From NCBI GenBank assembly GCA_030536575.1, contig JAUNPS010000021.1, positions 1 to 64,000 of the forward strand: DNA of 64,000 nt, read 5' to 3'. A program made the translations under genes and the position numbers. Source of the stretch: Eubacteriales bacterium. GTDB lineage: Bacteria; Bacillota; Clostridia; Lachnospirales; Lachnospiraceae. Each line of letters starts with the position of its first letter. Position 1 is the stretch's first letter. The notes beneath the pieces are model-generated. The model did not search any database and was not told the origin of the DNA. It saw only the letters and a program-made list of their open reading frames with translations. This document shows positions 1 through 64,000 of this stretch, one piece after another.

Positions 1-222
1 CAGTTATCAAGGTTCTTCGTCACTGTTTCATTTTCTTTTTCATCAGCAACTCTGTCATCTTATCACACTGCTTACTGTTTGTCAACATCTTTTTTAATGT
101 TTTTTTCTTCGTACATTTCTGTACTCAGCACTCAGCGTTCTTCATTATATCATCGACCTTTTTCTCTGTCAAGCACTTTTTTCATGTTTTTCAGCAAAAA
201 AATAATCTTTAGAAAAGTAAAA

Positions 223-310
223 CGGAGAAAGAGGGATTTGAACCCTCGCACCGCGTGAACGGTCTACACCCTTAGCAGGGGCGCCTCTTCAGCCACTTGA
301 GTATTTCTCC
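223..310 (-). tRNA. tRNA-Ser (anticodon GCU)
   Basis: Read on the minus strand, the gene has a 7-bp acceptor stem (GGAGAAA with TTTCTCC), a 5-bp anticodon stem with loop CTGCTAA (anticodon GCT), the long variable arm typical of class II serine tRNAs, and a T arm with GGTTCAAATCC. The discriminator base at 223 is G, as expected for tRNA-Ser. CCA is not encoded. A consensus promoter lies just upstream at 366-394, so it is probably transcribed alone. It reads AGC/AGU serine codons. Confidence 0.96.
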
Positions 311-365
311 TGAATTCTTACTTTCTTAATGATATAAGGCATCACTCACTTGTGACGCGTAAGTT

Positions 366-394
366 ATTATACTAAACACTTTCTATTTTGTCAA
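366..394 (-). promoter_or_regulatory. Promoter of tRNA-Ser
   Basis: On the minus strand there is TTGACA (394-389), a 17-bp spacer and TATAAT (371-366). This is a perfect sigma-A promoter ending about 55 bp before the tRNA 5' end, as expected for a stable RNA gene. Confidence 0.85.
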
Positions 395-458
395 TGCCTT
401 TTTTCGAATTTTTCGAATTTTTTGCACCATTTTTTACACCAGGCTGACACGCGCCCAA

Positions 459-481
459 GCGGCGGCAGGAACCCCCGCCGC
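459..481 (-). terminator. GC-rich hairpin after the RLP operon
   Basis: GCGGCGG (459-465) pairs perfectly with CCGCCGC (475-481). The hairpin starts 5 bp after the stop codon of the last operon gene. No T run follows directly, although T-rich DNA begins about 25 bp further on. It probably ends or stabilises the long minus-strand transcript; an intrinsic terminator is not certain. Confidence 0.5.
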
Positions 482-486
482 TCGCT

Positions 487-711
487 CTATCCCTCCACCA
501 TCCACGGCCTCAACTGCTTCACCAACCTCTCATCCTCCGTCACCACCATCACCGGCCTCTCATAATCAATCGCCATCAGCCCCAACACCGACTTCCCATC
601 CGCAATCTGATTATCCTTCGTATGCACCCCCACATCCATCGGCGAATTCCACGCCAAATTCATAAACTTCTGCAAATCCTCCACCGTTTCAATCTTAATA
701 TAACAAGTCAT
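487..711 (-). CDS. HPr-like protein lacking the phospho-histidine (Crh-like)
   Basis: A 74-residue protein with the HPr fold signature: an N-terminal beta strand, a helix (about residues 9-20), and the conserved segment DGKSVLGLMA (38-47). In HPr and Crh this segment carries the regulatory serine, here Ser41. The HARPA active-site loop with the phospho-accepting histidine is absent, so it should not act as a PTS phosphocarrier. In Bacillus, Crh likewise lacks the histidine and works in catabolite repression through serine phosphorylation; whether this protein does so is inference. It is the last gene of the RLP operon, 30 bp after the RLP, with AAAGGAAG as ribosome site. Its coding strand is markedly C-poor. 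Confidence 0.7.
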   Translation of the reverse strand: MTCYIKIETVEDLQKFMNLAWNSPMDVGVHTKDNQIADGKSVLGLMAIDYERPVMVVTEDERLVKQLRPWMVEG

Positions 712-741
712 CCCACTTCTTCCTTTCTTAAATATAGAATC

Positions 742-2019
742 TTACGGCTCCACATAACCCCACAGCGCAAGCGCCTCCCTCAGCTCCTGATACTCCTTCG
801 CCGCTTCCGGAACGCGCCTCCCCTGCATCACCGCATCAATCGCCTGCCGCATTGCCCTGGCCCCCGCGGCCGCTCCCATCGGATGCCCGTGAACCGCCCC
901 GCCTGCCGCCAGCACAATGTCCTTCCCAACCTCTTTCATATACTTCTCCACCATCCCCGGATGCACCCCGCCCCCAATCGACGGCATCGAAGCCTTTATT
1001 TCATAATAGGGAAGCGTAAGCTGCGCCGCCGTCTGCATATACTTCTGATACCGCAGCGGATACCCGCCATACGGCGTATTGATCATCGTAATATCCGACC
1101 CGCAAAGCCGCGCCAGCTTCCCCACCGCCAGCGGCGACCCCATCCCGCTCATCGTCCCTTCAAAAAACATCCCGCTCCCCGCCGCATGCCCCAGCACCGG
1201 AACATGCGCCTTCTCCGCCACCTGCTTCAGCACACTGTAGCCCGTCATGGCAAAATTCACCATCACCCCATCCGCACCGGCCTCTTCCGCCCGCTTCAGG
1301 TTCTCCAGAATCTCCCCGCAGCCGCTCGTAATATTCACAAAATAGGCAGCCTTCTCTCCCGTCTCCTCATAAGCAGCCTTCGCCGCCTTTTGATAAGCCC
1401 GCACCCGCTCCTGGGGACGGCTGTACTCCGGGTTTCCTAAAAGCTCATCATCCTTAATGATATCCGCGCCGCCAAGGGCCGTCTGATAAAAAATCTTCGC
1501 CCCGGCTTCCGGCGTCAGCCCGGTACACGGCTTAATCATACTGAGCAAAAGCGGCCTTTCCCGCACACCCAGCCAATCCCGAACCCCTTCACTTCCAAAC
1601 CGCGGCCCGCCAAGCTTTCTCGCAAACTCCTCCGGAAACTCGATGTCCATCAGCTTCACCTGCGCCGATGTGGACGCGTCATTCCCCAAAAGCGCAGTCA
1701 AAAGAAGCGGTATATCCCCGCCAAAATTCACAGTCGGATAAGCCAGTTGGATCACGTAATGTCTCTCGTCCCCGTCCCCCTGGGTGTTCAGATCCAGGGG
1801 CGGCACGTCAAAAACATTTACGACCTTTCCCATATACTTTTCCCGAATCTCGTCCGTAATTCCCGGAATCGGAACCCAGGTTCCTATGGTTTGTCCAATG
1901 GCAAGCGACTCTGCCTTTTTTAAGATATCCGCTTCTTTTGGAAGTTTTATATAATACGTTGCTATCGCAAAATTTTTCTTTCGGATGTTCTCCGACATTG
2001 CATACAATACCGAATCCAT
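742..2019 (-). CDS. RuBisCO-like protein (form IV), possible sugar-acid phosphate decarboxylase
   Basis: About 425 residues with the RuBisCO large-subunit layout: an N-terminal ferredoxin-like domain (about 1-130) and a TIM barrel. Seen directly: IKPCTGL (first active-site lysine kept, Lys163), the KDDE metal-ligand box (189-192; carbamylated lysine, Asp, Glu), a GGGVHPGM phosphate-loop segment and GGAVHGHPMGAAAG near the end. The second KPK lysine is Cys, Arg295 of the HR motif is Ala, and no loop-6 lysine is evident, so CO2 fixation is not expected. Known RLPs are enolases, isomerases or, in the apionate pathways, decarboxylases such as OiaX that form L-erythrulose 1-phosphate. The divergent TIM/RpiB-like pair fits that last group, but the exact reaction is inference. 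The ATG at 2019 is chosen because GGAGGAG lies 3 bp upstream; an ATG at 2031 would contain this ribosome site. Confidence 0.85.
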   Translation of the reverse strand: MDSVLYAMSENIRKKNFAIATYYIKLPKEADILKKAESLAIGQTIGTWVPIPGITDEIREKYMGKVVNVFDVPPLDLNTQGDGDERHYVIQLAYPTVNFGGDIPLLLTALLGNDASTSAQVKLMDIEFPEEFARKLGGPRFGSEGVRDWLGVRERPLLLSMIKPCTGLTPEAGAKIFYQTALGGADIIKDDELLGNPEYSRPQERVRAYQKAAKAAYEETGEKAAYFVNITSGCGEILENLKRAEEAGADGVMVNFAMTGYSVLKQVAEKAHVPVLGHAAGSGMFFEGTMSGMGSPLAVGKLARLCGSDITMINTPYGGYPLRYQKYMQTAAQLTLPYYEIKASMPSIGGGVHPGMVEKYMKEVGKDIVLAAGGAVHGHPMGAAAGARAMRQAIDAVMQGRRVPEAAKEYQELREALALWGYVEP

Positions 2020-2084
2020 AGACTCCTCCATCGGCGCAGGCGCGCCCCTATTAAGCCCGATTCCGGCATCGTAAAATGCTGAGT

Positions 2085-2795
2085 TTATAACTCCTGAAAA
2101 TAAGCGTCCGAATAATAAGGAATATCCTCCGCCCTCTTCTTCAGGTTCATCTTCAAAAGCTGTTCGATCAGTTCCCCATTCCGATCCGCCACCGCATCCA
2201 AATAACTCTGATGCTCCTTAATCATCCGCTCCCGCGCATCCATACTGTCCAACAGCTTCTGCCCATAGATCAATTTAAAGAAAGACAACGTATCCCACAA
2301 CGATTCGATCATCTCGCACACCCTGTCCAACTGGCTTGCCTTATAGATCGAAAAATGAAACAGCCGGTTCTGCTGATAAACATCGATAGCCTCCAGCTTA
2401 TCCGTCCGCACAATCCGCACATAGTCCTCCTGAATCTTCCGAAGCTTCTCAATCTCCTCTTCGGTAATCTTCTCGCAGGCATAGCGCGCCGCCACCGGTT
2501 CCAGAGCCGTCCGTGCAATGTAAATCTGCCGCACATCCTCCTTCGTCAGCGTAATCAGGCTCGTCCCCGCATAAGGCCTGGACTCCGCCAGCCCCTTCTT
2601 CTCCAGATTACTGAGCGCTTCCCGGATCGGCATACGGCTTACGCCAAACTGCGCTGCAAGCTCCTCCGTATTCAGCTTATCGCCCATCGAAAGCTTACCG
2701 CTCATGATCCACTCCATCAGTTTATCCAGAATCAGATCCGGAAGCTTACTGTGCTGAAGCATTTCATTATTCATGTCTTTCATTGTAATGCGCAT
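2085..2795 (-). CDS. GntR-family (FadR/FCD) transcriptional regulator
   Basis: About 236 residues: an N-terminal winged helix (DKLNTEELAAQFGVSRMPIREALSNLEKKG region, in short MPIREAL as recognition helix) and a helical FCD ligand-binding domain with Glu/His residues typical of acid-sugar or organic-acid sensing members. Start: ATG at 2795 is preceded by AAGGAGAGAC; the longer frame begins only with a TTG at 2819 that lacks such a site. It sits inside the operon between aldolase and RLP, so it should control its own synthesis. The palindrome ATATTGGATACAATAT at the divergent promoters (11366 and 11592) resembles known FadR-subfamily operators and is its likely target (inference). The ligand is unknown but is probably a pathway intermediate. 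Confidence 0.9.
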   Translation of the reverse strand: MRITMKDMNNEMLQHSKLPDLILDKLMEWIMSGKLSMGDKLNTEELAAQFGVSRMPIREALSNLEKKGLAESRPYAGTSLITLTKEDVRQIYIARTALEPVAARYACEKITEEEIEKLRKIQEDYVRIVRTDKLEAIDVYQQNRLFHFSIYKASQLDRVCEMIESLWDTLSFFKLIYGQKLLDSMDARERMIKEHQSYLDAVADRNGELIEQLLKMNLKKRAEDIPYYSDAYFQEL

Positions 2796-2821
2796 GTCTC
2801 TCCTTATTCTGCCTACCAATT

Positions 2822-3427
2822 TTACAACTCAAGCTTTTTTACTGCTGCCTTCAGAATCGCGATCTGTGCGGTTTCTTCCATCAGCTCCGCATTATGCTCC
2901 GCCAAAACCGCATCCTTCCCAACTGCTACCAATCCGTGATCCACCAGCAAAAATCCCGGCAGATCCGGGTTTTCCCGGTAAATTTCTTCTACCATATAAA
3001 AATATTCTTTCCCGACAACCGCCGCCGGCACATCCAGAACCGGAAGATCCGCGCAGATCTTCAGTTTCGAATGCCAGGTCGTCCTTGGAAGCACCCGATT
3101 CTTCGATGCCCAGGCAATGCAGTAAGGCGAATGGGTGTGCACGACCGCATTGACCTCCGGACAAATACGGTACAAAAAACCATGCAGCAAAGCTTCTCTC
3201 GTAGGCTTACCCTTTCCTTCTAGTAAATTTCCATCAAAATCCGTAATGAGAAATCCGTCCTCGTCACAATCCCCCAAAGAACCGCCGCTCGCCTTCACAA
3301 GCATCCGCTCCTCTCCCGGAATCCTGGCGCTGACATTCCCACCACTCCCCGTCTGAATACCTCTAGTATAAGCTCTTTTGCTTGCCGTGACAAGTTCCGC
3401 CGCTATTTTTTTTACAATTTCTTCCAA
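2822..3427 (-). CDS. Class II aldolase/adducin family protein
   Basis: 201 residues, the usual size for zinc-dependent fuculose-1-phosphate-type aldolases. Seen: a phosphate-binding-like stretch with GGNVSAR and KASGG, the zinc HxH pair in VHTHSP, a Glu in the TREALLH helix that fits the catalytic acid, and a third histidine in VDHGLVAVG. The family splits or epimerises ketose/aldonate phosphates and includes some decarboxylases. Substrate is unknown; by context it may cleave a branched or C4-C6 phosphorylated acid. The start codon is TTG with AGAGGTGG about 8 bp upstream. Spacing of 26-30 bp to both neighbours places it in the operon. Confidence 0.88.
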   Translation of the reverse strand: MEEIVKKIAAELVTASKRAYTRGIQTGSGGNVSARIPGEERMLVKASGGSLGDCDEDGFLITDFDGNLLEGKGKPTREALLHGFLYRICPEVNAVVHTHSPYCIAWASKNRVLPRTTWHSKLKICADLPVLDVPAAVVGKEYFYMVEEIYRENPDLPGFLLVDHGLVAVGKDAVLAEHNAELMEETAQIAILKAAVKKLEL

Positions 3428-3457
3428 GTTTTCCCACCTCTTTTTCGATTTTCTTCT

Positions 3458-4690
3458 TCATAAAACGCCGCGTTCCTTCAGCTCTTCCGCCATAAAATGC
3501 GCGGCCTGAATTCCCCATTCTTTCGTGTCCAGATTCCCCGGAATGGTGATGCATGCAATGTTTGGATTCCGGACGCTGCCGATTTTCCGGGTCAAAATCT
3601 CGTCCACTTTCCTGCAGTACAGCTCTTCTCCCTTTCGGGTATTGTGCCGCATGCCGTCCGTAGGAATCAGAAGCTTCACCGGATAATCGATCTTTTCCAG
3701 CCGTTCCAGCACCCGATCCGCCAGTTTTTCCGCCTCATCCGGCAGAATCTTGATATGCGCCATCTCCGCATTGTGATACATAAACACCCGTTCTTCCATC
3801 CGCGGCAGAAACGCATCCGGCGCAAAATCCACGAAATCCAGCCCGCCCAGGCTGATCACCAGCGGAATCCGGTTCCGCACGCTCTTCACCAGCCGGTTTT
3901 TCGCTTCCCTGCTGTAAGAAAAGCCGCCCCCGAAAAATTCCGATGTCAGCTCATGGATCGTCAAATCCAAAATACCGTCAAGCAGGCCATCCTCCGCCAT
4001 CTGCTCCATCACCACTCCGCCCGTTCCGGTCGCATGGAACCCAACCACTTCCAATCCCATGCGCTCCAGCTCTTCCGCGGCGGCACAGGCCCCCGTATTC
4101 GTCACGCCCATCAGCGTCATTCCTACAACCGGCCTGTCCCCTTTCTCCAACACCCGTCCCGCCGTTCGAACCATCCCCGCACAGCAGGCACAGGCATTGT
4201 CCAAAATCCGCCGGATCACCAGATTCATCCCGGTAAAATCACAAATCGAAGGAATCATCACGATATCCTTTTCTCCGACAAAAGGCCCGAACGTCCTTCC
4301 GCCGCACGCCACCGTCGTGGCCATCACTTTCGGAAACCCAATCGGCAGACTGCGCATTGCATTGGTCGCCATCACCGTATTCTGCAGGCCGCCTGCTGCC
4401 AGAATGCCGTCGATTTTTCGGGCTTTATAAAGCATTTCCACGTATTTTGTCACCGCATCCGTCATCAAGCGAATTTTTTCACCCTTCGTCTTCGACGCCA
4501 TTTCCTCCATGGACACCCCAGCAGACTTCAGGATTTCTTCCCTGGAAACGTCATACCCGTAAGACATGCCCGGCCCCGTGGCCGTATCGAGCACCAGCAC
4601 CCGGAGCCCCTCCGTTTCGATGCGCTCCCGCATATAGGCAACTTCCCTGTATTTCGTGTCACAGCTCCCAATGACCGCAATCGTCTTCAT
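3458..4690 (-). CDS. Tm-1-like ATP-binding protein (UPF0261)
   Basis: 410 residues, full length for the family. Motifs visible: the N-terminal GSCDTK nucleotide-type motif (8-13), a glycine-rich AAGGLQNT, ACGGRTFGP, and the conserved FHATGTGG in the second Rossmann-like half, which is the Tm-1 ATP-binding signature. The biochemical role of bacterial members is not settled; they are common in operons for sugar-acid or aromatic breakdown, often with TIM-barrel partners. A part in activating or rearranging the pathway substrate with ATP is possible but is inference. It lies 19 bp after the MBL gene and 30 bp before the aldolase, clearly co-transcribed. Confidence 0.85.
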   Translation of the reverse strand: MKTIAVIGSCDTKYREVAYMRERIETEGLRVLVLDTATGPGMSYGYDVSREEILKSAGVSMEEMASKTKGEKIRLMTDAVTKYVEMLYKARKIDGILAAGGLQNTVMATNAMRSLPIGFPKVMATTVACGGRTFGPFVGEKDIVMIPSICDFTGMNLVIRRILDNACACCAGMVRTAGRVLEKGDRPVVGMTLMGVTNTGACAAAEELERMGLEVVGFHATGTGGVVMEQMAEDGLLDGILDLTIHELTSEFFGGGFSYSREAKNRLVKSVRNRIPLVISLGGLDFVDFAPDAFLPRMEERVFMYHNAEMAHIKILPDEAEKLADRVLERLEKIDYPVKLLIPTDGMRHNTRKGEELYCRKVDEILTRKIGSVRNPNIACITIPGNLDTKEWGIQAAHFMAEELKERGVL

Positions 4691-4709
4691 TGCATCACCC
4701 CGCTTCTAT

Positions 4710-5714
4710 CTAGCCGAAATATTTCGTTTCCGCTTTCTTCGCCGCTTTCTGCGCATCTTTCTCAATAATCGCGCCCTTGTATTCCTCAAACACGAAATCC
4801 GTGTCCTTCCGGCCGATTACCGGAATCTGATTATCATGCGCACACTCATATTTTTCCACCGCCGCCGACAAAATCACGTCATGCGCCAGCAATAAATGCT
4901 TATGCGGGTCTACGCCAGCCTCCTTACAGCGGCGCACCGTATCGCGAATCGTTTCCCACGCCGCCACAATATCCACGAAACGTCCCGGCGGGCAGATATC
5001 ATAATGCAGGTCGTCCTGCATGGCCTGCGGCGCATCCACATTTCCCATTACAAACACCGAATCGCCCACGCAGAAATACGGCCCATCCTCCGTTTCCACA
5101 ACCACCGTCATATGGCCGGGGCAATGTCCAAAGGACTCAAACACGCTGATTCCCGGAAGAATTTCCGTCTCACCCTTCACCGTCTCGAAGCGCTCTTTCA
5201 CTCCCGGAATATCATACGGCGCAACAAATTCCCCTCCGTAAGTCACATCTCCATCCTTCGCAATAATCGGCCGGCAGTACGATTTGTAATGCAGCGGAAT
5301 CGGATTATGCGCATAATTCCACTCCGTTTCATGGCAGATAAACCGCGCCTTCGTAAATTTCTCCAGGTAGAATACATGATCCCAGTGCAAGTGTGTAAAT
5401 AATACAATATCCACATCCGCGGGTTTATACCCCACCTGCGCCAGCCGGGACTCAATATCGTCAATCCCCGGCCTCTGCATGGACGGCCCGTGATGATACT
5501 TATCCGCATGCTCGTTCCAGGACATCCCCGTATCCACGAGCACCAGCTTCTCCCCTCCCTCGATCAGAAACGTAAAATCCGGAAGCTGGTCGGATTCGTT
5601 CGTAATTCCCAGTTTCTCCACATATTTTTTGCATGAAAAATGATACCAGTATTCCAGTGGTTTTGTCGGAATGTAGCCGGAATTCAACGGCCGGATTGTC
5701 AATGTCATCTTCAA
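4710..5714 (-). CDS. MBL-fold metallo-hydrolase (AHL-lactonase-like family)
   Basis: 334 residues. The metallo-beta-lactamase zinc motif HLHWDH is at 108-113, followed by a histidine in GHCPGH, the bridging Asp in GDSV and a final His in LLAHD, so both metal sites look intact. There is no signal peptide, so it acts in the cytoplasm. The closest recognisable group is the AiiA-like lactonases. Because the operon handles a sugar acid (by RLP context), ring opening of a sugar lactone is a reasonable hypothesis; quorum quenching is an alternative I consider less likely. The ribosome site AGAGGT lies 9 bp before the ATG. Confidence 0.85.
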   Translation of the reverse strand: MKMTLTIRPLNSGYIPTKPLEYWYHFSCKKYVEKLGITNESDQLPDFTFLIEGGEKLVLVDTGMSWNEHADKYHHGPSMQRPGIDDIESRLAQVGYKPADVDIVLFTHLHWDHVFYLEKFTKARFICHETEWNYAHNPIPLHYKSYCRPIIAKDGDVTYGGEFVAPYDIPGVKERFETVKGETEILPGISVFESFGHCPGHMTVVVETEDGPYFCVGDSVFVMGNVDAPQAMQDDLHYDICPPGRFVDIVAAWETIRDTVRRCKEAGVDPHKHLLLAHDVILSAAVEKYECAHDNQIPVIGRKDTDFVFEEYKGAIIEKDAQKAAKKAETKYFG

Positions 5715-5744
5715 TTACCTCTCTTCCTCATTCTGTTTCGGAGA

Positions 5745-6704
5745 TCAGCTCGCGCTTCGCTCCTGCCTTTTTTTATTCTGAATGTCGAACGTCACCATCG
5801 CAATAATGACAACGCCCACAACCATTCCCTGTGCAAACGACGAGACGCCCTTCAGATTCATCACATTTACAATGATTGTCAACATCAGCGCCCCGACGAC
5901 CGTCCCAATCACGCCTCCTTCGCCTCCAAGCATCGACGTGCCGCCGATTACCACCGCAGCCACCGTCTGAAGCCCGTAGCTGTCGCCCATTGCCGCATCC
6001 GCCGCATTGAGCCGCGCCGTCATCAGCATTCCTGCAACCCCAGCCGTCATACTGCACATCATAAATGCGGATATCATAATCTTTTTCACCGGGACCGCAG
6101 AATATTTCGCCGCCGTCGGATTCGAACCATAGGTGTAAACCTGCCGTCCATACGTCGTTCTTTGCAGTAAAATGTAGATAATCGTCACGATAATTGTCGC
6201 AATGATAACCAAATTCGGGATCGGCCCCACATATCCCACCGCAATATTCGTAAACCCTTCCGGCAGGTTATAAATCACCGCACCCCGCATCACAATTACC
6301 GCAAGCCCGCTCATCACCCAGTTTGTACCGTAGGTAGCGATAAAACTCGGCAGAAATCCGGCCAAAATCCCATTGACCAGACCGACCGCCGCGCCGATGC
6401 CGATTCCAATCAGAAAGCACACCGGGACCGGAATCCCCGCCTTCAGGCACTGGGCGCAGATGCATCCGATAAAACCGGCGGTTGCTCCCACGGAAAGATC
6501 CATTCCGCCGATCAGGAGAACTGCCGTCAGCCCGGAACTTAAAATCAGCAGGACGCTGGCCTGGCGCAGGATCGTGATCAGGTTATTGAACGTCCGGAAA
6601 TTCGGCGCAATGATCGCCGCGACCAGTACCAGCAGAATCAGCCCGACCAGACTGTAAAAAACCTTCGCACTCTTTATTTTTTCATAAATGCTCTTTGCCT
6701 TCAT
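5745..6704 (-). CDS. Sugar ABC transporter permease (RbsC/YtfT type)
   Basis: 319 residues, highly hydrophobic, with about eight to ten membrane segments. It carries the BPD_transp_2 family features: GGMDLSVGATAG near residue 70, GSNPTAAKYSAV in the cytoplasmic loop, and VVIGGTSMLGGEG near the C terminus. It forms a heterodimeric channel with the permease encoded just upstream (13-bp gap) and is driven by the ATPase at 7651-9180. The substrate is most likely a pentose- or tetrose-sized sugar or sugar acid used by the operon enzymes. Confidence 0.93.
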   Translation of the reverse strand: MKAKSIYEKIKSAKVFYSLVGLILLVLVAAIIAPNFRTFNNLITILRQASVLLILSSGLTAVLLIGGMDLSVGATAGFIGCICAQCLKAGIPVPVCFLIGIGIGAAVGLVNGILAGFLPSFIATYGTNWVMSGLAVIVMRGAVIYNLPEGFTNIAVGYVGPIPNLVIIATIIVTIIYILLQRTTYGRQVYTYGSNPTAAKYSAVPVKKIMISAFMMCSMTAGVAGMLMTARLNAADAAMGDSYGLQTVAAVVIGGTSMLGGEGGVIGTVVGALMLTIIVNVMNLKGVSSFAQGMVVGVVIIAMVTFDIQNKKRQERSAS

Positions 6705-6716
6705 GCGCGCTCCCCC

Positions 6717-7667
6717 CTATTCTTTCTCTCTGAGACGGACAGCCGCATCGAGCACTATCGCCGCCAGTACAATGGTTCCAATGATCGCATTCTGGTAAAT
6801 GGCTCCTACGCCGCACACATTCAGCCCGTTTTTAATCACCTGAATCAACAGCACGCCGAAAATCGTCCCGGTAACATTTCCTTTTCCTTCCCGCAGCGAA
6901 GTGCCGCCCAGAAGGGTCGCCGCCACCGCCTGAAATTCCCATCCGGCTGCCACGGTGGGCTGTCCGGACTCTACCCGGCAAAGGGTGACAATTCCCGCAA
7001 TTCCGGCGATAAATCCCGCAAACGCGAACGTCTGAATCTGGCATTTCGCCGGATGAAGCCCGGCCAGAACCATCGCCTCCCGGTTTCCGCCAAGGGCGTG
7101 AATGTTTGTGCCAAATTTCGTCTTATTCAGCACTACCCACACCAGGACAAACATTGCAGCGGCAATCCAGACCATCACCGGAAACCCAAGGATTTTCACC
7201 TCTGTCACCACCAGATAACCAGGGCTGAAAATATAAATGGAAGAACCCGCTGTCAGCATCAGCGAAATACTGTTCACAATATTCTGCATCCCATAAGTGG
7301 CGATAAACGGCGGCACATTCCCTTTCGCAACGACAATCCCGTTCACCGCGCCCACCAGCACCACCGCCAGGACGCCTGCGAGCATTGCCAGTCCCATCGG
7401 AACGCCCCGTTGTGCGAGCCACACGATAAAAACCGTGGTAAAGCTCACCTGCGCCCCCAGGGATAAATCCGTCCCCTGCGTCAGAACCACGCATGTCTGG
7501 CCAAACGCCAGAATCATCAGCGGCGTTGCCTGAATCAGGACATTGCGGAAATTTGAAAAGGAAAAATAGCTTGGTTCTATGATACTGAATACAAGTATTA
7601 ATAAAATCAGCAGATAGGCCACCGGAGGAATCTGTTTCAGCCGTTCCTTTCTAATCGCTTTCTGCAT
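6717..7667 (-). CDS. Sugar ABC transporter permease (RbsC type)
   Basis: About 316 residues of BPD_transp_2 type, with QGTDLSLGAQVS, GGNREAMVLAGL and LLGGTSLREGKG as the conserved membrane-loop motifs. The ATG at 7667 is preferred over a GTG at 7676 because GGGAGGTG lies just upstream of the ATG. Its start overlaps the 3' end of the ATPase gene, a sign of translational coupling. It is the partner of the permease at 5745-6704; the two differ enough that this is a true heterodimer. Confidence 0.92.
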   Translation of the reverse strand: MQKAIRKERLKQIPPVAYLLILLILVFSIIEPSYFSFSNFRNVLIQATPLMILAFGQTCVVLTQGTDLSLGAQVSFTTVFIVWLAQRGVPMGLAMLAGVLAVVLVGAVNGIVVAKGNVPPFIATYGMQNIVNSISLMLTAGSSIYIFSPGYLVVTEVKILGFPVMVWIAAAMFVLVWVVLNKTKFGTNIHALGGNREAMVLAGLHPAKCQIQTFAFAGFIAGIAGIVTLCRVESGQPTVAAGWEFQAVAATLLGGTSLREGKGNVTGTIFGVLLIQVIKNGLNVCGVGAIYQNAIIGTIVLAAIVLDAAVRLREKE

Positions 7668-9180
7668 GCGGCTCACCTCCCGTTCCCAGCATCATCCGCG
7701 TACCGATCGCATCCGAATTAAAATCCTCCGAACCGCGTGTTACCTCATCGACAATCGTTCCCTCATGCATGATATAAATGCGGTCGCTCATCCCGATGAC
7801 CTCCGGAAGCTCCGAAGAAATCATAAGCAATGCCTTGCCCTGGGCCGCCAGCTTGTCCATCAGGCTGTAGATTTCCATTTTCGCCGCCACGTCGATGCCG
7901 CGGGTAGGCTCGTCGAAAATCAGGATATCCGGGTCGAAGCTCAGCCATTTCGCCAGCACGACTTTCTGCTGGTTGCCGCCGGACAGGTATTTGCAGGCTT
8001 TGTCTACGCTTGTGGTGGCAATGCGGAGCTGTTTTTTATACGTCAGCGCCGTCTCCCGGATTTTTCGGTTTGACAGGAAAAATTTCGGGCAGATCTTTTT
8101 CAGGCTGACTGCGGAGATATTCAGCGCCACGGATTCATCCAGCGCTAACCCCTGCTTTTTCCGGTCTTCCGTGACCAGGCCGATTCCCATTTTCGTTGCC
8201 TGGATCGGAGATTTGGGATTCACCGGCTTTTCATTGACATAAATCTGCCCGGATTTGATGGGCGAAATGCCGTAAAGCAGTTCCGCCGTCTCCGTGCGCC
8301 CGGCGCCGACCAGCCCGGCGATGCCGACGATCTCTCCTTTTTTCACGGAAAGCGTCACATTTTTAACCCGCCCTTTCTGATCACACAGATTTTCTGTCCG
8401 CAGGGCAATGCCGCTGTGTGCGTTTTCCGTGCGCACATACACCTGGGAAACGTCCCGGCCGACCATCATATTTACCAGTTCTTCGTTGGTACAATCTCCG
8501 ATTCCGACGGTTTTGATCTTCACGCCGTCCCGCAGGATCGTGATTCGGTCGCCGATCAGCGGAAATTCCTGCATTCTGTGCGAAACATAAATGATGCCGA
8601 TCCCCTCCGCTTTCAGCCTGTGAATCTGCACAAACAGAGATTCCACTTCCCGGTCGGACAGGGTGGCCGTGGGCTCGTCAAAGACCAGAATCCGCGGTTT
8701 GAAGGACAATGCTTTTGCAATTTCTACCATCTGCTGTTCTGCAACGCTTAAATTTTTCACGTCGCTTTTTACATCGATCTGTTCGCAGTTTAAACTTTTT
8801 AACAGCTCGCGGGCCTCCCGCTCCATGCGTTTCTTGTCGAGAAATCCCGCTTTCGTCTTATATTCCCGGTTCAGGAAAATATTCTGCGCGACGCTGATAT
8901 ACGGAACCAGCGTAAATTCCTGGTAAACCGCGGCAATGCCTTTTTCCAGCGCTTCTTTCGTCCCATGAAAGTTTACCGGCTGTCCGTCCAGGGTAATCTC
9001 GCCTTCATCCGCCTTGTAGGCCCCCAGGATCACCTTTGCGAGGGTGCTTTTTCCGGCGCCGTTCTCACCCACCAGAATGTGGACTTCCCCTGCCCGCAGG
9101 TCAAAATCCACATTGTCCAGAGCTTTCATGCCCGGAAAACGCTTGGTAATCCCGCGCGCCGTTAATATGGTCTCCCCCAT
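7651..9180 (-). CDS. Sugar ABC transporter ATP-binding protein (RbsA/MglA type, two ATPase domains)
   Basis: About 509 residues with two nucleotide-binding domains in tandem. The first has a canonical Walker A (GENGAGKST), signature LSVAEQQ and Walker B (ILVFDEPTA). The second has the usual degenerate Walker A (GLVGAGRTE), signature LSGGNQQ and ILIFDEPTRG. This split of one active and one weaker site is normal for the family. Start ATG at 9180 follows GGGAGGTGAAGCC; an ATG at 9195 would contain that site. It powers the two permeases that follow. Confidence 0.95.
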   Translation of the reverse strand: MGETILTARGITKRFPGMKALDNVDFDLRAGEVHILVGENGAGKSTLAKVILGAYKADEGEITLDGQPVNFHGTKEALEKGIAAVYQEFTLVPYISVAQNIFLNREYKTKAGFLDKKRMEREARELLKSLNCEQIDVKSDVKNLSVAEQQMVEIAKALSFKPRILVFDEPTATLSDREVESLFVQIHRLKAEGIGIIYVSHRMQEFPLIGDRITILRDGVKIKTVGIGDCTNEELVNMMVGRDVSQVYVRTENAHSGIALRTENLCDQKGRVKNVTLSVKKGEIVGIAGLVGAGRTETAELLYGISPIKSGQIYVNEKPVNPKSPIQATKMGIGLVTEDRKKQGLALDESVALNISAVSLKKICPKFFLSNRKIRETALTYKKQLRIATTSVDKACKYLSGGNQQKVVLAKWLSFDPDILIFDEPTRGIDVAAKMEIYSLMDKLAAQGKALLMISSELPEVIGMSDRIYIMHEGTIVDEVTRGSEDFNSDAIGTRMMLGTGGEPHAESD

Positions 9181-9201
9181 GGCTTCACCTCCCATTCCGG
9201 T

Positions 9202-10227
9202 TTATGCCCCGCATTTTCCAAAGGCCCTTCCGGCCTCTACGAAAGCTTTCAGATTCTCTACGGGCGTATTCGTGTTAATTTCACAGCCGGAACCCAGGAA
9301 AAATTTTTTCTTCGTCCCTTCCTGGGCCAGAAGCGCCCGCACCGTTTCCCGGATTTCCTCCGGCGTCCCCAGCGCGAAAAGGGCCGGGTCTACATTGCCC
9401 CGATAAATCTTGTCCGGCACGACGCTCCGCAGGCGGTCGATGTCGCATACGTGGTCAAAATCGATCACATCCGATCCGTTCTGCGCAATTACGTCGACAA
9501 TTTTTTCAATGTTTCCGCAAATGTGCGTACACGCCTTCGCCCCGTGATCGTGGATTGCGCGAACCAGTTTCTGTTCGTAGGGAAGCGCGAATTCCAGGTA
9601 GCAATTTTTTGAAATGACGTTCTGGGACGCTGTCGCATGGCCGTAAGCAATCATATCGGCCCCTGCTTCAATCATTGCCGCCGCATACGTACAGGCGACT
9701 TCGGTGCATTTTTCCAGAAGAACGTGGACTTCCTCCGGTTCTTCCAGAAGCGTCACCAGCAGTTCATCCAGGTTATAGAGCTGGCCTGCGACGTTTAACG
9801 GGCCGTTTGTCCAGCCCATGATAAAAGCTTCTTCGCCGATTTCCCGCTTTACGATGCGGATTGCTTCGATGACGGTTTTCATCGGCTCCGTGGTGTATGG
9901 GTCTGGTACTTTTACCTTATCCACTTCGCTGATATCGTTCAGTAAGTATTTCTTTAAAATGCCCGGCGCATTTTCCGGTTGTTCGTAAATGGTTCCCAGC
10001 GCTTTTCCTTCGCTGGAAATGTCGGTATGAATGGACACGCCGTCCCAGCCGAATTTCCGATAGGCGCTGATGCACGCCCGCGCCATGCATTTGGGGTCTG
10101 TCATGTATTCCCTGACGGTCATGCCTTCGCAGGCCAGTACATTGGCAAAGGCAATTTTCGGAAAGATGGGCGTCGTGTCAGGCTGTTCTCCGGCAAAGAC
10201 CGCTAAAATCCGTTCTCTGGCGTTCAT
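9202..10227 (-). CDS. MtaA/UroD-family protein with zinc-type HxC...C site (methyltransferase-like)
   Basis: About 341 residues of the uroporphyrinogen decarboxylase superfamily. Unlike heme UroD it keeps the zinc ligands of corrinoid:thiol methyltransferases such as MtaA: His235-x-Cys237 (in THICGN) and Cys315 (in GSGCEINTNTP). No corrinoid protein or substrate methyltransferase is in the window, so the methyl donor is unknown. It stands between the binding-protein and ATPase genes, that is, within the transporter part of the operon, suggesting a step on the imported compound, for example demethylation of a methylated sugar. ATG at 10227 is chosen: AAGGAGGGACAGT precedes it, and the longer frame runs into the upstream hairpin. 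Confidence 0.82.
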   Translation of the reverse strand: MNARERILAVFAGEQPDTTPIFPKIAFANVLACEGMTVREYMTDPKCMARACISAYRKFGWDGVSIHTDISSEGKALGTIYEQPENAPGILKKYLLNDISEVDKVKVPDPYTTEPMKTVIEAIRIVKREIGEEAFIMGWTNGPLNVAGQLYNLDELLVTLLEEPEEVHVLLEKCTEVACTYAAAMIEAGADMIAYGHATASQNVISKNCYLEFALPYEQKLVRAIHDHGAKACTHICGNIEKIVDVIAQNGSDVIDFDHVCDIDRLRSVVPDKIYRGNVDPALFALGTPEEIRETVRALLAQEGTKKKFFLGSGCEINTNTPVENLKAFVEAGRAFGKCGA

Positions 10228-10246
10228 ACTGTCCCTCCTTCTAAGG

Positions 10247-10280
10247 AAAACTGCCGCATACAAACGTATCCGGCAGTTTT
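10247..10280 (-). terminator. Intercistronic hairpin after the binding-protein gene
   Basis: AAAACTGCCG and CGGCAGTTTT form a perfect 10-bp stem around a 14-nt loop, ending in four U on the minus strand. It lies between the binding-protein stop (10291) and the ribosome site of the next gene. As in other binding-protein operons it may partly stop or protect the transcript, giving more binding protein than membrane parts. Confidence 0.6.
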
Positions 10281-10290
10281 GAATCATCGG

Positions 10291-11334
10291 TTATTCCGTT
10301 TTCCACCAGGCAATGTTCTCGATGTAATTGTCAACGCTTTCGCTGGTAATGACCGGATCGTCCCTTTCCGACGGGAACGGGATAAAGTTTTCTTCCGGTT
10401 CGGTTCCGTCGTTCAGATATTGAACGAGGTAGGCGCTCGCCACGTAGCAGGAACCGTAGGGGTCTGTATTGTAGGAGGCGAAGAGTTCGCCGTTCTGGAT
10501 GGCGGCGCTGGCGTCCTGGTTTCCGTCGAAACCGACGATCACAACGTCTTCCATTCCGGCGGCTTTTACGGCCTGGTAGGCGCCCAGGGCGGATTCGTCA
10601 TTGCAGGCAATGATCGCGCTGACGTCGCCGTATTTCTGGATCAGGTTTTCGGTTACATTAATACCTTCGGTACGTTTAAAGTTTGCGGTCTGGGAGGCTA
10701 CGACTTCGATATCCGGATAGATATCCAGGACTTCATTGATGCCGTTCAGACGCTCGATGGCGTTCTGTGCTCCCGGAGGGCCCTCCAGAATGATGACGGT
10801 TCCTTTGCCGCCCAGTTCTTCGGCCACTTTTTCCGCGATGACGCGGCCGGTTTCGGTGTAGTCTACGCCAGTTCGCATGAAGGTTTCTTCTGCGGCCGGG
10901 GTGCCGATGCAGACGATCGGGATGCCGGCTTCTTTGGCTTTGCGCACGCCGGGCATGATGCCGTTACTGTCTACGGGAACGAGGACGAAGCCGTCTACGC
11001 CGGATTCGATCAGGTCTTCCATGATTTTGATCTGTTCTTCGACGGAATCATTGGTGGACGGGGCCATGGTGATCGCTTCAAAGCCCATGTCTTCCCCGGC
11101 TTTTTTCACGCCGTTGATGCAGCCCATCATGTAGGGGTTCGTGGAATTTTTCACGATGCAGGCGATCTTGTATTCTTCGTTCGCCTCCAGGTCTGTCGTG
11201 ATCGATGTGCCGATCCCGGTGGTGGGAAGGGTGATTTCGGCTGCTGCGCTCGTGTCCGCTTCGGCGGATGCTCCTGTGAACGACGCTGCTCCCAGTAACA
11301 TCACAGCCATGAAACATGCCATCTTCTTTTTCAT
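10291..11334 (-). CDS. Sugar ABC transporter substrate-binding protein (RbsB type)
   Basis: 347 residues: an N-terminal signal peptide (KKK then a hydrophobic stretch, likely cut near residue 24 after GASA) and a periplasmic-binding-protein type I domain with KNSTNPYMMG, DGFVLVPVDS, PIVCIGTPA and IVGFDGNQDA, the usual ribose-binding-family positions. No lipobox cysteine is visible at the cleavage site. It is the first gene of the twelve-gene operon. AAGGAGGT lies 6 bp before the ATG. The promoter is at 11393-11421 with an operator at 11366-11381. Confidence 0.93.
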   Translation of the reverse strand: MKKKMACFMAVMLLGAASFTGASAEADTSAAAEITLPTTGIGTSITTDLEANEEYKIACIVKNSTNPYMMGCINGVKKAGEDMGFEAITMAPSTNDSVEEQIKIMEDLIESGVDGFVLVPVDSNGIMPGVRKAKEAGIPIVCIGTPAAEETFMRTGVDYTETGRVIAEKVAEELGGKGTVIILEGPPGAQNAIERLNGINEVLDIYPDIEVVASQTANFKRTEGINVTENLIQKYGDVSAIIACNDESALGAYQAVKAAGMEDVVIVGFDGNQDASAAIQNGELFASYNTDPYGSCYVASAYLVQYLNDGTEPEENFIPFPSERDDPVITSESVDNYIENIAWWKTE

Positions 11335-11365
11335 TCGGATACCTCCTTTTTTGCTGTTCCAAAAT

Positions 11366-11381
11366 ATATTGGATACGATAT
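11366..11381. promoter_or_regulatory. GntR-type operator, copy 1
   Basis: ATATTGGATACGATAT is an imperfect palindrome (ATATTG/CGATAT around GATA) and matches the copy at 11592 at 15 of 16 bases. It lies 12-27 bp downstream of the -10 box of the minus-strand promoter, where a bound repressor would block transcription. Short TTGTATnCAA-like palindromes are typical of FadR-subfamily GntR regulators, and one is encoded in this operon. Confidence 0.65.
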
Positions 11382-11392
11382 TTTACATTTCA

Positions 11393-11421
11393 ACCATAAC
11401 ATCGTTTATCGGATTTGTCAA
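11393..11421 (-). promoter_or_regulatory. Promoter of the RLP/sugar-uptake operon
   Basis: Minus strand: TTGACA (11421-11416), 17-bp spacer, TATGGT (11398-11393). The ATG of the first gene is about 60 bp downstream. The near-consensus -35 suggests a strong promoter held down by a repressor. Confidence 0.75.
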
Positions 11422-11567
11422 TCAATTTCCGGATTAATGTTCCTTATTTCATGATTTTAACTAATTTTCATCTTTTGAATTTGTTAATTTTAACAATATA
11501 CGTGATTTTTCGCCCCTCTTTTTCACAATTTTGTCTGATTTTTTGTGGTTTCTTTTTCAGGAAAGGA

Positions 11568-11596
11568 TTGCAATCCGGAAGGGGTTGTGTTATATT
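11568..11596 (+). promoter_or_regulatory. Promoter of the TIM-like/RpiB-like pair
   Basis: TTGCAA (11568-11573), 17-bp spacer, TATATT (11591-11596). The operator copy at 11592 overlaps the -10 box, so regulator binding would exclude RNA polymerase. It diverges from the operon promoter 150 bp away. Confidence 0.7.
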
Positions 11597-11618
11597 GGAT
11601 ACAATATAAAATATTGTA
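11592..11618. promoter_or_regulatory. GntR-type operator, copy 2, with overlapping palindrome
   Basis: ATATTGGATACAATAT (11592-11607) repeats the site at 11366. Its right half also starts a second, perfect palindrome: TACAATAT (11600-11607), AAA, ATATTGTA (11611-11618). Both cover the transcription start region and end just before the ribosome site GGAGGGG. Two overlapping half-site pairs would allow two regulator dimers or a stronger single site. Confidence 0.65.
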
Positions 11619-11628
11619 AGGAGGGGCT

Positions 11629-12414
11629 ATGAGGAAAAAACTGTATTTTGGGAGCAACTTTAAGATGTATAAGGACGGCCGGGCGACGCGGGAGTATTTG
11701 CAGGCGATGATGGAGGCGGTCGGGCAGATTGACCGGGAGAGAGTACAGTTCTTTTTTATTCCGTCGTTTACTTCTCTGGAGAGCGCTGCCCGGTGCGAGG
11801 CGCGGGAGGCGTTTTTGCTGGGGGCGCAGAATATGTGCTGGGAGGAGGAAGGACAGTTTACCGGGGAGATTTCGCCGGGGATGCTGAAGGAACTTGGAGT
11901 GGATCTGGTGATGGTGGGGCACTCGGAGCGGCGGCATGGGTTTGGGGAGACGGATGAGATGGTGAACCGGAAGGTGCGGAAGGCTTTGGAATGGGGGTTT
12001 ACGACGCTGCTGTGCGTGGGGGAGACGGCTTCGGAGAAGGAGTTTGGGGTTAGTGTGGAGACGCTTCGCAGACAGCTTAAGATTGGGCTGCATGGGGTGA
12101 CGGAGGAGCAGGTTGGGAAGGTGTGGATTGCTTATGAGCCGGTGTGGTCGATTGGGGTACAGGGGACGCCGGCGCCGGTGGATTATGCGCAGGAGATGCA
12201 TCGGGAGATTCGTGGGTGTTTGGGGGAGTTGTTTGGGGAGATGGGACGGGAGATTCCGGTGCTTTATGGAGGGAGTGTGAATGCGGGGAATGGGGTGGAT
12301 TTGATTACGCAGGAGGATATTGATGGGTTGTTTACGACGCGGACGGCGTTTCAGGTGGAGAGCTTTGCGGGGTTAATTCAGAAGGCGGTGAGTGCGGTCG
12401 AGACGCTCTCCTGA
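11629..12414 (+). CDS. tpiA: Triose-phosphate-isomerase-like protein, probable tetrulose-phosphate isomerase
   Basis: 261 residues with the full TIM catalytic set: Asn10 and Lys12 (SNFKMYK), His98 (GHSERR), Glu170 (YEPVWSIG) and the phosphate-loop YGGSV. The loop after PVW reads SIGVQGTPA instead of the glycolytic AIGTGKTAT. That difference, and the pairing with an RpiB-like gene, point to the EryH/LerI-type paralogues that convert L-erythrulose 1-phosphate to D-erythrulose 4-phosphate. The symbol names the family only; glycolytic TIM cannot be excluded from sequence alone. It is transcribed from an operator-controlled promoter divergent from the RLP operon. The second half of the gene is strikingly poor in C on the coding strand. 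Confidence 0.85.
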   Translation: MRKKLYFGSNFKMYKDGRATREYLQAMMEAVGQIDRERVQFFFIPSFTSLESAARCEAREAFLLGAQNMCWEEEGQFTGEISPGMLKELGVDLVMVGHSERRHGFGETDEMVNRKVRKALEWGFTTLLCVGETASEKEFGVSVETLRRQLKIGLHGVTEEQVGKVWIAYEPVWSIGVQGTPAPVDYAQEMHREIRGCLGELFGEMGREIPVLYGGSVNAGNGVDLITQEDIDGLFTTRTAFQVESFAGLIQKAVSAVETLS

Positions 12415-12426
12415 CGCCGGGCGTGC

Positions 12427-12540
12427 GGTACGTGGCGCACCTGGCGACGGGCCGGACGGCCCTGCGGTGTGATACGTGGCTCACCTAGCGGCGGGACGGG
12501 CGGCCCTGCGGCGTAATGCGCGCCTTCGCGGCGGGACGCG
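12427..12540. repeat. 44-bp GC-rich tandem repeat after the TIM-like gene
   Basis: Two similar 44-bp units (from 12429 and 12473), both with TACGTGGC and CGGCCCTGCGG, are followed by a shortened third copy (from 12517). The array begins about 13 bp after the stop codon and fills most of the spacer before the RpiB-like gene. No coding function is evident. Confidence 0.75.
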
Positions 12541-12617
12541 CGACGAATGATTTTCACGGATGTTTTGGCAGATCGCCGCAACACAGTAATATAGTATTTT
12601 TGCAAAGGAGGTTCTTT

Positions 12618-13058
12618 ATGAAGATTGCAATTGGATGCGACCCAAATGCGCAGAAAGAAAAAGAAGATTTGATTCGTTTTATTGAGGAAAAAGGGTTCGG
12701 GGATGTGACGGATTTTGGGAGTGACGACCCGGTTTATGCGAATGTTGCGATTCGGGTGGGGGAGGCAGTGGCTTCCGGGGAATTTGATCGTGGAATTTTG
12801 ATTTGTGGGACTGGAATCGGCGTTTCCATTGCGGCTAACAAGGTGAAAGGCGCTTATGCTGCCCTGCTTACGGATTTCTATTCCGCCCAGCGGGCCCGTT
12901 TAAGCAATGACGCGAACATTGCCTGCATGGGCGCGTTCACCACCGGAAGCAAGGAACGTGAAGTTATGATTACCGAATTTCTGACCCAGGAATTCGTACC
13001 GGGCTGCAGTTCTCAGCCGAAAGTCGATGCTTTTGTAAAATATGATGAAGAGCGGTGA
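12618..13058 (+). CDS. rpiB: RpiB/LacAB-family sugar-phosphate isomerase
   Basis: 146 residues, normal for RpiB. The active-site segment CGTGIGVSIAANK is present (catalytic-type Cys followed by the anion-hole GTGIG), as are the N-terminal GCDPNA and the C-terminal region ending FVKYDEER. Start ATG at 12618 follows AAAGGAGG by 7 bp; an in-frame upstream extension would be in the GC repeat and is rejected. The family acts on ribose 5-, galactose 6- or erythrulose 4-phosphate. Paired with the TIM-like gene, the EryI/DerI reaction (D-erythrulose 4-phosphate to D-erythrose 4-phosphate) is most likely; this is inference. Confidence 0.88.
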   Translation: MKIAIGCDPNAQKEKEDLIRFIEEKGFGDVTDFGSDDPVYANVAIRVGEAVASGEFDRGILICGTGIGVSIAANKVKGAYAALLTDFYSAQRARLSNDANIACMGAFTTGSKEREVMITEFLTQEFVPGCSSQPKVDAFVKYDEER

Positions 13059-13083
13059 GGCGGGCGGCCGGGCGATGGATTCT

Positions 13084-13200
13084 CGCCGGACGTTTGGACC
13101 CCGCCGGATGCTTTGATCTGCCGGGCTCTTTGGCCCTGTCAGGCGTTTGGGCCCCGCCGGGTGTTGTGATCTGCTGGGCGTTTTTAGCCCCCGGCGCGGG
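13084..13200. repeat. Nested 17-18-bp GC-rich tandem repeat after rpiB
   Basis: Six degenerate units of 17-18 bp with the pattern GCCGGrnGyTTTGrnCy follow each other, and units 4-6 repeat units 1-3 with a period of about 53 bp (compare 13091 with 13144). The array starts about 25 bp after the stop codon and leads into the terminator. Confidence 0.65.
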
Positions 13201-13212
13201 CCGCCTGGCCGC

Positions 13213-13266
13213 AAAAAAACCCTCCCGGAATCCCTTTCAGGGCCTCCAGGAGGGTTTTCCTTTTTC
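13213..13266. terminator. Bidirectional terminator between rpiB and lacI-type gene
   Basis: AAAACCCTCC (13216-13225) pairs with GGAGGGTTTT (13249-13258); an inner CCCTTT/AGGG hairpin lies between. A runs on the left and T runs on the right allow it to work for both converging genes. Confidence 0.85.
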
Positions 13267-14274
13267 TCACCGCACACTGTTCCCTAGAACCAGCTCACAG
13301 TTCGAATAAACCTTAAACTTCCCAGCTATATCGCTCTTAATCTCCCGTTCCAGGAACATCATCGCCGCCCTGGCCCGCTCCGCATGCTCCACCTTCACCG
13401 TCGTCAGATCAAAGTCCCCCAGCAAATACCTCGGAAGCTCATCGATCCCCACCAGCGAAAGATCCCGCGGCACCGAAATCCGCAGTTCCCGGATCGCCCG
13501 CATCACACCAATCGACACCTGATAATTCTCCATCAGAAACGCATCCGGCATCTCATTCGACTCCAGATAATTCCGGACATTCAGATACACGTCATTTACC
13601 GCGCATCCCGCCGTGATAATCGGATTCTTCTCCAGATCCAGATTATTTTTCCGAAGCCCGGCCCGGTATCCTGCCCTCCGCTGGGAAAAATTATAAATAT
13701 CGACTTCGTTTCTCAGGTAAACGATCCGCTTGCAGCCCCTGGACACCAGATAGTCTACCGCGTTTCGCGCGCCGGCCACATTGTCAATGGCGACACAGTG
13801 ATAATCCATCGTAAAGTCGTTGTCATAGACGATCATCGGCTTTTTGATCTCCCGAAATGCTTCGAACTCCTCCGCATCCATCTCCGTGGCATAGAGAACC
13901 ACTCCGGCCACGTCCTGAGAATTTACATCCGAGATCGTCCGCTTGATGTCTTCCGGCTTCATCGTAATGTAGGTGATCCCCAGGGTATAGCCCATCCGGC
14001 TGGATTCTCTGTCGTAAACGGCAAGGGCGTCGGTCCATAAATCCATTTCTCCGTCCACAATGTTCTTAAAACCTTTGTTCACCATGATGATTTTGATCAT
14101 CTGCTTCTGGGAAACCGGCTCTTCCTTTTCGCTGGATTCTTCCAGTTCCCGGATGCACTGGTAGACGGCTTCTCTGGTCTGGGGGCTCACGCCTGGTTTG
14201 TTGTTTAGGGCGAGAGAGACTGTCGCTTTTGATATATTCAGTTGTTTTGCCACATCTACCGCTTTCACTCTCAT
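13267..14274 (-). CDS. LacI-family transcriptional regulator
   Basis: 335 residues: an N-terminal LacI helix-turn-helix (VDVAKQLNISKATVSLALN, residues 6-24, with the hinge helix region after it) and a periplasmic-binding-like sensor domain. The sensor ends with SLVGIDELPRYLLGDFDLTTV, the conserved family segment. It is transcribed towards rpiB and away from the glycoside hydrolase cluster, separated from it by an inverted-repeat element. Its targets could be the GH/LplABC cluster or the neighbouring isomerases; no perfect LacI-type operator was found, only a weak one at 22636-22650. GGGAGT lies upstream of the ATG. Confidence 0.92.
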   Translation of the reverse strand: MRVKAVDVAKQLNISKATVSLALNNKPGVSPQTREAVYQCIRELEESSEKEEPVSQKQMIKIIMVNKGFKNIVDGEMDLWTDALAVYDRESSRMGYTLGITYITMKPEDIKRTISDVNSQDVAGVVLYATEMDAEEFEAFREIKKPMIVYDNDFTMDYHCVAIDNVAGARNAVDYLVSRGCKRIVYLRNEVDIYNFSQRRAGYRAGLRKNNLDLEKNPIITAGCAVNDVYLNVRNYLESNEMPDAFLMENYQVSIGVMRAIRELRISVPRDLSLVGIDELPRYLLGDFDLTTVKVEHAERARAAMMFLEREIKSDIAGKFKVYSNCELVLGNSVR

Positions 14275-14376
14275 TGAAATGACTCCCTGCCTTCTCCTTT
14301 AGGGTGTTATTGTAAACTCTTTTTTCCGTTCTGTCAAACAGAGCTCCCGCGTCTGTTTCCGAAGCCGGGCATCCCC

Positions 14377-14669
14377 GTTACTGTTCACACATTGCCAGTT
14401 TTTCTGGTTTTTAACCACTGTGACATAACCGAACGTCACCGTGCCGTCGAAAACCTTCCGGGGAACGGGGCAACGTCATCGTCAAACTTCCCCTAACTGC
14501 GACTAAGACGCTCATGAGAGCATTCGCGCCTAAGTCTTAGTAAGGGGCGATTTCGACTCTTCCTAAGTGCGCCCCTCGAAACACGTCCCCGTAAGCTTTC
14601 CGCCTTCCCGGTAACTGTATATAGATGACTGGGAAGTGCCAGAAAGCTGGCGAAGGTGTGAACTGTAAC
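14377..14669. repeat. 293-bp element with 31-bp imperfect terminal inverted repeats
   Basis: The 423-bp gene-free stretch 14275-14697 holds this structure. The left arm 14377-14407 (starting GTTACTGTTCACAC) matches the reverse complement of the right arm 14639-14669 (GTTACAGTTCACAC) with few changes. Inside are a hairpin ACTAAGAC/GTCTTAGT (14502-14541) enclosed by CCCCT/AGGGG, and a hairpin CTTCCC/GGGAAG (14604-14636). No coding frame is convincing. It resembles a small non-autonomous mobile element (MITE-like) or a large structured repeat; no target duplication was recognised. Confidence 0.6.
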
Positions 14670-14697
14670 GCATTCCCCCTGAACTCCCGGCTCCTTC

Positions 14698-16218
14698 TCA
14701 CTCCGCCTTCCGAATTCGCACCGCCATATATTCCCTGCCCGGCAGATCCACATGGATTCTTCCCTTGAAGGTTCCTCTGTTTTCGATCGTCATATTCCAG
14801 GTATCGATAACTTCCACGGTAAATTCCGTCGTATCGTCGAAATAATACTCCCGGAAGGACGGACGCATAAAGCTATAGTAAAACAGATAGTACGCGTGAA
14901 CCGGCACCATCGTATCCACCGTCGCCGCTACTTCGTCCCACATGCCCTGCATCGGCCGCAGGCCGGGCTCAGGCGTCTCATCCATGATTTTCTTCAGGAA
15001 CTTGAACCGCTCCGGGCTTTCGCCGTGAAGGGTTCCGCCGTGGGACCACCAGAGAATCCCGTCTTCGTTCATGTATGTTTCTCCGTGTCCGGGGTAAGCG
15101 CCTCTGCAGAAGGCCTCCCAGAATCTTCTGGTCAGCTCCTGGCCGCTGATGTTCCCCCAGCCGTGTTCGATATTGCCCTCATAGGCAATCTCATCCAGAA
15201 CCACTGGCTTCCGATAGCGCTCCCGCCACTCATTCACCAGCTCCGCGGATTTGTACAAATCCTGTCTCTGGATACTGCAATGGGTGATCCACGGTCTGCT
15301 GTGGTCGTAAAACGGGCCGCAGTTATGAATCGAACGCAGATGGCTGTAAGCGTCTTTTTCACAGATAATCCGCGCATAGCGCTCCCAGTCCTCCGTTGTC
15401 TTCGTGGGGAACAGATCATATTCGTTCGCAAGGGACCACCATACATTCCGGTACGCGCTCAGACGTGCAATGACGTATTTCCAATACAGATCATCGCATT
15501 CTTTGCTCATCTGGCTGAAGCCCCAGCGGTCATAGGGATGCATTACGATCAGGTCGGCCTCGATGCCAAGTTCCATCAGATCCTTCACACGTTTCTCAAT
15601 ATGCTGGAAATGTTTTACATTAAACCGGGTATAATCAAAATCATTTCCTTCCTTGCGCCCGGTATACTGCATAAAGTTTTCTCTGGTCAGAACCGAGCAG
15701 TCCATCGGCGTCCCTTCATACGGGAAGCTGATCGGGTCATGGAAGTTATAAACGTAATGTTTCGGGAAAATGCAGAAACGGATTTTATTAAAGGCGTTTT
15801 CTTTCAGCGTCTCTAAGGTCTTTTCCTGCAATTCCTCGGACTGTAATTCCCACACGTAGCAGGTCGTCCCAATGGAATAATAAGGCGTCCCATCCTCATA
15901 TGCAAAGTGATACGTATACGAAACCCTCACAGGCCCGTGATTCCCTTCCGAAGGCTCCGTAACCTGGAATTTCCCGGTAAAGACTTCATCCGAAAAACTT
16001 CCCTGCACCGTAAACGTATAATCCCCGGTAAAAGAGGGCATAAAACGCACCCGGTAAATTCCGTCTCCGTCATAAAAGCCGTCTACGGTCTTCGTCTCTT
16101 CTTTTCCGCAAAAGGTTCCCTGGATGGTATAGTCCGTAAAGGGATTCCCGTCGGATTTTCCAGGCATTTCCACCTCGAAAATGCCCCACTTTTCCACGCT
16201 CTCTTGATACTTACACAT
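14698..16218 (-). CDS. Apiosidase-like glycoside hydrolase (DUF5060 / GH140-like barrel / DUF5605)
   Basis: About 506 residues. The N-terminal part (about 1-85) is a beta-sandwich of DUF5060 type, with YRVRFMPSFTGDYTF. A TIM barrel of the apiosidase-like (DUF4038) group follows, and a C-terminal beta domain of DUF5605 type ends the protein. Candidate catalytic acids are Glu266 in the ANEYD motif (acid/base, after strand 4) and Glu343 in LDEIAYEG (nucleophile). There is no signal peptide, so it acts inside the cell on imported oligosaccharides. Start: ATG at 16218 has AGAGGA 9 bp upstream; ATG at 16239 has a poorly spaced site. The family includes endo-apiosidases of pectin RG-II, but also other activities, so the substrate is open. 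Confidence 0.8.
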   Translation of the reverse strand: MCKYQESVEKWGIFEVEMPGKSDGNPFTDYTIQGTFCGKEETKTVDGFYDGDGIYRVRFMPSFTGDYTFTVQGSFSDEVFTGKFQVTEPSEGNHGPVRVSYTYHFAYEDGTPYYSIGTTCYVWELQSEELQEKTLETLKENAFNKIRFCIFPKHYVYNFHDPISFPYEGTPMDCSVLTRENFMQYTGRKEGNDFDYTRFNVKHFQHIEKRVKDLMELGIEADLIVMHPYDRWGFSQMSKECDDLYWKYVIARLSAYRNVWWSLANEYDLFPTKTTEDWERYARIICEKDAYSHLRSIHNCGPFYDHSRPWITHCSIQRQDLYKSAELVNEWRERYRKPVVLDEIAYEGNIEHGWGNISGQELTRRFWEAFCRGAYPGHGETYMNEDGILWWSHGGTLHGESPERFKFLKKIMDETPEPGLRPMQGMWDEVAATVDTMVPVHAYYLFYYSFMRPSFREYYFDDTTEFTVEVIDTWNMTIENRGTFKGRIHVDLPGREYMAVRIRKAE

Positions 16219-16433
16219 TATTTTCCATCCTCTTTTCATACCTTGTCGCGTGAGCGCCCGCTCGAAAGAGCATGCATTACGGTATACCTGAAGGTATCCC
16301 TTACCGCGTCAGCGCCCTCCCGCCCGGAAGCGCATGCCGCCCCTCCGCAGCCAGGTACGAATCTTCCGTCAAAATTCACCCCGCTTCCGCCGCGCCGGCT
16401 CCCCGGCACGGCATTTACGGAATGCAAAGCTCT

Positions 16434-18983
16434 TTATTTCATTTTCGCCGCTACGCGGATCACATTCGCCGCATTAAACTGCAGGTCCGCCAGCGTAATC
16501 TTGAATCCGTCGATTTCCCGGTCTTCTTTTACAGACGCAACCAGGTCGTCCACATTTTTCTTACACCCCGGCATCTGCATATCATTGCCCGCATAAACGC
16601 ATCCGGTCGAAGCCGAAATCGGATAAACCGCCTTATGTCCTCCAGTCAGCCCCGGTACATCCTGAGACGTAAACCAGTCTGTCATAACAACGCCCTGGAA
16701 GCCCCATTCATCCCTGGCCGCCCCCTGAAGCAGGTCATAGCAGTTCGCCGCATGGATTCCGTTAATCAGGTTATACGAAGTCATAATAGACAGCGGCTGC
16801 GACTCCTTCACAGCGATTTCAAAGCCCTTCAGGTAGATTTCACGCAGCGCACGCTCGCTGACATGGGAATTCGCGAAATAGCGGTTATCTTCCTGGCTGT
16901 TTACGGCAAAATGCTTGATGGTCGTCCCTTTTCCCGGATGACTCTGTACGCCCTTCGTGATGGCGGCGGCCGTCTTACCGCTTACCAGCGGATCTTCGGA
17001 ATAATACTCAAAATTCCGTCCGCAGAGCGGGTTCCGGTGAATATTCATCGCCGGAGCAAGCCACAGATCCACATGGAACAGCTCCATTTCCTCGCCGACC
17101 ATATCTCCGGCCTTCTCCAGAAGCTCCGTATTCCAGGACTGTGCCAGCGCCCAGCCGATCGGGATCGCGGTGCAATACTGATAGTAATCGTCCGTTTCTT
17201 CTTCTTTCAGATTCGGGTCAAAGGGCGCGAAGGAATCTCCGAACACTTCCCCGCCCGGAAGAAGGTTTCCGGCCTTATCCGTCTTAAAGTGCGGCTGTAA
17301 TCTCAGGCCTGCCGGGCCATCCGCCAGAATCATGTTCTTAATGCCGCGTTCTTCTTTCAAAAGGGAGCTGCTGTCTCCGGCTGCTCCAGGCACGGTATAG
17401 GAAGCATTTCCTACAATCGAGCCTTCCTCGCTGCGCAATGTTCCGACGCAGTAATCCGCCAGTTCTTCCACCGTAAGCTGTGCAACTAACTCTTCCACCG
17501 TACAGCGGCCTGCCTGAATATCCGCAACGGTCAGTTTTTCGGTCTTGTCGGTGTGATATTCTTCCCGTTTTCCCTGGTAAACGGCTTTATTTATGGGGAT
17601 TGCCGAAGCGTCGAGCTTCAGGGTAAATGCCGTCTCTTCGTCGGCTGCCTTGGCCTGGCAGGAAATTTCTTCGAATTCCGCATCTTTTGCGAACAGGTTC
17701 TTTAATTCTTCGGTCTTAACCGTCTCTTCCAGAACGAGCTTCGCTGCCGCGACAGTGTCTTTTGAGCTGTTTCCAACCCGCACAATGTAATCACCTTTTT
17801 CCAGCACCCAGGAAGCGCATTTCTCGCAGTAGGACGCCATATCCGCAATCGCAAAGCTGATCTTCAGCGTCTCTTCCTGTCCCGGCGCAAGAAGGCTGGT
17901 CTTCGCATAAGCAACCAATTCCTGATACGGTTTCTCCAGGTTTCCTGCCGGAGCGGAATAGTAAACCTGTACCACTTCTTTTCCGGAATATTCGTTTCCG
18001 GTATTCGTCACGGACACGCTGACTTCAATTTCCGCGCCTTTCTGCTCTGCGGATACGACTTTCAGCGCAAAGTCCGTATAGCTCTTTCCATAGCCGAAGG
18101 GATAAACGGCTTTCACGCCAAAGCTGTCGAAATAGCGGTAGCCCACATAAATGCCCTCGGTATAATATTCGTCGTCGATATTCCCGTCATTGTGGCTGAA
18201 GCCTTCGGAAGAAGGATAATCTTTATAATCAACTGCCCAGGTGTCGGTCAGTTTTCCGGAAGGCGTCACATCGCCGGACAGCACATCCGCCAGCACATAG
18301 CCGCCGATATTTCCTAACTGGGTCATCAGAAGGATGGCGCCGATTCCCGGAATTGCCTTAATCTCCGTCACATCCATCACGCCGCCGATATTCAGCACGA
18401 CAACGACTTTCTTATAGTTCTGGCCTAAAATCGTCAGATTTTCTTTTTCCTCCGGGAACAGCAGATAGTCGCCCTCTTTGCAGAAACGGTCTGCGCCTTC
18501 TCCGGAATTTCTGGAGATCACGTAAATGGCCGTATCGGTTTCATCCGCTTTAATCTCGCTCTCTTCGATCACAACCGGGCCCGGCTCGCTGAACGGATAG
18601 CTTAACGCGACCACGATATCCGGAATATTTTCTTCCTTTGCTTTCTGTGCGGCCCATGCCAGATATTCCTGTTTTTTCTGTTTGTAGAAGTTCGCGTTCC
18701 GTTCGATCCAGTCTGTGGTTACGATGGTATAGCCTGCTTCTGCAAGGCCCTGCTCTACCGTCACGGTCATACGGGTATTCACGTCGCCGGAACCGGTTCC
18801 TCCTTTGATGGTTCCTCTGGCTCCCGCGCCGTACAGTGCAATGTTTCCTTTTTCTTTCAGGGGCAGTACGCCCTCATTTTCCAGAAGAACGGGGCATTCT
18901 CCCGCAAGCCCTCTCGCAAGCGCCATATGGGCTTTTTCTGCTTCGGTAATTTCCGGTGATCTAAGTGCATAAATCTCTGCCAT
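16434..18983 (-). CDS. GH3 family glycosidase with permuted domain order
   Basis: About 849 residues. The order is unusual: the GH3 C-terminal (alpha/beta sandwich) part comes first (VLLENEGVLPL, then GTGSGDVN), followed by a fibronectin-III-like part, and the GH3 N-terminal catalytic barrel comes last (DGPAGLR, GRNFEYYSEDP, KHFAVNSQE, VVMTDW). The nucleophile is Asp769 in MTDW. This swapped order is known in some rumen and gut Clostridia beta-glucosidases and is not a gene fusion artefact. No signal peptide: cytoplasmic, probably removing terminal sugars from oligosaccharides imported by the LplABC-type system encoded upstream. Start ATG at 18983 follows AAAAGGAGA; an ATG at 19004 lies within the terminator tail. 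Confidence 0.93.
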   Translation of the reverse strand: MAEIYALRSPEITEAEKAHMALARGLAGECPVLLENEGVLPLKEKGNIALYGAGARGTIKGGTGSGDVNTRMTVTVEQGLAEAGYTIVTTDWIERNANFYKQKKQEYLAWAAQKAKEENIPDIVVALSYPFSEPGPVVIEESEIKADETDTAIYVISRNSGEGADRFCKEGDYLLFPEEKENLTILGQNYKKVVVVLNIGGVMDVTEIKAIPGIGAILLMTQLGNIGGYVLADVLSGDVTPSGKLTDTWAVDYKDYPSSEGFSHNDGNIDDEYYTEGIYVGYRYFDSFGVKAVYPFGYGKSYTDFALKVVSAEQKGAEIEVSVSVTNTGNEYSGKEVVQVYYSAPAGNLEKPYQELVAYAKTSLLAPGQEETLKISFAIADMASYCEKCASWVLEKGDYIVRVGNSSKDTVAAAKLVLEETVKTEELKNLFAKDAEFEEISCQAKAADEETAFTLKLDASAIPINKAVYQGKREEYHTDKTEKLTVADIQAGRCTVEELVAQLTVEELADYCVGTLRSEEGSIVGNASYTVPGAAGDSSSLLKEERGIKNMILADGPAGLRLQPHFKTDKAGNLLPGGEVFGDSFAPFDPNLKEEETDDYYQYCTAIPIGWALAQSWNTELLEKAGDMVGEEMELFHVDLWLAPAMNIHRNPLCGRNFEYYSEDPLVSGKTAAAITKGVQSHPGKGTTIKHFAVNSQEDNRYFANSHVSERALREIYLKGFEIAVKESQPLSIMTSYNLINGIHAANCYDLLQGAARDEWGFQGVVMTDWFTSQDVPGLTGGHKAVYPISASTGCVYAGNDMQMPGCKKNVDDLVASVKEDREIDGFKITLADLQFNAANVIRVAAKMK

Positions 18984-19001
18984 GATTTCGTCTCCTTTTA
19001 G

Positions 19002-19030
19002 CATAAAAGGCTGGCTATAACAGCCAGCCT
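19002..19030 (-). terminator. Hairpin between binding-protein and GH3 genes
   Basis: On the minus strand AGGCTGGCTG and the complementary TAGCCAGCCT form a 9-10-bp stem, followed by TTTTAT. It comes 17 bp after the binding-protein stop and just before the GH3 ribosome site. Partial read-through would give high binding protein and lower enzyme levels. Confidence 0.75.
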
Positions 19031-19046
19031 CTTATCATTCTTTTTC

Positions 19047-20630
19047 TTACTGATTGTTCGCCAGCCACTCGTCAAGCTGTGCCTGTTTTGCGGTCATAAC
19101 ATCTTCCAGTCCGGAAGCGTACAGAGCGTCGTTCAGAGCCTGGATCGTGCTGTCTACATTCGCGGTGCCGCAGCTGCCGGTCAGCAGGTTTGCACGGTAG
19201 GTTGTCCATGCATTGTTCAGAGCGGTGATCTGGGTAGCGTATGCGGAGCTGTCCCACATGAAGCCGAATACCGGTGAATAGTAAGCGTTATCATTATGAG
19301 CTGCTAACTTCTCCCAGTAATCTGCGCTCTTGGAACCATCGTTCCATACGTAGCTGTTGAACTGGTTACCCATGAACCATCCGGTGTTCTGATGATAAGC
19401 AAAGTTTCCGTCATCTTCGCCGTCTACATAGTAGATGGTGCCGTCGTCCTGAATCTGATAGTTAACTCCCTCGATACCATACTGCCAGATGTTCATAACG
19501 GTCGGGTCGCTGTACAGAGCGGAGATGAATTTGAATGCCATTTCCGGATCTTCGCTGTTGTTCGCGATACCGGTATTATAGAAGGATACGTTGGTGGTGG
19601 TGATGTAGCCATCGGTACCGCCGCCGGTCTTGAAGAACATTACATAGCACTTGCAGCCGTTTGCTGCTTCTGCTTCTGCCAGGAAGCCCGGTTTAATCGC
19701 GGTTGCGTAGCTGAAGGTATTTCCAGCTTTCATCATGGTAGCTGTACCCTGGGTATCGGTAGCGGCATCTTTATAGATGTAGCCCTTGTCATACCAGTCA
19801 GCCAGAGTGGAAACAGCGGTCTTAAAGGTATCGGTTTCGAAAATGTTTACGATCTGGGTGCTCTCACGGTCAGCCTGCAGATCCAGTCCGCCGAAGTAGT
19901 CTACCAGGTAATCAAAGTCTGCAAAACGGTTTAACTGGTCGGCATTATACATATACAGCGGAATCATGTCCGGATGAGCTTCCTGTACTTTTGCGAAAAT
20001 TTCGCCTGCTACGCTCCAGTCATAAGCTTCGGTGAAGGTTCCGTCGTTTTCCGCCAGGTTATATTCTTCGGTCAGGCCCAGTTCGTCGCAGATATCAGCT
20101 CTCATGCACAGGCCGCCAAGTTCTACGGATTCTTTGTTTGCCGGGAAGCCGTACAATACGCCGTTCATCTGGCCTACATAAGCGTTATCTTCACCAAGAG
20201 CTTCTACGATCTTCTGACCATCTTCGGTTTCCATGAGTTCAGACATATCATAGATACCACCCATGTTGATCCAGCTTGCCGCATAGGTGTAGTAGATCGG
20301 CATAACATCCAGAGCGTCGCCGCCAGAAAGCATTAACTGAACATTCGTCTGATAATCCGAGAACTGAAGCGGAAGGAATTCTACTTCAATGTGATAGGTC
20401 GGGATCATGTAGTCATTCAGTGCATCCTGAACAGCCTGTCTAGCCGCATCATCCTGCTCATAAAACTCAACATAGGAAAATACCAGGTGATACGGATTTT
20501 CTTCCGTATACTCGCCATAAGAGGTAGTAGTCGTGCCGCCCTCTTCTGCACTGGCAACTGTCGTGCAGCCCGCCACGAGTCCTACTGCCATAGACAGAGC
20601 CAGTAAACTGCTGATTACTTTTCGTTTCAT
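19047..20630 (-). CDS. Extracellular solute-binding lipoprotein of an oligosaccharide ABC importer (LplA type)
   Basis: 527 residues, the size typical of oligosaccharide-binding LplA-like proteins. A lipoprotein signal peptide ends in the lipobox VAGC, with Cys22 as lipid anchor. A Thr-rich linker and the binding domain follow (VFSYVEFYEQDD, aromatic-rich pockets with repeated Trp and Tyr near the C terminus). It delivers oligosaccharides to the permeases encoded upstream, with a 113-bp spacer after them. AAGGAGG lies 9 bp before the ATG. Confidence 0.93.
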   Translation of the reverse strand: MKRKVISSLLALSMAVGLVAGCTTVASAEEGGTTTTSYGEYTEENPYHLVFSYVEFYEQDDAARQAVQDALNDYMIPTYHIEVEFLPLQFSDYQTNVQLMLSGGDALDVMPIYYTYAASWINMGGIYDMSELMETEDGQKIVEALGEDNAYVGQMNGVLYGFPANKESVELGGLCMRADICDELGLTEEYNLAENDGTFTEAYDWSVAGEIFAKVQEAHPDMIPLYMYNADQLNRFADFDYLVDYFGGLDLQADRESTQIVNIFETDTFKTAVSTLADWYDKGYIYKDAATDTQGTATMMKAGNTFSYATAIKPGFLAEAEAANGCKCYVMFFKTGGGTDGYITTTNVSFYNTGIANNSEDPEMAFKFISALYSDPTVMNIWQYGIEGVNYQIQDDGTIYYVDGEDDGNFAYHQNTGWFMGNQFNSYVWNDGSKSADYWEKLAAHNDNAYYSPVFGFMWDSSAYATQITALNNAWTTYRANLLTGSCGTANVDSTIQALNDALYASGLEDVMTAKQAQLDEWLANNQ

Positions 20631-20743
20631 AAGATAAACCTCCTTGTTTTTAATCGGGAACGGGAAATGAACTTCCCATTCCCATTGGTTTCTTAACTAT
20701 CTGCATACGGCAAAGCCGCAAAGCATACATGGTTCTGGTAAAA

Positions 20744-21631
20744 TCAACCCTTTACACCGCCCAGGGTAAGACCCTTGGAATAGTATTTCTGGAAGAATGG
20801 GAAGATCAGCATGATCGGCAGGATAGCCACAAATGCGATCGCCATCTGGATAGCGGTGGAAGGAATCGCGGAAGCGGCGGAACTTACGTTGGAGTTGCTG
20901 CTGCTTGCCAGGTACTGGATGTTGCTGACCATACGGTTCAAAAGGTTCTGTACATTGTACATATCCTGATTTTTTACCAGGTAGTACAGGCCGTTTGTCC
21001 AGTCGTTCCAGTAAGTCAGTCCTGCGAAGGTTCCCATAGTCACCAGGATCGGTTTTCCTAACGGAATAACGACGGAGGTGAATATCTTGAGCTGGGAAGC
21101 CCCGTCGATCTCGGCCGCTTCATATAAGCTGTCCGGGATACTGGTTGTAAAGTAGGTGCGGATCATCATTACGTTCCATGCGCTTACCAGGAAGTTCGGA
21201 AGCAATTGGGCGAAGAAGGTATCTTTCACACCCAGGGACGTCCATAACAGGTAAGAAGGAACAATACCGCCGTTAAACAGCATGGTAAAGAATACGAAGA
21301 AGTTCATGAAGGTCTTTCCGGGCAGGTTCTTTAAGGACAGCGGATAGGCCATCAGGGCGGAAAGCGTTACGTTTAACAGGGTGCCGACCAGGGTTACCGC
21401 GATGCTGATGCCGTAAGCTTTCACGATCTTGGCGCCTGATTTAATCAGGTAGCTGTAGGCGGCCAGGGAGAATTTCTTCGGTAAGAAGGAATAGCCGTTG
21501 GCAACCAGGGTATTTTCATCCGTGATGGATGACATAAATAACAGGATAAACGGTAAAATAATTAATATGGTCCAGAGAATCATGACTACATTTGCCAAAA
21601 TCTGGAATTTTGAAAACTTTTTCTCTCTCAT
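20744..21631 (-). CDS. Carbohydrate ABC transporter permease (LplC/YtcP type)
   Basis: 295 residues with six predicted membrane segments and the cytoplasmic EAA loop (EAAEIDGASQLKIFTSVVIP) that docks on the ATPase. It ends with the family-typical YYSKGLTLGGVKG. It pairs with the LplB-type permease at 21645-22562. No ATPase gene is in the cluster; such systems usually share an MsmX/MsmK-like ATPase encoded elsewhere. Confidence 0.94.
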   Translation of the reverse strand: MREKKFSKFQILANVVMILWTILIILPFILLFMSSITDENTLVANGYSFLPKKFSLAAYSYLIKSGAKIVKAYGISIAVTLVGTLLNVTLSALMAYPLSLKNLPGKTFMNFFVFFTMLFNGGIVPSYLLWTSLGVKDTFFAQLLPNFLVSAWNVMMIRTYFTTSIPDSLYEAAEIDGASQLKIFTSVVIPLGKPILVTMGTFAGLTYWNDWTNGLYYLVKNQDMYNVQNLLNRMVSNIQYLASSSNSNVSSAASAIPSTAIQMAIAFVAILPIMLIFPFFQKYYSKGLTLGGVKG

Positions 21632-21644
21632 ATAGCCATTCCTC

Positions 21645-22562
21645 CTAGAACAATGCGTTTTCTTTGCTTACTTTTCTTACGATCGCATTCGCCGCAAGTA
21701 CCAGAATGAATCCGACGATGGACTGGTAGAAACCGGCTGCCGCGGACATACCGACGTTCGACTGCTCCATCAAGCCACGGTATACATAGGTATCGATCAC
21801 GTTCGTGGTGGAGAAGAGCATACCGGAGTTTCTGGGAACCTGGTAGAACAGACCGAAATCGGAGTAGAAGATTCGGCCGACGTTCATCAGGGTCAGGGTG
21901 ATGATGGTCGGAACCAGGGACGGCAGGGTGATGTTTTTAATCTGCTGCCATTTGGTGGCGCCGTCCAGCTCGGCTGCTTCGTACAGGGTCGGGTCAATGC
22001 CGTTAATACTGGATATGTAGATCAGACATCCGTATCCGACGCCTTTCCAGGTATTTACGAATACCAGGATGAAGGGCCAGTACTTGGGTTCTGAGTACCA
22101 GTTTATGGGGTCTATGCCGAGGGCGGGAAGGATGGTTTTGTTCACGATACCGCTGCTCTGGCTCAGGAAAGCGAATACGATGTAGCCGAGGATTACGGCG
22201 GACATCAGGTAGGGGAACAGGATCGCGCTCTGGTATACTTTTTTCAGTTTATTGTTCAAAGTATCGCAGATGAAGATGGCGAAGGCGATTCCAAGTACCA
22301 GGTTAATGATGATAAATGCTGCGTTGTACAAGAGGGTGTTTCTTGTGATGACCCAGGCGTCCGGGGTCGCAAACAGGAATTTGAAATTCGCCAGGCCGTT
22401 CCAGTCGCTGCCCCAGATTCCTTTTCGGACATTGTACTGTTTAAATGCTACGACCAGACCCGCGATGGGGACGTAGTTATTAATCAACAGGTACAGTGCG
22501 CCGGGCAGAAACATCAGGTACAGAGGAACGTACCTTTTCAGTTTTTTTAATTTCTTTCCCAT
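21645..22562 (-). CDS. Carbohydrate ABC transporter permease (LplB type)
   Basis: 305 residues with six membrane segments. The EAA loop is EAAELDGATKWQQIKNITLP. The N terminus is Lys-rich, followed by MFLPGALYLLINNYVP, which is characteristic of LplB. It is the first gene of the cluster that continues with LplC-type permease, binding protein, GH3 and the apiosidase-like hydrolase. The promoter is at 22709-22736. Confidence 0.94.
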   Translation of the reverse strand: MGKKLKKLKRYVPLYLMFLPGALYLLINNYVPIAGLVVAFKQYNVRKGIWGSDWNGLANFKFLFATPDAWVITRNTLLYNAAFIIINLVLGIAFAIFICDTLNNKLKKVYQSAILFPYLMSAVILGYIVFAFLSQSSGIVNKTILPALGIDPINWYSEPKYWPFILVFVNTWKGVGYGCLIYISSINGIDPTLYEAAELDGATKWQQIKNITLPSLVPTIITLTLMNVGRIFYSDFGLFYQVPRNSGMLFSTTNVIDTYVYRGLMEQSNVGMSAAAGFYQSIVGFILVLAANAIVRKVSKENALF

Positions 22563-22708
22563 ATTTACTCCACTTCCTTTTCCGCTTTCTCTCTGCCGGG
22601 GCCTGGGGTTGGATTAAACATTTTCGGCTGTTCTTTTAAATATCGTTTAATTCCATTTGAACAGGTAAGAGCCAGCATTTTCAAAGCTTATTTTTATCAG
22701 GTAAGTCC

Positions 22709-22736
22709 ATTATAATATTTTTAACAAAGAAGTCAA
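22709..22736 (-). promoter_or_regulatory. Promoter of the LplABC/GH cluster
   Basis: Minus strand: TTGACT (22736-22731), 16-bp spacer, TATAAT (22714-22709), about 150 bp before the first ATG. A weak palindrome TTAAA-tatcg-TTTAA at 22636-22650, downstream of the start site, could be an operator. The rest of the 293-bp spacer 22563-22855 shows no other clear feature. Confidence 0.72.
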
Positions 22737-22829
22737 CCAAAAACTTCTAATTTCCGTCCGTTTTGCCGTTTTTCATAAATTTCTGTTCATTTTTTGTTCA
22801 TTTTTCACATAAACTTTTTCTTTCAAAAG

Positions 22830-22860
22830 TTTAAATCAAATTGAACTGAATTTGTTTAAA
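22830..22860 (-). terminator. AT-rich inverted repeat at the end of plsC
   Basis: TTTAAATCAAATT (22830-22842) is nearly complementary to AATTTGTTTAAA (22849-22860), overlapping the plsC stop codon. The stem is long but AT-rich and the following T run is short, so termination is only probable. Confidence 0.4.
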
Positions 22861-23566
22861 TGTTGGCGGCAATGGCTTTTTCAATCCGTTCTTTTACGGT
22901 CTGGGCGATCTCCGTGGACTTCATGTCTTTGTATTCTTCGTAGTACAGCGGCTTTAAGTAGCGCACTTTTACGGTTACGGGCGCGATGCTTCCGGTGTCG
23001 AAGGGTTTAAAGGCGTCGATCATCGCGACCGGGACAATGGGACATTTGGCTTTCATGGCGCTTTTGAAGCTACCGCCTTTAAAGTCCTGGGGCTGGTTTC
23101 CCTGTTTCGAGCGGGTTCCCTCTGCAAAAATCACGAAATTCCGGCCTTCCTGTACTTCTTTCGCCACTTCCAGGATGACTTTCAGGCCCTGTTTGACGTC
23201 GTCCCGGTCGATGGCTTTCGCGCGCATGACCGCGAAGACCTGTTTCAGGAAAAAGATATTGCTCAGTTCTTTTTTCATTACCACGGAAAAGGGATGGTCA
23301 CAGCTGTCTATGAGGGCCAGCACGTCGTACAGGCCTTGGTGGTTCGGATACAGCAGAAAACCGTCCTCGGAGGGGAGGTTTTCCTGGCCTTCGGCGTCGA
23401 TGGTCACATTGCCCCCTTTATTTGCGTGCTGGACGAGTTCCTGCATCAGCGCGTGCCGTTCTTCGTCTGTGTGGGTGTCGCTTTTTCTGGCGTAGAGACA
23501 GAGTCTTGTAAAACCGGACGGGATAAAGAACAGATTTCTCAGCACCATTAACAAAATTCGCTTCAT
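22856..23566 (-). CDS. plsC: 1-acyl-sn-glycerol-3-phosphate acyltransferase
   Basis: 236 residues of the PlsC/AGPAT family. The catalytic HX4D motif is NHQGLYD (His and Asp in HQGLYD), followed by the glycerol-phosphate-binding EGTRSKQGN and the PIVPVAMI segment. One N-terminal hydrophobic stretch anchors it to the membrane. It makes phosphatidic acid by acylating lysophosphatidic acid. It seems to be a single-gene unit; AAAGGAGA lies 9 bp before the ATG. It is transcribed divergently from the AAA/nuclease-like gene. Confidence 0.9.
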   Translation of the reverse strand: MKRILLMVLRNLFFIPSGFTRLCLYARKSDTHTDEERHALMQELVQHANKGGNVTIDAEGQENLPSEDGFLLYPNHQGLYDVLALIDSCDHPFSVVMKKELSNIFFLKQVFAVMRAKAIDRDDVKQGLKVILEVAKEVQEGRNFVIFAEGTRSKQGNQPQDFKGGSFKSAMKAKCPIVPVAMIDAFKPFDTGSIAPVTVKVRYLKPLYYEEYKDMKSTEIAQTVKERIEKAIAANI

Positions 23567-23750
23567 TTTTTGCTCTCCTTTGCATGTTTATCATAAATTC
23601 AGTATAGCATGCCGGTTTGGCAAATGAAAGAGTTCGTCGGGGAATTTCGAAAATCCTCCAGCCTTGCGAAAAATCGCCGCATATGATACGATAAAGGCAT
23701 ATTTGGAAACGATGGCTGCATTTTGGGCTTTTGAAAGGGGCGTATGGAAA

Positions 23751-25343
23751 GTGGGTAAATATTTAAATGTCGGAAACGCCGGGTTTGCGACTATCCGAAA
23801 GGGAACCTATGTTGACAAGACAGGTATGATCTCCTTTCTGAACAGCACGCTTGGAACCAAAGAAAAACTGACCTGTGTCAGCCGGCCGCGCCGTTTCGGA
23901 AAATCGTTTGCAGCTCAGATGCTGTGTGCTTATTACGACAAAAGCTGTGATTCCCGGAAACTTTTTGAGGGGCTTCAAGTCTCCCAGGATGCTTCCTTTG
24001 AAGAACATTTGAACAAATATGACGTTATTTATTTAGACATTACCGAATTTACTTCCGATGCATTTGTCAAAAGGGAAATGCAGAATCTTGTCCAAAATCT
24101 TGAATTAAAAATCATTCAGGAACTCGCTGCTGCCTATCCGGAAGTTGAAAGACAAAATGATCTGCCGAATATGCTTTATATGATTTCCGAATCTACCGGC
24201 CACCGGTTTATTTTCATTATAGACGAATGGGACGCCCTGTTTCGTGAGAACAAACAGGATTCTCTTCAGCAGGAATCCTATATCCGGCTTCTTCGCGGTT
24301 TATTTAAAAACAGCGGAAAGACGGATAAAATGATCGAAGCCGCCTATATGACGGGCATTCTCCCCATCAAAAAATACGGTACGCAGTCAGCCATGACCGA
24401 TTTTCAGGAGTATACCATGACGCAGCCGGAGCCTTTGGAAGCCTTTGTCGGCTTTACAGAACAGGAGGTTCAGGCTTTATGTGAGAATGCGAATTTTGAT
24501 TTCGAAGATGTTCGGAAATGGTATGACGGATACATTTTAGGAAGCGGCACGCATATTTATAGCCCGAAATCCGTCATTGAGGCCGTGCAGCGGAAACGCA
24601 TCGGAAATTATTGGACTCAGTCTGAAACATACGAATCTCTCAGGCTTTATATTGAACTGAATGAAGACGGGCTGAAAGAAGCCATTGTACAGATGTTGGG
24701 AGGGGCGCGGATTAAAATTGACGTTGCGACTTTCCAGAATGATCTGACAACGATCAAAAGCCGCGACGATGTTCTTACCCTGTTAGTCCATCTGGGCTAT
24801 TTGGCTTATGAGATTGACCGGAAATCGGTTTATATTCCGAATGAGGAGGTGCGGGAGGAATATGTCCGCGCCATTACGACAGGAAAACACACGGAAATTG
24901 CCCGGTTAATCCGAAATTCCGACCATCTTTTGGAAGCAACACTGAATCTGGATGAAGAAACCGTGGCTGCTGCCATCGAGGAAGCCCACCAGGCAAGTAC
25001 CGCTCCGACTTTTTACAACAACGAGCAGGCACTCCGCAGCGTCATTCGCTTTGCTTATCTCAGTTGTGTGGATGAATTTCTGAAAATTGAGGAGCTCCCG
25101 TCCGGCCATGGTTATGCCGATGTTGTATTTTTTCCCAAAAAATCTTCTTCCATGCCTTTGCTTCTCATTGAACTGAAATGGAATAAAACTGAGGCCGGCG
25201 CGCTCGGACAGATCAGACAGAATCATTATCCGCAAGCCTTAAAAGATTATGGCGGAAAAATCCTTCTGGTCGGCATAAATTACGATGCGAAGAATAAAAA
25301 ACACACCTGTAAAATCGAAGAATACGACAAAAAAAATTGCTGA
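23751..25343 (+). CDS. AAA-ATPase-like protein with C-terminal PD-(D/E)XK nuclease domain
   Basis: About 530 residues. N-terminal part: KGTYVDKTG followed by the variant P-loop RPRRFGKS and a Walker B FIIDEWDAL, the AAA-ATPase-like family often seen in gut bacteria. C-terminal part: GYADVVF ... LLIELKW, the Asp and Glu-x-Lys of a PD-(D/E)XK nuclease fold (DUF1703 type). The function is unknown; suggestions of DNA defence or mobile DNA processing are unproven. The start is uncertain: GTG at 23751 gives the usual family start (GKYLNVGNAGF) with AAAGGGG upstream; longer frames begin with ATG at 23712 or TTG at 23664. It stands alone, with plsC diverging and a terminator overlapping its stop. Confidence 0.82.
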   Translation: MGKYLNVGNAGFATIRKGTYVDKTGMISFLNSTLGTKEKLTCVSRPRRFGKSFAAQMLCAYYDKSCDSRKLFEGLQVSQDASFEEHLNKYDVIYLDITEFTSDAFVKREMQNLVQNLELKIIQELAAAYPEVERQNDLPNMLYMISESTGHRFIFIIDEWDALFRENKQDSLQQESYIRLLRGLFKNSGKTDKMIEAAYMTGILPIKKYGTQSAMTDFQEYTMTQPEPLEAFVGFTEQEVQALCENANFDFEDVRKWYDGYILGSGTHIYSPKSVIEAVQRKRIGNYWTQSETYESLRLYIELNEDGLKEAIVQMLGGARIKIDVATFQNDLTTIKSRDDVLTLLVHLGYLAYEIDRKSVYIPNEEVREEYVRAITTGKHTEIARLIRNSDHLLEATLNLDEETVAAAIEEAHQASTAPTFYNNEQALRSVIRFAYLSCVDEFLKIEELPSGHGYADVVFFPKKSSSMPLLLIELKWNKTEAGALGQIRQNHYPQALKDYGGKILLVGINYDAKNKKHTCKIEEYDKKNC

Positions 25344-25364
25344 CCTTCCGGCCAGCAATTTTTC
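25331..25364. terminator. Bidirectional terminator overlapping the stop of the AAA/nuclease-like gene
   Basis: AAATTGCTG and CAGCAATTT pair around a small loop, with A runs on the left and T runs on the right. The TGA stop of the plus-strand gene is inside the stem. It serves that gene and the converging binding-protein gene. Confidence 0.82.
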
Positions 25365-25372
25365 ATCAAATT

Positions 25373-26410
25373 TTAGTAAACCTCAGCCCACTCTTCGATA
25401 TTGGAAGCATCAAACTTAAACGGTGCACCCAGAATAATTTCCGTACCGCCATCATCGCTCTCCACGATCTCAAACGTACCCATCTCGCCAGCCTCAAAGC
25501 TCTCGCCAGCCGCGCCAGTGATATCCCCATTTACCAGAGCAATCGCCGTATAAGCAGCCAGACGGCCCAGGTCGATCGGGTTCCACAGATACATATACGG
25601 GCAGGAATGCGCATCGTCATCGCCGATGTACTCTTTCATCTCGGACGGCAGGCCAAGACCGGTCAGTTTTACAGAAGAATTCTTGTCCTGAAGAACTTTC
25701 GCAGCCGCATTGATACCAACAGTGGTCGGTGCGCAGATAACCTTCAGATCCGGATACTTGTCAAGCAGCGCCTGGGTCTGGTCGGTGGATTTCTGCAGCT
25801 CGTCATCGCCGTAAGCCACTTCTACCAGTTCCAGATTCGCATATTTCTCGTCCGCTTCCATGGTCGCTTTCATTGCTTCGATCCATGCGTTCTGGTTCGC
25901 AGCCTGAGAGGTTGCAGACAGGATTGCCCACTGTCCTTCGCCGCCAGCGATATCATAAACAGCTTCCATCAGGGTTACGCCGATTTCGGAAACACCAGCC
26001 TGGTTTACGAAGGTCAGACGGCTGTCCGCATTTACTTTCGAGTCAAAGCTGGAAACTTTGATTCCTTCGTCGGTGGCTTCTTCCAGAGCTGCCTGCAGCG
26101 CATTTTCATCGTTTGCAGCAATGCTGATAGAGTCAACGCCCTGAGAAATCAGAGACTGAATAACGGACACCTGTGCGTCAGCGGTAGCTGCTTCCGGCTG
26201 TTTGATGATAGCTGTGCCGCCGCATGCTTCGATGACTTCCTGGAAGCCGGACTCTTCTCTTTCATTGAAGGGGTTTCCTGCGGATTTGGTTACGATTGCG
26301 AAGGTCTTTCCGCTTGCATCCGGAAGAGAAGCTTCCTCGGCAAATGCGCTTACTCCCATAGAGAGCACCATTGCTGCACAAAGTACTGCGCTTAACATTT
26401 TACGTTTCAT
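25373..26410 (-). CDS. Sugar ABC transporter substrate-binding protein (rhamnose/AI-2-like RbsB family)
   Basis: 345 residues. A signal peptide (KRK, hydrophobic core, AFA cleavage near residue 24) is followed by a type I binding fold: IVTKSAGNPFNERE, SISIAANDENALQ, SSFDSKVN and VICAPTTVGINAAA. These are closest to the RhaS/LsrB branch. No lipobox Cys is at the cleavage site. It is the last gene of the operon ATPase-permease-permease-binding protein, 73 bp after the permease, with AAGGAGG before the ATG. The substrate is not deducible; rhamnose, AI-2 or another deoxy- or pentose sugar are options. Confidence 0.9.
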   Translation of the reverse strand: MKRKMLSAVLCAAMVLSMGVSAFAEEASLPDASGKTFAIVTKSAGNPFNEREESGFQEVIEACGGTAIIKQPEAATADAQVSVIQSLISQGVDSISIAANDENALQAALEEATDEGIKVSSFDSKVNADSRLTFVNQAGVSEIGVTLMEAVYDIAGGEGQWAILSATSQAANQNAWIEAMKATMEADEKYANLELVEVAYGDDELQKSTDQTQALLDKYPDLKVICAPTTVGINAAAKVLQDKNSSVKLTGLGLPSEMKEYIGDDDAHSCPYMYLWNPIDLGRLAAYTAIALVNGDITGAAGESFEAGEMGTFEIVESDDGGTEIILGAPFKFDASNIEEWAEVY

Positions 26411-26483
26411 GTGTTTTTCCTCCTTTTACATGAATAGCTTTTCTATACAATGCCGTCCTCGCGGCTTTTGTATCAAAATAGGG

Positions 26484-27494
26484 TTATCTTCTTGCCGCCG
26501 TTTTTTTCTGGTTCTTCACCATGGTCACAATATTCGGCAGCATAACGGCCAGGATTAACAGAACGCCAAGGATAATCAGAATCACCTGTGCATTCACATT
26601 CACCAGTCCAAGCCCGATCCGTAAGCAGACGATCGTGAATGCGGAAATCATGGCTCCCGCCATTTTTCCTTTTCCGCCCGCGGTGGACACGCCGCCGAAT
26701 ACCGCCATGGCAATCACATCCAGCTCAAAGCCCTGTCCGGTCGTCGTATTTGCCCCGTAGAGCACGCTTGTCAGGAAAATGGCTCCCAGTCCGGCCATCA
26801 ATCCGGTAATCGTAAAGACGATCAGGCGGATTTTCTGCACATGGATTCCGGCATATTCGGCCGCAACAGAATTGCTTCCAATCGCATACAGCTTTCTTCC
26901 AAACGTCGTCTTAGCCAGAACAACCGCGAAAATAATTCCAATGATAATCACAAGAAAGAAGATATAGGGCACAATCCCAACTTTTCCTGCCAGCACCTTA
27001 AAGCTCTTATAATCCGCCAGCGATACCGAACCGCCCGATCCCAGGGCAATTTCCGCAATGCCCCGGAAAATAATCTGCGTCGCCAGCGTCACAATCATCG
27101 GCGGCAGCTCCGTAAATTTCGTCAGCACCAGGCCGTTTACAAAGCCGCAGACCGTCCCGACAACCAGCATCAGAACCAGCACCAGGATCATCGGCAGCCC
27201 CGCGTTCGAAGCCAGGCATCCCAGCGACGCCGCCAGACACACCGTAGCGCCTACGGTCAGGTCGATATCCCCCAGAATCAGGATGTACACCATCGGGAAC
27301 ATCAGGAAAATTTCGGCGAGATATTTCGGCATCTCACGAAGCACATTTTTTAACTGATAATTGGGTGACAGGCACATGCATAAGATGTTTACCGCGAGAA
27401 AGATGCAGACCATAATGCCTTCCCAACTGAAAATGGTGGTTTTCCACGCCTTTTCCGGCGCAGCGGATATTGTTCTTCCGGATTTTCCAGCCAT
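26484..27494 (-). CDS. Sugar ABC transporter permease (LsrD/RhaQ-like)
   Basis: 336 residues of BPD_transp_2 type. Visible motifs: LGDIDLTVGATVC, IGSNSVAAEYAGI and AVFGGVSTAGGKG. It has about eight to ten membrane segments after a 25-residue cytoplasmic tail. Its start lies 2 bp after the stop of the other permease, indicating coupled translation. Together they make the channel for the sugar captured by the binding protein at 25373-26410. Confidence 0.92.
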   Translation of the reverse strand: MAGKSGRTISAAPEKAWKTTIFSWEGIMVCIFLAVNILCMCLSPNYQLKNVLREMPKYLAEIFLMFPMVYILILGDIDLTVGATVCLAASLGCLASNAGLPMILVLVLMLVVGTVCGFVNGLVLTKFTELPPMIVTLATQIIFRGIAEIALGSGGSVSLADYKSFKVLAGKVGIVPYIFFLVIIIGIIFAVVLAKTTFGRKLYAIGSNSVAAEYAGIHVQKIRLIVFTITGLMAGLGAIFLTSVLYGANTTTGQGFELDVIAMAVFGGVSTAGGKGKMAGAMISAFTIVCLRIGLGLVNVNAQVILIILGVLLILAVMLPNIVTMVKNQKKTAARR

Positions 27495-27496
27495 AA

Positions 27497-28498
27497 TTAC
27501 ATCTCCCTCCCTTTCAGATTCTTCCGGTCCGTAGCCCTCTGGGTCAGGACATTCAGAACGATAACGGCCAGGATGATCACACCCTGTACGGTATTCTGCG
27601 CAATGGAGTCGATTCCCACAAGCGGAAGCGCTTTATTAATGACTGCCATCGTCAGCGCTCCGAGGAATACGCCTACCACGGAACCGCGCCCGCCGTTCAT
27701 GCTGACGCCGCCGATGACGCATGCCGCAATCACATCCATTTCCTGCCCGTACAACATATTCGGCTGTGCGGAACCATATACAGAAACGGACAGCACGCCC
27801 GCAAGGCCGCTTAACATTCCCATCACGGTGTAAACCACAAGCTTCACCCGATCCGAATTGATACCGGAAACGGAAGCCGCCTCCACATTCGAACCAACCG
27901 CGTAAACCTTTCTTCCGGCTACCGTCCACTTCGTCACAACAAAGAAGATAATGTAGCATACAATGACGATCATAATAACGTTATTGATCACGCCAAATCC
28001 CAGATAACTGGTCAGTGCAAAATCCTTAAACGTTCCCAGATCCGCCGCGCTGGCCCACTGGCCTCCCGAAAGCACATAAGCAAATCCGCGGAAAATATAC
28101 ATGAATCCCATGGATGCAATGATCGGAAGCACTTTTCCTTTGGAAATCACCAGGCCGACACAGACGCCGCAGACGATTCCGATTAAAATTCCCAGCAGGA
28201 TTCCCAAAAAGGTATTGGAAATTATCCCGTATTTCAGGAGCAGGCCGACGCTCATACCGGCCAGGCCCGCGGTGGATGCGATGGAAATATCCATTCCGCC
28301 GATCAGCAGTACCTCAAACATTCCAAGCGCCATGATCATCGTTACGGCATTATTCTTCAGCATATCCGAAATGGAGGTCGGAGTCAGGAACGAGGGGCTT
28401 TTGATCTGGATGCCAATGCACAGGACAATCAGGATGGCGGCCAGGCCCAGTTCGCGGGAACCGGAAAGCTTTTTCAGAAATCCGTTTTTCTCTTTCAT
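27497..28498 (-). CDS. Sugar ABC transporter permease (LsrC/RhaP-like)
   Basis: 333 residues with IGGMDISIASTAG, VGSNVEAASVSGI and VIGGVSMNGGRG, the three loop motifs of RbsC-family permeases. It lies 3 bp after the ATPase stop. The heterodimer partner follows directly. Overall the operon order (ATPase, permease, permease, binding protein) is that of lsrACDB and rhaTPQS systems. Confidence 0.92.
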   Translation of the reverse strand: MKEKNGFLKKLSGSRELGLAAILIVLCIGIQIKSPSFLTPTSISDMLKNNAVTMIMALGMFEVLLIGGMDISIASTAGLAGMSVGLLLKYGIISNTFLGILLGILIGIVCGVCVGLVISKGKVLPIIASMGFMYIFRGFAYVLSGGQWASAADLGTFKDFALTSYLGFGVINNVIMIVIVCYIIFFVVTKWTVAGRKVYAVGSNVEAASVSGINSDRVKLVVYTVMGMLSGLAGVLSVSVYGSAQPNMLYGQEMDVIAACVIGGVSMNGGRGSVVGVFLGALTMAVINKALPLVGIDSIAQNTVQGVIILAVIVLNVLTQRATDRKNLKGREM

Positions 28499-28501
28499 CT
28501 C

Positions 28502-30004
28502 TTACCTTCCTCCCTTCTCTGATTTTTCCATGGCAAATTCCAGAATCTGTTCCTGGGTGGCCTCTTCACGGCTCAGTTCCCCGGTCACTTTTCCGTTGCA
28601 CATGATGATGATTCGGTCGCTCATGCCGAGAATTTCCGGCATTTCGGAGGAAATCAGGATAATGGCGTAGCCTTTCTGCGCAAGCTGGCCCATAATGTCA
28701 TAGATTTCGGCTTTCGCGCCTACGTCCACGCCCTTGGTCGGCTCGTCCATGATAACCACTTTCAAGTCCTGGGCCAATGTTCTGGCAACCACGACTTTCT
28801 GCTGGTTTCCGCCGGAGAGGGAGCTTGCCGGATCGAAGATGGTTACGGCTTTCGTGTCCACTTCTTCCAGATATTTCTTTGCAACTTCCCGTTCTTTCGC
28901 TTCGTCCAGGAAGCTGTTCTTCGCGTAATTCGCCAGGGTCGGCAGGGTCACATTCCGTCCCAGGCCCCAGGACATGATCAGCCCGGATTTCTGGCGGTCT
29001 TCCGGCAGAAGGCCGATGCCAAGCTCCATCGCGTCAGATGGCTGTTTAATATGGACTTCCTTTCCTTCCAGGTAAATCTTTCCAGAATCCGGATGAGTCA
29101 CGCCAAAGACGCTTTCCACCACTTCGGTACGCCCCGCGCCTACCAGGCCTGTCAGGCCAAGAATCTCTCCTGCGCGGACACTGAAGGACACGTCCTTGAA
29201 ATAACCGATTCTGGTCAATTTCTCCAAACGCAGGACTTCTTTGCCGATTTTTACCTTCGGCTTCGGGAACAGTTCGTTAATCTCACGGCCTACCATTGCT
29301 TTAATCAGATCCGCGTTTGTGATCTTATCGACGTCGTATGTACCAATGTACTGGGAATCGCGGAACACCGTTACCCTGGTGGCCAGCCGGTACATATCTT
29401 CGAACCGGTGGGAGATGAAGATAATGGATTTTCCTTCGTCCCGAAGCTGGTCTGCGATCCGGTAGAGCTCTTCGGACTCATTTTTCGTCAGGGACGCGGT
29501 AGGCTCATCCATGATTATAATCTGGGCGTTTGTGGAAAGGGCTTTCGCGATTTCCACCATCTGCTGCTGCGCAACCGACAGGGTTCCCATTTCATCCGTC
29601 GCCTTGAAGTCCGAATGCAGCCTCTGCAGAAGCTTATTCGCCTCGTCGTTCATCTGCTTCCACTGAACGAACCCGTGCTTGACAATCTGATGTCCCATGA
29701 AGATATTTTCAGCAACCGTCAGATGCGGATATGCGGTCACGTGCTGGTAGATCGCCGCGATTCCGGCCGCCTGCGCATCCTTGGGGCCTTTGAAATCGAC
29801 TTTCTTGCCGTAGAGGTACATTTCTCCTTCTTCTGCCTTGTGAACGCCGGTGATGACTTTGATAAATGTGGACTTTCCTGCACCGTTTTCACCCATCAGA
29901 GCGTGGATTTCACCTTTTTTCAGCTGAAACTGCACGTTATTAAGAGCCTTAACGCCTGGAAAGATTTTCGTAATTCCCTTCAGTTCCAGAACATAATCAG
30001 ACAC
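28502..30004 (-). CDS. Sugar ABC transporter ATP-binding protein (two ATPase domains)
   Basis: 500 residues. First domain: Walker A GENGAGKST, signature LSVAQQQ, Walker B IIIMDEPTA. Second domain: degenerate GLVGAGRTE, LSGGNQQ and VVIMDEPTKG. The start is GTG at 30004 with AGGAGG 6 bp upstream. It is the first gene of its operon. The upstream spacer (30005-30196) is shared with the divergent response-regulator gene and holds two direct repeats that may be activator sites. Confidence 0.95.
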   Translation of the reverse strand: MSDYVLELKGITKIFPGVKALNNVQFQLKKGEIHALMGENGAGKSTFIKVITGVHKAEEGEMYLYGKKVDFKGPKDAQAAGIAAIYQHVTAYPHLTVAENIFMGHQIVKHGFVQWKQMNDEANKLLQRLHSDFKATDEMGTLSVAQQQMVEIAKALSTNAQIIIMDEPTASLTKNESEELYRIADQLRDEGKSIIFISHRFEDMYRLATRVTVFRDSQYIGTYDVDKITNADLIKAMVGREINELFPKPKVKIGKEVLRLEKLTRIGYFKDVSFSVRAGEILGLTGLVGAGRTEVVESVFGVTHPDSGKIYLEGKEVHIKQPSDAMELGIGLLPEDRQKSGLIMSWGLGRNVTLPTLANYAKNSFLDEAKEREVAKKYLEEVDTKAVTIFDPASSLSGGNQQKVVVARTLAQDLKVVIMDEPTKGVDVGAKAEIYDIMGQLAQKGYAIILISSEMPEILGMSDRIIIMCNGKVTGELSREEATQEQILEFAMEKSEKGGR

Positions 30005-30067
30005 TGGTTTTCCTCCTATCTTTCTCGTTTCTTAAGTTTTCTGTAATTATGATAACAGTCAAAAACT

Positions 30068-30119
30068 TCCGGGGAAACAGTAAATTTTTTCTATCCGGGG
30101 TAATATTTTTCTGTTTTTT
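30068..30119 (-). promoter_or_regulatory. Direct repeats upstream of the sugar importer operon
   Basis: TCCGGGG occurs at 30068 and 30094 (26 bp apart), each followed by A/T-rich sequence ending TTTTTCT. They lie upstream of a minus-strand -10-like CATAAT (about 30048-30053) that has no good -35 box. This layout suits an activator-dependent promoter, and the neighbouring AraC-type response regulator is the obvious candidate. Confidence 0.45.
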
Positions 30120-30128
30120 CTTCCGCTC

Positions 30129-30157
30129 TGGACATTCCTCTTTTCCCTTGCTACAAT
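30129..30157 (+). promoter_or_regulatory. Promoter of the response regulator/sensor kinase pair
   Basis: TGGACA (30129-30134), 17-bp spacer, TACAAT (30152-30157) preceded by TGC, an extended -10. The ATG is 40 bp downstream after AAAGGAGG. Confidence 0.7.
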
Positions 30158-30196
30158 GTAGCTGAACACGAATCGAACCCTCTAAAGGAGGCCTTT

Positions 30197-31744
30197 ATGA
30201 AACTTCTGATTGTCGATGACGAAGCCCTGACCCGTCAGGGGCTGATCTCTTCCATAAACTGGAAAAGCCTGAATATTCAGTCCGTCTACCAGGCTGACGA
30301 CGGCATTCACGGCCTGGATCTCGCCAAAAAGCACCGTCCGGAAATCATTTTAAGCGATGTGCGCATGCCCCGCATGGACGGCATCCAGATGGCGGAAGCC
30401 CTGGCCGAACTGCTCCCGGATACCGCAGTCATTTTCATGAGCGGCTATTCCGACAAAGAATACTTAAAAGCGGCCATTAAGCTGAAAGCGGTCAGCTACG
30501 TGGAAAAACCTCTGGATCCTTCTGAGATTCAGGAGGCCGTTTTGGAAGCCGCCTCCCGCATTGAAGCCGCCCTTTTGCGCAAACAGTCCGACTCCCAGCA
30601 AAAAAGCGCGAAGCTTGCCCTTTTACTGACCCAGCCCTGGCGAAAAACAGAACGTTCCTACGAAGACCTGCTGAAAGATTTTCCTTTCCCGGTGACGGAG
30701 CATACCTATTTCACCTCCGTGATCGTGAAATTACAGAATCCCCAGGCCGGGCCGGAAGCCGTATTTACCGACATTTACCGGAATTTCCGCGCTTATCTCC
30801 AAAAATACGACCTGTCCTGCCTGTTCCTGTTCAAGCATGAACAGCATATCGTCTACCACCTGATCGGCAACCGCCGCCCCGACGAAACGACACTGGACAA
30901 GGCCTCCCTCTGGCTGAAAGACCAGTTTTCCGTGTTCGGGAACTTTTTTATCTCCGTTGGGAACACGGTCTGCGGCATCGAACACGCCTATGATTCGTAT
31001 ACGTCGGCCGTTATTTTGAGCCACAGCAGTTTCTTTTACGATTACGGAACAATCCTGGATTCCCTCGACCTGGCTCTTTCGACTCCCGGCGGCCTGTTTC
31101 AGGACCCGACCGCGCCTCTCCAGGAAGCCCTTTCTTCCCGAAATCAGGAGGAGACTCTTCGCATTCTGAAGGAGGTTTTCCAATATTTTCGGACACACCG
31201 GGATTTTCTTCCGAATCAGGTGCGCGATATTTATTATCAAATGTTCCTGTGCCTGCAAACTGCGTTCTCCCAGGCGCAGCTAAGCCCTGCCGCAGACCCT
31301 TTCCGAACCTCCGGCATTATGACCCTGATGGAAAAATGCGACACCTTGAGCGACCTGCATCAGAAGCTTACGGAACTCTCGGAGAGTTTCTTCGCCGCCG
31401 CGGCCGAGACCCTTCAGGAAAATTCCACCACCTTCCTGATTAAGGACTTTATTTCCAAACATTATAAGAATCCCACGCTGTCCGTGAAGGATATCAGCGA
31501 ACACGTTTACCTGTCCACCTCCTACGTCTGCACCCTGTTCAAGGCGGAAACAGGCCAGACCCTGAACCAGTACATTACGGAATTCCGGATGGAAAAGGCG
31601 AAAAAGCTCCTGGGCGACCCCCGCTATAAGATCACGGACATTTCTTCCCGTGTCGGCTATGCGGACGGGAATTATTTCGGGAAAAGCTTTAAGAAAATCG
31701 TGGGCCTTTCCCCATCCGAATACAGGGAGAAAATACTGAAATGA
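30197..31744 (+). CDS. YesN-type response regulator with AraC DNA-binding domain
   Basis: 515 residues. The receiver domain (1-120) has the DDE acidic pocket (7-9), phospho-acceptor Asp54 (ILSDVRMPRMDG) and Lys near 104 (EKPLD). A long middle region of about 280 residues follows, then a C-terminal AraC domain with two helix-turn-helix units (LSVKDISEHVYLSTSYVC and ITDISSRVGYADGNYF areas). It overlaps the sensor kinase gene by 4 bp (ATGA). It probably activates the divergent importer operon at 25373-30004. Confidence 0.93.
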   Translation: MKLLIVDDEALTRQGLISSINWKSLNIQSVYQADDGIHGLDLAKKHRPEIILSDVRMPRMDGIQMAEALAELLPDTAVIFMSGYSDKEYLKAAIKLKAVSYVEKPLDPSEIQEAVLEAASRIEAALLRKQSDSQQKSAKLALLLTQPWRKTERSYEDLLKDFPFPVTEHTYFTSVIVKLQNPQAGPEAVFTDIYRNFRAYLQKYDLSCLFLFKHEQHIVYHLIGNRRPDETTLDKASLWLKDQFSVFGNFFISVGNTVCGIEHAYDSYTSAVILSHSSFFYDYGTILDSLDLALSTPGGLFQDPTAPLQEALSSRNQEETLRILKEVFQYFRTHRDFLPNQVRDIYYQMFLCLQTAFSQAQLSPAADPFRTSGIMTLMEKCDTLSDLHQKLTELSESFFAAAAETLQENSTTFLIKDFISKHYKNPTLSVKDISEHVYLSTSYVCTLFKAETGQTLNQYITEFRMEKAKKLLGDPRYKITDISSRVGYADGNYFGKSFKKIVGLSPSEYREKILK

Positions 31745-33564
31745 GAAAATTTTATTCGAACCTGCGCCTGTCCGCCAAGCTTCTGACCACGCATCTGCTG
31801 CTGGTCATCCTGCCGATTATCGTGCTCACCCATTTCCTTTCCGGGCAGCTTCACGACATTACCGTTTCCTACACCATTCAGCAGGAACAGAACATGTCCC
31901 AGCAAACCCGGAATTCGGTGAACACCCTGATCGAGCAGGTGGTCAATATTTCCGATTCCGTCCAGAAGAACGACTTTTTTCAGAATCTGGTTTCCGGAAG
32001 TACCTCGGAAAACATCCTTGCCTCTGCCGCCAATGACCAGATTTCGGCATTTTTCTACACGGTTAATTCCCTGATCGACCAGAGCCTGATTACCGATATC
32101 TGCATTTACGCGGATCTCCCGGCGGAAAATCTCTACAAAGACCAGAACGGGAACGCTTCGGTCTTTCTCCCTTATGCGGAATGCAAGGGCAGCCACTGGC
32201 ATGGGATTTTCGATTCTTCGTCCATTTCCTCGCTGTTCTGCCCTTCTTTTTATCTGGGGCCCAATGAGATTGCCGACCACGGCTCTCTTGCTTATATCAA
32301 AAAAATTCCTCTGAATATTAACGGAACCACGTCCACCCTCTACCTGGCGGTCTATTTTTCCCAGGAGCGGCTGGATACGATCCTGGAACAGAGCATTTCG
32401 AAAAACAATACGATCACCTACATCATCAGTGAGCGGGACAATGTGGTTTCTTCCTCGGATTTTATGACCACGGGCGTTTATCTGATCGATTATGCTTCTG
32501 CTCGGAGTGTCTATTCCTCTTCCGAAAATTTTGTGACGAAAACGATTCTCGACGAGGTCTTTTATACCGGGGCTTTCACGATTTCGAATACCAACTGGAT
32601 GATGGTGACTATGCTTCCGGCCAAGCCGTTGCAGAGCGAGGGCAATTATATTATTTTTAATTTCCTTGCATTCTATCTTCTGTTCCTTGGAATCGCCTTT
32701 TTGCTTGCGACCACGCTTTCCCGTTCGATCACGAACCGGATTTCGGCGGTGATCACGCAGATGAAGTCTGTGCATTCCGGGCGGCCGGTGCCCATGCCGC
32801 CTTCGACGATGAATGATGAGGTCGGGGATCTGATCAGCACGTATAATTATATGAGCGATGAGATGAACCGGCTGATGGATGAGCAGGCGAAGGCGGCGGA
32901 GGAGCTGCGGATTGCGGAGTTTAAGGCATTGCAGGCGCAGATTAACCCGCATTTTCTCTACAATACGCTGGATATGATCAACTGGCTGGCCAAGACGAAT
33001 CAGGAGGACAAGGTGACGGAGGCCGTCCAGGCATTGTCCAAGTTTTATAAGCTGACTTTGAATAAGGGGAATACGGCGATCAGTATTAAAGATGAGCTGA
33101 CCCAGGTTTCCCTGTATGTGCAGCTCCAGAATATGCGGTATCAGGATAAGATTCATTTTTTGGTGGATGTGCCGGATGAGCTTTTGGATTATGAGATTCC
33201 GAAGCTGGTTTTGCAGCCGATTGTGGAGAATGCGATTACGCATGGGATTTTCGGGAAGGAAGAGAAGGAGGGCAATATTGTGATTACCGGGTGGCATGAG
33301 GAGGAATCGCTGGTGTTTCTGGTGTCGGATGACGGGGTGGGGATTCCGAAGGAGACGCTGGATTTGCTGCTGACCGGGGCGAAGGCTGAGGAGGATACCG
33401 GGAAGTTTGGGAGCAATATTGCGATTTATAATACGCATATGAGGCTGCAGTTGTTTTATGGGAAGAAAGATTTTGGGTTGACGTATCGGAGTGAGCCGGG
33501 GATGGGGACGGAGGTGGAGATTCGGATTCCGGCGAAGAGGTATGTGAAGCCGGGACAGGGGTGA
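31741..33564 (+). CDS. YesM/LytS-type sensor histidine kinase
   Basis: 607 residues. A first membrane helix at about 13-35, an extracellular sensor region of about 265 residues (dCache-like size), a second helix at about 300-322, a HAMP segment, and a His_kinase domain with His404 (QINPHFLYN), then a HATPase_c domain with NAITHG (N box) and DDGVGIP (G1 box). It senses an external sugar signal, possibly through the binding protein, and phosphorylates the regulator encoded upstream. The last 800 bp shift to a very C-poor coding strand, and GC-rich repeats start 8 bp after the stop. Confidence 0.92.
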   Translation: MRKFYSNLRLSAKLLTTHLLLVILPIIVLTHFLSGQLHDITVSYTIQQEQNMSQQTRNSVNTLIEQVVNISDSVQKNDFFQNLVSGSTSENILASAANDQISAFFYTVNSLIDQSLITDICIYADLPAENLYKDQNGNASVFLPYAECKGSHWHGIFDSSSISSLFCPSFYLGPNEIADHGSLAYIKKIPLNINGTTSTLYLAVYFSQERLDTILEQSISKNNTITYIISERDNVVSSSDFMTTGVYLIDYASARSVYSSSENFVTKTILDEVFYTGAFTISNTNWMMVTMLPAKPLQSEGNYIIFNFLAFYLLFLGIAFLLATTLSRSITNRISAVITQMKSVHSGRPVPMPPSTMNDEVGDLISTYNYMSDEMNRLMDEQAKAAEELRIAEFKALQAQINPHFLYNTLDMINWLAKTNQEDKVTEAVQALSKFYKLTLNKGNTAISIKDELTQVSLYVQLQNMRYQDKIHFLVDVPDELLDYEIPKLVLQPIVENAITHGIFGKEEKEGNIVITGWHEEESLVFLVSDDGVGIPKETLDLLLTGAKAEEDTGKFGSNIAIYNTHMRLQLFYGKKDFGLTYRSEPGMGTEVEIRIPAKRYVKPGQG

Positions 33565-33572
33565 GGGCCGGC

Positions 33573-33704
33573 GATCCGGTTTGGCTCCGCGCCCAGGCGG
33601 GCGGCCTCGATTTCGGGTGATCTGGTTTTGCCCCGCGTCCCGGCGAGCGGTCTCGATTTCGGGTGATCCGGTTTGACCCCTGCCCGGCGGGCAACCCCGC
33701 GATT
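33573..33704. repeat. 46-bp GC-rich tandem repeat after the sensor kinase gene
   Basis: Units begin at 33573, 33619 and 33665 (GATCYGGTTT...), with a period of exactly 46 bp; two full copies and most of a third are present. The shared tail is CTCGATTTCGGGT. The array starts 8 bp after the stop codon. The remaining part of the 343-bp gene-free stretch is covered by the next entry and shows nothing else clear up to 33884. Confidence 0.8.
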
Positions 33705-33705
33705 C

Positions 33706-33787
33706 ACAAAAAGTTATCCAACTGGGCACGCGAAATGGTGGATTCTTTCCACATTTTCTCGTCTCATTGTGGATAACTTTTTTTATT
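33706..33787. other. Inverted repeat with DnaA-box-like sequences outside oriC
   Basis: AAAAAGTTATCCA (33708-33720) and TGGATAACTTTTT (33770-33782) are perfectly complementary over 12-13 bp, with an inner hairpin GTGGA/TCCAC (about 33738-33753). The right arm contains a consensus DnaA box (TGTGGATAA, 33768-33776); the left arm has TTATCCAAC. The T run on the right could terminate the plus-strand transcript. Either a terminator or a DnaA-binding site is possible; the spacing of the arms is long for a terminator. Confidence 0.45.
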
Positions 33788-33884
33788 TCGGTCTATGTTG
33801 TGGAATTTTCCCGTACTAAACACGTACCACTGACTATCAACACTGTCAAATTTCTATGCCAGCATGACTGCTTGGCCCATTCCC

Positions 33885-33903
33885 CGCCGCGAAAAAAGCG
33901 GCG
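33885..33903 (-). terminator. Hairpin after the histidine phosphatase gene
   Basis: CGCCGC (33885-33890) and GCGGCG (33898-33903) form a stem with an A/T-only loop, 4 bp after the stop codon on the minus strand. No T run follows the stem, so it is a weak terminator candidate. Confidence 0.4.
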
Positions 33904-33907
33904 CCTC

Positions 33908-34678
33908 TCAGTGCCGCTCTCCATTTCCATACGTCTCGCAAAACCTGCACGCAAACGACGGCTCCTCCCCGCCCGCATACAAATGCGAAACATCCCCAAT
34001 CCTCAGCGCCCGGAAATACGCAATCCCCTTCTCCCTCTCCTCCGTAACCACCTCCGTCACCGAAGTCGGCGCCATCGCCAAACTATGCCACAACACAAAC
34101 GGCGAAACCTCCCACAAATGCGCCAAAATCACACAACTCACCCCAAAATGGCAGAAACACGCAATCGTCTCCTCACTCTCCCGCTCCACCCGGTAATGCG
34201 CGCCCTCCCGCACATACCCATAAGAACGCAAAAGCCCATCGAAACCTTCCGCCGCCCGCTCATAAAGCGGAATCATATCGCTCCTTTTCGCCACCTCGGA
34301 CTCTCTCCATCCCTCCGCCGAAAAATACTCCGGATGCTCCGTCCAATACCCCGGAACCATATCCCACGCAATCCGCTTCCGATAGCGCCCGTCCTCCATC
34401 CTGGTATCCGGATACGCCCGAATCAGCTCCGGCGCTCCATTAATATCCACCCTCGCCGGAAACTCCTCCAGCCAGTCCAGCACCTTCGCTTCCCTCCCCA
34501 CCTTTGCAAGCGTATACGAAGCCGTATCCTTCGCCCGCCCTAGGGGCGACACATAAAAATCCGAAACCGGCTCCTTCTTCATCTTTTCCGCAAGCAATGC
34601 GGCTTCTTTATGGCCCTTTTCGGTCAGGGTATCGTGCACATAGTCGGGGTCGCCGTGGCGGATCAGTAAGATTCTCAT
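33908..34678 (-). CDS. Histidine phosphatase family protein (phosphoglycerate-mutase-like)
   Basis: 256 residues. The N-terminal LIRHGDPDY carries the catalytic RHG motif (Arg7-His8-Gly9), YVSPLGRAKDTA has the second phosphate-binding Arg, and CFCHFG supplies the second histidine late in the fold (the usual GHG replaced by CHFG). Specific substrate unknown; the family includes sugar phosphatases and mutases. It is a single-gene unit between the 46-bp repeat region and an importer operon. Its entire coding strand is C-poor compared with the neighbours, like the ends of several other units here. Confidence 0.82.
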   Translation of the reverse strand: MRILLIRHGDPDYVHDTLTEKGHKEAALLAEKMKKEPVSDFYVSPLGRAKDTASYTLAKVGREAKVLDWLEEFPARVDINGAPELIRAYPDTRMEDGRYRKRIAWDMVPGYWTEHPEYFSAEGWRESEVAKRSDMIPLYERAAEGFDGLLRSYGYVREGAHYRVERESEETIACFCHFGVSCVILAHLWEVSPFVLWHSLAMAPTSVTEVVTEEREKGIAYFRALRIGDVSHLYAGGEEPSFACRFCETYGNGERH

Positions 34679-34774
34679 AATTTTTTCATCCTCCCTGTCT
34701 GTTCATCCCCTCCATTATAGGCTGCCCGCCCCCGCTTGTAAAGGCCGTCACAAAAACGAAGCTCGAAAAATCAC

Positions 34775-34803
34775 AAAAAAGGAGCCCGGAAAATCCGGAC
34801 TCC
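34775..34803 (-). terminator. Terminator of the second RbsABC-like importer operon
   Basis: On the minus strand GGAGTCCGGA, loop TTT, TCCGGGCTCC, then TTTTTT (34780-34775). A classical intrinsic terminator 19 bp after the binding-protein stop. Confidence 0.92.
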
Positions 34804-34822
34804 ATTTTCGAAAACCTAAATC

Positions 34823-35893
34823 TTAATAATCAAATTCATCCACATTGCTCGCATCAAATACAAGCGCATCGCCAAGTACAACCTGTCTGTCGCTAATCTC
34901 TTTATCGCCCATTCTTCCGGCCGTAATCGTCTCGGAATCTACGGTGATATCCCCATTGGTCAGCTGATAAGCCGTCTGAACCGCCAGATAACCCAAATCC
35001 ATGCAGTTCCACAGAACGCCAGTCGCCAGCGGATTGCTCTCATCTTTGATATAAGTCTTCAGCGCATTCGGCGTTGCCAGACCTGTCAGCGTAATTGCCG
35101 TCGCATCCGGTTTGCTTGCTGCCGACTCATACTGTGCGCCAAGAGCCGGTGTCGACATGGAAGACAGGGCAATTGCCGCCTGAATCTGATCTTCCCCTGG
35201 TCCCATTCTGGAAATCAGCGTCGCACATTCCGCATTTACCTTCGTCTCATCCGTCCCCGGAAACAGAACGTCGGTATCCTCATTCTGAATAACCATAAAG
35301 CTGTATTCGTCTGTGGTCAGCAGCTCTTCGATGGCCGCCTGCCATGCGTTCTGGTTCGCATCGGTTCCGGTACTGGAAACCAGCGCAATGTTCGCTTTCT
35401 TATCGTCGCCGTAGCCTTTTGCTATCAAATCCTGTTTCGCGCCGTCCAGCAGACCTTTCGCCGCCGCTTCCGCAGTTACCTGATTCACGAACAGATCCCG
35501 CGCGTCTTCCTGAGCGTCCGCATCGAACGTTACAACCTTAATCCCATTTTCCTGAGCCTTTTTCAGCGTCGGAGCAATGGCCGTCGGGTCATTCGGAGAA
35601 ACTAAAATCGCGTCGACACCCTGCGCAATCCAGCCTTCCAGAATATCTACCTGCTTCTGGTTCGTAGCCTGATCCTGGGAAGGCCCGTCATAAAGCAGGG
35701 TAATTCCCAGCTCATCGGAAGCTTCCTGTGCTCCGGTCTTTACCGCATCAAAATAGTTTTCCCCCTTGAACTTCGGCAGCATGGCAATGGTCACATCCCC
35801 GTCCGCAGAAGCGGTGAATCCGGTGAACATCGTACAGGCCATAACACCTGCCAGCGTCATTGCAGCAAACTTTCTCCCAAAATTTTTCTTCAT
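34823..35893 (-). CDS. Sugar ABC transporter substrate-binding protein (LsrB/RhaS-like)
   Basis: 356 residues. A signal peptide (likely cut after ASA near residue 30) is followed by a type I binding domain: AMLPKFKGENYFD, DAILVSPNDPTAI, VVTFDADAQ and TGTDANQNAW. The closest branch is autoinducer-2/rhamnose binding, but the ligand cannot be fixed. No convincing lipobox at the cleavage site. It is the last gene of its operon, 65 bp after the permease, with AAGGAGGG before the ATG. Confidence 0.9.
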   Translation of the reverse strand: MKKNFGRKFAAMTLAGVMACTMFTGFTASADGDVTIAMLPKFKGENYFDAVKTGAQEASDELGITLLYDGPSQDQATNQKQVDILEGWIAQGVDAILVSPNDPTAIAPTLKKAQENGIKVVTFDADAQEDARDLFVNQVTAEAAAKGLLDGAKQDLIAKGYGDDKKANIALVSSTGTDANQNAWQAAIEELLTTDEYSFMVIQNEDTDVLFPGTDETKVNAECATLISRMGPGEDQIQAAIALSSMSTPALGAQYESAASKPDATAITLTGLATPNALKTYIKDESNPLATGVLWNCMDLGYLAVQTAYQLTNGDITVDSETITAGRMGDKEISDRQVVLGDALVFDASNVDEFDY

Positions 35894-35958
35894 GTGAAAC
35901 CCTCCTTAAAAATAATATCGTTTTTTATTATAGCCTCATGGCTTAATAAACTTTTTGG

Positions 35959-36939
35959 TTATCCCGCGTTCTTCGCGTCTTCCACTTTCAGAATCTTCTT
36001 TTTCTTCGCTCTTTCATTCAGAACCGCGTAGGAAATCAGCGCAATCATCAGCACCGCTCCCTGGACAATCGTCTGCACATCGATGGGAATGTTCAGCACG
36101 GTCAGCCCGCTGTTCAGCGTTGCAATGATCAGCGTTCCCAGGATCGTGCCCTTCATATCGCCGATTCCGCCGTTGATACTGGTTCCGCCCAGCACCACCA
36201 CCGTAATGACTTTCAGGTTAAAATTCGTTCCCGCGTCATACTTAATGCTCGTAAATCTTCCAAGCCAGATAAAAGCCGCCAGCGCGCAGATCAGGCCTGC
36301 CAGCGCGTAAATCCCGATCAGGATCCGATCCGTCTTGATTCCCGCATATCTGGCCGCATTGGGATTCAGCCCAATGCTGTAAATCTTCCGCCCAAGGGTG
36401 GTTTTCGAAAGCACATAAACGAAAATCACCGCCAGCAGAATATAAAGCCAAATCTGAATCGGAAGTCCGAGAACCACCGTATTTCCCATAAAAGCCGCGA
36501 AGGGATAGGCATAAATGCTGTCGCCCCTGGTAATTCCACGCGCCAGCCCCAGGTACAGATACATCGTTGCCAGCGTTGTCACCATCGGCGTAATCTTCAC
36601 TTTCGCAATCAGCAGGCCGTTCAGAATCCCGCATAACACGCCGACCAGCAAAGTCACCAGAACCGCAGCCACATCTCCTGCTGCCGTCGCCGCCATCCCG
36701 CCAAGCATACAGGACAAAACCATAATATTTCCTACTGAAAGATCGATCCCGCCCGTAATGATGATCAGCGTCATCGGCAGTGCAACCATTCCGATTTCAA
36801 TGATATTGCGCAGCATAACCGAAATTAAATAATTCGGCTTCAGAAAATTCGGCGCCTTGATTGCAATAAACCCGAACAAAATCAGCCAGATCAGAAACAG
36901 CGCCGCATTGAAAGAAAATTTCCATCTCTTTTTCGTCAT
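35959..36939 (-). CDS. Sugar ABC transporter permease (RbsC type)
   Basis: 326 residues with ITGGIDLSVGNIMV, IGLNPNAARYAGI and VVLGGTSINGGIG, the three RbsC-family motifs; about eight to ten membrane segments and a Lys-rich C-terminal tail. It overlaps the preceding permease by 4 bp, so translation is coupled. It forms the channel with the permease at 36936-37928. Confidence 0.92.
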   Translation of the reverse strand: MTKKRWKFSFNAALFLIWLILFGFIAIKAPNFLKPNYLISVMLRNIIEIGMVALPMTLIIITGGIDLSVGNIMVLSCMLGGMAATAAGDVAAVLVTLLVGVLCGILNGLLIAKVKITPMVTTLATMYLYLGLARGITRGDSIYAYPFAAFMGNTVVLGLPIQIWLYILLAVIFVYVLSKTTLGRKIYSIGLNPNAARYAGIKTDRILIGIYALAGLICALAAFIWLGRFTSIKYDAGTNFNLKVITVVVLGGTSINGGIGDMKGTILGTLIIATLNSGLTVLNIPIDVQTIVQGAVLMIALISYAVLNERAKKKKILKVEDAKNAG

Positions 36940-37928
36940 GAAACGCCACCTCCTGTCTGCAATTTTTGTCCTGCCGGAACAACCCGTTTCCTCTTCCGGT
37001 TTCTGGATGCGCTCACCACCACCGAAATCAGGATAATGGCTCCCTTTACCGCATCCGCCCAGTTCGGGCTGATTCCCAGGAAGTTAATAGCCGGAGCCAC
37101 GATTGCCAGGATAAACGCGCCGATCACCGTACCGATCAGTTTTCCGGAACCGCCTGAGGAGCTGGTTCCGCCCAGTACCACGGCCGCGATAAACGTCATT
37201 TCCATACCGGTTCCCATAGTCGTGGTCACACGCTGTCCGGCCGTGGCGACGATCAGCGCCGTAATTCCGAACAATGCGCCCGCAATCGTGTAAGAGAGAA
37301 CGACAGTCCGGTCTACATTGATTCCCGCCAGCCTTGCGCCGTTTCGGTTATTCCCGATCGCATACAGTTTTTTCACGAATCTGGAATACTTGGTAAAGAG
37401 CAGGAAAAATACCGTCACAATCAGGCAGATCAAAACGCTCGCCGGAACTACTCCGAAAATCTTCGCCTTAAACGCCAGCCAGGTAAAGCTCGCCGGAAGG
37501 TCGTAAATCGAACCTTCCACAGTCAGCGGCAGTACCCCCTGGAAAATCTGGGTCGTCGCCAGCGTCGCTACAATCGCCGGAATCTTCAGGCCCGTAATAA
37601 ACAGTCCGTTTAAGGTACTCAAAAGCGCCCCTAAAATCATTGCCGCAACCAGCAGTCCCGCAAAGGGCACTCCCATTTTTCCAATGGCCGCACAGGCCAG
37701 CGCCACCACCGAAATCAGCGCCCCGGTGGATACGTCAATATTTCCGGTCAGGATAATCAGGTTCATGCCAATGGCCGAAATCAGAATATAACTGAAGGAG
37801 TTCAGAATACTCATGATATTGTTCAGCGTATAAAATCCCGGCGCCAGCACGGCCAGCAGCAGCATGATCACCACCAGAAAACAGAACAGGTAAAATTCCT
37901 TGGTCATAAAATTCTTTTTCGTTTTCAT
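36936..37928 (-). CDS. Sugar ABC transporter permease (RbsC type)
   Basis: 330 residues of BPD_transp_2 type: LTGNIDVSTGALIS, IGNNRNGARLAGI and VVLGGTSSSGGSG. Overlaps both neighbours by 4 bp (ATPase upstream, second permease downstream), a tight translational chain. The asymmetry between this and its partner is similar to LsrC/LsrD pairs. Confidence 0.92.
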   Translation of the reverse strand: MKTKKNFMTKEFYLFCFLVVIMLLLAVLAPGFYTLNNIMSILNSFSYILISAIGMNLIILTGNIDVSTGALISVVALACAAIGKMGVPFAGLLVAAMILGALLSTLNGLFITGLKIPAIVATLATTQIFQGVLPLTVEGSIYDLPASFTWLAFKAKIFGVVPASVLICLIVTVFFLLFTKYSRFVKKLYAIGNNRNGARLAGINVDRTVVLSYTIAGALFGITALIVATAGQRVTTTMGTGMEMTFIAAVVLGGTSSSGGSGKLIGTVIGAFILAIVAPAINFLGISPNWADAVKGAIILISVVVSASRNRKRKRVVPAGQKLQTGGGVS

Positions 37929-39442
37929 GCTCCCACCCCCTTTTTCGATTCGAGGGCAACGGAAAGAATCGCTTCCTGTGTCGCCTCTTCCCGGTCAAAA
38001 CATCCCGCAATGGAACCGTCCTTCATCACATAAATCCGGTCGCACATTCCCAAAAGTTCCGGCAGTTCCGAGGAAACCATGATAATCGTCAGCCCCTGTC
38101 CGGTCAGTTCGCTGATAATCTTGTGAATCTCCGACTTGGCGTTTACATCCACGCCTCTGGTGGGTTCGTCCAGAAGCAACAGCTTCGGCTTCAGCGCCAG
38201 CGCCCTGGATACGGACACCTTCTGCTGATTCCCTCCGGACAGATTCGCAACCAGGAATTCCCCGTCCGGCGCTTTAATCCCGACTTCCCGAATATAGGTT
38301 TCCCCCAGCTCCTTTTCCTTCCTGATATCCAGAAAATCCAGCTGCTTTTTCAGCTTCTTTAACTGGGGAAGGGAGATATTCTTCTCAACGGACATGTCCA
38401 CGATCAGCCCATATTTTCCTCTGTCCTCCGAAACGTATACAATTCCGTGTTCCATCGCCTCTTCGTAATTGTGAATCTCGATTTCCTGTCCTTCCAGATA
38501 CAGTTTCCCGGCCGCCTTTCCGGTCAGCCCGCAGATGGACTCCATCAATTCTGTACGCCCCGCTCCCGCAAGGCCCGAAAATCCAAGAATCTCGCCTTTT
38601 TTCACGAAAAAGCTGATATCTTCCAGAAATCCTTCGTCGTAATAGTGCTCGGCCCGGAACAGCTCGCCGCCGATTTTCGTATTTGCTTTCGGATAATAGC
38701 TCCCCATTTTCCGCCCGACCATATCCGCTACAAGCTCATCTTTATTCGTCTCTTTCACGTCTTTCGTGGAAATGTACTGCCCGTCCCGGATCACCGTCAC
38801 CCGGTCGCAAATCTCGAAAATTTCCTCCAGCCGGTGGCTGATATAGACAATTCCCAGCCCTTCCCGCTTCAGATTTTCGATGATCTGGAACAGCGCCGTC
38901 ACTTCCCGCTGGGTCAGTGAGGCCGTCGGCTCGTCAAAAATCAGGATATTCGCCTGAAAAGTCAGAGCCTTGGCAATCTCCACCATCTGTTTCTGCGCCA
39001 TTCCCAGGCTTTTCACCTGTGCATCCAGGTCGATCTTCGTATTCAGCCTTTTGAAAATTTCTTCTGCTTTCTGTTTCATCGCTCCATAGTCGATCACGGA
39101 AAACGGGCCGATTTTTTTCATCATCTCGTGCCCCAGATAGAGGTTATCCAGAACGGTCATCTCTTCAAAAAGACTGGTTTCCTGAAAAATAATTGAGACG
39201 CCTTTTCCGTAGGCCTCCAGCGGATTGGAAAACTTTTCTTCTTTTCCGTTCACGATCATGGTTCCGCTGTCCGGCTTATGGACGCCGCACACCACTTTCA
39301 TCAGGGTGGATTTTCCAGCTCCGTTTTCTCCGCAGATCGCATGCACTTCGCCGCTTCTCAGTTGAAAATCGATTCCGCTTAAAGCCTTTACGCCAGGAAA
39401 CGTTTTTACAATGTTTTTCAATTCCAAAATCGTTTCGGCCAT
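37925..39442 (-). CDS. Sugar ABC transporter ATP-binding protein (two ATPase domains)
   Basis: 505 residues. Domain one: GENGAGKST, LGMAQKQ signature variant and ILIFDEPTA. Domain two: GLAGAGRTE, LSGGNQQ and LLLLDEPTRG. The first signature motif departs from LSGGQ more than usual but keeps family form. It is the first gene of the importer part; direct repeats at 39501-39535 lie just upstream, and a terminator of the preceding UroD-like gene at 39545-39579 separates the two transcripts. Confidence 0.95.
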   Translation of the reverse strand: MAETILELKNIVKTFPGVKALSGIDFQLRSGEVHAICGENGAGKSTLMKVVCGVHKPDSGTMIVNGKEEKFSNPLEAYGKGVSIIFQETSLFEEMTVLDNLYLGHEMMKKIGPFSVIDYGAMKQKAEEIFKRLNTKIDLDAQVKSLGMAQKQMVEIAKALTFQANILIFDEPTASLTQREVTALFQIIENLKREGLGIVYISHRLEEIFEICDRVTVIRDGQYISTKDVKETNKDELVADMVGRKMGSYYPKANTKIGGELFRAEHYYDEGFLEDISFFVKKGEILGFSGLAGAGRTELMESICGLTGKAAGKLYLEGQEIEIHNYEEAMEHGIVYVSEDRGKYGLIVDMSVEKNISLPQLKKLKKQLDFLDIRKEKELGETYIREVGIKAPDGEFLVANLSGGNQQKVSVSRALALKPKLLLLDEPTRGVDVNAKSEIHKIISELTGQGLTIIMVSSELPELLGMCDRIYVMKDGSIAGCFDREEATQEAILSVALESKKGVGA

Positions 39443-39500
39443 TGCATCACCTCCATATCTCCGTCTTGACTGTCTCTATTTTAAAGAAATTTTGTCTGAG

Positions 39501-39535
39501 AAAACATGGAATATACAAATCAAAATATGGAAATA
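39501..39535 (-). promoter_or_regulatory. 21-bp-spaced direct repeats before the ATPase gene
   Basis: AAAACATGGAATAT (39501-39514) and AAAATATGGAAATA (39522-39535) repeat with a 21-bp period, two helical turns. They lie directly upstream of a minus-strand -10-like TAAAAT (about 39479-39484) with no good -35. This is the normal arrangement for an AraC-type activator; the response regulator at 40867-41610 is the likely binder. Confidence 0.5.
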
Positions 39536-39544
39536 TTGATATAT

Positions 39545-39579
39545 AAAAAATGCTGCCTGTAAATTTAGACAGCATTTTT
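39545..39579 (-). terminator. Terminator after the UroD-like gene
   Basis: On the minus strand AAATGCTGTCT pairs with AGGCAGCATTT (one G-U pair) around an 8-nt A/T loop, followed by a T run. It begins 8 bp after the stop codon. Confidence 0.88.
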
Positions 39580-39586
39580 GCATTTT

Positions 39587-40777
39587 TTACTTAATATCCG
39601 CGCCGGCCTGCTTCATGCATTCCGCAAGCCGCTGAATATAATACCGGTACAGCTCCAGAGGTGCGGAGGGCGGCACCTGATGATCGGCCCCCGGAATGTA
39701 ACCGCCTCCCCGGATAACCGGCAGAATCCGGTCGAACTCCCGGTCGATGGCCTCTTTTCCTTCCTGAATCCGCAGCTTGTTATAGCCGCCGATAAATTTC
39801 AGCGTCGGGAATTCCTCCCGTACTTTTACAATGTTCATCCCCGCATTCACATCCATCGGCAGGAATCCGTCCACTCCCGCCGCCATAAAATGCGGAATCA
39901 GCTTCGAAAATTCCCCGTCCGTATCCACGAACACATTTCCGACCCCTCTGGCCTTCATTTCCGGGATAATCTGACGGTAATAATCGCCCACGAATTCATT
40001 AAAGCAGTCCGGCGAAATCATCGGCCCGTTCTTCCCGCTCAGATCTTCCATGAAGTAGACCACATCCGGCTGAAGAATGTCGATAACCTTCAGCATTTTT
40101 TCCTGATAGACCTTCAGGATATAGTCGTTGATGCTGTGCAGAAGATCCGGTTCATCGTAAAATGCATAGAGCACCGGCTCGAATCCCATCAGTTCCCGCG
40201 GCGTCCAGAAAAATCCTTCCAGATTCAGCCGGATTGAGTAATCGCCCCGGTCATGAGCTTCCTTCAGCGGCCCGTAAGCTTCCTGAATCGCTTCGTCCGT
40301 AAAGCCCTCCAGCTCCCGGTCGCCCCGCTCCATCAGACGCTTCCAGTCATCTTCACATTCCACGATCTGTTTATATTCCAGATCCAGTTCCGAACCCGCT
40401 TTCCGAATGAGCTGTCTTCCGTATACATCCTGTTTTAACGTATATTCCGGCTTCACCTCAATGATTTTTTCCTCAAATCTGCGGAACGGCAGGACAAAAT
40501 GAATCCGTCTGACCGGGTCGAATCCCAGGTACTGTTCATACTCCATGACCCCCTGGGCCCAGTTTACCGGAAAATACTTTTCCTGCTGGTTGGCCTTGTT
40601 TCCGACAATATCGTTCGTAATATCCTTCGCGCCGTCCGCGATCTCAGCCGGAATGCCCTCGCCTTTATACCGCTGTGTCGTCAGCACCCACGGATAAAAC
40701 GTCTCTTCCACAGACCCTCTGTCCACCGGTTTTTCAAAATCCAGCGTTCTCCGCTCCCTCTCACGGTTTGTTATCAT
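39587..40777 (-). CDS. Uroporphyrinogen-decarboxylase-family protein (non-heme branch)
   Basis: About 396 residues, longer than heme UroD. The C-terminal half shows FVDTDGEFSKL, GFLPMDVNAGM, GGYNKLRI and GGYIPGADHQVPP, the pattern of UroD-like proteins found beside sugar uptake genes. It lacks the His-x-Cys zinc pair seen in the MtaA-like protein at 9202-10227: the position is taken by VDTDG. So the two are different subfamilies. The reaction is unknown. ATG at 40777 is chosen: AAGGAGG lies 9 bp upstream. It sits between the importer operon and its two-component genes, with its own upstream direct repeats at 40838-40876. Confidence 0.8.
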   Translation of the reverse strand: MITNRERERRTLDFEKPVDRGSVEETFYPWVLTTQRYKGEGIPAEIADGAKDITNDIVGNKANQQEKYFPVNWAQGVMEYEQYLGFDPVRRIHFVLPFRRFEEKIIEVKPEYTLKQDVYGRQLIRKAGSELDLEYKQIVECEDDWKRLMERGDRELEGFTDEAIQEAYGPLKEAHDRGDYSIRLNLEGFFWTPRELMGFEPVLYAFYDEPDLLHSINDYILKVYQEKMLKVIDILQPDVVYFMEDLSGKNGPMISPDCFNEFVGDYYRQIIPEMKARGVGNVFVDTDGEFSKLIPHFMAAGVDGFLPMDVNAGMNIVKVREEFPTLKFIGGYNKLRIQEGKEAIDREFDRILPVIRGGGYIPGADHQVPPSAPLELYRYYIQRLAECMKQAGADIK

Positions 40778-40837
40778 ATCCAACGCCTCCTTATCCACTT
40801 TTTTCTTCAGTGTAATAAAGATTCCCGTCTGATTGAA

Positions 40838-40876
40838 TATAAAATCCAAACCGGATTATATAAAATTCAAAACCGG
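40838..40876 (-). promoter_or_regulatory. 21-22-bp-spaced direct repeats before the UroD-like gene
   Basis: TATAAAATCCAAACCGG (40838-40854) and TATAAAATTCAAAACCGG (40859-40876) repeat with a 21-22-bp period; the second overlaps the stop codon of the response-regulator gene. As with the repeats at 39501, this is an AraC-activator-like layout and suggests that the UroD-like gene has its own induced promoter. Confidence 0.5.
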
Positions 40877-41610
40877 CTGCGGTATTCCCTTGGCGTGCAG
40901 CCCACAATATTCTTAAAAACCTTGCTGAAATAAAACTGGTCGGAAAAGCCCAGCGCGCTGGCAATCTCCCCGATCAGATAATCATCCTTGCGCATCAGAA
41001 GCGTCTTCGCCTTCTCCACCTTGCAGCGGATCAGGTATTCGTTATACGTGCAGTTTTTCTGTTTTTTAAAAATCTTGCTGAGGTAGGGCTGACTGATGTG
41101 GAACCGGTTGCAGATGGTCACAATGCTGTTGTCCCCGGCAATATTCTGATCCACATATTCACAGATCTGCATCACCAGTTCGTCCGCCGAAACCTTCGCC
41201 TTTGGCAGATTCAGGTTCTTATCCGCATTTTCATTCAGGATTTTCCGTATCCGGATAAACAATTCCTCTACCTTTCCCGCCTCCACGGGCTTCAGCAGAT
41301 AATCCAGCGCCCCCTGTGTAAACGCGTCGTGGACATAGTCGAAATCCGCATACCCGCTGACCGCCACACAGGCCGTATTTTTCTCTTTCTGGTTAATATA
41401 CTCGATCAGGGCAATGCCGGATTCTCCGGGCATCTTGATATCCGTCAGCACCACGTCCGGCTCCAGCTCGTCATACAGACGCACCGCCTGCTTTACCCCA
41501 TAGGCCTCCCCGACAATCTCAAAGTCGGCCAGCTTCCGGATGGCCCGCCTTTCCATCGCCAGAACCGCCGGCTCATCGTCTACAATCAGCACCTTGAACA
41601 CCTTACTCAT
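40867..41610 (-). CDS. Response regulator with AraC-type DNA-binding domain
   Basis: 247 residues, half the length of the regulator at 30197 because the middle region is missing. Receiver domain: DDE (11-13), phospho-acceptor Asp57 (VLTDIKMPGESG), Lys near 107 (LLKPVE). The C-terminal AraC domain has two helix-turn-helix units ending GCTPREYRSRF. It lies 3 bp after the sensor kinase. Probable targets are the direct repeats at 40838 and 39501. Confidence 0.93.
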   Translation of the reverse strand: MSKVFKVLIVDDEPAVLAMERRAIRKLADFEIVGEAYGVKQAVRLYDELEPDVVLTDIKMPGESGIALIEYINQKEKNTACVAVSGYADFDYVHDAFTQGALDYLLKPVEAGKVEELFIRIRKILNENADKNLNLPKAKVSADELVMQICEYVDQNIAGDNSIVTICNRFHISQPYLSKIFKKQKNCTYNEYLIRCKVEKAKTLLMRKDDYLIGEIASALGFSDQFYFSKVFKNIVGCTPREYRSRF

Positions 41611-41613
41611 CCC

Positions 41614-43401
41614 CTATCTGTAATCCCTGATATGAATTTTAATGACAATGGTGGTTCCATCTTCGTCGTTGCTGTTCGTCAATTGATAGGAAAAATTTTC
41701 TCCGAAGAAAATGGCCAGCCGGATCAGGGTTCCGCTCAATCCCATGCCGCCGATCTGGATCTGGTCGGAAATCTGTTCCAAAGACTCGGTGTCGTGAATC
41801 CCATCCAGGCGCTTCCGGATCGTTTCCACCGCTTCCTCCGAGATGCCGCATCCGTTATCTTTCACTTCCAGGATCAGTTCGTCGCCCACCAGCACCACAT
41901 AAATTTTAATCACAACAACTTCGGTTTCCAGCAGGCTGTATTTTATCCCGTTTTCTGCCAAAGGCTGAAGTGTCAGCTTCGGGATCACGAAATAGCTTGC
42001 TTCTTCATCCGCAATGATTTCGTATTCCAGCCGCTGGCGGTAACGGGTCTTCATGACGGACATATAGGCGTTCAGATTCCGGATTTCTTCCTGTACCGTC
42101 ACTTCCGAAGTAGTATAATCCGAAGAGTACCGCAGGATATCCGACAAATCATAGCACGCTTCGGCCGCGGCCTCCGCATTTCCTTCCTCGCACATATTTG
42201 CAATCCCGCCCAGGGTATTATACAGAAAATGCGGGCTGATTTCCGACTGCAAAATGCTGAACAGGGTCTTCGTCTGAACATTTTTCAGCTTTTCCTGCCG
42301 TTCGCTGGCGTCCTTCAGACGCTGAAGCATCTCTTCATAGGTCTGTGTCAGAACCGCTGTTTCGTAGTCTTTCGCCTTCACATCCAGCTTACTTTCGAAA
42401 TGGCTTAAATCCTGCTTCGACATATGGTCCACCAGACGGTTGATCGGCGTAAAAATCCGCCGGGTCATCAGGATAATAAAGCCCAGCGTCAGAGCCAGCA
42501 GCGCCGCCGCCACGATCAGCATGCCCTGAATCACCTGGCGCATCATCTGATGGAGAGGGGTCTTATCCAGAATGAAAACGCCCCGTCCCTGATAATAATT
42601 CGAAAATACCGTACAGACAATGGAGTCCGGAAAGTCCTTGATCTTCGAATACTCTTTTGTTCTCTGGGCCATTTCCGAAAGGGTTTCCTCCGAAATATCC
42701 TCGGAATTCTGAAAGAAAACTTCATCCTCATCTCCCATGAAAACAATTACTTTCAGCGGATAACCATTCTGCACCAGATTGCAGATTTCCTCCATGTAGA
42801 ACACATTCTGCTGGACTTCCACATAGCCGATAATCTCCGCCGTACTGTTTTTGATGGGCTTAATTTCCGAAAGAACGCGGCCTTCGCTTTCCACATTCCA
42901 GAAATCCGGGCTCGGCCCCTGAAAGACTCTGGTATTCTGCATGTTGAGCTGATAATTTTCCTGAATATACCGGATTTTCTCTTTCAGGCTCTCTTCCTCA
43001 AAATTTACGATTCCCGTGCAGTAATAATTTCCGGCGTCGTCGAAGGCGGCTACCCGGCGGATATCGCTTTTATTTTTATAGGCATTGATCAGGGTCTGCC
43101 GGATGATCTGCGTATTTTCTTCGGTTTTCTCTTCCAGATTTGCCTGCCAGGCTTCCATGAACTGGCTGTCTGCCAGCACGTCGACGGCTGTCTGTTCCAT
43201 GCTGGTCAGCTTGCTGTCGATCTGAACCATGGTCACTTCGGAAAGCTGGCGCAGGTTGCCCGTGTTTTCCGTGTAAATATAGTGTTCATTATATCGGACG
43301 TACACGACGGCTGTAATTCCGATCAGAATAACAAGCAGCCCGGCGTAAATTAACGCCAGGCGATTGCTCATTTTCATTCTTTTCGGAACGTTGTTTTTCA
43401 T
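41614..43401 (-). CDS. YesM/LytS-type sensor histidine kinase
   Basis: About 595 residues: a first membrane helix (LALIYAGLLVILIGITAVVY, about 13-32), an extracellular sensor of about 250 residues, a second helix (MLIVAAALLALTLGFIILM area), HAMP, a His_kinase domain with SPHFLYNTLGG (phospho-His near residue 390) and HATPase_c with NGIKYS and DNGCGIS. Start ATG at 43401 gives a 4-bp overlap with the stop of the alpha/beta hydrolase gene and has AGAGG upstream; the longer frame would run deep into that gene. It partners the response regulator that follows. Confidence 0.91.
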   Translation of the reverse strand: MKNNVPKRMKMSNRLALIYAGLLVILIGITAVVYVRYNEHYIYTENTGNLRQLSEVTMVQIDSKLTSMEQTAVDVLADSQFMEAWQANLEEKTEENTQIIRQTLINAYKNKSDIRRVAAFDDAGNYYCTGIVNFEEESLKEKIRYIQENYQLNMQNTRVFQGPSPDFWNVESEGRVLSEIKPIKNSTAEIIGYVEVQQNVFYMEEICNLVQNGYPLKVIVFMGDEDEVFFQNSEDISEETLSEMAQRTKEYSKIKDFPDSIVCTVFSNYYQGRGVFILDKTPLHQMMRQVIQGMLIVAAALLALTLGFIILMTRRIFTPINRLVDHMSKQDLSHFESKLDVKAKDYETAVLTQTYEEMLQRLKDASERQEKLKNVQTKTLFSILQSEISPHFLYNTLGGIANMCEEGNAEAAAEACYDLSDILRYSSDYTTSEVTVQEEIRNLNAYMSVMKTRYRQRLEYEIIADEEASYFVIPKLTLQPLAENGIKYSLLETEVVVIKIYVVLVGDELILEVKDNGCGISEEAVETIRKRLDGIHDTESLEQISDQIQIGGMGLSGTLIRLAIFFGENFSYQLTNSNDEDGTTIVIKIHIRDYR

Positions 43402-44210
43402 TTTCCAAGCCTCTGAATCCACTTCACGGACAGCTCCATCCATCCCGTGTTATCCGGCACATTCTGTTCTTCCAGGTTACTCGTCATTTCCCTGCACAGG
43501 GACAGCCCATGTCCGCCCCGCTCATAAATATGCAGTTCGAACGGAATCCCATGCTTCCGCAGCGCCGCCGCATAAAACAGGCTGTTCTCCACCGGAACCG
43601 TATCGTCCTCCTGCGTATGCCATAAAAACGCCGGAACCGTATCAGCGCTCACCTGCTTTTCCAAGGACAGCGCCTCCCTGGCTTCCTCCGAAGAGTTCTC
43701 CCCAAGCAGGTTCGTCCGCGAGCCCTCATGCGTAAACTCGCCCATCGTAATCACCGGATAGCACAAAATCATCCCATTCGGCTTCCAGTCCTGGGAATCG
43801 CCAAAGGCCTCATGGAATACCGGCCGGTTCCAGAGCGTCCCCAGGCTCCCTGCCAGGTGTCCACCCGCCGAAAATCCCAAGATCACGATCTTCTCCGGAT
43901 CGATAAACCATTCCTCCGCATGCGCTCTGACCAAAGCCACCGCTTCCGCCAGCTCCAGCGCCGCCGTCGGGAACGGATCCGGGGATGCGCTGTACTGCAA
44001 CACAAACGCATTGATATTCTGCGCCAGATACTGTAAAGCCACCGGCTCCGCCTCCCGGTCCGACTTTGCATGATACCCGCCCCCCGGACAGATGATCACC
44101 GCCGGACGCTTCTCCTTCAGCGGAATCTCCGGAGAGGTATCCAGCACGTAGGCATAGAGCTTCGGCTGATAATGTTCGCTTTTCTTTAAGTCAAATTCCA
44201 GATATTTCAT
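43398..44210 (-). CDS. Alpha/beta hydrolase (acetyl-xylan-esterase/BD-FAE-like)
   Basis: 270 residues. Oxyanion-hole motif CPGGGYH (HGGG-like), nucleophile Ser in GFSAGGH, acid in QEDDTVPVENS and His in RGGHGLSL form a complete catalytic set. No signal peptide. Relatives remove acetyl or feruloyl groups from plant-derived oligosaccharides. It is the first gene of the sensor/regulator transcript and overlaps the kinase by 4 bp, which links an esterase to sugar sensing. AGGAGG lies 9 bp before the ATG. Confidence 0.87.
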   Translation of the reverse strand: MKYLEFDLKKSEHYQPKLYAYVLDTSPEIPLKEKRPAVIICPGGGYHAKSDREAEPVALQYLAQNINAFVLQYSASPDPFPTAALELAEAVALVRAHAEEWFIDPEKIVILGFSAGGHLAGSLGTLWNRPVFHEAFGDSQDWKPNGMILCYPVITMGEFTHEGSRTNLLGENSSEEAREALSLEKQVSADTVPAFLWHTQEDDTVPVENSLFYAAALRKHGIPFELHIYERGGHGLSLCREMTSNLEEQNVPDNTGWMELSVKWIQRLGK

Positions 44211-44243
44211 GGGTACTTCCTCCTAATCGTGAAAAAGATTTAT

Positions 44244-44648
44244 TTACACTGATAAAACACATGGCTCATGATAATGCGGGATCAAAGAATCATGCGTCAG
44301 AAATTTCAAACCGTCTGCTTTCGCCTGAGACAGCATGATCCGGTCAAAAGGATCATTGTGCGGCGGGGCATCCTCCGGTCTTGTAAGCGTATCCAACTCA
44401 TAAACATGCCTGTCCGAAACCGGAAGCATTTCAAACCCGGAAGCCTGACATTTTTCAGAAAGTCCGCGGCCATCGATACGCATTTTATCCGGCCGTGCCT
44501 TATGTTTTATCGCAATCTCCCATATGGAAGCGGTGCTGTAATAAATCTGATTTTCCTCGTCTTCAATAATTTTTCTGGCTTGTTCCGGTAATTTACTGCT
44601 ATTTTCCAGGGCCCATAAAATAATATGCGTATCTAACAGAACCTTCAT
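44244..44648 (-). CDS. PIN-domain ribonuclease toxin (VapC-like)
   Basis: 134 residues of the PIN fold. Acidic metal-binding residues are Asp6 (LLDTHIILWAL), Glu44 (SIWEIAIK), Asp99 and Asp102 (HNDPFDR) and Asp120 (THDSL). The DTHxxLW start is typical of the VapC subgroup encoded with small antitoxins. Its start overlaps the antitoxin stop by 4 bp. It most likely cleaves RNA, in related toxins often tRNA. The pair lies at the border between the sugar genes and gatD. Confidence 0.9.
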   Translation of the reverse strand: MKVLLDTHIILWALENSSKLPEQARKIIEDEENQIYYSTASIWEIAIKHKARPDKMRIDGRGLSEKCQASGFEMLPVSDRHVYELDTLTRPEDAPPHNDPFDRIMLSQAKADGLKFLTHDSLIPHYHEPCVLSV

Positions 44649-44902
44649 CCCATCACTCCAAACATCTTTGCGATTTCTTCGTTATACTCGTCGATGTCAT
44701 AATCTTCCGCATACAATTCCTCGCCTTCCGCGATTCCAATTCTCTTTGCGGCTTTTTTCCTGGAGTCCTGAGCAGCTTCCACAGACGCTTTATTTTGCGG
44801 CTGTATAAAAATCTGCATGAATTTTACCAGTACTTTCAGATTTTCCTCTGACATTTCCTCAATAATCTCCATTGCCTGTTCCTGCAATTCTGACATATAC
44901 AT
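44645..44902 (-). CDS. Antitoxin partner of the PIN toxin
   Basis: 85 residues, acidic, predicted mostly helical: MSELQEQAMEIIEEM with EENLKVLVKFM, then a charged linker and a C-terminal IDEYNEEIAKMFG that could fit into the toxin's active-site groove. No clear DNA-binding domain was recognised, although this family (DUF2281/YoeB-like small antitoxins) is often annotated as such. AAAGGTGG precedes both ATG 44902 and ATG 44896; the second is equally possible. Confidence 0.72.
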   Translation of the reverse strand: MYMSELQEQAMEIIEEMSEENLKVLVKFMQIFIQPQNKASVEAAQDSRKKAAKRIGIAEGEELYAEDYDIDEYNEEIAKMFGVMG

Positions 44903-44937
44903 ACCACCTTTCCTGAGCCGGAAACCGCGATTCCTTT

Positions 44938-45666
44938 TTACTTCTTCACAAACCTCTGATAAATATACTCATTCGCCTCTTTCTCCTGCGTATCGTTAAG
45001 CGGTTCCAGCACCACGCCTTCCCCATACTTCCTCTCCAACGCCTTCCCCAGCAAATAATCACAAAGCTGCGGATTCTTCGGCAAAAGCGGCCCATGAATA
45101 TAAGTCCCAATCACATTCTTATAAACGACCCCCTCATACCCGCTCTCCCCGGTATTTCCGGAACCATAGAGCACCTTCCCCAAAGGCTTGTTCTCTCCAA
45201 TAAACGTCCGCCCCCCATGATTCTCAAACCCCACAACCGGCATCTCAAACAACTCACTCTGAATCACAATATTGTCAATCAGCCTCCCCGGCTTCTGCTC
45301 CGTATACAAATCCACCAGCTCCAGCCCGGTAATCATCCCATCATCCGTCTGATAATACTTCCCCAGAAGCTGATACCCCCCGCAGACCGCCAGCACCACG
45401 CCGCCGTCCTCCACATACGCCTTAAAATCCTTCTGAATCTCCTTCAATTTCGAACAGACAATCATCTGCTCCCTGTCCGAACCGCCGCCCATCAGCACAA
45501 TGTCCAGCTCGCCGAAATCAATGGCATCCTCCAGCTGATATTCCTTCACCTCAGCCTCGAATCCCCGCCATTCCAGCCGTTTCACCATACACTGAATATT
45601 GCCCCGGTCGCCGTACAGGTTCAAAAGATCCGGGTACAGATGCCCGATCGTCAGTTTTTTACCCAT
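44938..45666 (-). CDS. gatD: Lipid II isoglutaminyl synthase, glutamine amidotransferase subunit GatD
   Basis: 242 residues of class I glutamine amidotransferase type. YPDLLNLYGDRGN is at the N terminus, the nucleophile is Cys95 (LAVCGGYQLLG) and the partner His is in GTYIHGPLL. With MurT it amidates the glutamate of lipid II stem peptide to D-isoglutamine, using glutamine and ATP at the cytoplasmic membrane. It overlaps murT by 8 bp. It is the last gene of the gyrA-linked transcript, and its second half is C-poor on the coding strand. Confidence 0.95.
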   Translation of the reverse strand: MGKKLTIGHLYPDLLNLYGDRGNIQCMVKRLEWRGFEAEVKEYQLEDAIDFGELDIVLMGGGSDREQMIVCSKLKEIQKDFKAYVEDGGVVLAVCGGYQLLGKYYQTDDGMITGLELVDLYTEQKPGRLIDNIVIQSELFEMPVVGFENHGGRTFIGENKPLGKVLYGSGNTGESGYEGVVYKNVIGTYIHGPLLPKNPQLCDYLLGKALERKYGEGVVLEPLNDTQEKEANEYIYQRFVKK

Positions 45667-47011
45667 GGCGCTCCCCCTCGATCTTCTTCAGAATGTTATG
45701 GGTACTGTAAAGCCCCGTATAATTCACCAGCACATACAGATTCCCAACGCCATTTTCCAGCTTCCGGCGAATCGCCTTCTCCACATCCGGCTCCAGCTCC
45801 GACGGAATGTCCACATACTTCAGCCGCAGCCGCATATCCTGACAACGAATGCCGCTGACCGTGATCGAACTGGCGTTAATATCCCGAAACCGGTCAAAAT
45901 CCACATCCCACAACCACGAAATATCCGTCCCGTCCTGGTCATTGTCATTAATCAGCACAATGATATCCTTAGGCGCCGGGTCCTCCATCACCGCCGAAAT
46001 ATTCTGGTTAAATCCCGCCGGATTCTTCGCCAGATTCAGGATCACATCCGTTTTCCCGATCTTAAAATGCTCATTCCGGCCATTCTGCGGATTATAATCC
46101 TTCAAAACCTTGTTAAAATTCTTCAGCACCAGCCCGGCCGTGCGGCCCCCCGCATAGGCGGCCAGAATATTGTAAATATTATAAAAACCCCGGTAATTCG
46201 CCTGAATCCTGCGGCCTTCCACCTTAAACGCCAGGCTCTGGCCCGCCTTCACATCCACGGCGTCGAAATCGATCCCCGGCCTGCGGAACCCGCACTTCGG
46301 GCAATAATAATCCCCAAGCTGGCTGTAGTGGTAAAAACGGTACGCCATCTTTTCCCCGCACCGCTTACAGAACTGCCCTTCCCGGATCTCCTTCGAATCC
46401 TTGTCTTCTTCAAAATACTGCTTGCTGATTCCGTAAGTCACATACTCATTTCCGCTGTCCATAGCCAGAAACGTCGACAGGGAATCGTCCGCATTCACCA
46501 CCACGACCATATCCGGCGCCATCTGCATGGCCTTTTTCAGAAGATTCATCGTAATGTCAATCTCCCCGTAGCGGTCAAGCTGATCCCTGAACAGATTCGT
46601 CAGAATCATAAAATCCGGCTTAAAGTAGGGAAATACCCGAACCGTCGACGCCTCGTCGATCTCAATGCAGGCATAATCCGCATCAATGTTTCCCCTCCGG
46701 TCAGCCGCCAGCACAAAAGCCGACACCACGCCGTTTAACATATTCGACCCGGTACGGTTACAGATCACCTTTTTCCCCTCGGACTCCAGCGCCGCGCACA
46801 GCAGGTTATTCGTCGTAGTCTTTCCATTCGTTCCGCAGACCACAAAAATCGGCCCCCGGACCTCCTCTGCCAGTTCCGTTAAAATATTCGGGCAGATGAG
46901 CAGCGCTGCCTTCCCGGCCAGGGTCACCCCCTGTCTCCCGGTCAGGCGGCAGGCGGTTCCAATCGCTTTTGCCGCCCATACCGCCAGAATTCTACGCAGA
47001 TCCTTTATCAT
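45659..47011 (-). CDS. murT: Lipid II isoglutaminyl synthase, Mur-ligase-like subunit MurT
   Basis: 450 residues. The Mur ligase P-loop is [15 protein letters not shown] four-cysteine zinc ribbon (CKRC ... CPKC) is inserted in the middle domain, a known MurT mark. The C-terminal DUF1727 domain has [17 protein letters not shown]. It activates lipid II glutamate with ATP and receives ammonia from GatD. It overlaps gyrA by 4 bp (ATGA), so cell-wall amidation is translationally coupled to DNA gyrase. Confidence 0.95.
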
Positions 47012-49539
47012 TCTTTCGCTTCTTCTCCCGGTTCTTCCTTCCTGTCCTTGGCCTCATCTTCCGCCTGCGGTTCCTCCTGCCCCTCTTCGGGCTTTTCCTC
47101 GATCTCCCGCACCTTCGCAATACTGGCCACGGACACATTTTCGTCCAGATTCATCAGTTTCACGCCGGAAGTCACTCTTCCCAGCACCGAAATGTCGCTG
47201 CAGCTCATCCGGATAATGATTCCCTCGGTGTTGATCATCATCACCTCATGATCCATGTTCACAGCCTTCACGCCAATGACATTTCCGGTCTTCTCCATGA
47301 TCTTATAGCACTTCACGCCCTTGCCGCCCCGGATCTGCGGAGTGAATTCACTGACAGCCGTCAGTTTCCCCATTCCTTTTTCCGAAACGATCAGAAGGTA
47401 TTCGCCCTGGGCGTCGAGCTGCATGCCGATCACCTCATCGCCGTCCTGCAGGCTCATGCCGATAACACCCATGGAAACGCGGCCCGTACTGCGCACATCC
47501 GTCTCATGGAACCGGATACACTGGCCGTACTTCGTCACCATCAGAATATCCTTCGTGTCGTCCGTGTACTTCACTTCGATCAATTCGTCGTCCTCCCGCA
47601 GGCTGATGGCCGCCAGCCCGGTCTTCCGGACGTTCATATATTCTTCCACCGGCGTCTTTTTCACGATGCCGTTCTTCGTAGCCATGAACAGATAATAGCC
47701 CTTCCGGTAATCCGTCATCGGGATCATGGCCGTGATCCGCTCTTCCGGCGCAAGCTGGATCAGGTTCACAATCGCCGTTCCCCTCGCGGTGCGTCCGGCT
47801 TCCGGAATCTCGTAAGCCTTGATCCGGTACACCTTACCGGTATTCGTAAAGAACAGCAGGTAATTGTGGGTATTGGTCATCATCATTTCTTCGATGTAAT
47901 CGTCTTCGATGGTCTGCATGCCCTTAATGCCCTTGCCGCCCCGGTTCTGGCTCTTGAAATTATCGATGGTCATCCGCTTAATATAGCCCAGCTTCGTCAT
48001 CGTAATGATCACATTTTCCCGCGGAATCAGGTCTTCCGTGGAAATATCGTAAACGTCGATGCCAATGCTGGTTCTCCGGTCGTCGCCGTATTTATCCCGG
48101 ATCACGATCAGTTCGTCGCGGATTACGCCGAGGAGCAGATTTTCATCCGCCAGGATCGCCTTCAATTCCTCGATGCGCGCCATCAGCTCCTTGTATTCCC
48201 CTTCCAGCTTCTCCCGTTCCAAACCGGTCAGCGTCCGCAGGCGCATGTCCACGATGGCCTGGGCCTGGGCGTCCGAAAGGCCGAACCGTGCGATCAGCCC
48301 TTCCTTGGCAAGCTGGGTATTCTGGGAACCCCGGATGATCTGAATCACTTCGTCGATGTTGTCCAGGGCAATGAGCAGGCCTTCCAAAATGTGCGCCCGT
48401 TCCTCCGCCTTGTTCAGCTCATACTTCAGCCTTCTTGTAACCACATCCTCCTGATGGCGGATGTAATGCTGCAAAATGTCCAGAAGACTCATGATCTTCG
48501 GCTCATTGTTCACCAAAGCCAGCATGATCACGCCAAACGTATCCTGAAGCTGGGTATGTTTATAAAGCTGATTTAAGACAACGCTTGCATTCACATCTCT
48601 TCTCAGCTCAATGTTAATCCGCATGCCCTCCCGGCTGGACTCGTCCGTGATGGCCGTAATGCCATCGATCTTTTTGTCCCGGACAAGCTCCGCCATCTTT
48701 TCGATGAGCCTTGCTTTATTTACCATGTAGGGCAGCTCGGAAACCAGAATCCGGCTCTTTCCGTTTGGCATGGACTCGATCTCCGTCACCGCGCGCACCC
48801 GGATTTTTCCCCGGCCGGTGCGGTAGGCCTCCTCAATGCCCCTGGTTCCCAGAATCTGGGCCCCGGTGGGGAAGTCCGGCCCTTTGATAATATTTAAAAT
48901 TTCTTCGATTTCGGTGGCGCGTCCCTCTTCGATGCGGTTCTCAATGATTTTTAACACGCCGTTGATCACTTCCCGCAGATTGTGCGGCGGAATGTTCGTC
49001 GCCATCCCGACCGCGATTCCGGAACTGCCGTTTACCAGCAGGTTCGGGAAACGGGAAGGCAGAACCGTCGGTTCCTTTTCCGTCTCGTCGAAGTTCGGTA
49101 CGAAATCCACGGTATTTTTATTAATGTCAGCCAGCATCTCCATGGAGATTTTGCTGAGCCTGGCTTCTGTGTATCGCATGGCCGCCGCGCCGTCCCCGTC
49201 CACGGAACCGAAGTTCCCATGGCCGTCCACCAGCGGATAGCGGAAATTCCATTCCTGGGCCATATTGACCAACGCCCCGTAAATGGAGCTGTCCCCGTGG
49301 GGATGGTATTTACCCATGGTGTCGCCGACGATACGGGCGCATTTCCTGTGCGGCTTATCCGGACCGTTGTTCAGCTCGATCATGGAGTAGAGCACTCTTC
49401 GCTGCACGGGCTTCAGTCCGTCTCGAACATCCGGAAGAGCACGCTGGGCAATAACGCTCATGGCATAATCGATATACGATTCTTCCATGGTCTTTTTCAG
49501 ATCGACCTCATGGATTTTATCAAAAACATTGTCTTCCAC
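47008..49539 (-). CDS. gyrA: DNA gyrase subunit A
   Basis: 843 residues. Winged-helix/tower DNA-cleavage domain with the catalytic Tyr in [10 protein letters not shown] (about 123); six-bladed C-terminal domain with the GyrA-box-like QNRGGKG. The quinolone-binding segment reads [12 protein letters not shown]: the serine is kept, but the usual Asp/Glu four residues later is Gly. The C-terminal tail is strongly acidic (repeated EE and EEP). The start is GTG with AGGAGG upstream. With GyrB it introduces negative supercoils. It lies 11 bp after gyrB. Confidence 0.97.
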
Positions 49540-49550
49540 GGCTTTTCCTC

Positions 49551-52576
<3,026 letters not shown>

Positions 52577-52588
52577 GTTGTTTACCAG

Positions 52589-52798
52589 TTACTTTTCAAT
52601 TTTTATGGTTTCGCCGTTATATTCTACCAGGTCTCCGTCGTGGAGTTTTTTTCCACGCTGGAGTTCGGTTTCGCCGTTTACTTTCACAAGGCCGTCCTGA
52701 ATGGCGAACTTGGCATCCACGCCGGATTCACAGAGGCCCGCGGCTTTTAAGGCCTGGCCCAGTTTGATGTATTCTTCTCGCAGTTTGATGATTTCCAT
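52589..52798 (-). CDS. rlbA: S4-domain RNA-binding protein (YaaA/RlbA)
   Basis: 69 residues consisting of one S4 domain (LGQALKAAGLCESG, then VKVNGETELQRGKKL). This small gene between dnaN and recF is conserved in Firmicutes; the B. subtilis relative (YaaA) is linked to ribosome assembly. AAGGG is upstream of the ATG. Confidence 0.93.
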   Translation of the reverse strand: MEIIKLREEYIKLGQALKAAGLCESGVDAKFAIQDGLVKVNGETELQRGKKLHDGDLVEYNGETIKIEK

Positions 52799-52812
52799 GG
52801 TCGTTTCCCTTC

Positions 52813-53916
52813 TTATGCGGTAAAGTTTACCGGTAAAATCAGGTAGATATAAGATTCTTTCTGATCCCGGATGAAGCAGGGGGCTTTTGGATTTACCAGG
52901 TAAATGTCGATGGTTTCGTCGTCGATTACGCGCAATGCGTCGATTAAGAACTTCGGGTTAAAGCCGATTTTGATATCCCTGCCTTCTTTTTCGATGTCAA
53001 TGTCTTCATCCATCGAGCCGATATCTGAATTTATCTTTAATTGCATATTATTTTCAGATATTGTAATAATAATTGGTTTTTTATCGCTTTCTTTTACGAG
53101 AAGCGTAGCGCGGTCGATACAGTTTAACAACTCACGCTTGTTAATCGTCACTTTGGTTTCGTAATCGCTGGAAAGCATCTGGTCGATGCGGAAGTATTCC
53201 CCTTCGATTAAGCGGGATACCACTACGGTTTCGTCGAATTCGAAGACGATGTGGTTGTCCGTGAAAAACAGATTTACCAGGTCTTCGGTTTCGCCGGACA
53301 GGATCTTGCTGACTTCGGTCAGGGTCTTTCCGGGAACGACCACTTTGCGTTTTTCATAGGATTCTTTCAGTTCGACGCGGCGGATGGAAATCCGGTGGCC
53401 GTCCAGGGAGACGACTTTCAGGATGTTGCCGCTGACTTCGAACAGTTCGCCGGTCATCATTTTATTGTTTTCATTGACAGCAATGGAGAATATGGTCTGC
53501 CGTACCAGTTCTTTTAAGGTAAACTGGGAAATGGTGATGCATTCCTGTTTTTCCACATAGGGCAGACAGGCGAAATCGTCGCCGGGTTTTCCCGAAATGC
53601 TGAATTTCGCTTTTTCGCAGGTGATCGTGGCCTGCATTTTGCTGTCGGTTTCAATGGTTACGTCGTTATCCGGCAGTTTTCGTACAATATCGGAAAAGAT
53701 TTTCGCGTCGATGGCGATAATGCCTTTTTCTAATATCTGGCCTTCAACCTTCGTTTCGATCCCAAGTTCCATGTCATTTGTGGTGAATTTGATCTCTCCT
53801 GCGGACGCATCGATCAGGATGCATTCCAGGATCGGCATGGTGGTTTTCGATGGTACGGCCTTCATAACAATGTTTACGCTTTTTTGTAAATTATTTTTTG
53901 AACAGATCAGTTTCAT
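52813..53916 (-). CDS. dnaN: DNA polymerase III sliding clamp (beta subunit)
   Basis: 367 residues with the three repeated clamp domains; starts MKLICSKNNLQKSVNIV and ends with FIRDQKESYIYLILPVN, the conserved C-terminal strand pattern. It forms the ring dimer that holds polymerase on DNA. It is separated from dnaA by 191 bp that contain DnaA boxes. GAAGGAGA lies before the ATG. Confidence 0.97.
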   Translation of the reverse strand: MKLICSKNNLQKSVNIVMKAVPSKTTMPILECILIDASAGEIKFTTNDMELGIETKVEGQILEKGIIAIDAKIFSDIVRKLPDNDVTIETDSKMQATITCEKAKFSISGKPGDDFACLPYVEKQECITISQFTLKELVRQTIFSIAVNENNKMMTGELFEVSGNILKVVSLDGHRISIRRVELKESYEKRKVVVPGKTLTEVSKILSGETEDLVNLFFTDNHIVFEFDETVVVSRLIEGEYFRIDQMLSSDYETKVTINKRELLNCIDRATLLVKESDKKPIIITISENNMQLKINSDIGSMDEDIDIEKEGRDIKIGFNPKFLIDALRVIDDETIDIYLVNPKAPCFIRDQKESYIYLILPVNFTA

Positions 53917-54000
53917 GGTTTTTCAGTCTCCTTCGGCCAGCCGCCTTTAGATAAATATTAAAGAAAAGGTTCGTAGTCTCCGTCTTAGGGGGTGTGAATA

Positions 54001-54116
54001 TGTGGATAAGTGCCAAATTCCCCGGATTTTTCAGGTTTTCCACCGTGGGATAAGAATGTGTATGAACCTTCTTTTTTTCCTTTTCCACTGTGGATGAATG
54101 TGGATAATTATCCACC
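54001..54116. promoter_or_regulatory. DnaA-box cluster between dnaA and dnaN
   Basis: Consensus boxes TGTGGATAA occur at 54001-54009 and 54099-54107. One-mismatch boxes are at 54089-54097 (TGTGGATGA) and 54108-54116 (TTATCCACC), the last overlapping the dnaA stop codon. A weaker GTGGGATAA is at 54045. In Firmicutes this spacer commonly holds the second half of a bipartite oriC and the unwinding element. The window orientation puts it downstream of dnaA. Confidence 0.82.
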
Positions 54117-55475
54117 GGGCGTCAGTTTTTTCTTAATAACTTCCACCGTATTCTTAAGTGTCTCGGACTGTGAGATCTCGTTTTCGATGGTTTTTACGCC
54201 ATGCAGGACGGTGGTATGGTCTTTCTTTCCCATATAGACGCCGATCTGCTTTAACGGGACTTCGGTCAGGTGCCGGCAGAGGTACATGGCGATCTGTCTT
54301 GGCCTTACGATTTCGGAGTTCCGCTTGCTGCCTTTGATGTCTGCCGGGGTAATGCCGAAGTGTTCGGCTACGGTTTCGATGATCAGATCCGGGGTTACTT
54401 CCCGTTTTTCGTCCGGGGAGATGATATCCTGGAGTTCTTCTTCGGCCATCTGGATGGTGATTTCCTTCTTTTCCAGGCGGCTGCAGGCGATCAGCTTGTT
54501 CAGGGCCCCTTCCAGTTCCCGGATGTTTGATTTAATATTGGTAGCAATGTATTTGATGACTTCGTCGTCGATGGAATAGCCGTCCAGTTCTTCTTTTTTG
54601 CGCAGGATGGCCATACGGGTTTCGTAATCCGGCGAGGAAATATCGGCGATTAAGCCCCATTCGAAACGGGAACGGAGGCGTCCTTCCAGGGTCTGCATTT
54701 CTTTAGGCGGTTTATCAGACGAAATGATGATCTGCTTTTTCGCGCCGTGGAGGTCGTTAAATGTATGGAAAAATTCTTCCTGGGTGGACTCTTTTCCGAT
54801 GATGAACTGGATATCGTCAATCAGAAGAACGTCGATATTCCGGTATTTTTCGCGGAATTTGCTCATGGCGGTATTGTTTCCGTTACGGATGGCTTCGATC
54901 AGCTCGTTGGTGAAGGATTCGCTGGTCACGTAAAGGACTTTGGCGTCCTGGTTCTTTTCCAGGATAAAATGTGCAATGGAATGCATCAGGTGGGTTTTTC
55001 CAAGTCCCACGTCCCCGTAGATAAACAGGGGGTTATAGGCTTCGCCGGGAGATTCGGCCACGGCGAGGGAAGCCGCATGGACCAACTGGTTATTGGGCCC
55101 TACGACGAAGGTATCAAAGGTATATTTGGGGTTTAAGTTCGCCTTTTCGATGCTGGCATTTAAGCCTGCGGGGGCGGCGGCCATCTTTTTTTCGCGCTGT
55201 TTGGCCTCTTCCGGCAGGATGAATTCGATATTGCAGTTAATGCCCGTGATTTCTGCAATGGCGACCTTAATCGGAAGGGTGTATTTTTTGCTGATGTAGT
55301 TTACGCCCATCTGCTCGGAGGGGACAAGAAGATAGAGGATGTTTCCGTCTTCCGTTTCATCGAAGCTGTGAACCTGAAGGGGTTTCAGCCAAGTGGTGAA
55401 GGATACATCCGTCAGTTCATGTTCTTCTTTCACAAGGGCGAGGATCTCTTCCCACTTTTGTATAATTGTTTCCAT
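54108..55475 (-). CDS. dnaA: Chromosomal replication initiator protein DnaA
   Basis: 455 residues. Domain I (1-90), a short linker, the AAA+ domain with Walker A GDVGLGKTH, Walker B VLLIDDIQF, sensor GRLRSRFEWG, and the C-terminal helix-turn-helix domain IV with DHTTVLHGVKTI that reads DnaA boxes. AAGGAG lies before the ATG. DnaA boxes on both sides imply origin function and autoregulation. Confidence 0.98.
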   Translation of the reverse strand: METIIQKWEEILALVKEEHELTDVSFTTWLKPLQVHSFDETEDGNILYLLVPSEQMGVNYISKKYTLPIKVAIAEITGINCNIEFILPEEAKQREKKMAAAPAGLNASIEKANLNPKYTFDTFVVGPNNQLVHAASLAVAESPGEAYNPLFIYGDVGLGKTHLMHSIAHFILEKNQDAKVLYVTSESFTNELIEAIRNGNNTAMSKFREKYRNIDVLLIDDIQFIIGKESTQEEFFHTFNDLHGAKKQIIISSDKPPKEMQTLEGRLRSRFEWGLIADISSPDYETRMAILRKKEELDGYSIDDEVIKYIATNIKSNIRELEGALNKLIACSRLEKKEITIQMAEEELQDIISPDEKREVTPDLIIETVAEHFGITPADIKGSKRNSEIVRPRQIAMYLCRHLTEVPLKQIGVYMGKKDHTTVLHGVKTIENEISQSETLKNTVEVIKKKLTPGG

Positions 55476-55565
55476 TGAACGAACTCCTTACTTTTTACAT
55501 ACAAAATAATGATTGCAGTATTTTCTTACATACAACCATCTTGTAAAGCCAATTTTCCTACAATA

Positions 55566-55594
55566 ATATTAAACCAAAAATTCCGATTACGCAA
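55566..55594 (-). promoter_or_regulatory. Promoter of dnaA
   Basis: Minus strand: TTGCGT (55594-55589), 17-bp spacer, TAATAT (55571-55566), about 90 bp before the dnaA ATG. The nearest consensus DnaA box (55613) lies 19 bp upstream of the -35, allowing autoregulation. Confidence 0.6.
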
Positions 55595-55612
55595 TGCCAA
55601 ATTTCGGTTTTA

Positions 55613-55937
55613 TGTGGATAAATCCTTGTCCACAGCCTTTTTTTGCCTCTGTGTATAACGAAAACCACAGTATCAACACCCGAAAAAGCCAGGAAAATCA
55701 AGGAATTTTGCAACCAGCCCATCCCTTTTACACAAGATATCCAGGAATTATCCACAAGTTATCCCCAAAATGTGGATAACTTTGTGAACAGTGTGAAAAA
55801 CAGGCCTTTTTCGGTGGATTTTCTGGTGAATATAGCGGAATGACATGAAAAAAACCTTTGTTTTCCGGGATTTCTTATGTGGATGAAAAGGCTGTGGACA
55901 AGTGTGGATAAAGTTGTGGACGGAACACTTATCCACA
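55613..55937. other. Origin of replication (oriC), DnaA boxes upstream of dnaA
   Basis: The 697-bp spacer between dnaA and rpmH holds no gene. Consensus DnaA boxes (TTATCCACA or its complement) are at 55613-55621, 55748-55756, 55771-55779, 55903-55911 and 55929-55937. One-mismatch boxes are at 55626, 55650, 55759, 55878 and 55893. Two tight groups stand out: 55748-55779 and 55878-55937. With the cluster between dnaA and dnaN this makes a bipartite origin of Firmicutes type. Confidence 0.9.
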
Positions 55938-55989
55938 GATGGATGTTGATTTCGGCGCAGGAAATCCACAGGGAGGGAATTTTTCATTC

Positions 55990-56040
55990 CGAAAGGAAAG
56001 AACATAAAAAAATTTTGGAAATTTTCGAAAAAAATAAAAC
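55990..56040. other. AT-rich stretch beside the DnaA boxes
   Basis: About 50 bp of almost only A and T (AAAAAAATTTT, AAATTTTCGAAAAAAATAAAA) next to the upstream DnaA-box group. It could be an unwinding element or an UP element for the rpmH promoter directly after it. In B. subtilis the unwinding site is on the dnaN side, so this role is uncertain. Confidence 0.35.
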
Positions 56041-56046
56041 CTGTGC

Positions 56047-56075
56047 TTGACTTTAAAGACCTTACCTAATATAAT
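56047..56075 (+). promoter_or_regulatory. Promoter of rpmH-rnpA
   Basis: TTGACT (56047-56052), 17-bp spacer, TATAAT (56070-56075), preceded by A-rich DNA that may act as an UP element. The rpmH ATG is about 98 bp downstream. Confidence 0.85.
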
Positions 56076-56172
56076 TGAAATGATGTTTTTAAGCGTTATG
56101 TTCGCTAGTTAATTATAGTACCACTTGATATAGATTGCATAGAAGGTGGGCAGCAAAGGAGGTGCCGGAAAC

Positions 56173-56307
56173 ATGAAAATGACATTTCAGCCGAAAAAAA
56201 GATCCAGAGCAAAAGTTCACGGATTCAGAGCCAGAATGAGCACAGCAAGCGGAAGAAAAGTTCTCGCTGCCAGAAGAGCAAAAGGAAGAAAAGTATTATC
56301 AGCATAG
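56173..56307 (+). CDS. rpmH: 50S ribosomal protein L34
   Basis: 44 residues: [18 protein letters not shown] start, [12 protein letters not shown] and [11 protein letters not shown] end. This is the complete L34 signature, very rich in Arg and Lys. AAAGGAGG lies 9 bp before the ATG. It is first in the rpmH-rnpA-yidD-yidC-jag string transcribed away from dnaA. Confidence 0.97.
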
Positions 56308-56370
56308 GCCGCAGATTTGTGGCCTTTTCTTCTCTTTGTCGATGTAACCGAATTTGAATAGGAATCTCTT

Positions 56371-56739
56371 ATGAAATTTTCAGAATCCTTAAAAAAGAAC
56401 AGAGATTTTCAGACCGTATACAAAAACGGAACTTCAAAGGCAAACCGGTATCTTGTCATGTACGTCAAAAAGAACGGGACGGACCGAAACCGGATCGGCA
56501 TTTCCGTCAGCAAGAAGGTAGGGAACAGCGTCGTAAGGCACACCCTGACCCGCCTGATCCGTGAAAGCTACCGTTTAAATGAAGGAACGTTTCTTCCAGG
56601 TTATGATTTTGTAGTGATTGCCAGAGGTACGGCGAAAGGGAAGCGCTACGCGGAGATCGAAAGCGCGCTCCTGCATCTGGCCAGGCTTCATGGCATAATG
56701 GTAGATGAACATGAAAAAGATCTTAATCGCGTTGATTAA
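56371..56739 (+). CDS. rnpA: Ribonuclease P protein component
   Basis: 122 residues. The basic core [16 protein letters not shown] followed by [12 protein letters not shown] corresponds to the RNR motif region; the usual RNRxKR is here RHTLTR, a variation. It binds the RNase P RNA and helps 5' maturation of tRNAs. Its 3' end overlaps yidD by 35 bp in another frame, a common arrangement. Confidence 0.95.
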
Positions 56740-56920
56740 ATTTTATAAAAAATATCTGTCTCCATTAAAAAGTACGAAATGTCCCTATATTCCAAGCTGT
56801 TCGCAGTACGGTCTGGAGGCTATCGAAAAGTACGGAGCATTAAAGGGGACTATTTTGGCGTGCTGGAGAATCCTCCGGTGCAATCCATTTTCAAAGGGCG
56901 GATATGATCCGGTTCCCTGA
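56705..56920 (+). CDS. yidD: Membrane protein insertion efficiency factor YidD
   Basis: 71 residues: [16 protein letters not shown] amphipathic N terminus, [15 protein letters not shown] and [14 protein letters not shown], all family-defining. It sits at the membrane with YidC and aids insertion. Start ATG at 56705 or 56711; both lie inside rnpA. Confidence 0.95.
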
Positions 56921-56968
56921 AAAAGAACTACGGAGCCGTAAGAAAGCTACGGTATTTAGGAGGAAATT

Positions 56969-58237
56969 ATGTTATTAACGAAGAGCAACACCTTTATCAT
57001 TGGCCCGGTTGCGACACTTCTCGGCATCATCATGAATGCCATCTTCATGTTCTGCAGCGGTGTATTTGGTATCCAAAACATTGGCCTTTGTATTATTCTG
57101 TTTACGATCGTTATCTATGCCCTGATGGTGCCGATGACCATCAAACAGCAGAAGTTTTCAAAACTGTCCGCCTACATGAATCCGGAAATCCAGCGGATTC
57201 AGAAGAAATATAATGGAAAACAGGATCAGGCTTCCATGATGAAAATGAACGAGGAAACCAAAGCCGTTTACGCGAAATACGGCGTTTCCCCCACCGGAAG
57301 CTGCCTCCCGATGCTGATCCAGTTCCCGATCCTGTTCGCCCTGTACCGCGTCATCTGGAATGTGCCCGCCTACGTAGACGGCGTAAAAGATGCCATGATG
57401 GGCCTGGTAAACCAGATCCTGGCCTTCGACGGCGCACAGGAGCTGCTGACCGACCTGGCTACCCAGAACCAGGTAAATTTCGAAAAACTGGGCTTTAACG
57501 CGAACAGCATTGTCGACACCCTTTATAAATTAAAACCGGCCGACTGGACAACCTTAAACGACCTGTTTCCGTCCCTGACGGACAGTATCCAGAGTACCCA
57601 GGAAACCCTGGACCGCATGAACTATTTCCTGGGACTGAATATTTCCGATACGCCGCTGAACATCATGATGACCGCCTTTAACGAGAAAAGCTGGCTTCTC
57701 GTCATCGGCGCCCTGATGATCCCGCTCCTGGCCGGTCTGACCCAGTGGCTGAATACGAAGCTGATGCCCCAGCAGGAAACCAGCAGTAACGATAACAGCA
57801 CCATGACCAGCTCCCTGAAAATGATGAACAACATCATGCCGATCATGTCCATCGTCTTCTGCTTCACCCTGCCGACCGGTCTTGGTATCTACTGGATCGC
57901 CAGCGCCGTTGTCCGCAGCATCGTACAGATCATCACGAACAAGAGCATGGACAACATGGATATTGAAGCCCTGGTTGAGAAGAATCTGGAAAAAGAAAAT
58001 CAGAAGCGTGCGAAACAGGGACTGCCCCCGCAGAAAGTCTCCGCCCAGGAGAAGGCCAGAATGACCGTAAAAGAGCCGGAAGATCCGGAGAAAAAGCAGA
58101 TTGCGGACGAAGCGCGAAAGAAGAAGATTCAGGATTCCACCGAATACTATCAGAAGCATAGCGAGGCGAAGCCTGGAAGTATTGCAGCCAAAGCCAGAAT
58201 GGTCGAGCAGTACAATGAGAAGAACAAAAAGAAATAG
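56969..58237 (+). CDS. yidC: Membrane protein insertase YidC/OxaA
   Basis: 422 residues. Five membrane segments: near 10-40, 55-75 (with the functional loop MVPMTIKQQKFSKLSAYM), 115-130, 230-250 and 295-315. MNPEIQRIQKKY and PMLIQFPILFALYR are conserved. The hydrophilic tail (from about 335) is Lys/Glu-rich. No lipobox is evident, unlike SpoIIIJ. It inserts proteins with or without Sec. AGGAGG precedes the ATG. Confidence 0.96.
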   Translation: MLLTKSNTFIIGPVATLLGIIMNAIFMFCSGVFGIQNIGLCIILFTIVIYALMVPMTIKQQKFSKLSAYMNPEIQRIQKKYNGKQDQASMMKMNEETKAVYAKYGVSPTGSCLPMLIQFPILFALYRVIWNVPAYVDGVKDAMMGLVNQILAFDGAQELLTDLATQNQVNFEKLGFNANSIVDTLYKLKPADWTTLNDLFPSLTDSIQSTQETLDRMNYFLGLNISDTPLNIMMTAFNEKSWLLVIGALMIPLLAGLTQWLNTKLMPQQETSSNDNSTMTSSLKMMNNIMPIMSIVFCFTLPTGLGIYWIASAVVRSIVQIITNKSMDNMDIEALVEKNLEKENQKRAKQGLPPQKVSAQEKARMTVKEPEDPEKKQIADEARKKKIQDSTEYYQKHSEAKPGSIAAKARMVEQYNEKNKKK

Positions 58238-58249
58238 GAGGGTTTGATT

Positions 58250-59236
58250 ATGGAATACATCAGAGTTTCAGCCAAAACGGTATCCGACGCGATTATCGAA
58301 GCAGCAATCCAGTTGGGAACCAGCAGCGATAACATCGAATATGAAGTTCTGGAAACCGGAAGTTCAGGCTTTTTCGGCTTTGGCAGCAAGCCGGCCGTCA
58401 TCCGTGCCAGAAGAAAAGAACCGGCGGCTGAAGAGCTTTTTGAGGAAGAGATCAAAAAAGAAATCAAAGAACCCATCAACGTAAAACCATACCGGGAAAG
58501 CAGAGCCTTCCGGGAACGCTCCCGCGAGAAAAACAGAGACTATAACCGGGATTACCAGAAAGAGTCCAAAGCGCCGGCAAAAGAACCGGAGAAAAAGGAA
58601 AAAGAAGTCCGGGAATTCAAAGAATCTAAGGAAGTAAAAGAAGTTAAAGAAGTAAAAGAAATCAAAGAGCCGAAAGAAACGAAAGAAGTCAAAGAAGTCC
58701 GGGAAAACCGGGAGCCGGAAACCAGAAAACCGGCGGCGCCCAAGCCTCCGGTAAATAAAGAAGAGGCCATTGCCCGCGCAGAAGACTTCCTTGGAAAAAC
58801 CCTGAAAGCCATGAATATGAACGTGAAGATCACCTGCACGTTTGACGACGACGATACCCTGAACATTGATCTCGACGGAGAAGATATGGGTATCCTGATC
58901 GGCAAGAGAGGGCAGACCCTGGATTCGATCCAGTATCTGACCAGCCTGGTCGTAAACAAAGGAAAGGCTTCCTATGTGCGCGTAAAGGTAGATACGGAAG
59001 ACTACCGCAGACGCAGAAAAGAAACGCTGGAAAACCTGGCCAGAAACGTTGCGGCAAAAGTACGCAGAACCAGAAAGACCGTTTTCCTGGAGCCCATGAA
59101 CCCCTACGAGCGGAGGATCATTCATTCCGCCCTTCAGGGAAATCCTTACGTATCGACTCACAGCGAAGGGGAAGAACCTTATCGGAAAGTAGTAGTTACC
59201 TTAAAGAAACAGCAGGACAGAGAACAGCGCTATTAA
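58250..59236 (+). CDS. jag: RNA-binding protein Jag (Jag-N, KH and R3H domains)
   Basis: About 328 residues. Jag-N domain (1-50, with SSGFFGFGSKPAVI), a long charged linker (about 50-175) with repeated KEVKEV and KEIKEP units, then KH (GILIGKRGQTLD with the GKRG loop) and R3H (ending ERRIIHSAL, the Arg-x3-His). Known Jag/KhpB proteins bind RNA with KhpA and affect cell elongation. Start ATG at 58250 follows GGAGGG; an earlier TTG at 58244 is rejected. Confidence 0.94.
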   Translation: MEYIRVSAKTVSDAIIEAAIQLGTSSDNIEYEVLETGSSGFFGFGSKPAVIRARRKEPAAEELFEEEIKKEIKEPINVKPYRESRAFRERSREKNRDYNRDYQKESKAPAKEPEKKEKEVREFKESKEVKEVKEVKEIKEPKETKEVKEVRENREPETRKPAAPKPPVNKEEAIARAEDFLGKTLKAMNMNVKITCTFDDDDTLNIDLDGEDMGILIGKRGQTLDSIQYLTSLVVNKGKASYVRVKVDTEDYRRRRKETLENLARNVAAKVRRTRKTVFLEPMNPYERRIIHSALQGNPYVSTHSEGEEPYRKVVVTLKKQQDREQRY

Positions 59237-59357
59237 ACCGTTTTGGAAACGAGAAAGCCGCCAAAAGCTCCATACGCGTATGGATGATTTGGTCTGCGCT
59301 TCGGGTTGCGCGAAATGTGCGTCGCTGGCGCACAGAGTTGTTGTTCACGTAAAATAG

Positions 59358-59412
59358 AAAAGGCCGCTGCAGGCAGCCGCGAATTTTCGCAGCGTCCTGT
59401 GGGGCCTTTTTT
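59358..59412 (+). terminator. Terminator or attenuator before mnmE
   Basis: AAAAGGCC (59358-59365) pairs with GGCCTTTTTT (59403-59412) around a GC-rich inner region with its own CTGCAGG and GCTGC/GCAGC pairings. It follows jag by 120 bp and precedes the mnmE ribosome site by only a few bases, so it could end the jag transcript or regulate mnmE. The spacer also holds a perfect palindrome CCATACGCGTATGG (59270-59283). Confidence 0.7.
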
Positions 59413-59428
59413 CGACAGGGGAAAAGAC

Positions 59429-60817
59429 ATGAAAAAAGACACCATTGCAGCCATTTCCACAGCCGTCAGCGAATCCGGGATCGGCATCATCCGGATCAGC
59501 GGCGAAGAAGCCTTTGCCGTCGCCGACCGGGTTTACCGCAGTCCGGGGAAGAAAAAAAGCCTCTCCGAACAGCCTACCCACACAATCCACTACGGCTATA
59601 TTTACGATGGGGATAAGTTCGTCGATGAGGTACTGGTAATGTTGATGAGAGGTCCCCGAAGCTTCACCGCGGAAGATACGGTAGAGATCAATTGTCACGG
59701 CGGCGTGTATGCCATGAAGCAGGTGCTGGAAACCGTCGTCAAACACGGCGCAAGGCCTGCGGAACCGGGAGAATTTACGAAACGTGCCTTTTTAAACGGG
59801 CGTATCGACCTGTCCAGGGCCGAAGCGGTCATTGACGTGATACAGGCCAAGAATGAATATGCGCTAAAGAGCGCATTGGGCCAGTTACGCGGGGCAGTTC
59901 AGAAAAAAATCCGCGGCATCCGGGAAGAAATTCTGTATCAGATTGCGTTTATCGAATCGGCGCTGGACGATCCGGAGCACATCAGCCTGGAGGGCTATCC
60001 GGAGCAGTTGGAGGAGAAGAATCAGGGCTGGCTTCAGGAAATCGAAAAGCTGATCGCGAGTTCCGAGAACGGTAAAATCATGACCGAGGGCATTAAAACC
60101 GTGATCGTCGGGAAGCCGAACGCCGGAAAATCGTCCCTTTTGAATCTCCTTTCCGGAGAAGAGCGGGCCATTGTGACCGAAATCGCAGGAACGACCAGAG
60201 ACATTCTGGAAGAGACGGTGAATATCCACGGAATCACGCTGCGGCTCATTGATACGGCAGGAATCCGCAATACCGAGGACGTGGTGGAGCGCATCGGCGT
60301 TTCCCGTGCCAGAGAGTATGCGGAGGATGCGGATTTGCTCCTGTATGTGGTGGATTCTTCCACGCCTTTGGATGAAAATGACGAAGAGATCATGGAGCTT
60401 CTGAAGGGGAAGAAAGCCGTTCTCTTATTGAATAAATCCGACCTGAAACCGGTGACGACCGAAGAAATGCTGGAAAGCAGGCTGGGGGCGCTGGATGTCC
60501 AGAGAATCATTCCGGTTTCGGCGAAAGAGCAGACCGGGATCGAAGAATTGGAACAGGCTTTAAAAGACCTGTTTTTCGAAGGGAAGCTTTCCTTTAACGA
60601 TGAAATTTACATTACGAACATGCGCCAAAAGGCAGACCTGATGAGTGCGAGGGACAGCCTGCGGCAGGTGCAGGAGAGCCTGGACATGCAGATGCCGGAA
60701 GATTTTTACTCCATTGACCTGATGAACGCCTATGAAGCCTTAGGGGAAATTTTGGGGGAATCCGTCGGCGAAGACCTGGTAAACGAGATTTTCAGTAAGT
60801 TTTGCATGGGAAAATAA
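59429..60817 (+). CDS. mnmE: tRNA uridine-5-carboxymethylaminomethyl modification GTPase MnmE
   Basis: 462 residues. N-terminal tetrahydrofolate-binding domain ([21 protein letters not shown] area), a helical domain, and an inserted G domain with GKPNAGKSS (G1), TTRD switch, DTAGIR (G3) and NKSD (G4). The C-terminal box is CMGK, a form of the CxGK motif with the conserved Cys. With MnmG it modifies U34 of several tRNAs. ATG at 59429 is the family start, with AGGGG upstream. Confidence 0.97.
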
Positions 60818-60843
60818 ACCGTGACAGAAATCGAGGAAGACAG

Positions 60844-62736
60844 ATGAAGACAGTAGAAGAATTTGTAGATGTAGTCGTGGTAGGAGCCGGGCATGCGGGA
60901 TGTGAGGCGGCCCTTGCCTGCGCCAGGCTTGGATTGGAAACCGTGATTTTTACGGTCAGTGTGGACAGCATTGCCCTGATGCCCTGTAATCCGAACGTGG
61001 GCGGAAGCTCGAAAGGCCACCTGGTACGGGAAGTGGACGCTCTGGGCGGCGAGATGGGGAAGAATATCGACAAGACCTTTATTCAGTCGAAAATGCTGAA
61101 CCAGTCTAAAGGCCCGGCAGTGCATTCCCTGCGGGCACAGGCGGATAAGGCGGAATATTCCAGAAGCATGCGGAAAGTCCTGGAGAATACCGAACATTTG
61201 TATATTAAACAGGCGGAAGTTGCGGAAATTCTTACCGAGGAGAAACGGATTACGGGCGTAAAGACCTGTTCCGGCGCCATCTATCATTGTAAGGCATGTG
61301 TTTTATGTACCGGAACGTACTTAAAAGCGCGGTGCATTTACGGCGATGTAAGCACCTATACGGGGCCAAACGGCCTTCAGGCGGCCAATCACCTGACCGA
61401 TTCCCTGAAAGCCCATGGAATCGAAATGTACCGCTTTAAAACGGGTACGCCGGCCCGTGTGGACAGGCGCTCCATTGATTTTTCGAAGATGGAAGAGCAG
61501 CTTGGGGATGAACGGGTTGTGCCGTTTTCCTTTACGACGAATCCGGAGGATGTGCAGATTGAGCAGGCGTCCTGCTGGCTGACTTATACGAACGAGAAAA
61601 CCCATGAAATTATTCGGGCGAATCTGGATCGGTCGCCGTTGTTTTCCGGGGCGATCGAGGGGACGGGGCCAAGGTATTGTCCGTCTATCGAAGACAAAGT
61701 AGTGAAGTTTGCGGATAAGAACCGGCATCAGGTGTTCCTGGAGCCGGAGGGGCTGCATACGAATGAAATGTATGTGGGCGGAATGTCCAGTTCCTTGCCG
61801 GAGGACGTCCAGTATGCGATGTATCACAGTGTAGCGGGTATGGAAAACGTTAAAATTGTCCGGAATGCCTATGCCATTGAGTACGACTGCATTAATCCAA
61901 GACAGCTTGACGCATCCCTGGAATTCAAGAAAATTAAGGGGCTTTTCAGCGGCGGGCAGTTTAACGGAAGTTCCGGCTATGAGGAGGCGGCGGCGCAGGG
62001 CCTGATTGCGGGTATTAATGCGGCGATGGAGATTCTGGGAAGGGAACCGCTGATTCTGGATCGGTCGGAGGCATATATCGGCGTTCTGATCGACGATCTT
62101 GTGACGAAAGAGAATAAAGAACCTTACCGGATGATGACGTCCAGAGCGGAATACCGGCTGCTTTTGCGCCAGGACAATGCAGATTTGCGTTTGACAAAAA
62201 AAGGATACGAGGTTGGGCTGATTTCCGAAGAGCGCTACCAGGGGCTTTTAAAGAAAGAACGGCAGATTGAGGAAGAAATTCAGAGAGTCTGGCACACGAA
62301 TCTGGGCGGGACGCCGCAGGTTCAGGCATTTTTGGAGGCGCATGAGAGTACGGCGCTGAAGTCCGGGACGACTCTTGGGGAGCTGATCCGCAGGCCGGAA
62401 CTGAGCTATGAGATGCTGGCGGAAATCGATCCGGAGCGGCCCGCATTGCCCGCGGATGTTCAGGAACAGGTAAACATTAACATCAAATATCAGGGCTATA
62501 TTGAGCGGCAGATGAAGCAGGTGGAGCAGTTTAAAAAGCTGGAGTCGAAAAAAATTCCGAAGGATTTGGATTACGATGACGTGTACAGCCTCCGCATCGA
62601 GGCAAAGCAGAAGCTGAAGGCATATGAACCGGCATCCATCGGGCAGGCGTCCCGGATCGCGGGTGTGTCTCCGGCGGACATTTCGGTGCTGTTGGTTTAT
62701 CTGGAGCAGTATGGGAAGACGGGAAGGGCGAAGTGA
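60844..62736 (+). CDS. mnmG: tRNA uridine-5-carboxymethylaminomethyl modification enzyme MnmG (GidA)
   Basis: 630 residues. FAD-binding Rossmann motif [14 protein letters not shown] at the N terminus, the GidA signature [17 protein letters not shown] and, later, [16 protein letters not shown]. MnmG partners MnmE in U34 modification. Start ATG at 60844 follows GAGGAAG. 26 bp after mnmE; its stop overlaps the rsmG start. Confidence 0.97.
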
Positions 62737-63467
62737 TGGGAGAAGCGATGGAGAACGATCGGGTGTTGGTTGAGGGCTGTGCGCAGCTTGGGATTGCGCT
62801 TCAGGAGGAGCAGGTGCGGCAGTTCCGGCAGTATTATGACTTGCTTATCGAGTGGAATTCGGTGATGAATCTGACGGCGATTACGGCGTTTGACGAGGTG
62901 ATGCAGAAACATTTCGTGGACAGTCTGGCGCTGGTGAAGGGTGTTTCTGTGGAGGAATCCTGGCGGGTGCTGGATGTGGGAACCGGGGCCGGATTTCCGG
63001 GAATTCCGCTGAAAATTGCCTTTCCGGGGCTGGAAGTTGTGCTGCTGGATTCGCTGAATAAGCGGGTGAAATTTCTGAATGAGGTGATTGGAAAGCTGGG
63101 GCTTACGGGGATTTCGGCGGTGCATGCGCGGGCGGAGGAGCTGGCGAGGAAGCCGGAGTACCGGGAAGGGTTTGATCTGGTGGTGTCCAGGGCGGTGGCG
63201 AATCTGGCGTCGCTGGCGGAGTATTGCCTGCCTTATGTGAAGGTTGGAGGGCTGTTTGTTTCCTATAAGTCGGGAAGTGTGGCGGAGGAAGCGAAGGATG
63301 CGCAGAAGGCGATTGAGACGCTTGGGGGCGTGCAGAAGGATTTGGTGAGGTTTTCGCTGCCGGGAAGTGAGATTGAGCGGTCTTTGGTGGTGATTGGGAA
63401 GGAGAAGGGGACGCCGAAGCGGTTTCCGAGGAGGCCGGGCGTGCCGGGGAAGGAACCGATTCGGTGA
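62736..63467 (+). CDS. rsmG: 16S rRNA (guanine-N7) methyltransferase RsmG (GidB)
   Basis: About 243 residues. SAM-binding motif LDVGTGAGFPGIPLKI, the MNLTAI stretch and SRAVANLASLAEY are all RsmG marks. It methylates G527 of 16S rRNA. ATG at 62736 shares a base with the mnmG stop; GTG at 62733 and ATG at 62748 (with GGGAG) are alternatives. The coding strand becomes C-poor from here on. Confidence 0.95.
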   Translation: MGEAMENDRVLVEGCAQLGIALQEEQVRQFRQYYDLLIEWNSVMNLTAITAFDEVMQKHFVDSLALVKGVSVEESWRVLDVGTGAGFPGIPLKIAFPGLEVVLLDSLNKRVKFLNEVIGKLGLTGISAVHARAEELARKPEYREGFDLVVSRAVANLASLAEYCLPYVKVGGLFVSYKSGSVAEEAKDAQKAIETLGGVQKDLVRFSLPGSEIERSLVVIGKEKGTPKRFPRRPGVPGKEPIR

Positions 63468-63473
63468 GATGGT

Positions 63474-63839
63474 ATGAAGCTGAAGAATGTGTTGATTGTT
63501 GTGAAGGATATTGAGAGGGCTAAGCGGTTTTATCAGGAGCTGTTTGGGCTTGCGGTGATCCGGGATTTTGGGAGCAATGTGATTCTGACGGAGGGGCTTG
63601 TGCTTCAGGAGGCGGAGAGCTGGAAGGGAGTTTTGGGGAGAGAGGTTGTTGCGGAGAATCATGCGAGTGAGTTGTATTTTGAGGAGAGGGATATTGAGGG
63701 ATTTGTGCGGAAGCTGGAGGAGTTGTATCCGGAGACGAGGTATGTGAATCGGTTGATGAGGCATAGTTGGGGGCAGAGGGTTGTGAGGTTTTATGATTTG
63801 GATGGGAATTTGATTGAGGTGGGGACGCCGGGGGAGTAG
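63474..63839 (+). CDS. VOC (glyoxalase/bleomycin-resistance) family protein
   Basis: 121 residues with the paired beta-alpha-beta-beta-beta modules of the vicinal-oxygen-chelate fold: NVLIVVKDIERAKRFYQELFGL at the start of module one (in short KDIERAKRFY) and RVVRFYDLDGNLIEVG at the end of module two. Metal ligand candidates include Glu in SELYF and the final IEVG Glu. No substrate can be named. It follows rsmG by 6 bp and ends the mnmE-mnmG-rsmG run. Its codons are nearly free of C in third position. Confidence 0.85.
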   Translation: MKLKNVLIVVKDIERAKRFYQELFGLAVIRDFGSNVILTEGLVLQEAESWKGVLGREVVAENHASELYFEERDIEGFVRKLEELYPETRYVNRLMRHSWGQRVVRFYDLDGNLIEVGTPGE

Positions 63840-63895
63840 GGGGAGTTATGGCGTTCCGACAGGCTGATATCTGGCATTGATGTGGATTTTGGCTG

Positions 63896-64000
63896 CGCCG
63901 CCGGGACGGAAGGAGCCTGGAATGAGCTTGGCGCATGGCAAGAATCGGTGTTGTGAGGATTTGGAAGGAGGGCCGCCAGAGTCGCCGGGTCGGAAGGAGC
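63896..64000. repeat. GC-rich repeat region at the window end
   Basis: CGCCGGGaCGGAAGGAGC (from 63899) recurs as CGCCGGGtCGGAAGGAGC (from 63983), 84 bp apart, with partly similar sequence between. The array begins about 60 bp after the VOC gene stop and is cut by the window end, so copy number is unknown. Confidence 0.55.

Follow-up and report, generated by a model that had tools for sequence, protein, structure and literature searches.

Genes and borders of the locus

The window (the whole 64,000-nucleotide stretch of Lachnospiraceae DNA that was analysed) contains a RuBisCO-like protein (RLP) operon and, divergent from it, paralogues of triose-phosphate isomerase (TIM) and of RpiB. Every gene named in a preliminary description of this DNA is present as an open frame matching the family assigned to it there. 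The features are as follows.

223–310: tRNA-Ser, between the 74-aa frame and the contig start
487–711, minus strand: 74-aa frame after the RLP gene, HPr-like by eye, with copies in related loci
742–2031, minus strand: RLP of the IKPCTG-motif clade (PF00016, 163.6 bits)
2085–2819, minus strand: GntR/FCD regulator, the probable regulator of the locus (PF07729 and PF00392)
2822–3427, minus strand: class II aldolase-family enzyme (PF00596)
3458–4690, minus strand: UPF0261 (Tm-1-like) protein, candidate kinase (PF06792 and PF23189)
4710–5714, minus strand: metallo-beta-lactamase-fold (MBL) hydrolase, candidate sugar lactonase (PF00753, 71 bits)
5745–9195, minus strand: ABC importer, two BPD_transp_2 permeases and an ATPase (PF02653 twice, PF00005)
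9202–10287, minus strand: URO-D/MtaA-like protein, accessory (PF01208, 245.1 bits)
10291–11334, minus strand: Peripla_BP_4 sugar-binding protein (PF13407, 204.1 bits)
11366–11381, no strand: operator-like palindrome before the RLP operon, one mismatch to ATATTGGATACAATAT
11592–11607, no strand: operator-like palindrome before the TIM gene, ATATTGGATACAATAT with no mismatch
11629–12414, plus strand: TIM paralogue, putatively of the LerI type (L-erythrulose-1-phosphate isomerase; PF00121)
12516–13058, plus strand: open frame of the RpiB paralogue, putatively of the DerI/EryI type, probable start 12618 (PF02502)

The probable start of RpiB lies immediately 5′ of its Pfam match. At the other end, the RLP operon appears to stop near position 487, since only the tRNA gene and then the contig start follow. 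The 74-aa frame there has no match in Pfam or NCBIfam, and copies that are 60%–67% identical follow the RLP gene in five related loci (L050, L051, L054, L058, and L111). The importer genes are kept in relatives, the GntR/FCD gene adjoins the RLP gene in type A loci, and the URO-D/MtaA-like protein has a close counterpart only in L091/L033 among the loci compared. As the same gene set recurs in other genomes, its assembly here is not due to chance.

One operator-like palindrome thus precedes both the RLP operon and the divergent TIM gene, around 35 bases before the latter. Of the 10 type A loci with the promoter region covered, 8 have its 12-base core where the binding-protein gene begins; L050 has a TIM gene near its RLP but lacks the palindrome.

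An apiosidase-like gene (PF13204, 63.7 bits) lies nearby at 14698–16239. It was considered as a sign of an apiose origin and dropped: its protein matched no other locus searched, and it is accompanied by a GH3 gene and a further frame that resembles a binding protein.

Residues and descent of the RLP

The KDDE metal box (K193–E196) reported for the RLP is confirmed, as is the loss of RuBisCO Lys177, the position of which is taken by Cys169; Lys175, Lys177, and Lys201, which occur together in RuBisCO forms I–III, are consequently not all present. N117, K167, C169, K193, D195, E196, and H282 are invariant across all 67 aligned rows of the clade. Two alternative patterns served to collect the loci, and since one of them includes Asn117, the invariance of this residue is partly selected; Asn117 also occurs in 11 distant rows and in 11 rows found by protein search. 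A scan of viral contigs with patterns from this one protein found no RLP relative.

In a tree of 67 clade rows, which omits L112 (a partial RLP), the distant or fragmentary L021–L026 and L029, and R. rubrum-type RLPs, the proteins form a clade of their own (support 99 and 100/99). By sequence this clade is neither OiaX nor MtnW, and is placed on the MtnW side; both identities were rejected on model cut-offs, residues, and the tree. By descent the RLP is not OiaX-like: its score with the OiaX model NF042437 is 187.5 bits (cut-off 700), and the tree has separate clades, a topology that unites the group with OiaX and related RLPs being rejected (AU p 0.0074).

The preliminary description had named grouping with methionine-salvage enolases as the outcome that would count against it. 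The RLP does fall on the MtnW side and its best PDB matches are MtnW, but the idea that it is itself a methionine-salvage enolase is extremely improbable. Lys98 is a catalytic residue of MtnW; this position is Asn in 67/67 clade rows and Lys in 3/3 MtnW proteins. The MtnW model TIGR03332 scores 312.4 bits, under its cut-off of 513.6, and no adjoining gene is called mtn by cut-off.

Linkage of the RLP with TIM and RpiB

Of the 68 loci of the RLP clade, 39 have a TIM-family gene no farther than 10 kb from the RLP, and 38 an RpiB-family gene no farther than 10.6 kb; within 3 kb, each is present in 30. Both are near the RLP in 33/68 clade loci versus 1/10 loci of more distant RLPs in the same search. 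Neither occurs within the DNA covered in 24 of the 68; among the 44 loci flanked by 5 kb or more on each side, 12 lack both. Small sets also occur, with FGGY kinase, 2-hydroxyacid-dehydrogenase-family gene, RLP, TIM, and RpiB consecutive in L092, and FGGY, dehydrogenase, TIM, and RLP consecutive in L109.

At thresholds picked after the match lists had been viewed (E ≤ 1e-75 for TIM, about 1e-57 for RpiB), the TIM paralogue occurs in 11/11 family genomes with a clade RLP versus 16/386 others, and in 17/22 genomes with the RpiB type versus 10/375 others. Both isomerase types are also present in genomes without a clade RLP.

Isomerase signatures

The source genome carries higher-scoring TIM (315 bits) and RpiB (211 bits) copies on other contigs, and thus the window genes are paralogues. 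Against PDB 11ef the TIM paralogue scores 178.8 bits, exceeded only by a T. maritima-type TIM (185.7 bits). The linked TIMs have a DGLF motif and a loop-6 GxPA in common with the L-erythrulose-1-phosphate isomerase references and 11ef. The signature Phe is found in 38/38 linked TIMs (of 39 loci; the partial TIM of L066 is omitted here and from the tree) and 4/4 references, compared with Leu in 14/14 canonical enzymes, a count that omits the distant TIM-like rows L221, L222, and L224. The window protein departs next to the signature position (FTTRTAF). In a quick tree without formal test, the linked Bacillota TIMs form no common clade with the LerI/EryH references, which lie apart.

In RpiB, the ring-opening His is described as important for ribose 5-phosphate. 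Its position is Ser in 36/36 linked RpiBs (of 38 loci, frames shorter than 121 aa being omitted and L286 not parsed), and the same replacement is seen in the RpiB of the OiaX operon and in two from erythritol-type loci; the canonical copies that were parsed retain the His. L124 and L126 are called EryH and EryI here on the basis of the erythritol-type order of their annotated neighbours. The window RpiB scores 118.2 bits with the rhizobial DerI/EryI model NF051858, below its cut-off of 240. Both signatures were derived from references (four for TIM) and then counted, rather than fixed in advance.

The tetrulose-phosphate role first proposed for this pair gains support from its linkage to the RLP and from these signatures. 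The predicted lower half, from tetrulose phosphates to D-erythrose 4-phosphate, likewise recurs in a known-type operon of Rhizobium (L125), in which OiaX, kinase, TIM, and RpiB are consecutive. That the two are ordinary triose- and ribose-phosphate isomerases is very unlikely, given the signatures in both, the better-scoring copies elsewhere in the genomes, and the co-occurrence of the two paralogues. In its favour, the closest relatives of the TIM (74%) adjoin PdxA and DUF1537-type kinase genes in L230 and L233 (a TIM in L228 does so too), a combination that leads to DHAP in other settings.

The MBL, UPF0261, and aldolase genes

Genes for ApnL, ApnO, and OiaK, noted earlier as missing, are indeed absent among the identified genes of the locus. 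A DUF1537 (OiaK-type kinase) match occurs in one of 68 RLP loci (L105) and nowhere in the window; the source genome has one PF07005 gene elsewhere. For the MBL protein, the best NCBIfam model is 4-pyridoxolactonase at 81.5 bits against a cut-off of 325. Equating it with the MBL of an Agrobacterium OiaX locus was rejected, at only 24% identity (E 9e-7).

The UPF0261 protein has both Pfam domains of the UPF0261/Tm-1-like family (185.9 and 182.6 bits), and the family profile matches Tm-1 structures at up to 326.6 bits. Among the 68 RLP loci, 34 have UPF0261 only, 23 only a known phosphorylating system, 5 both, and 6 neither. This exclusion gives a Fisher value of 4e-8 on raw counts and a median p of 0.25 in a sign test on the tree; as it is not significant once relatedness is considered, it is kept only as a hint, and the evidence for UPF0261 as a candidate sugar-acid kinase is suggestive only.

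The MBL, UPF0261, aldolase, and GntR genes also occur with TIM and RpiB but without an RLP in L226 and L232, and a search of the L226 genome (G323) at E ≤ 0.001 returned no RLP. In L268, an ABC importer, aldolase, MBL, and UPF0261 stand with L-ribulose-5-phosphate 3-epimerase (410.7 bits, cut-off 200) and the 4-epimerase AraD (403.6 bits, cut-off 389.1), with no linked RLP. The trio in these three loci means that the class II aldolase could be the decarboxylase; in alignment the window enzyme has Glu where AraD of L268 has Asp.

Proposed pathway and alternatives

The RLP clade of some gut Clostridia and their relatives probably takes part in a conversion that starts from an unusual sugar acid and ends at a common C4 sugar phosphate. 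For the window, a specific version, held with about even confidence, is a sugar-acid catabolic operon leading from an ABC-imported lactone or oxo-acid to D-erythrose 4-phosphate via RLP, TIM, and RpiB. Gene set, RLP–TIM–RpiB coupling, isomerase signatures, and shared palindrome, drawn from sequence and context, form its basis; from these we infer the RLP reaction, kinase, lactonase, and substrate. A lactone or oxo-acid would be taken up by the ABC importer, opened by the MBL enzyme, and then phosphorylated, possibly by UPF0261. The RLP would decarboxylate the phosphate of a branched 3-oxo acid, either 3-oxo-isoapionate 4-phosphate or something closely analogous, to L-erythrulose 1-phosphate, which the LerI-type TIM paralogue would convert to D-erythrulose 4-phosphate and the DerI-type RpiB paralogue to D-erythrose 4-phosphate. 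Forming L-erythrulose 1-phosphate by decarboxylation would need the carboxylate on the carbon beside the ketone and away from the phosphate, and so presumably a branched acid. Several observations speak against this version: loci that carry the MBL, UPF0261, and aldolase genes with no linked RLP, the TIM of L050 that lacks the palindrome, clade loci with neither isomerase gene, the presence of both isomerase types in genomes without a clade RLP, and the separate descent of the RLP from OiaX. The clade may, more speculatively, be a second, independently evolved RuBisCO-like decarboxylase that was joined several times, with varying importers and kinases, to the LerI/DerI pair, with UPF0261, also part of plant Tm-1, as a new sugar-acid kinase family for these pathways; this wider picture is tentative and on balance doubtful.

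Decarboxylation might instead fall to the class II aldolase, an OtnC-like enzyme that would take CO2 off a 3-oxo-acid phosphate after the RLP had acted as an isomerase or enolase. This is possible, if not favoured. It would fit the MtnW-side position of the RLP, where the known chemistry is enolisation, the retention of Glu, HxH, and a third His as in annotated OtnC, and the loci that pair aldolase, MBL, and UPF0261 with TIM/RpiB or L-ribulose-5-phosphate epimerases; however, the OtnC model gives only 87.9 bits against 250, and 28 of the 68 RLP loci have no such aldolase, including L109 and the FGGY/GlpA-like L101, L104, L106, and L113 (some are short contigs). An unlikely further option concerns the substrate: an ascorbate-like lactone would be opened by the MBL, phosphorylated by UPF0261, and decarboxylated, with RLP, TIM, and RpiB as a C4 version of the UlaE/UlaF branch. 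Here, L268 pairs the same trio with L-ribulose-5-phosphate 3-epimerase and AraD, and six Erysipelotrichaceae loci share one MBL group, of which the single member scored reaches 590 bits as L-ascorbate-6-phosphate lactonase (cut-off 306). Since no gene of the window operon matches a dehydrogenase family, the substrate would be expected to have that oxidation level from the start. Nevertheless, these genes include no UlaG-type match, and a linear C5 analogue would presumably yield D-erythrulose 4-phosphate directly, making the TIM needless.

Significance

Under the proposed RLP–TIM–RpiB route, the whole clade gains a testable metabolic place: it would be expected to yield a C4 ketose phosphate, which neighbouring isomerases would turn into D-erythrose 4-phosphate. 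Given the separate positions of the clade and OiaX in the tree, catalysis of the same reaction by both would amount to convergence on one fold, and would reveal the residues that set decarboxylation. The Ser marker of RpiB and the DGLF/GxPA signature of TIM may help annotators to tell isomerases that act on tetrulose phosphates from the enzymes for ribose and triose phosphates. In the open-access literature searched, no paper combined RuBisCO-like protein, gut, and Lachnospiraceae, and neither the IKPCTG clade nor any reaction of UPF0261 was described. Known reactions are limited to a handful of RLPs (PMC10176493), and UPF0261 is common to bacteria and plants (PMC5028733). Its link to the RLP loci suggests a testable function for this family.

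Comparison with known systems

The L-ascorbate (Ula) system shares the logic of lactonase, acid phosphate, and epimerase, and the related locus L268 ends in Ula-type epimerases; however, UlaABC-, UlaD-, and UlaG-type matches are absent among the window operon genes. OtnK–OtnC is the kinase/decarboxylase pair of the L-threonate pathway. The window likewise has a class II aldolase-family enzyme within a sugar-acid operon, but with UPF0261 in place of the DUF1537 kinase and an OtnC score below cut-off.

MtnW is the nearest characterised RLP by sequence, with Lys175, the KDDE box, and His294 retained in the window protein, which differs in having Asn for Lys98, KPC for KGM/KGV, and no mtn neighbours by cut-off. 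OiaX is an RLP that acts as 3-oxo-isoapionate-4-phosphate decarboxylase (the apiose pathway is treated in PMC6302742 and PMC10176493). Both systems have sugar ABC importer genes and an RLP beside a tetrulose-type TIM and RpiB (L125 only, of three OiaX loci read), and in Agrobacterium (L122), an annotated N-acyl homoserine lactonase family (MBL) gene stands directly before OiaX. The window RLP is of other descent, with Asn and Cys where OiaX has Gly and Ala/Ser, and its locus has UPF0261 and a class II aldolase instead of an identified DUF1537 kinase or ApsD-, ApnL-, or ApnO-type gene. Finally, although the linked Bacillota TIMs stand apart from the proteobacterial LerI references in the quick tree, the window pair carries the residue signatures of both EryH/LerI and EryI/DerI.

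The window locus

The contig that holds the window is 74 kb long and belongs to a draft genome; the window is its opening 64 kb. Its minus-strand operon runs from a sugar-binding protein gene through genes for a URO-D/MtaA-like protein, an ABC ATPase, two permeases, a metallo-beta-lactamase-fold hydrolase (MBL), a Tm-1-like UPF0261 protein, a class II aldolase, a GntR/FCD regulator and the RuBisCO-like protein (RLP) to a closing 74-aa frame, past which lies a tRNA-Ser. Genes of the triose- and ribose-phosphate isomerase families (TIM and RpiB) lie nearby:

10291-11334, minus strand: sugar-binding protein, first gene of the RLP operon
742-2031, minus strand: RLP, in the RLP operon
487-711, minus strand: last frame of the RLP operon (74 aa), resembling HPr by eye; it matched no family
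11629-12414, plus strand: TIM, on the strand opposite the RLP operon
12618-13058 (start probable), plus strand: RpiB

The genome holds one better-scoring TIM and one better-scoring RpiB, each on another contig, and the window copies are therefore extra paralogues. Five other loci conserve the 74-aa frame immediately downstream of their RLP, and the MtaA/URO-D-like gene (9202-10287) of the sugar operon has a 72% copy only in L091/L033 among the loci compared. An apiosidase-like glycoside hydrolase (PF13204, 63.7 bits; 14698-16239) adjoins a GH3 gene (16434-19004); the former had no match in the other loci searched.

The RLP clade

Judged by its sequence, the window RLP is a distinct kind. With each of the six NCBIfam models listed, its score stays below the cut-off; these include the models for the methionine-salvage enolase MtnW (312.4 bits, cut-off 513.6), a second enolase (344.8, cut-off 409) and the decarboxylase OiaX (187.5, cut-off 700). 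Scanning a single genome from each species for patterns turned up 67 loci of this clade (L050-L116), which may be larger, as only loci with either of two conserved patterns are retrieved; most hosts belong to Bacillota, a few to Actinomycetota, and one is a Chloroflexota MAG. The 67 clade rows, comprising 66 scanned loci and the window (L112 is partial and was left out), form one side of a branch (support 99) in a quick tree of 90 rows, and a careful tree, built from 38 rows of which 18 belong to the clade, supports it at 100/99. In the careful tree the clade lies on the MtnW side (98/99), with the proviso that the RLP trees contain long branches and lack R. rubrum-type RLPs. The AU test rejects a single clade with OiaX and DUF1537-linked RLPs (p 0.0074) but not one with more distant Lachnospiraceae RLPs (p 0.154).

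Lys175, Lys201, Asp203, Glu204 and His294 are retained in 67/67 clade rows. The MtnW Lys98 position is Asn in all 67, as in RuBisCO; one search pattern includes this Asn, and 11/11 distant rows, chosen otherwise, also carry it. At the RuBisCO Lys177 position, all 67 clade and 11 distant rows have Cys, in contrast to Ala/Ser in OiaX and Val/Met in MtnW. Arg295 was found in no clade row, and thus one phosphate site of RuBisCO has probably been lost. Grouping with the methionine-salvage enolases, which the preliminary description named as counting against its reading, is seen only in part: the clade falls on the MtnW side, yet the window RLP scores below the MtnW cut-off and the clade has Asn for Lys98. 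Distant RuBisCO-superfamily matches (L021-L025; 29-32% identity) occur in other genomes of the family. A search of open-access papers found no description of the clade.

Isomerases linked to the RLP

The proposed association of TIM and RpiB paralogues with the RLP is borne out across 68 loci (67 plus the window). TIM lies within 10 kb of the RLP in 39 and RpiB near it in 38 (37 of these inside 10 kb, that of the window at 10.6 kb), each being within 3 kb in 30; both occur in 33 and either in 44. In the 44 loci that reach 5 kb or more in each direction, TIM is present in 30, RpiB in 28, both in 26 and either in 32, and the same search of distant-RLP neighbourhoods found TIM/RpiB in 1/10 (L043). 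RpiB and TIM sit embedded among the MBL, UPF0261, aldolase, GntR and RLP genes in L065, L070, L074 and L091, and directly after the RLP in L059, L060, L062 and L073. Of 397 sampled genomes from the family, 11 carry a clade RLP (identity of at least 52%), and every one of these has the TIM paralogue (E<=1e-75), versus 16 of the other 386. It is highly probable that RLP, TIM and RpiB serve one pathway. In a quick tree, one Bacillota group holds 31 linked TIMs (near a clade RLP) and 19 unlinked ones, with support of 85 only; TIMs of L086, L100, L102, L105, L109, L113 and L115 fall outside it, which hints that TIM joined RLP loci by repeated recruitment.

The canonical RpiB His (His99 in E. coli) is proposed to donate a proton to the ring oxygen, and its loss lowers kcat 26-fold in E. 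coli and 10-fold in T. cruzi and abolishes all activity in Leishmania (PMC4783025). This position is Ser in all 36 linked RpiBs longer than 120 aa, in two RpiBs of erythritol-type loci and in one of an OiaX operon. D-Erythrose 4-phosphate is unable to form the ring that RpiB opens. His is found in the better-scoring RpiB of the window genome and in 11/12 top-scoring RpiBs of 12 related genomes (the twelfth was not parsed); 18 further copies have Ser (14, some without an RLP link), His (1), Val (2) or Gly (1). Canonical TIMs carry DGGLVGG, whereas linked TIMs, four L-erythrulose-1-phosphate isomerase (LerI/EryH) references and PDB 11ef, which bears that enzyme name, carry DGLF. The DGLF-site Phe is present in 38/38 linked TIMs and 4/4 references (Leu in 14/14 canonical), and a loop-6 Pro in 36/38, 4/4 and 0/14, respectively; this Pro is common to the 19 unlinked paralogues. 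Conversion of L-erythrulose 1-phosphate to erythrose 4-phosphate by LerI and then its RpiB-family partner DerI is demonstrated in PMC10733421. The linked TIM and RpiB very likely act on tetrulose phosphates.

Palindrome before the operon and TIM

ATATTGGATACAATAT occurs at 11592 without mismatch, ~35 bases upstream of TIM, and at 11366 with 1 mismatch, ~34 bases upstream of the binding-protein gene. With <=3 mismatches, the 64 kb hold 5 matches versus 0.33 expected: both strands at these sites and one at 1995. Among type A loci, which have GntR beside the RLP, ten include the promoter region (L065 and L091 begin inside the gene); the 12-base core (<=1 mismatch) coincides with the called binding-protein start or slightly precedes it in 8/10 (L050, L052, L053, L057, L058, L061, L074 and L111), being absent there in L103 and L116. 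It occurs in 0/4 Erysipelotrichaceae loci scanned (L064, L068, L071, L073), and in L050 the palindrome was not found before TIM.

Upstream modules and the proposed decarboxylation

Upstream genes vary across the 68 RLP loci. Of these, 39 carry UPF0261, 14 an FGGY kinase and 13 a galactitol-family PTS; a PEP-hydrolase-like gene occurs in 12, amidohydrolase in 11, a dehydrogenase of the GlpA-like kind in 8 and one of the 2-hydroxyacid kind in 2; class II aldolase was not found in 28. FGGY, dehydrogenase, RLP, TIM and RpiB are consecutive in L092, and in L109 FGGY, dehydrogenase, TIM and RLP share a strand, RpiB lying close by on the opposite one. No locus combines UPF0261 with PTS, and 5 combine it with a known phosphorylating system of any kind (raw Fisher 4e-8; tree-based median p 0.25, from too few independent pairs). 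Nine stretches hold such isomerases at a distance from any RLP. There they accompany a DAK kinase (L225), a DUF1537-type kinase and PdxA (L228; also L230 and L233, TIM only) or UPF0261 (L226, L232); no kinase was identified in L227, L229 and L231. From these counts and stretches UPF0261 is a reasonable kinase candidate, no more, and the role is somewhat less than an even prospect. Among solved structures, its close relatives are Tm-1 and a single UPF0261 protein whose function is not stated. The set in L228, L230 and L233, with its LerI-type TIM, could represent an oxidative route starting from a C5 acid. UPF0261, PEP-hydrolase-like, Na/sulfate-symporter-family and arylsulfotransferase genes recur together in L272, L273, L274, L275 and L279, stretches in which no RLP was found.

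The chances are about equal that the RLP is, or is not, a decarboxylase yielding L-erythrulose 1-phosphate. The class II aldolase may instead be the decarboxylase, and the RLP could be an isomerase acting before it. The trio of MBL, UPF0261 and aldolase also occurs without a linked RLP: entire in L266, L269 and L270, lacking MBL in L265 and aldolase in L267 (four of these five beside acid-importer-type genes), and whole or in part with a KdgT-type importer, TIM and RpiB in L226 and L232. In L268 (genome G256), also without a linked RLP, the trio accompanies an ABC importer and L-ribulose-5-phosphate 3- and 4-epimerases above cut-offs, a possible non-PTS ascorbate-type pathway. A genome search of G323, host of L226, gave no RLP match; the trio may therefore supply ketose phosphates with no RLP involved. 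The aldolase moreover has Glu as in annotated OtnC, not the Asp of AraD, which together with the RLP-free trio suggests that it may decarboxylate.

No dehydrogenase-family match was found among the window operon genes, so the substrate is probably a lactone or oxo-acid. RLP operons of six Erysipelotrichaceae MAG loci (L064, L066, L068, L071, L072, L073; one of six scored) hold a UlaG-type (ascorbate-6-phosphate-lactonase-type) gene, pointing likewise to such a substrate.

Comparison with the OiaX pathway

In Rhizobium sp. NZLR1, annotated oiaX, a four-carbon acid sugar kinase, TIM and RpiB are consecutive, this being the only one of three OiaX loci read with TIM and RpiB within the stretch. 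The row matches the lower half that the preliminary description had proposed, with TIM and RpiB acting after the RLP. By analogy, the window clade seems to use the same lower half as the OiaX pathway (TIM and RpiB), whereas its RLP is of other descent.
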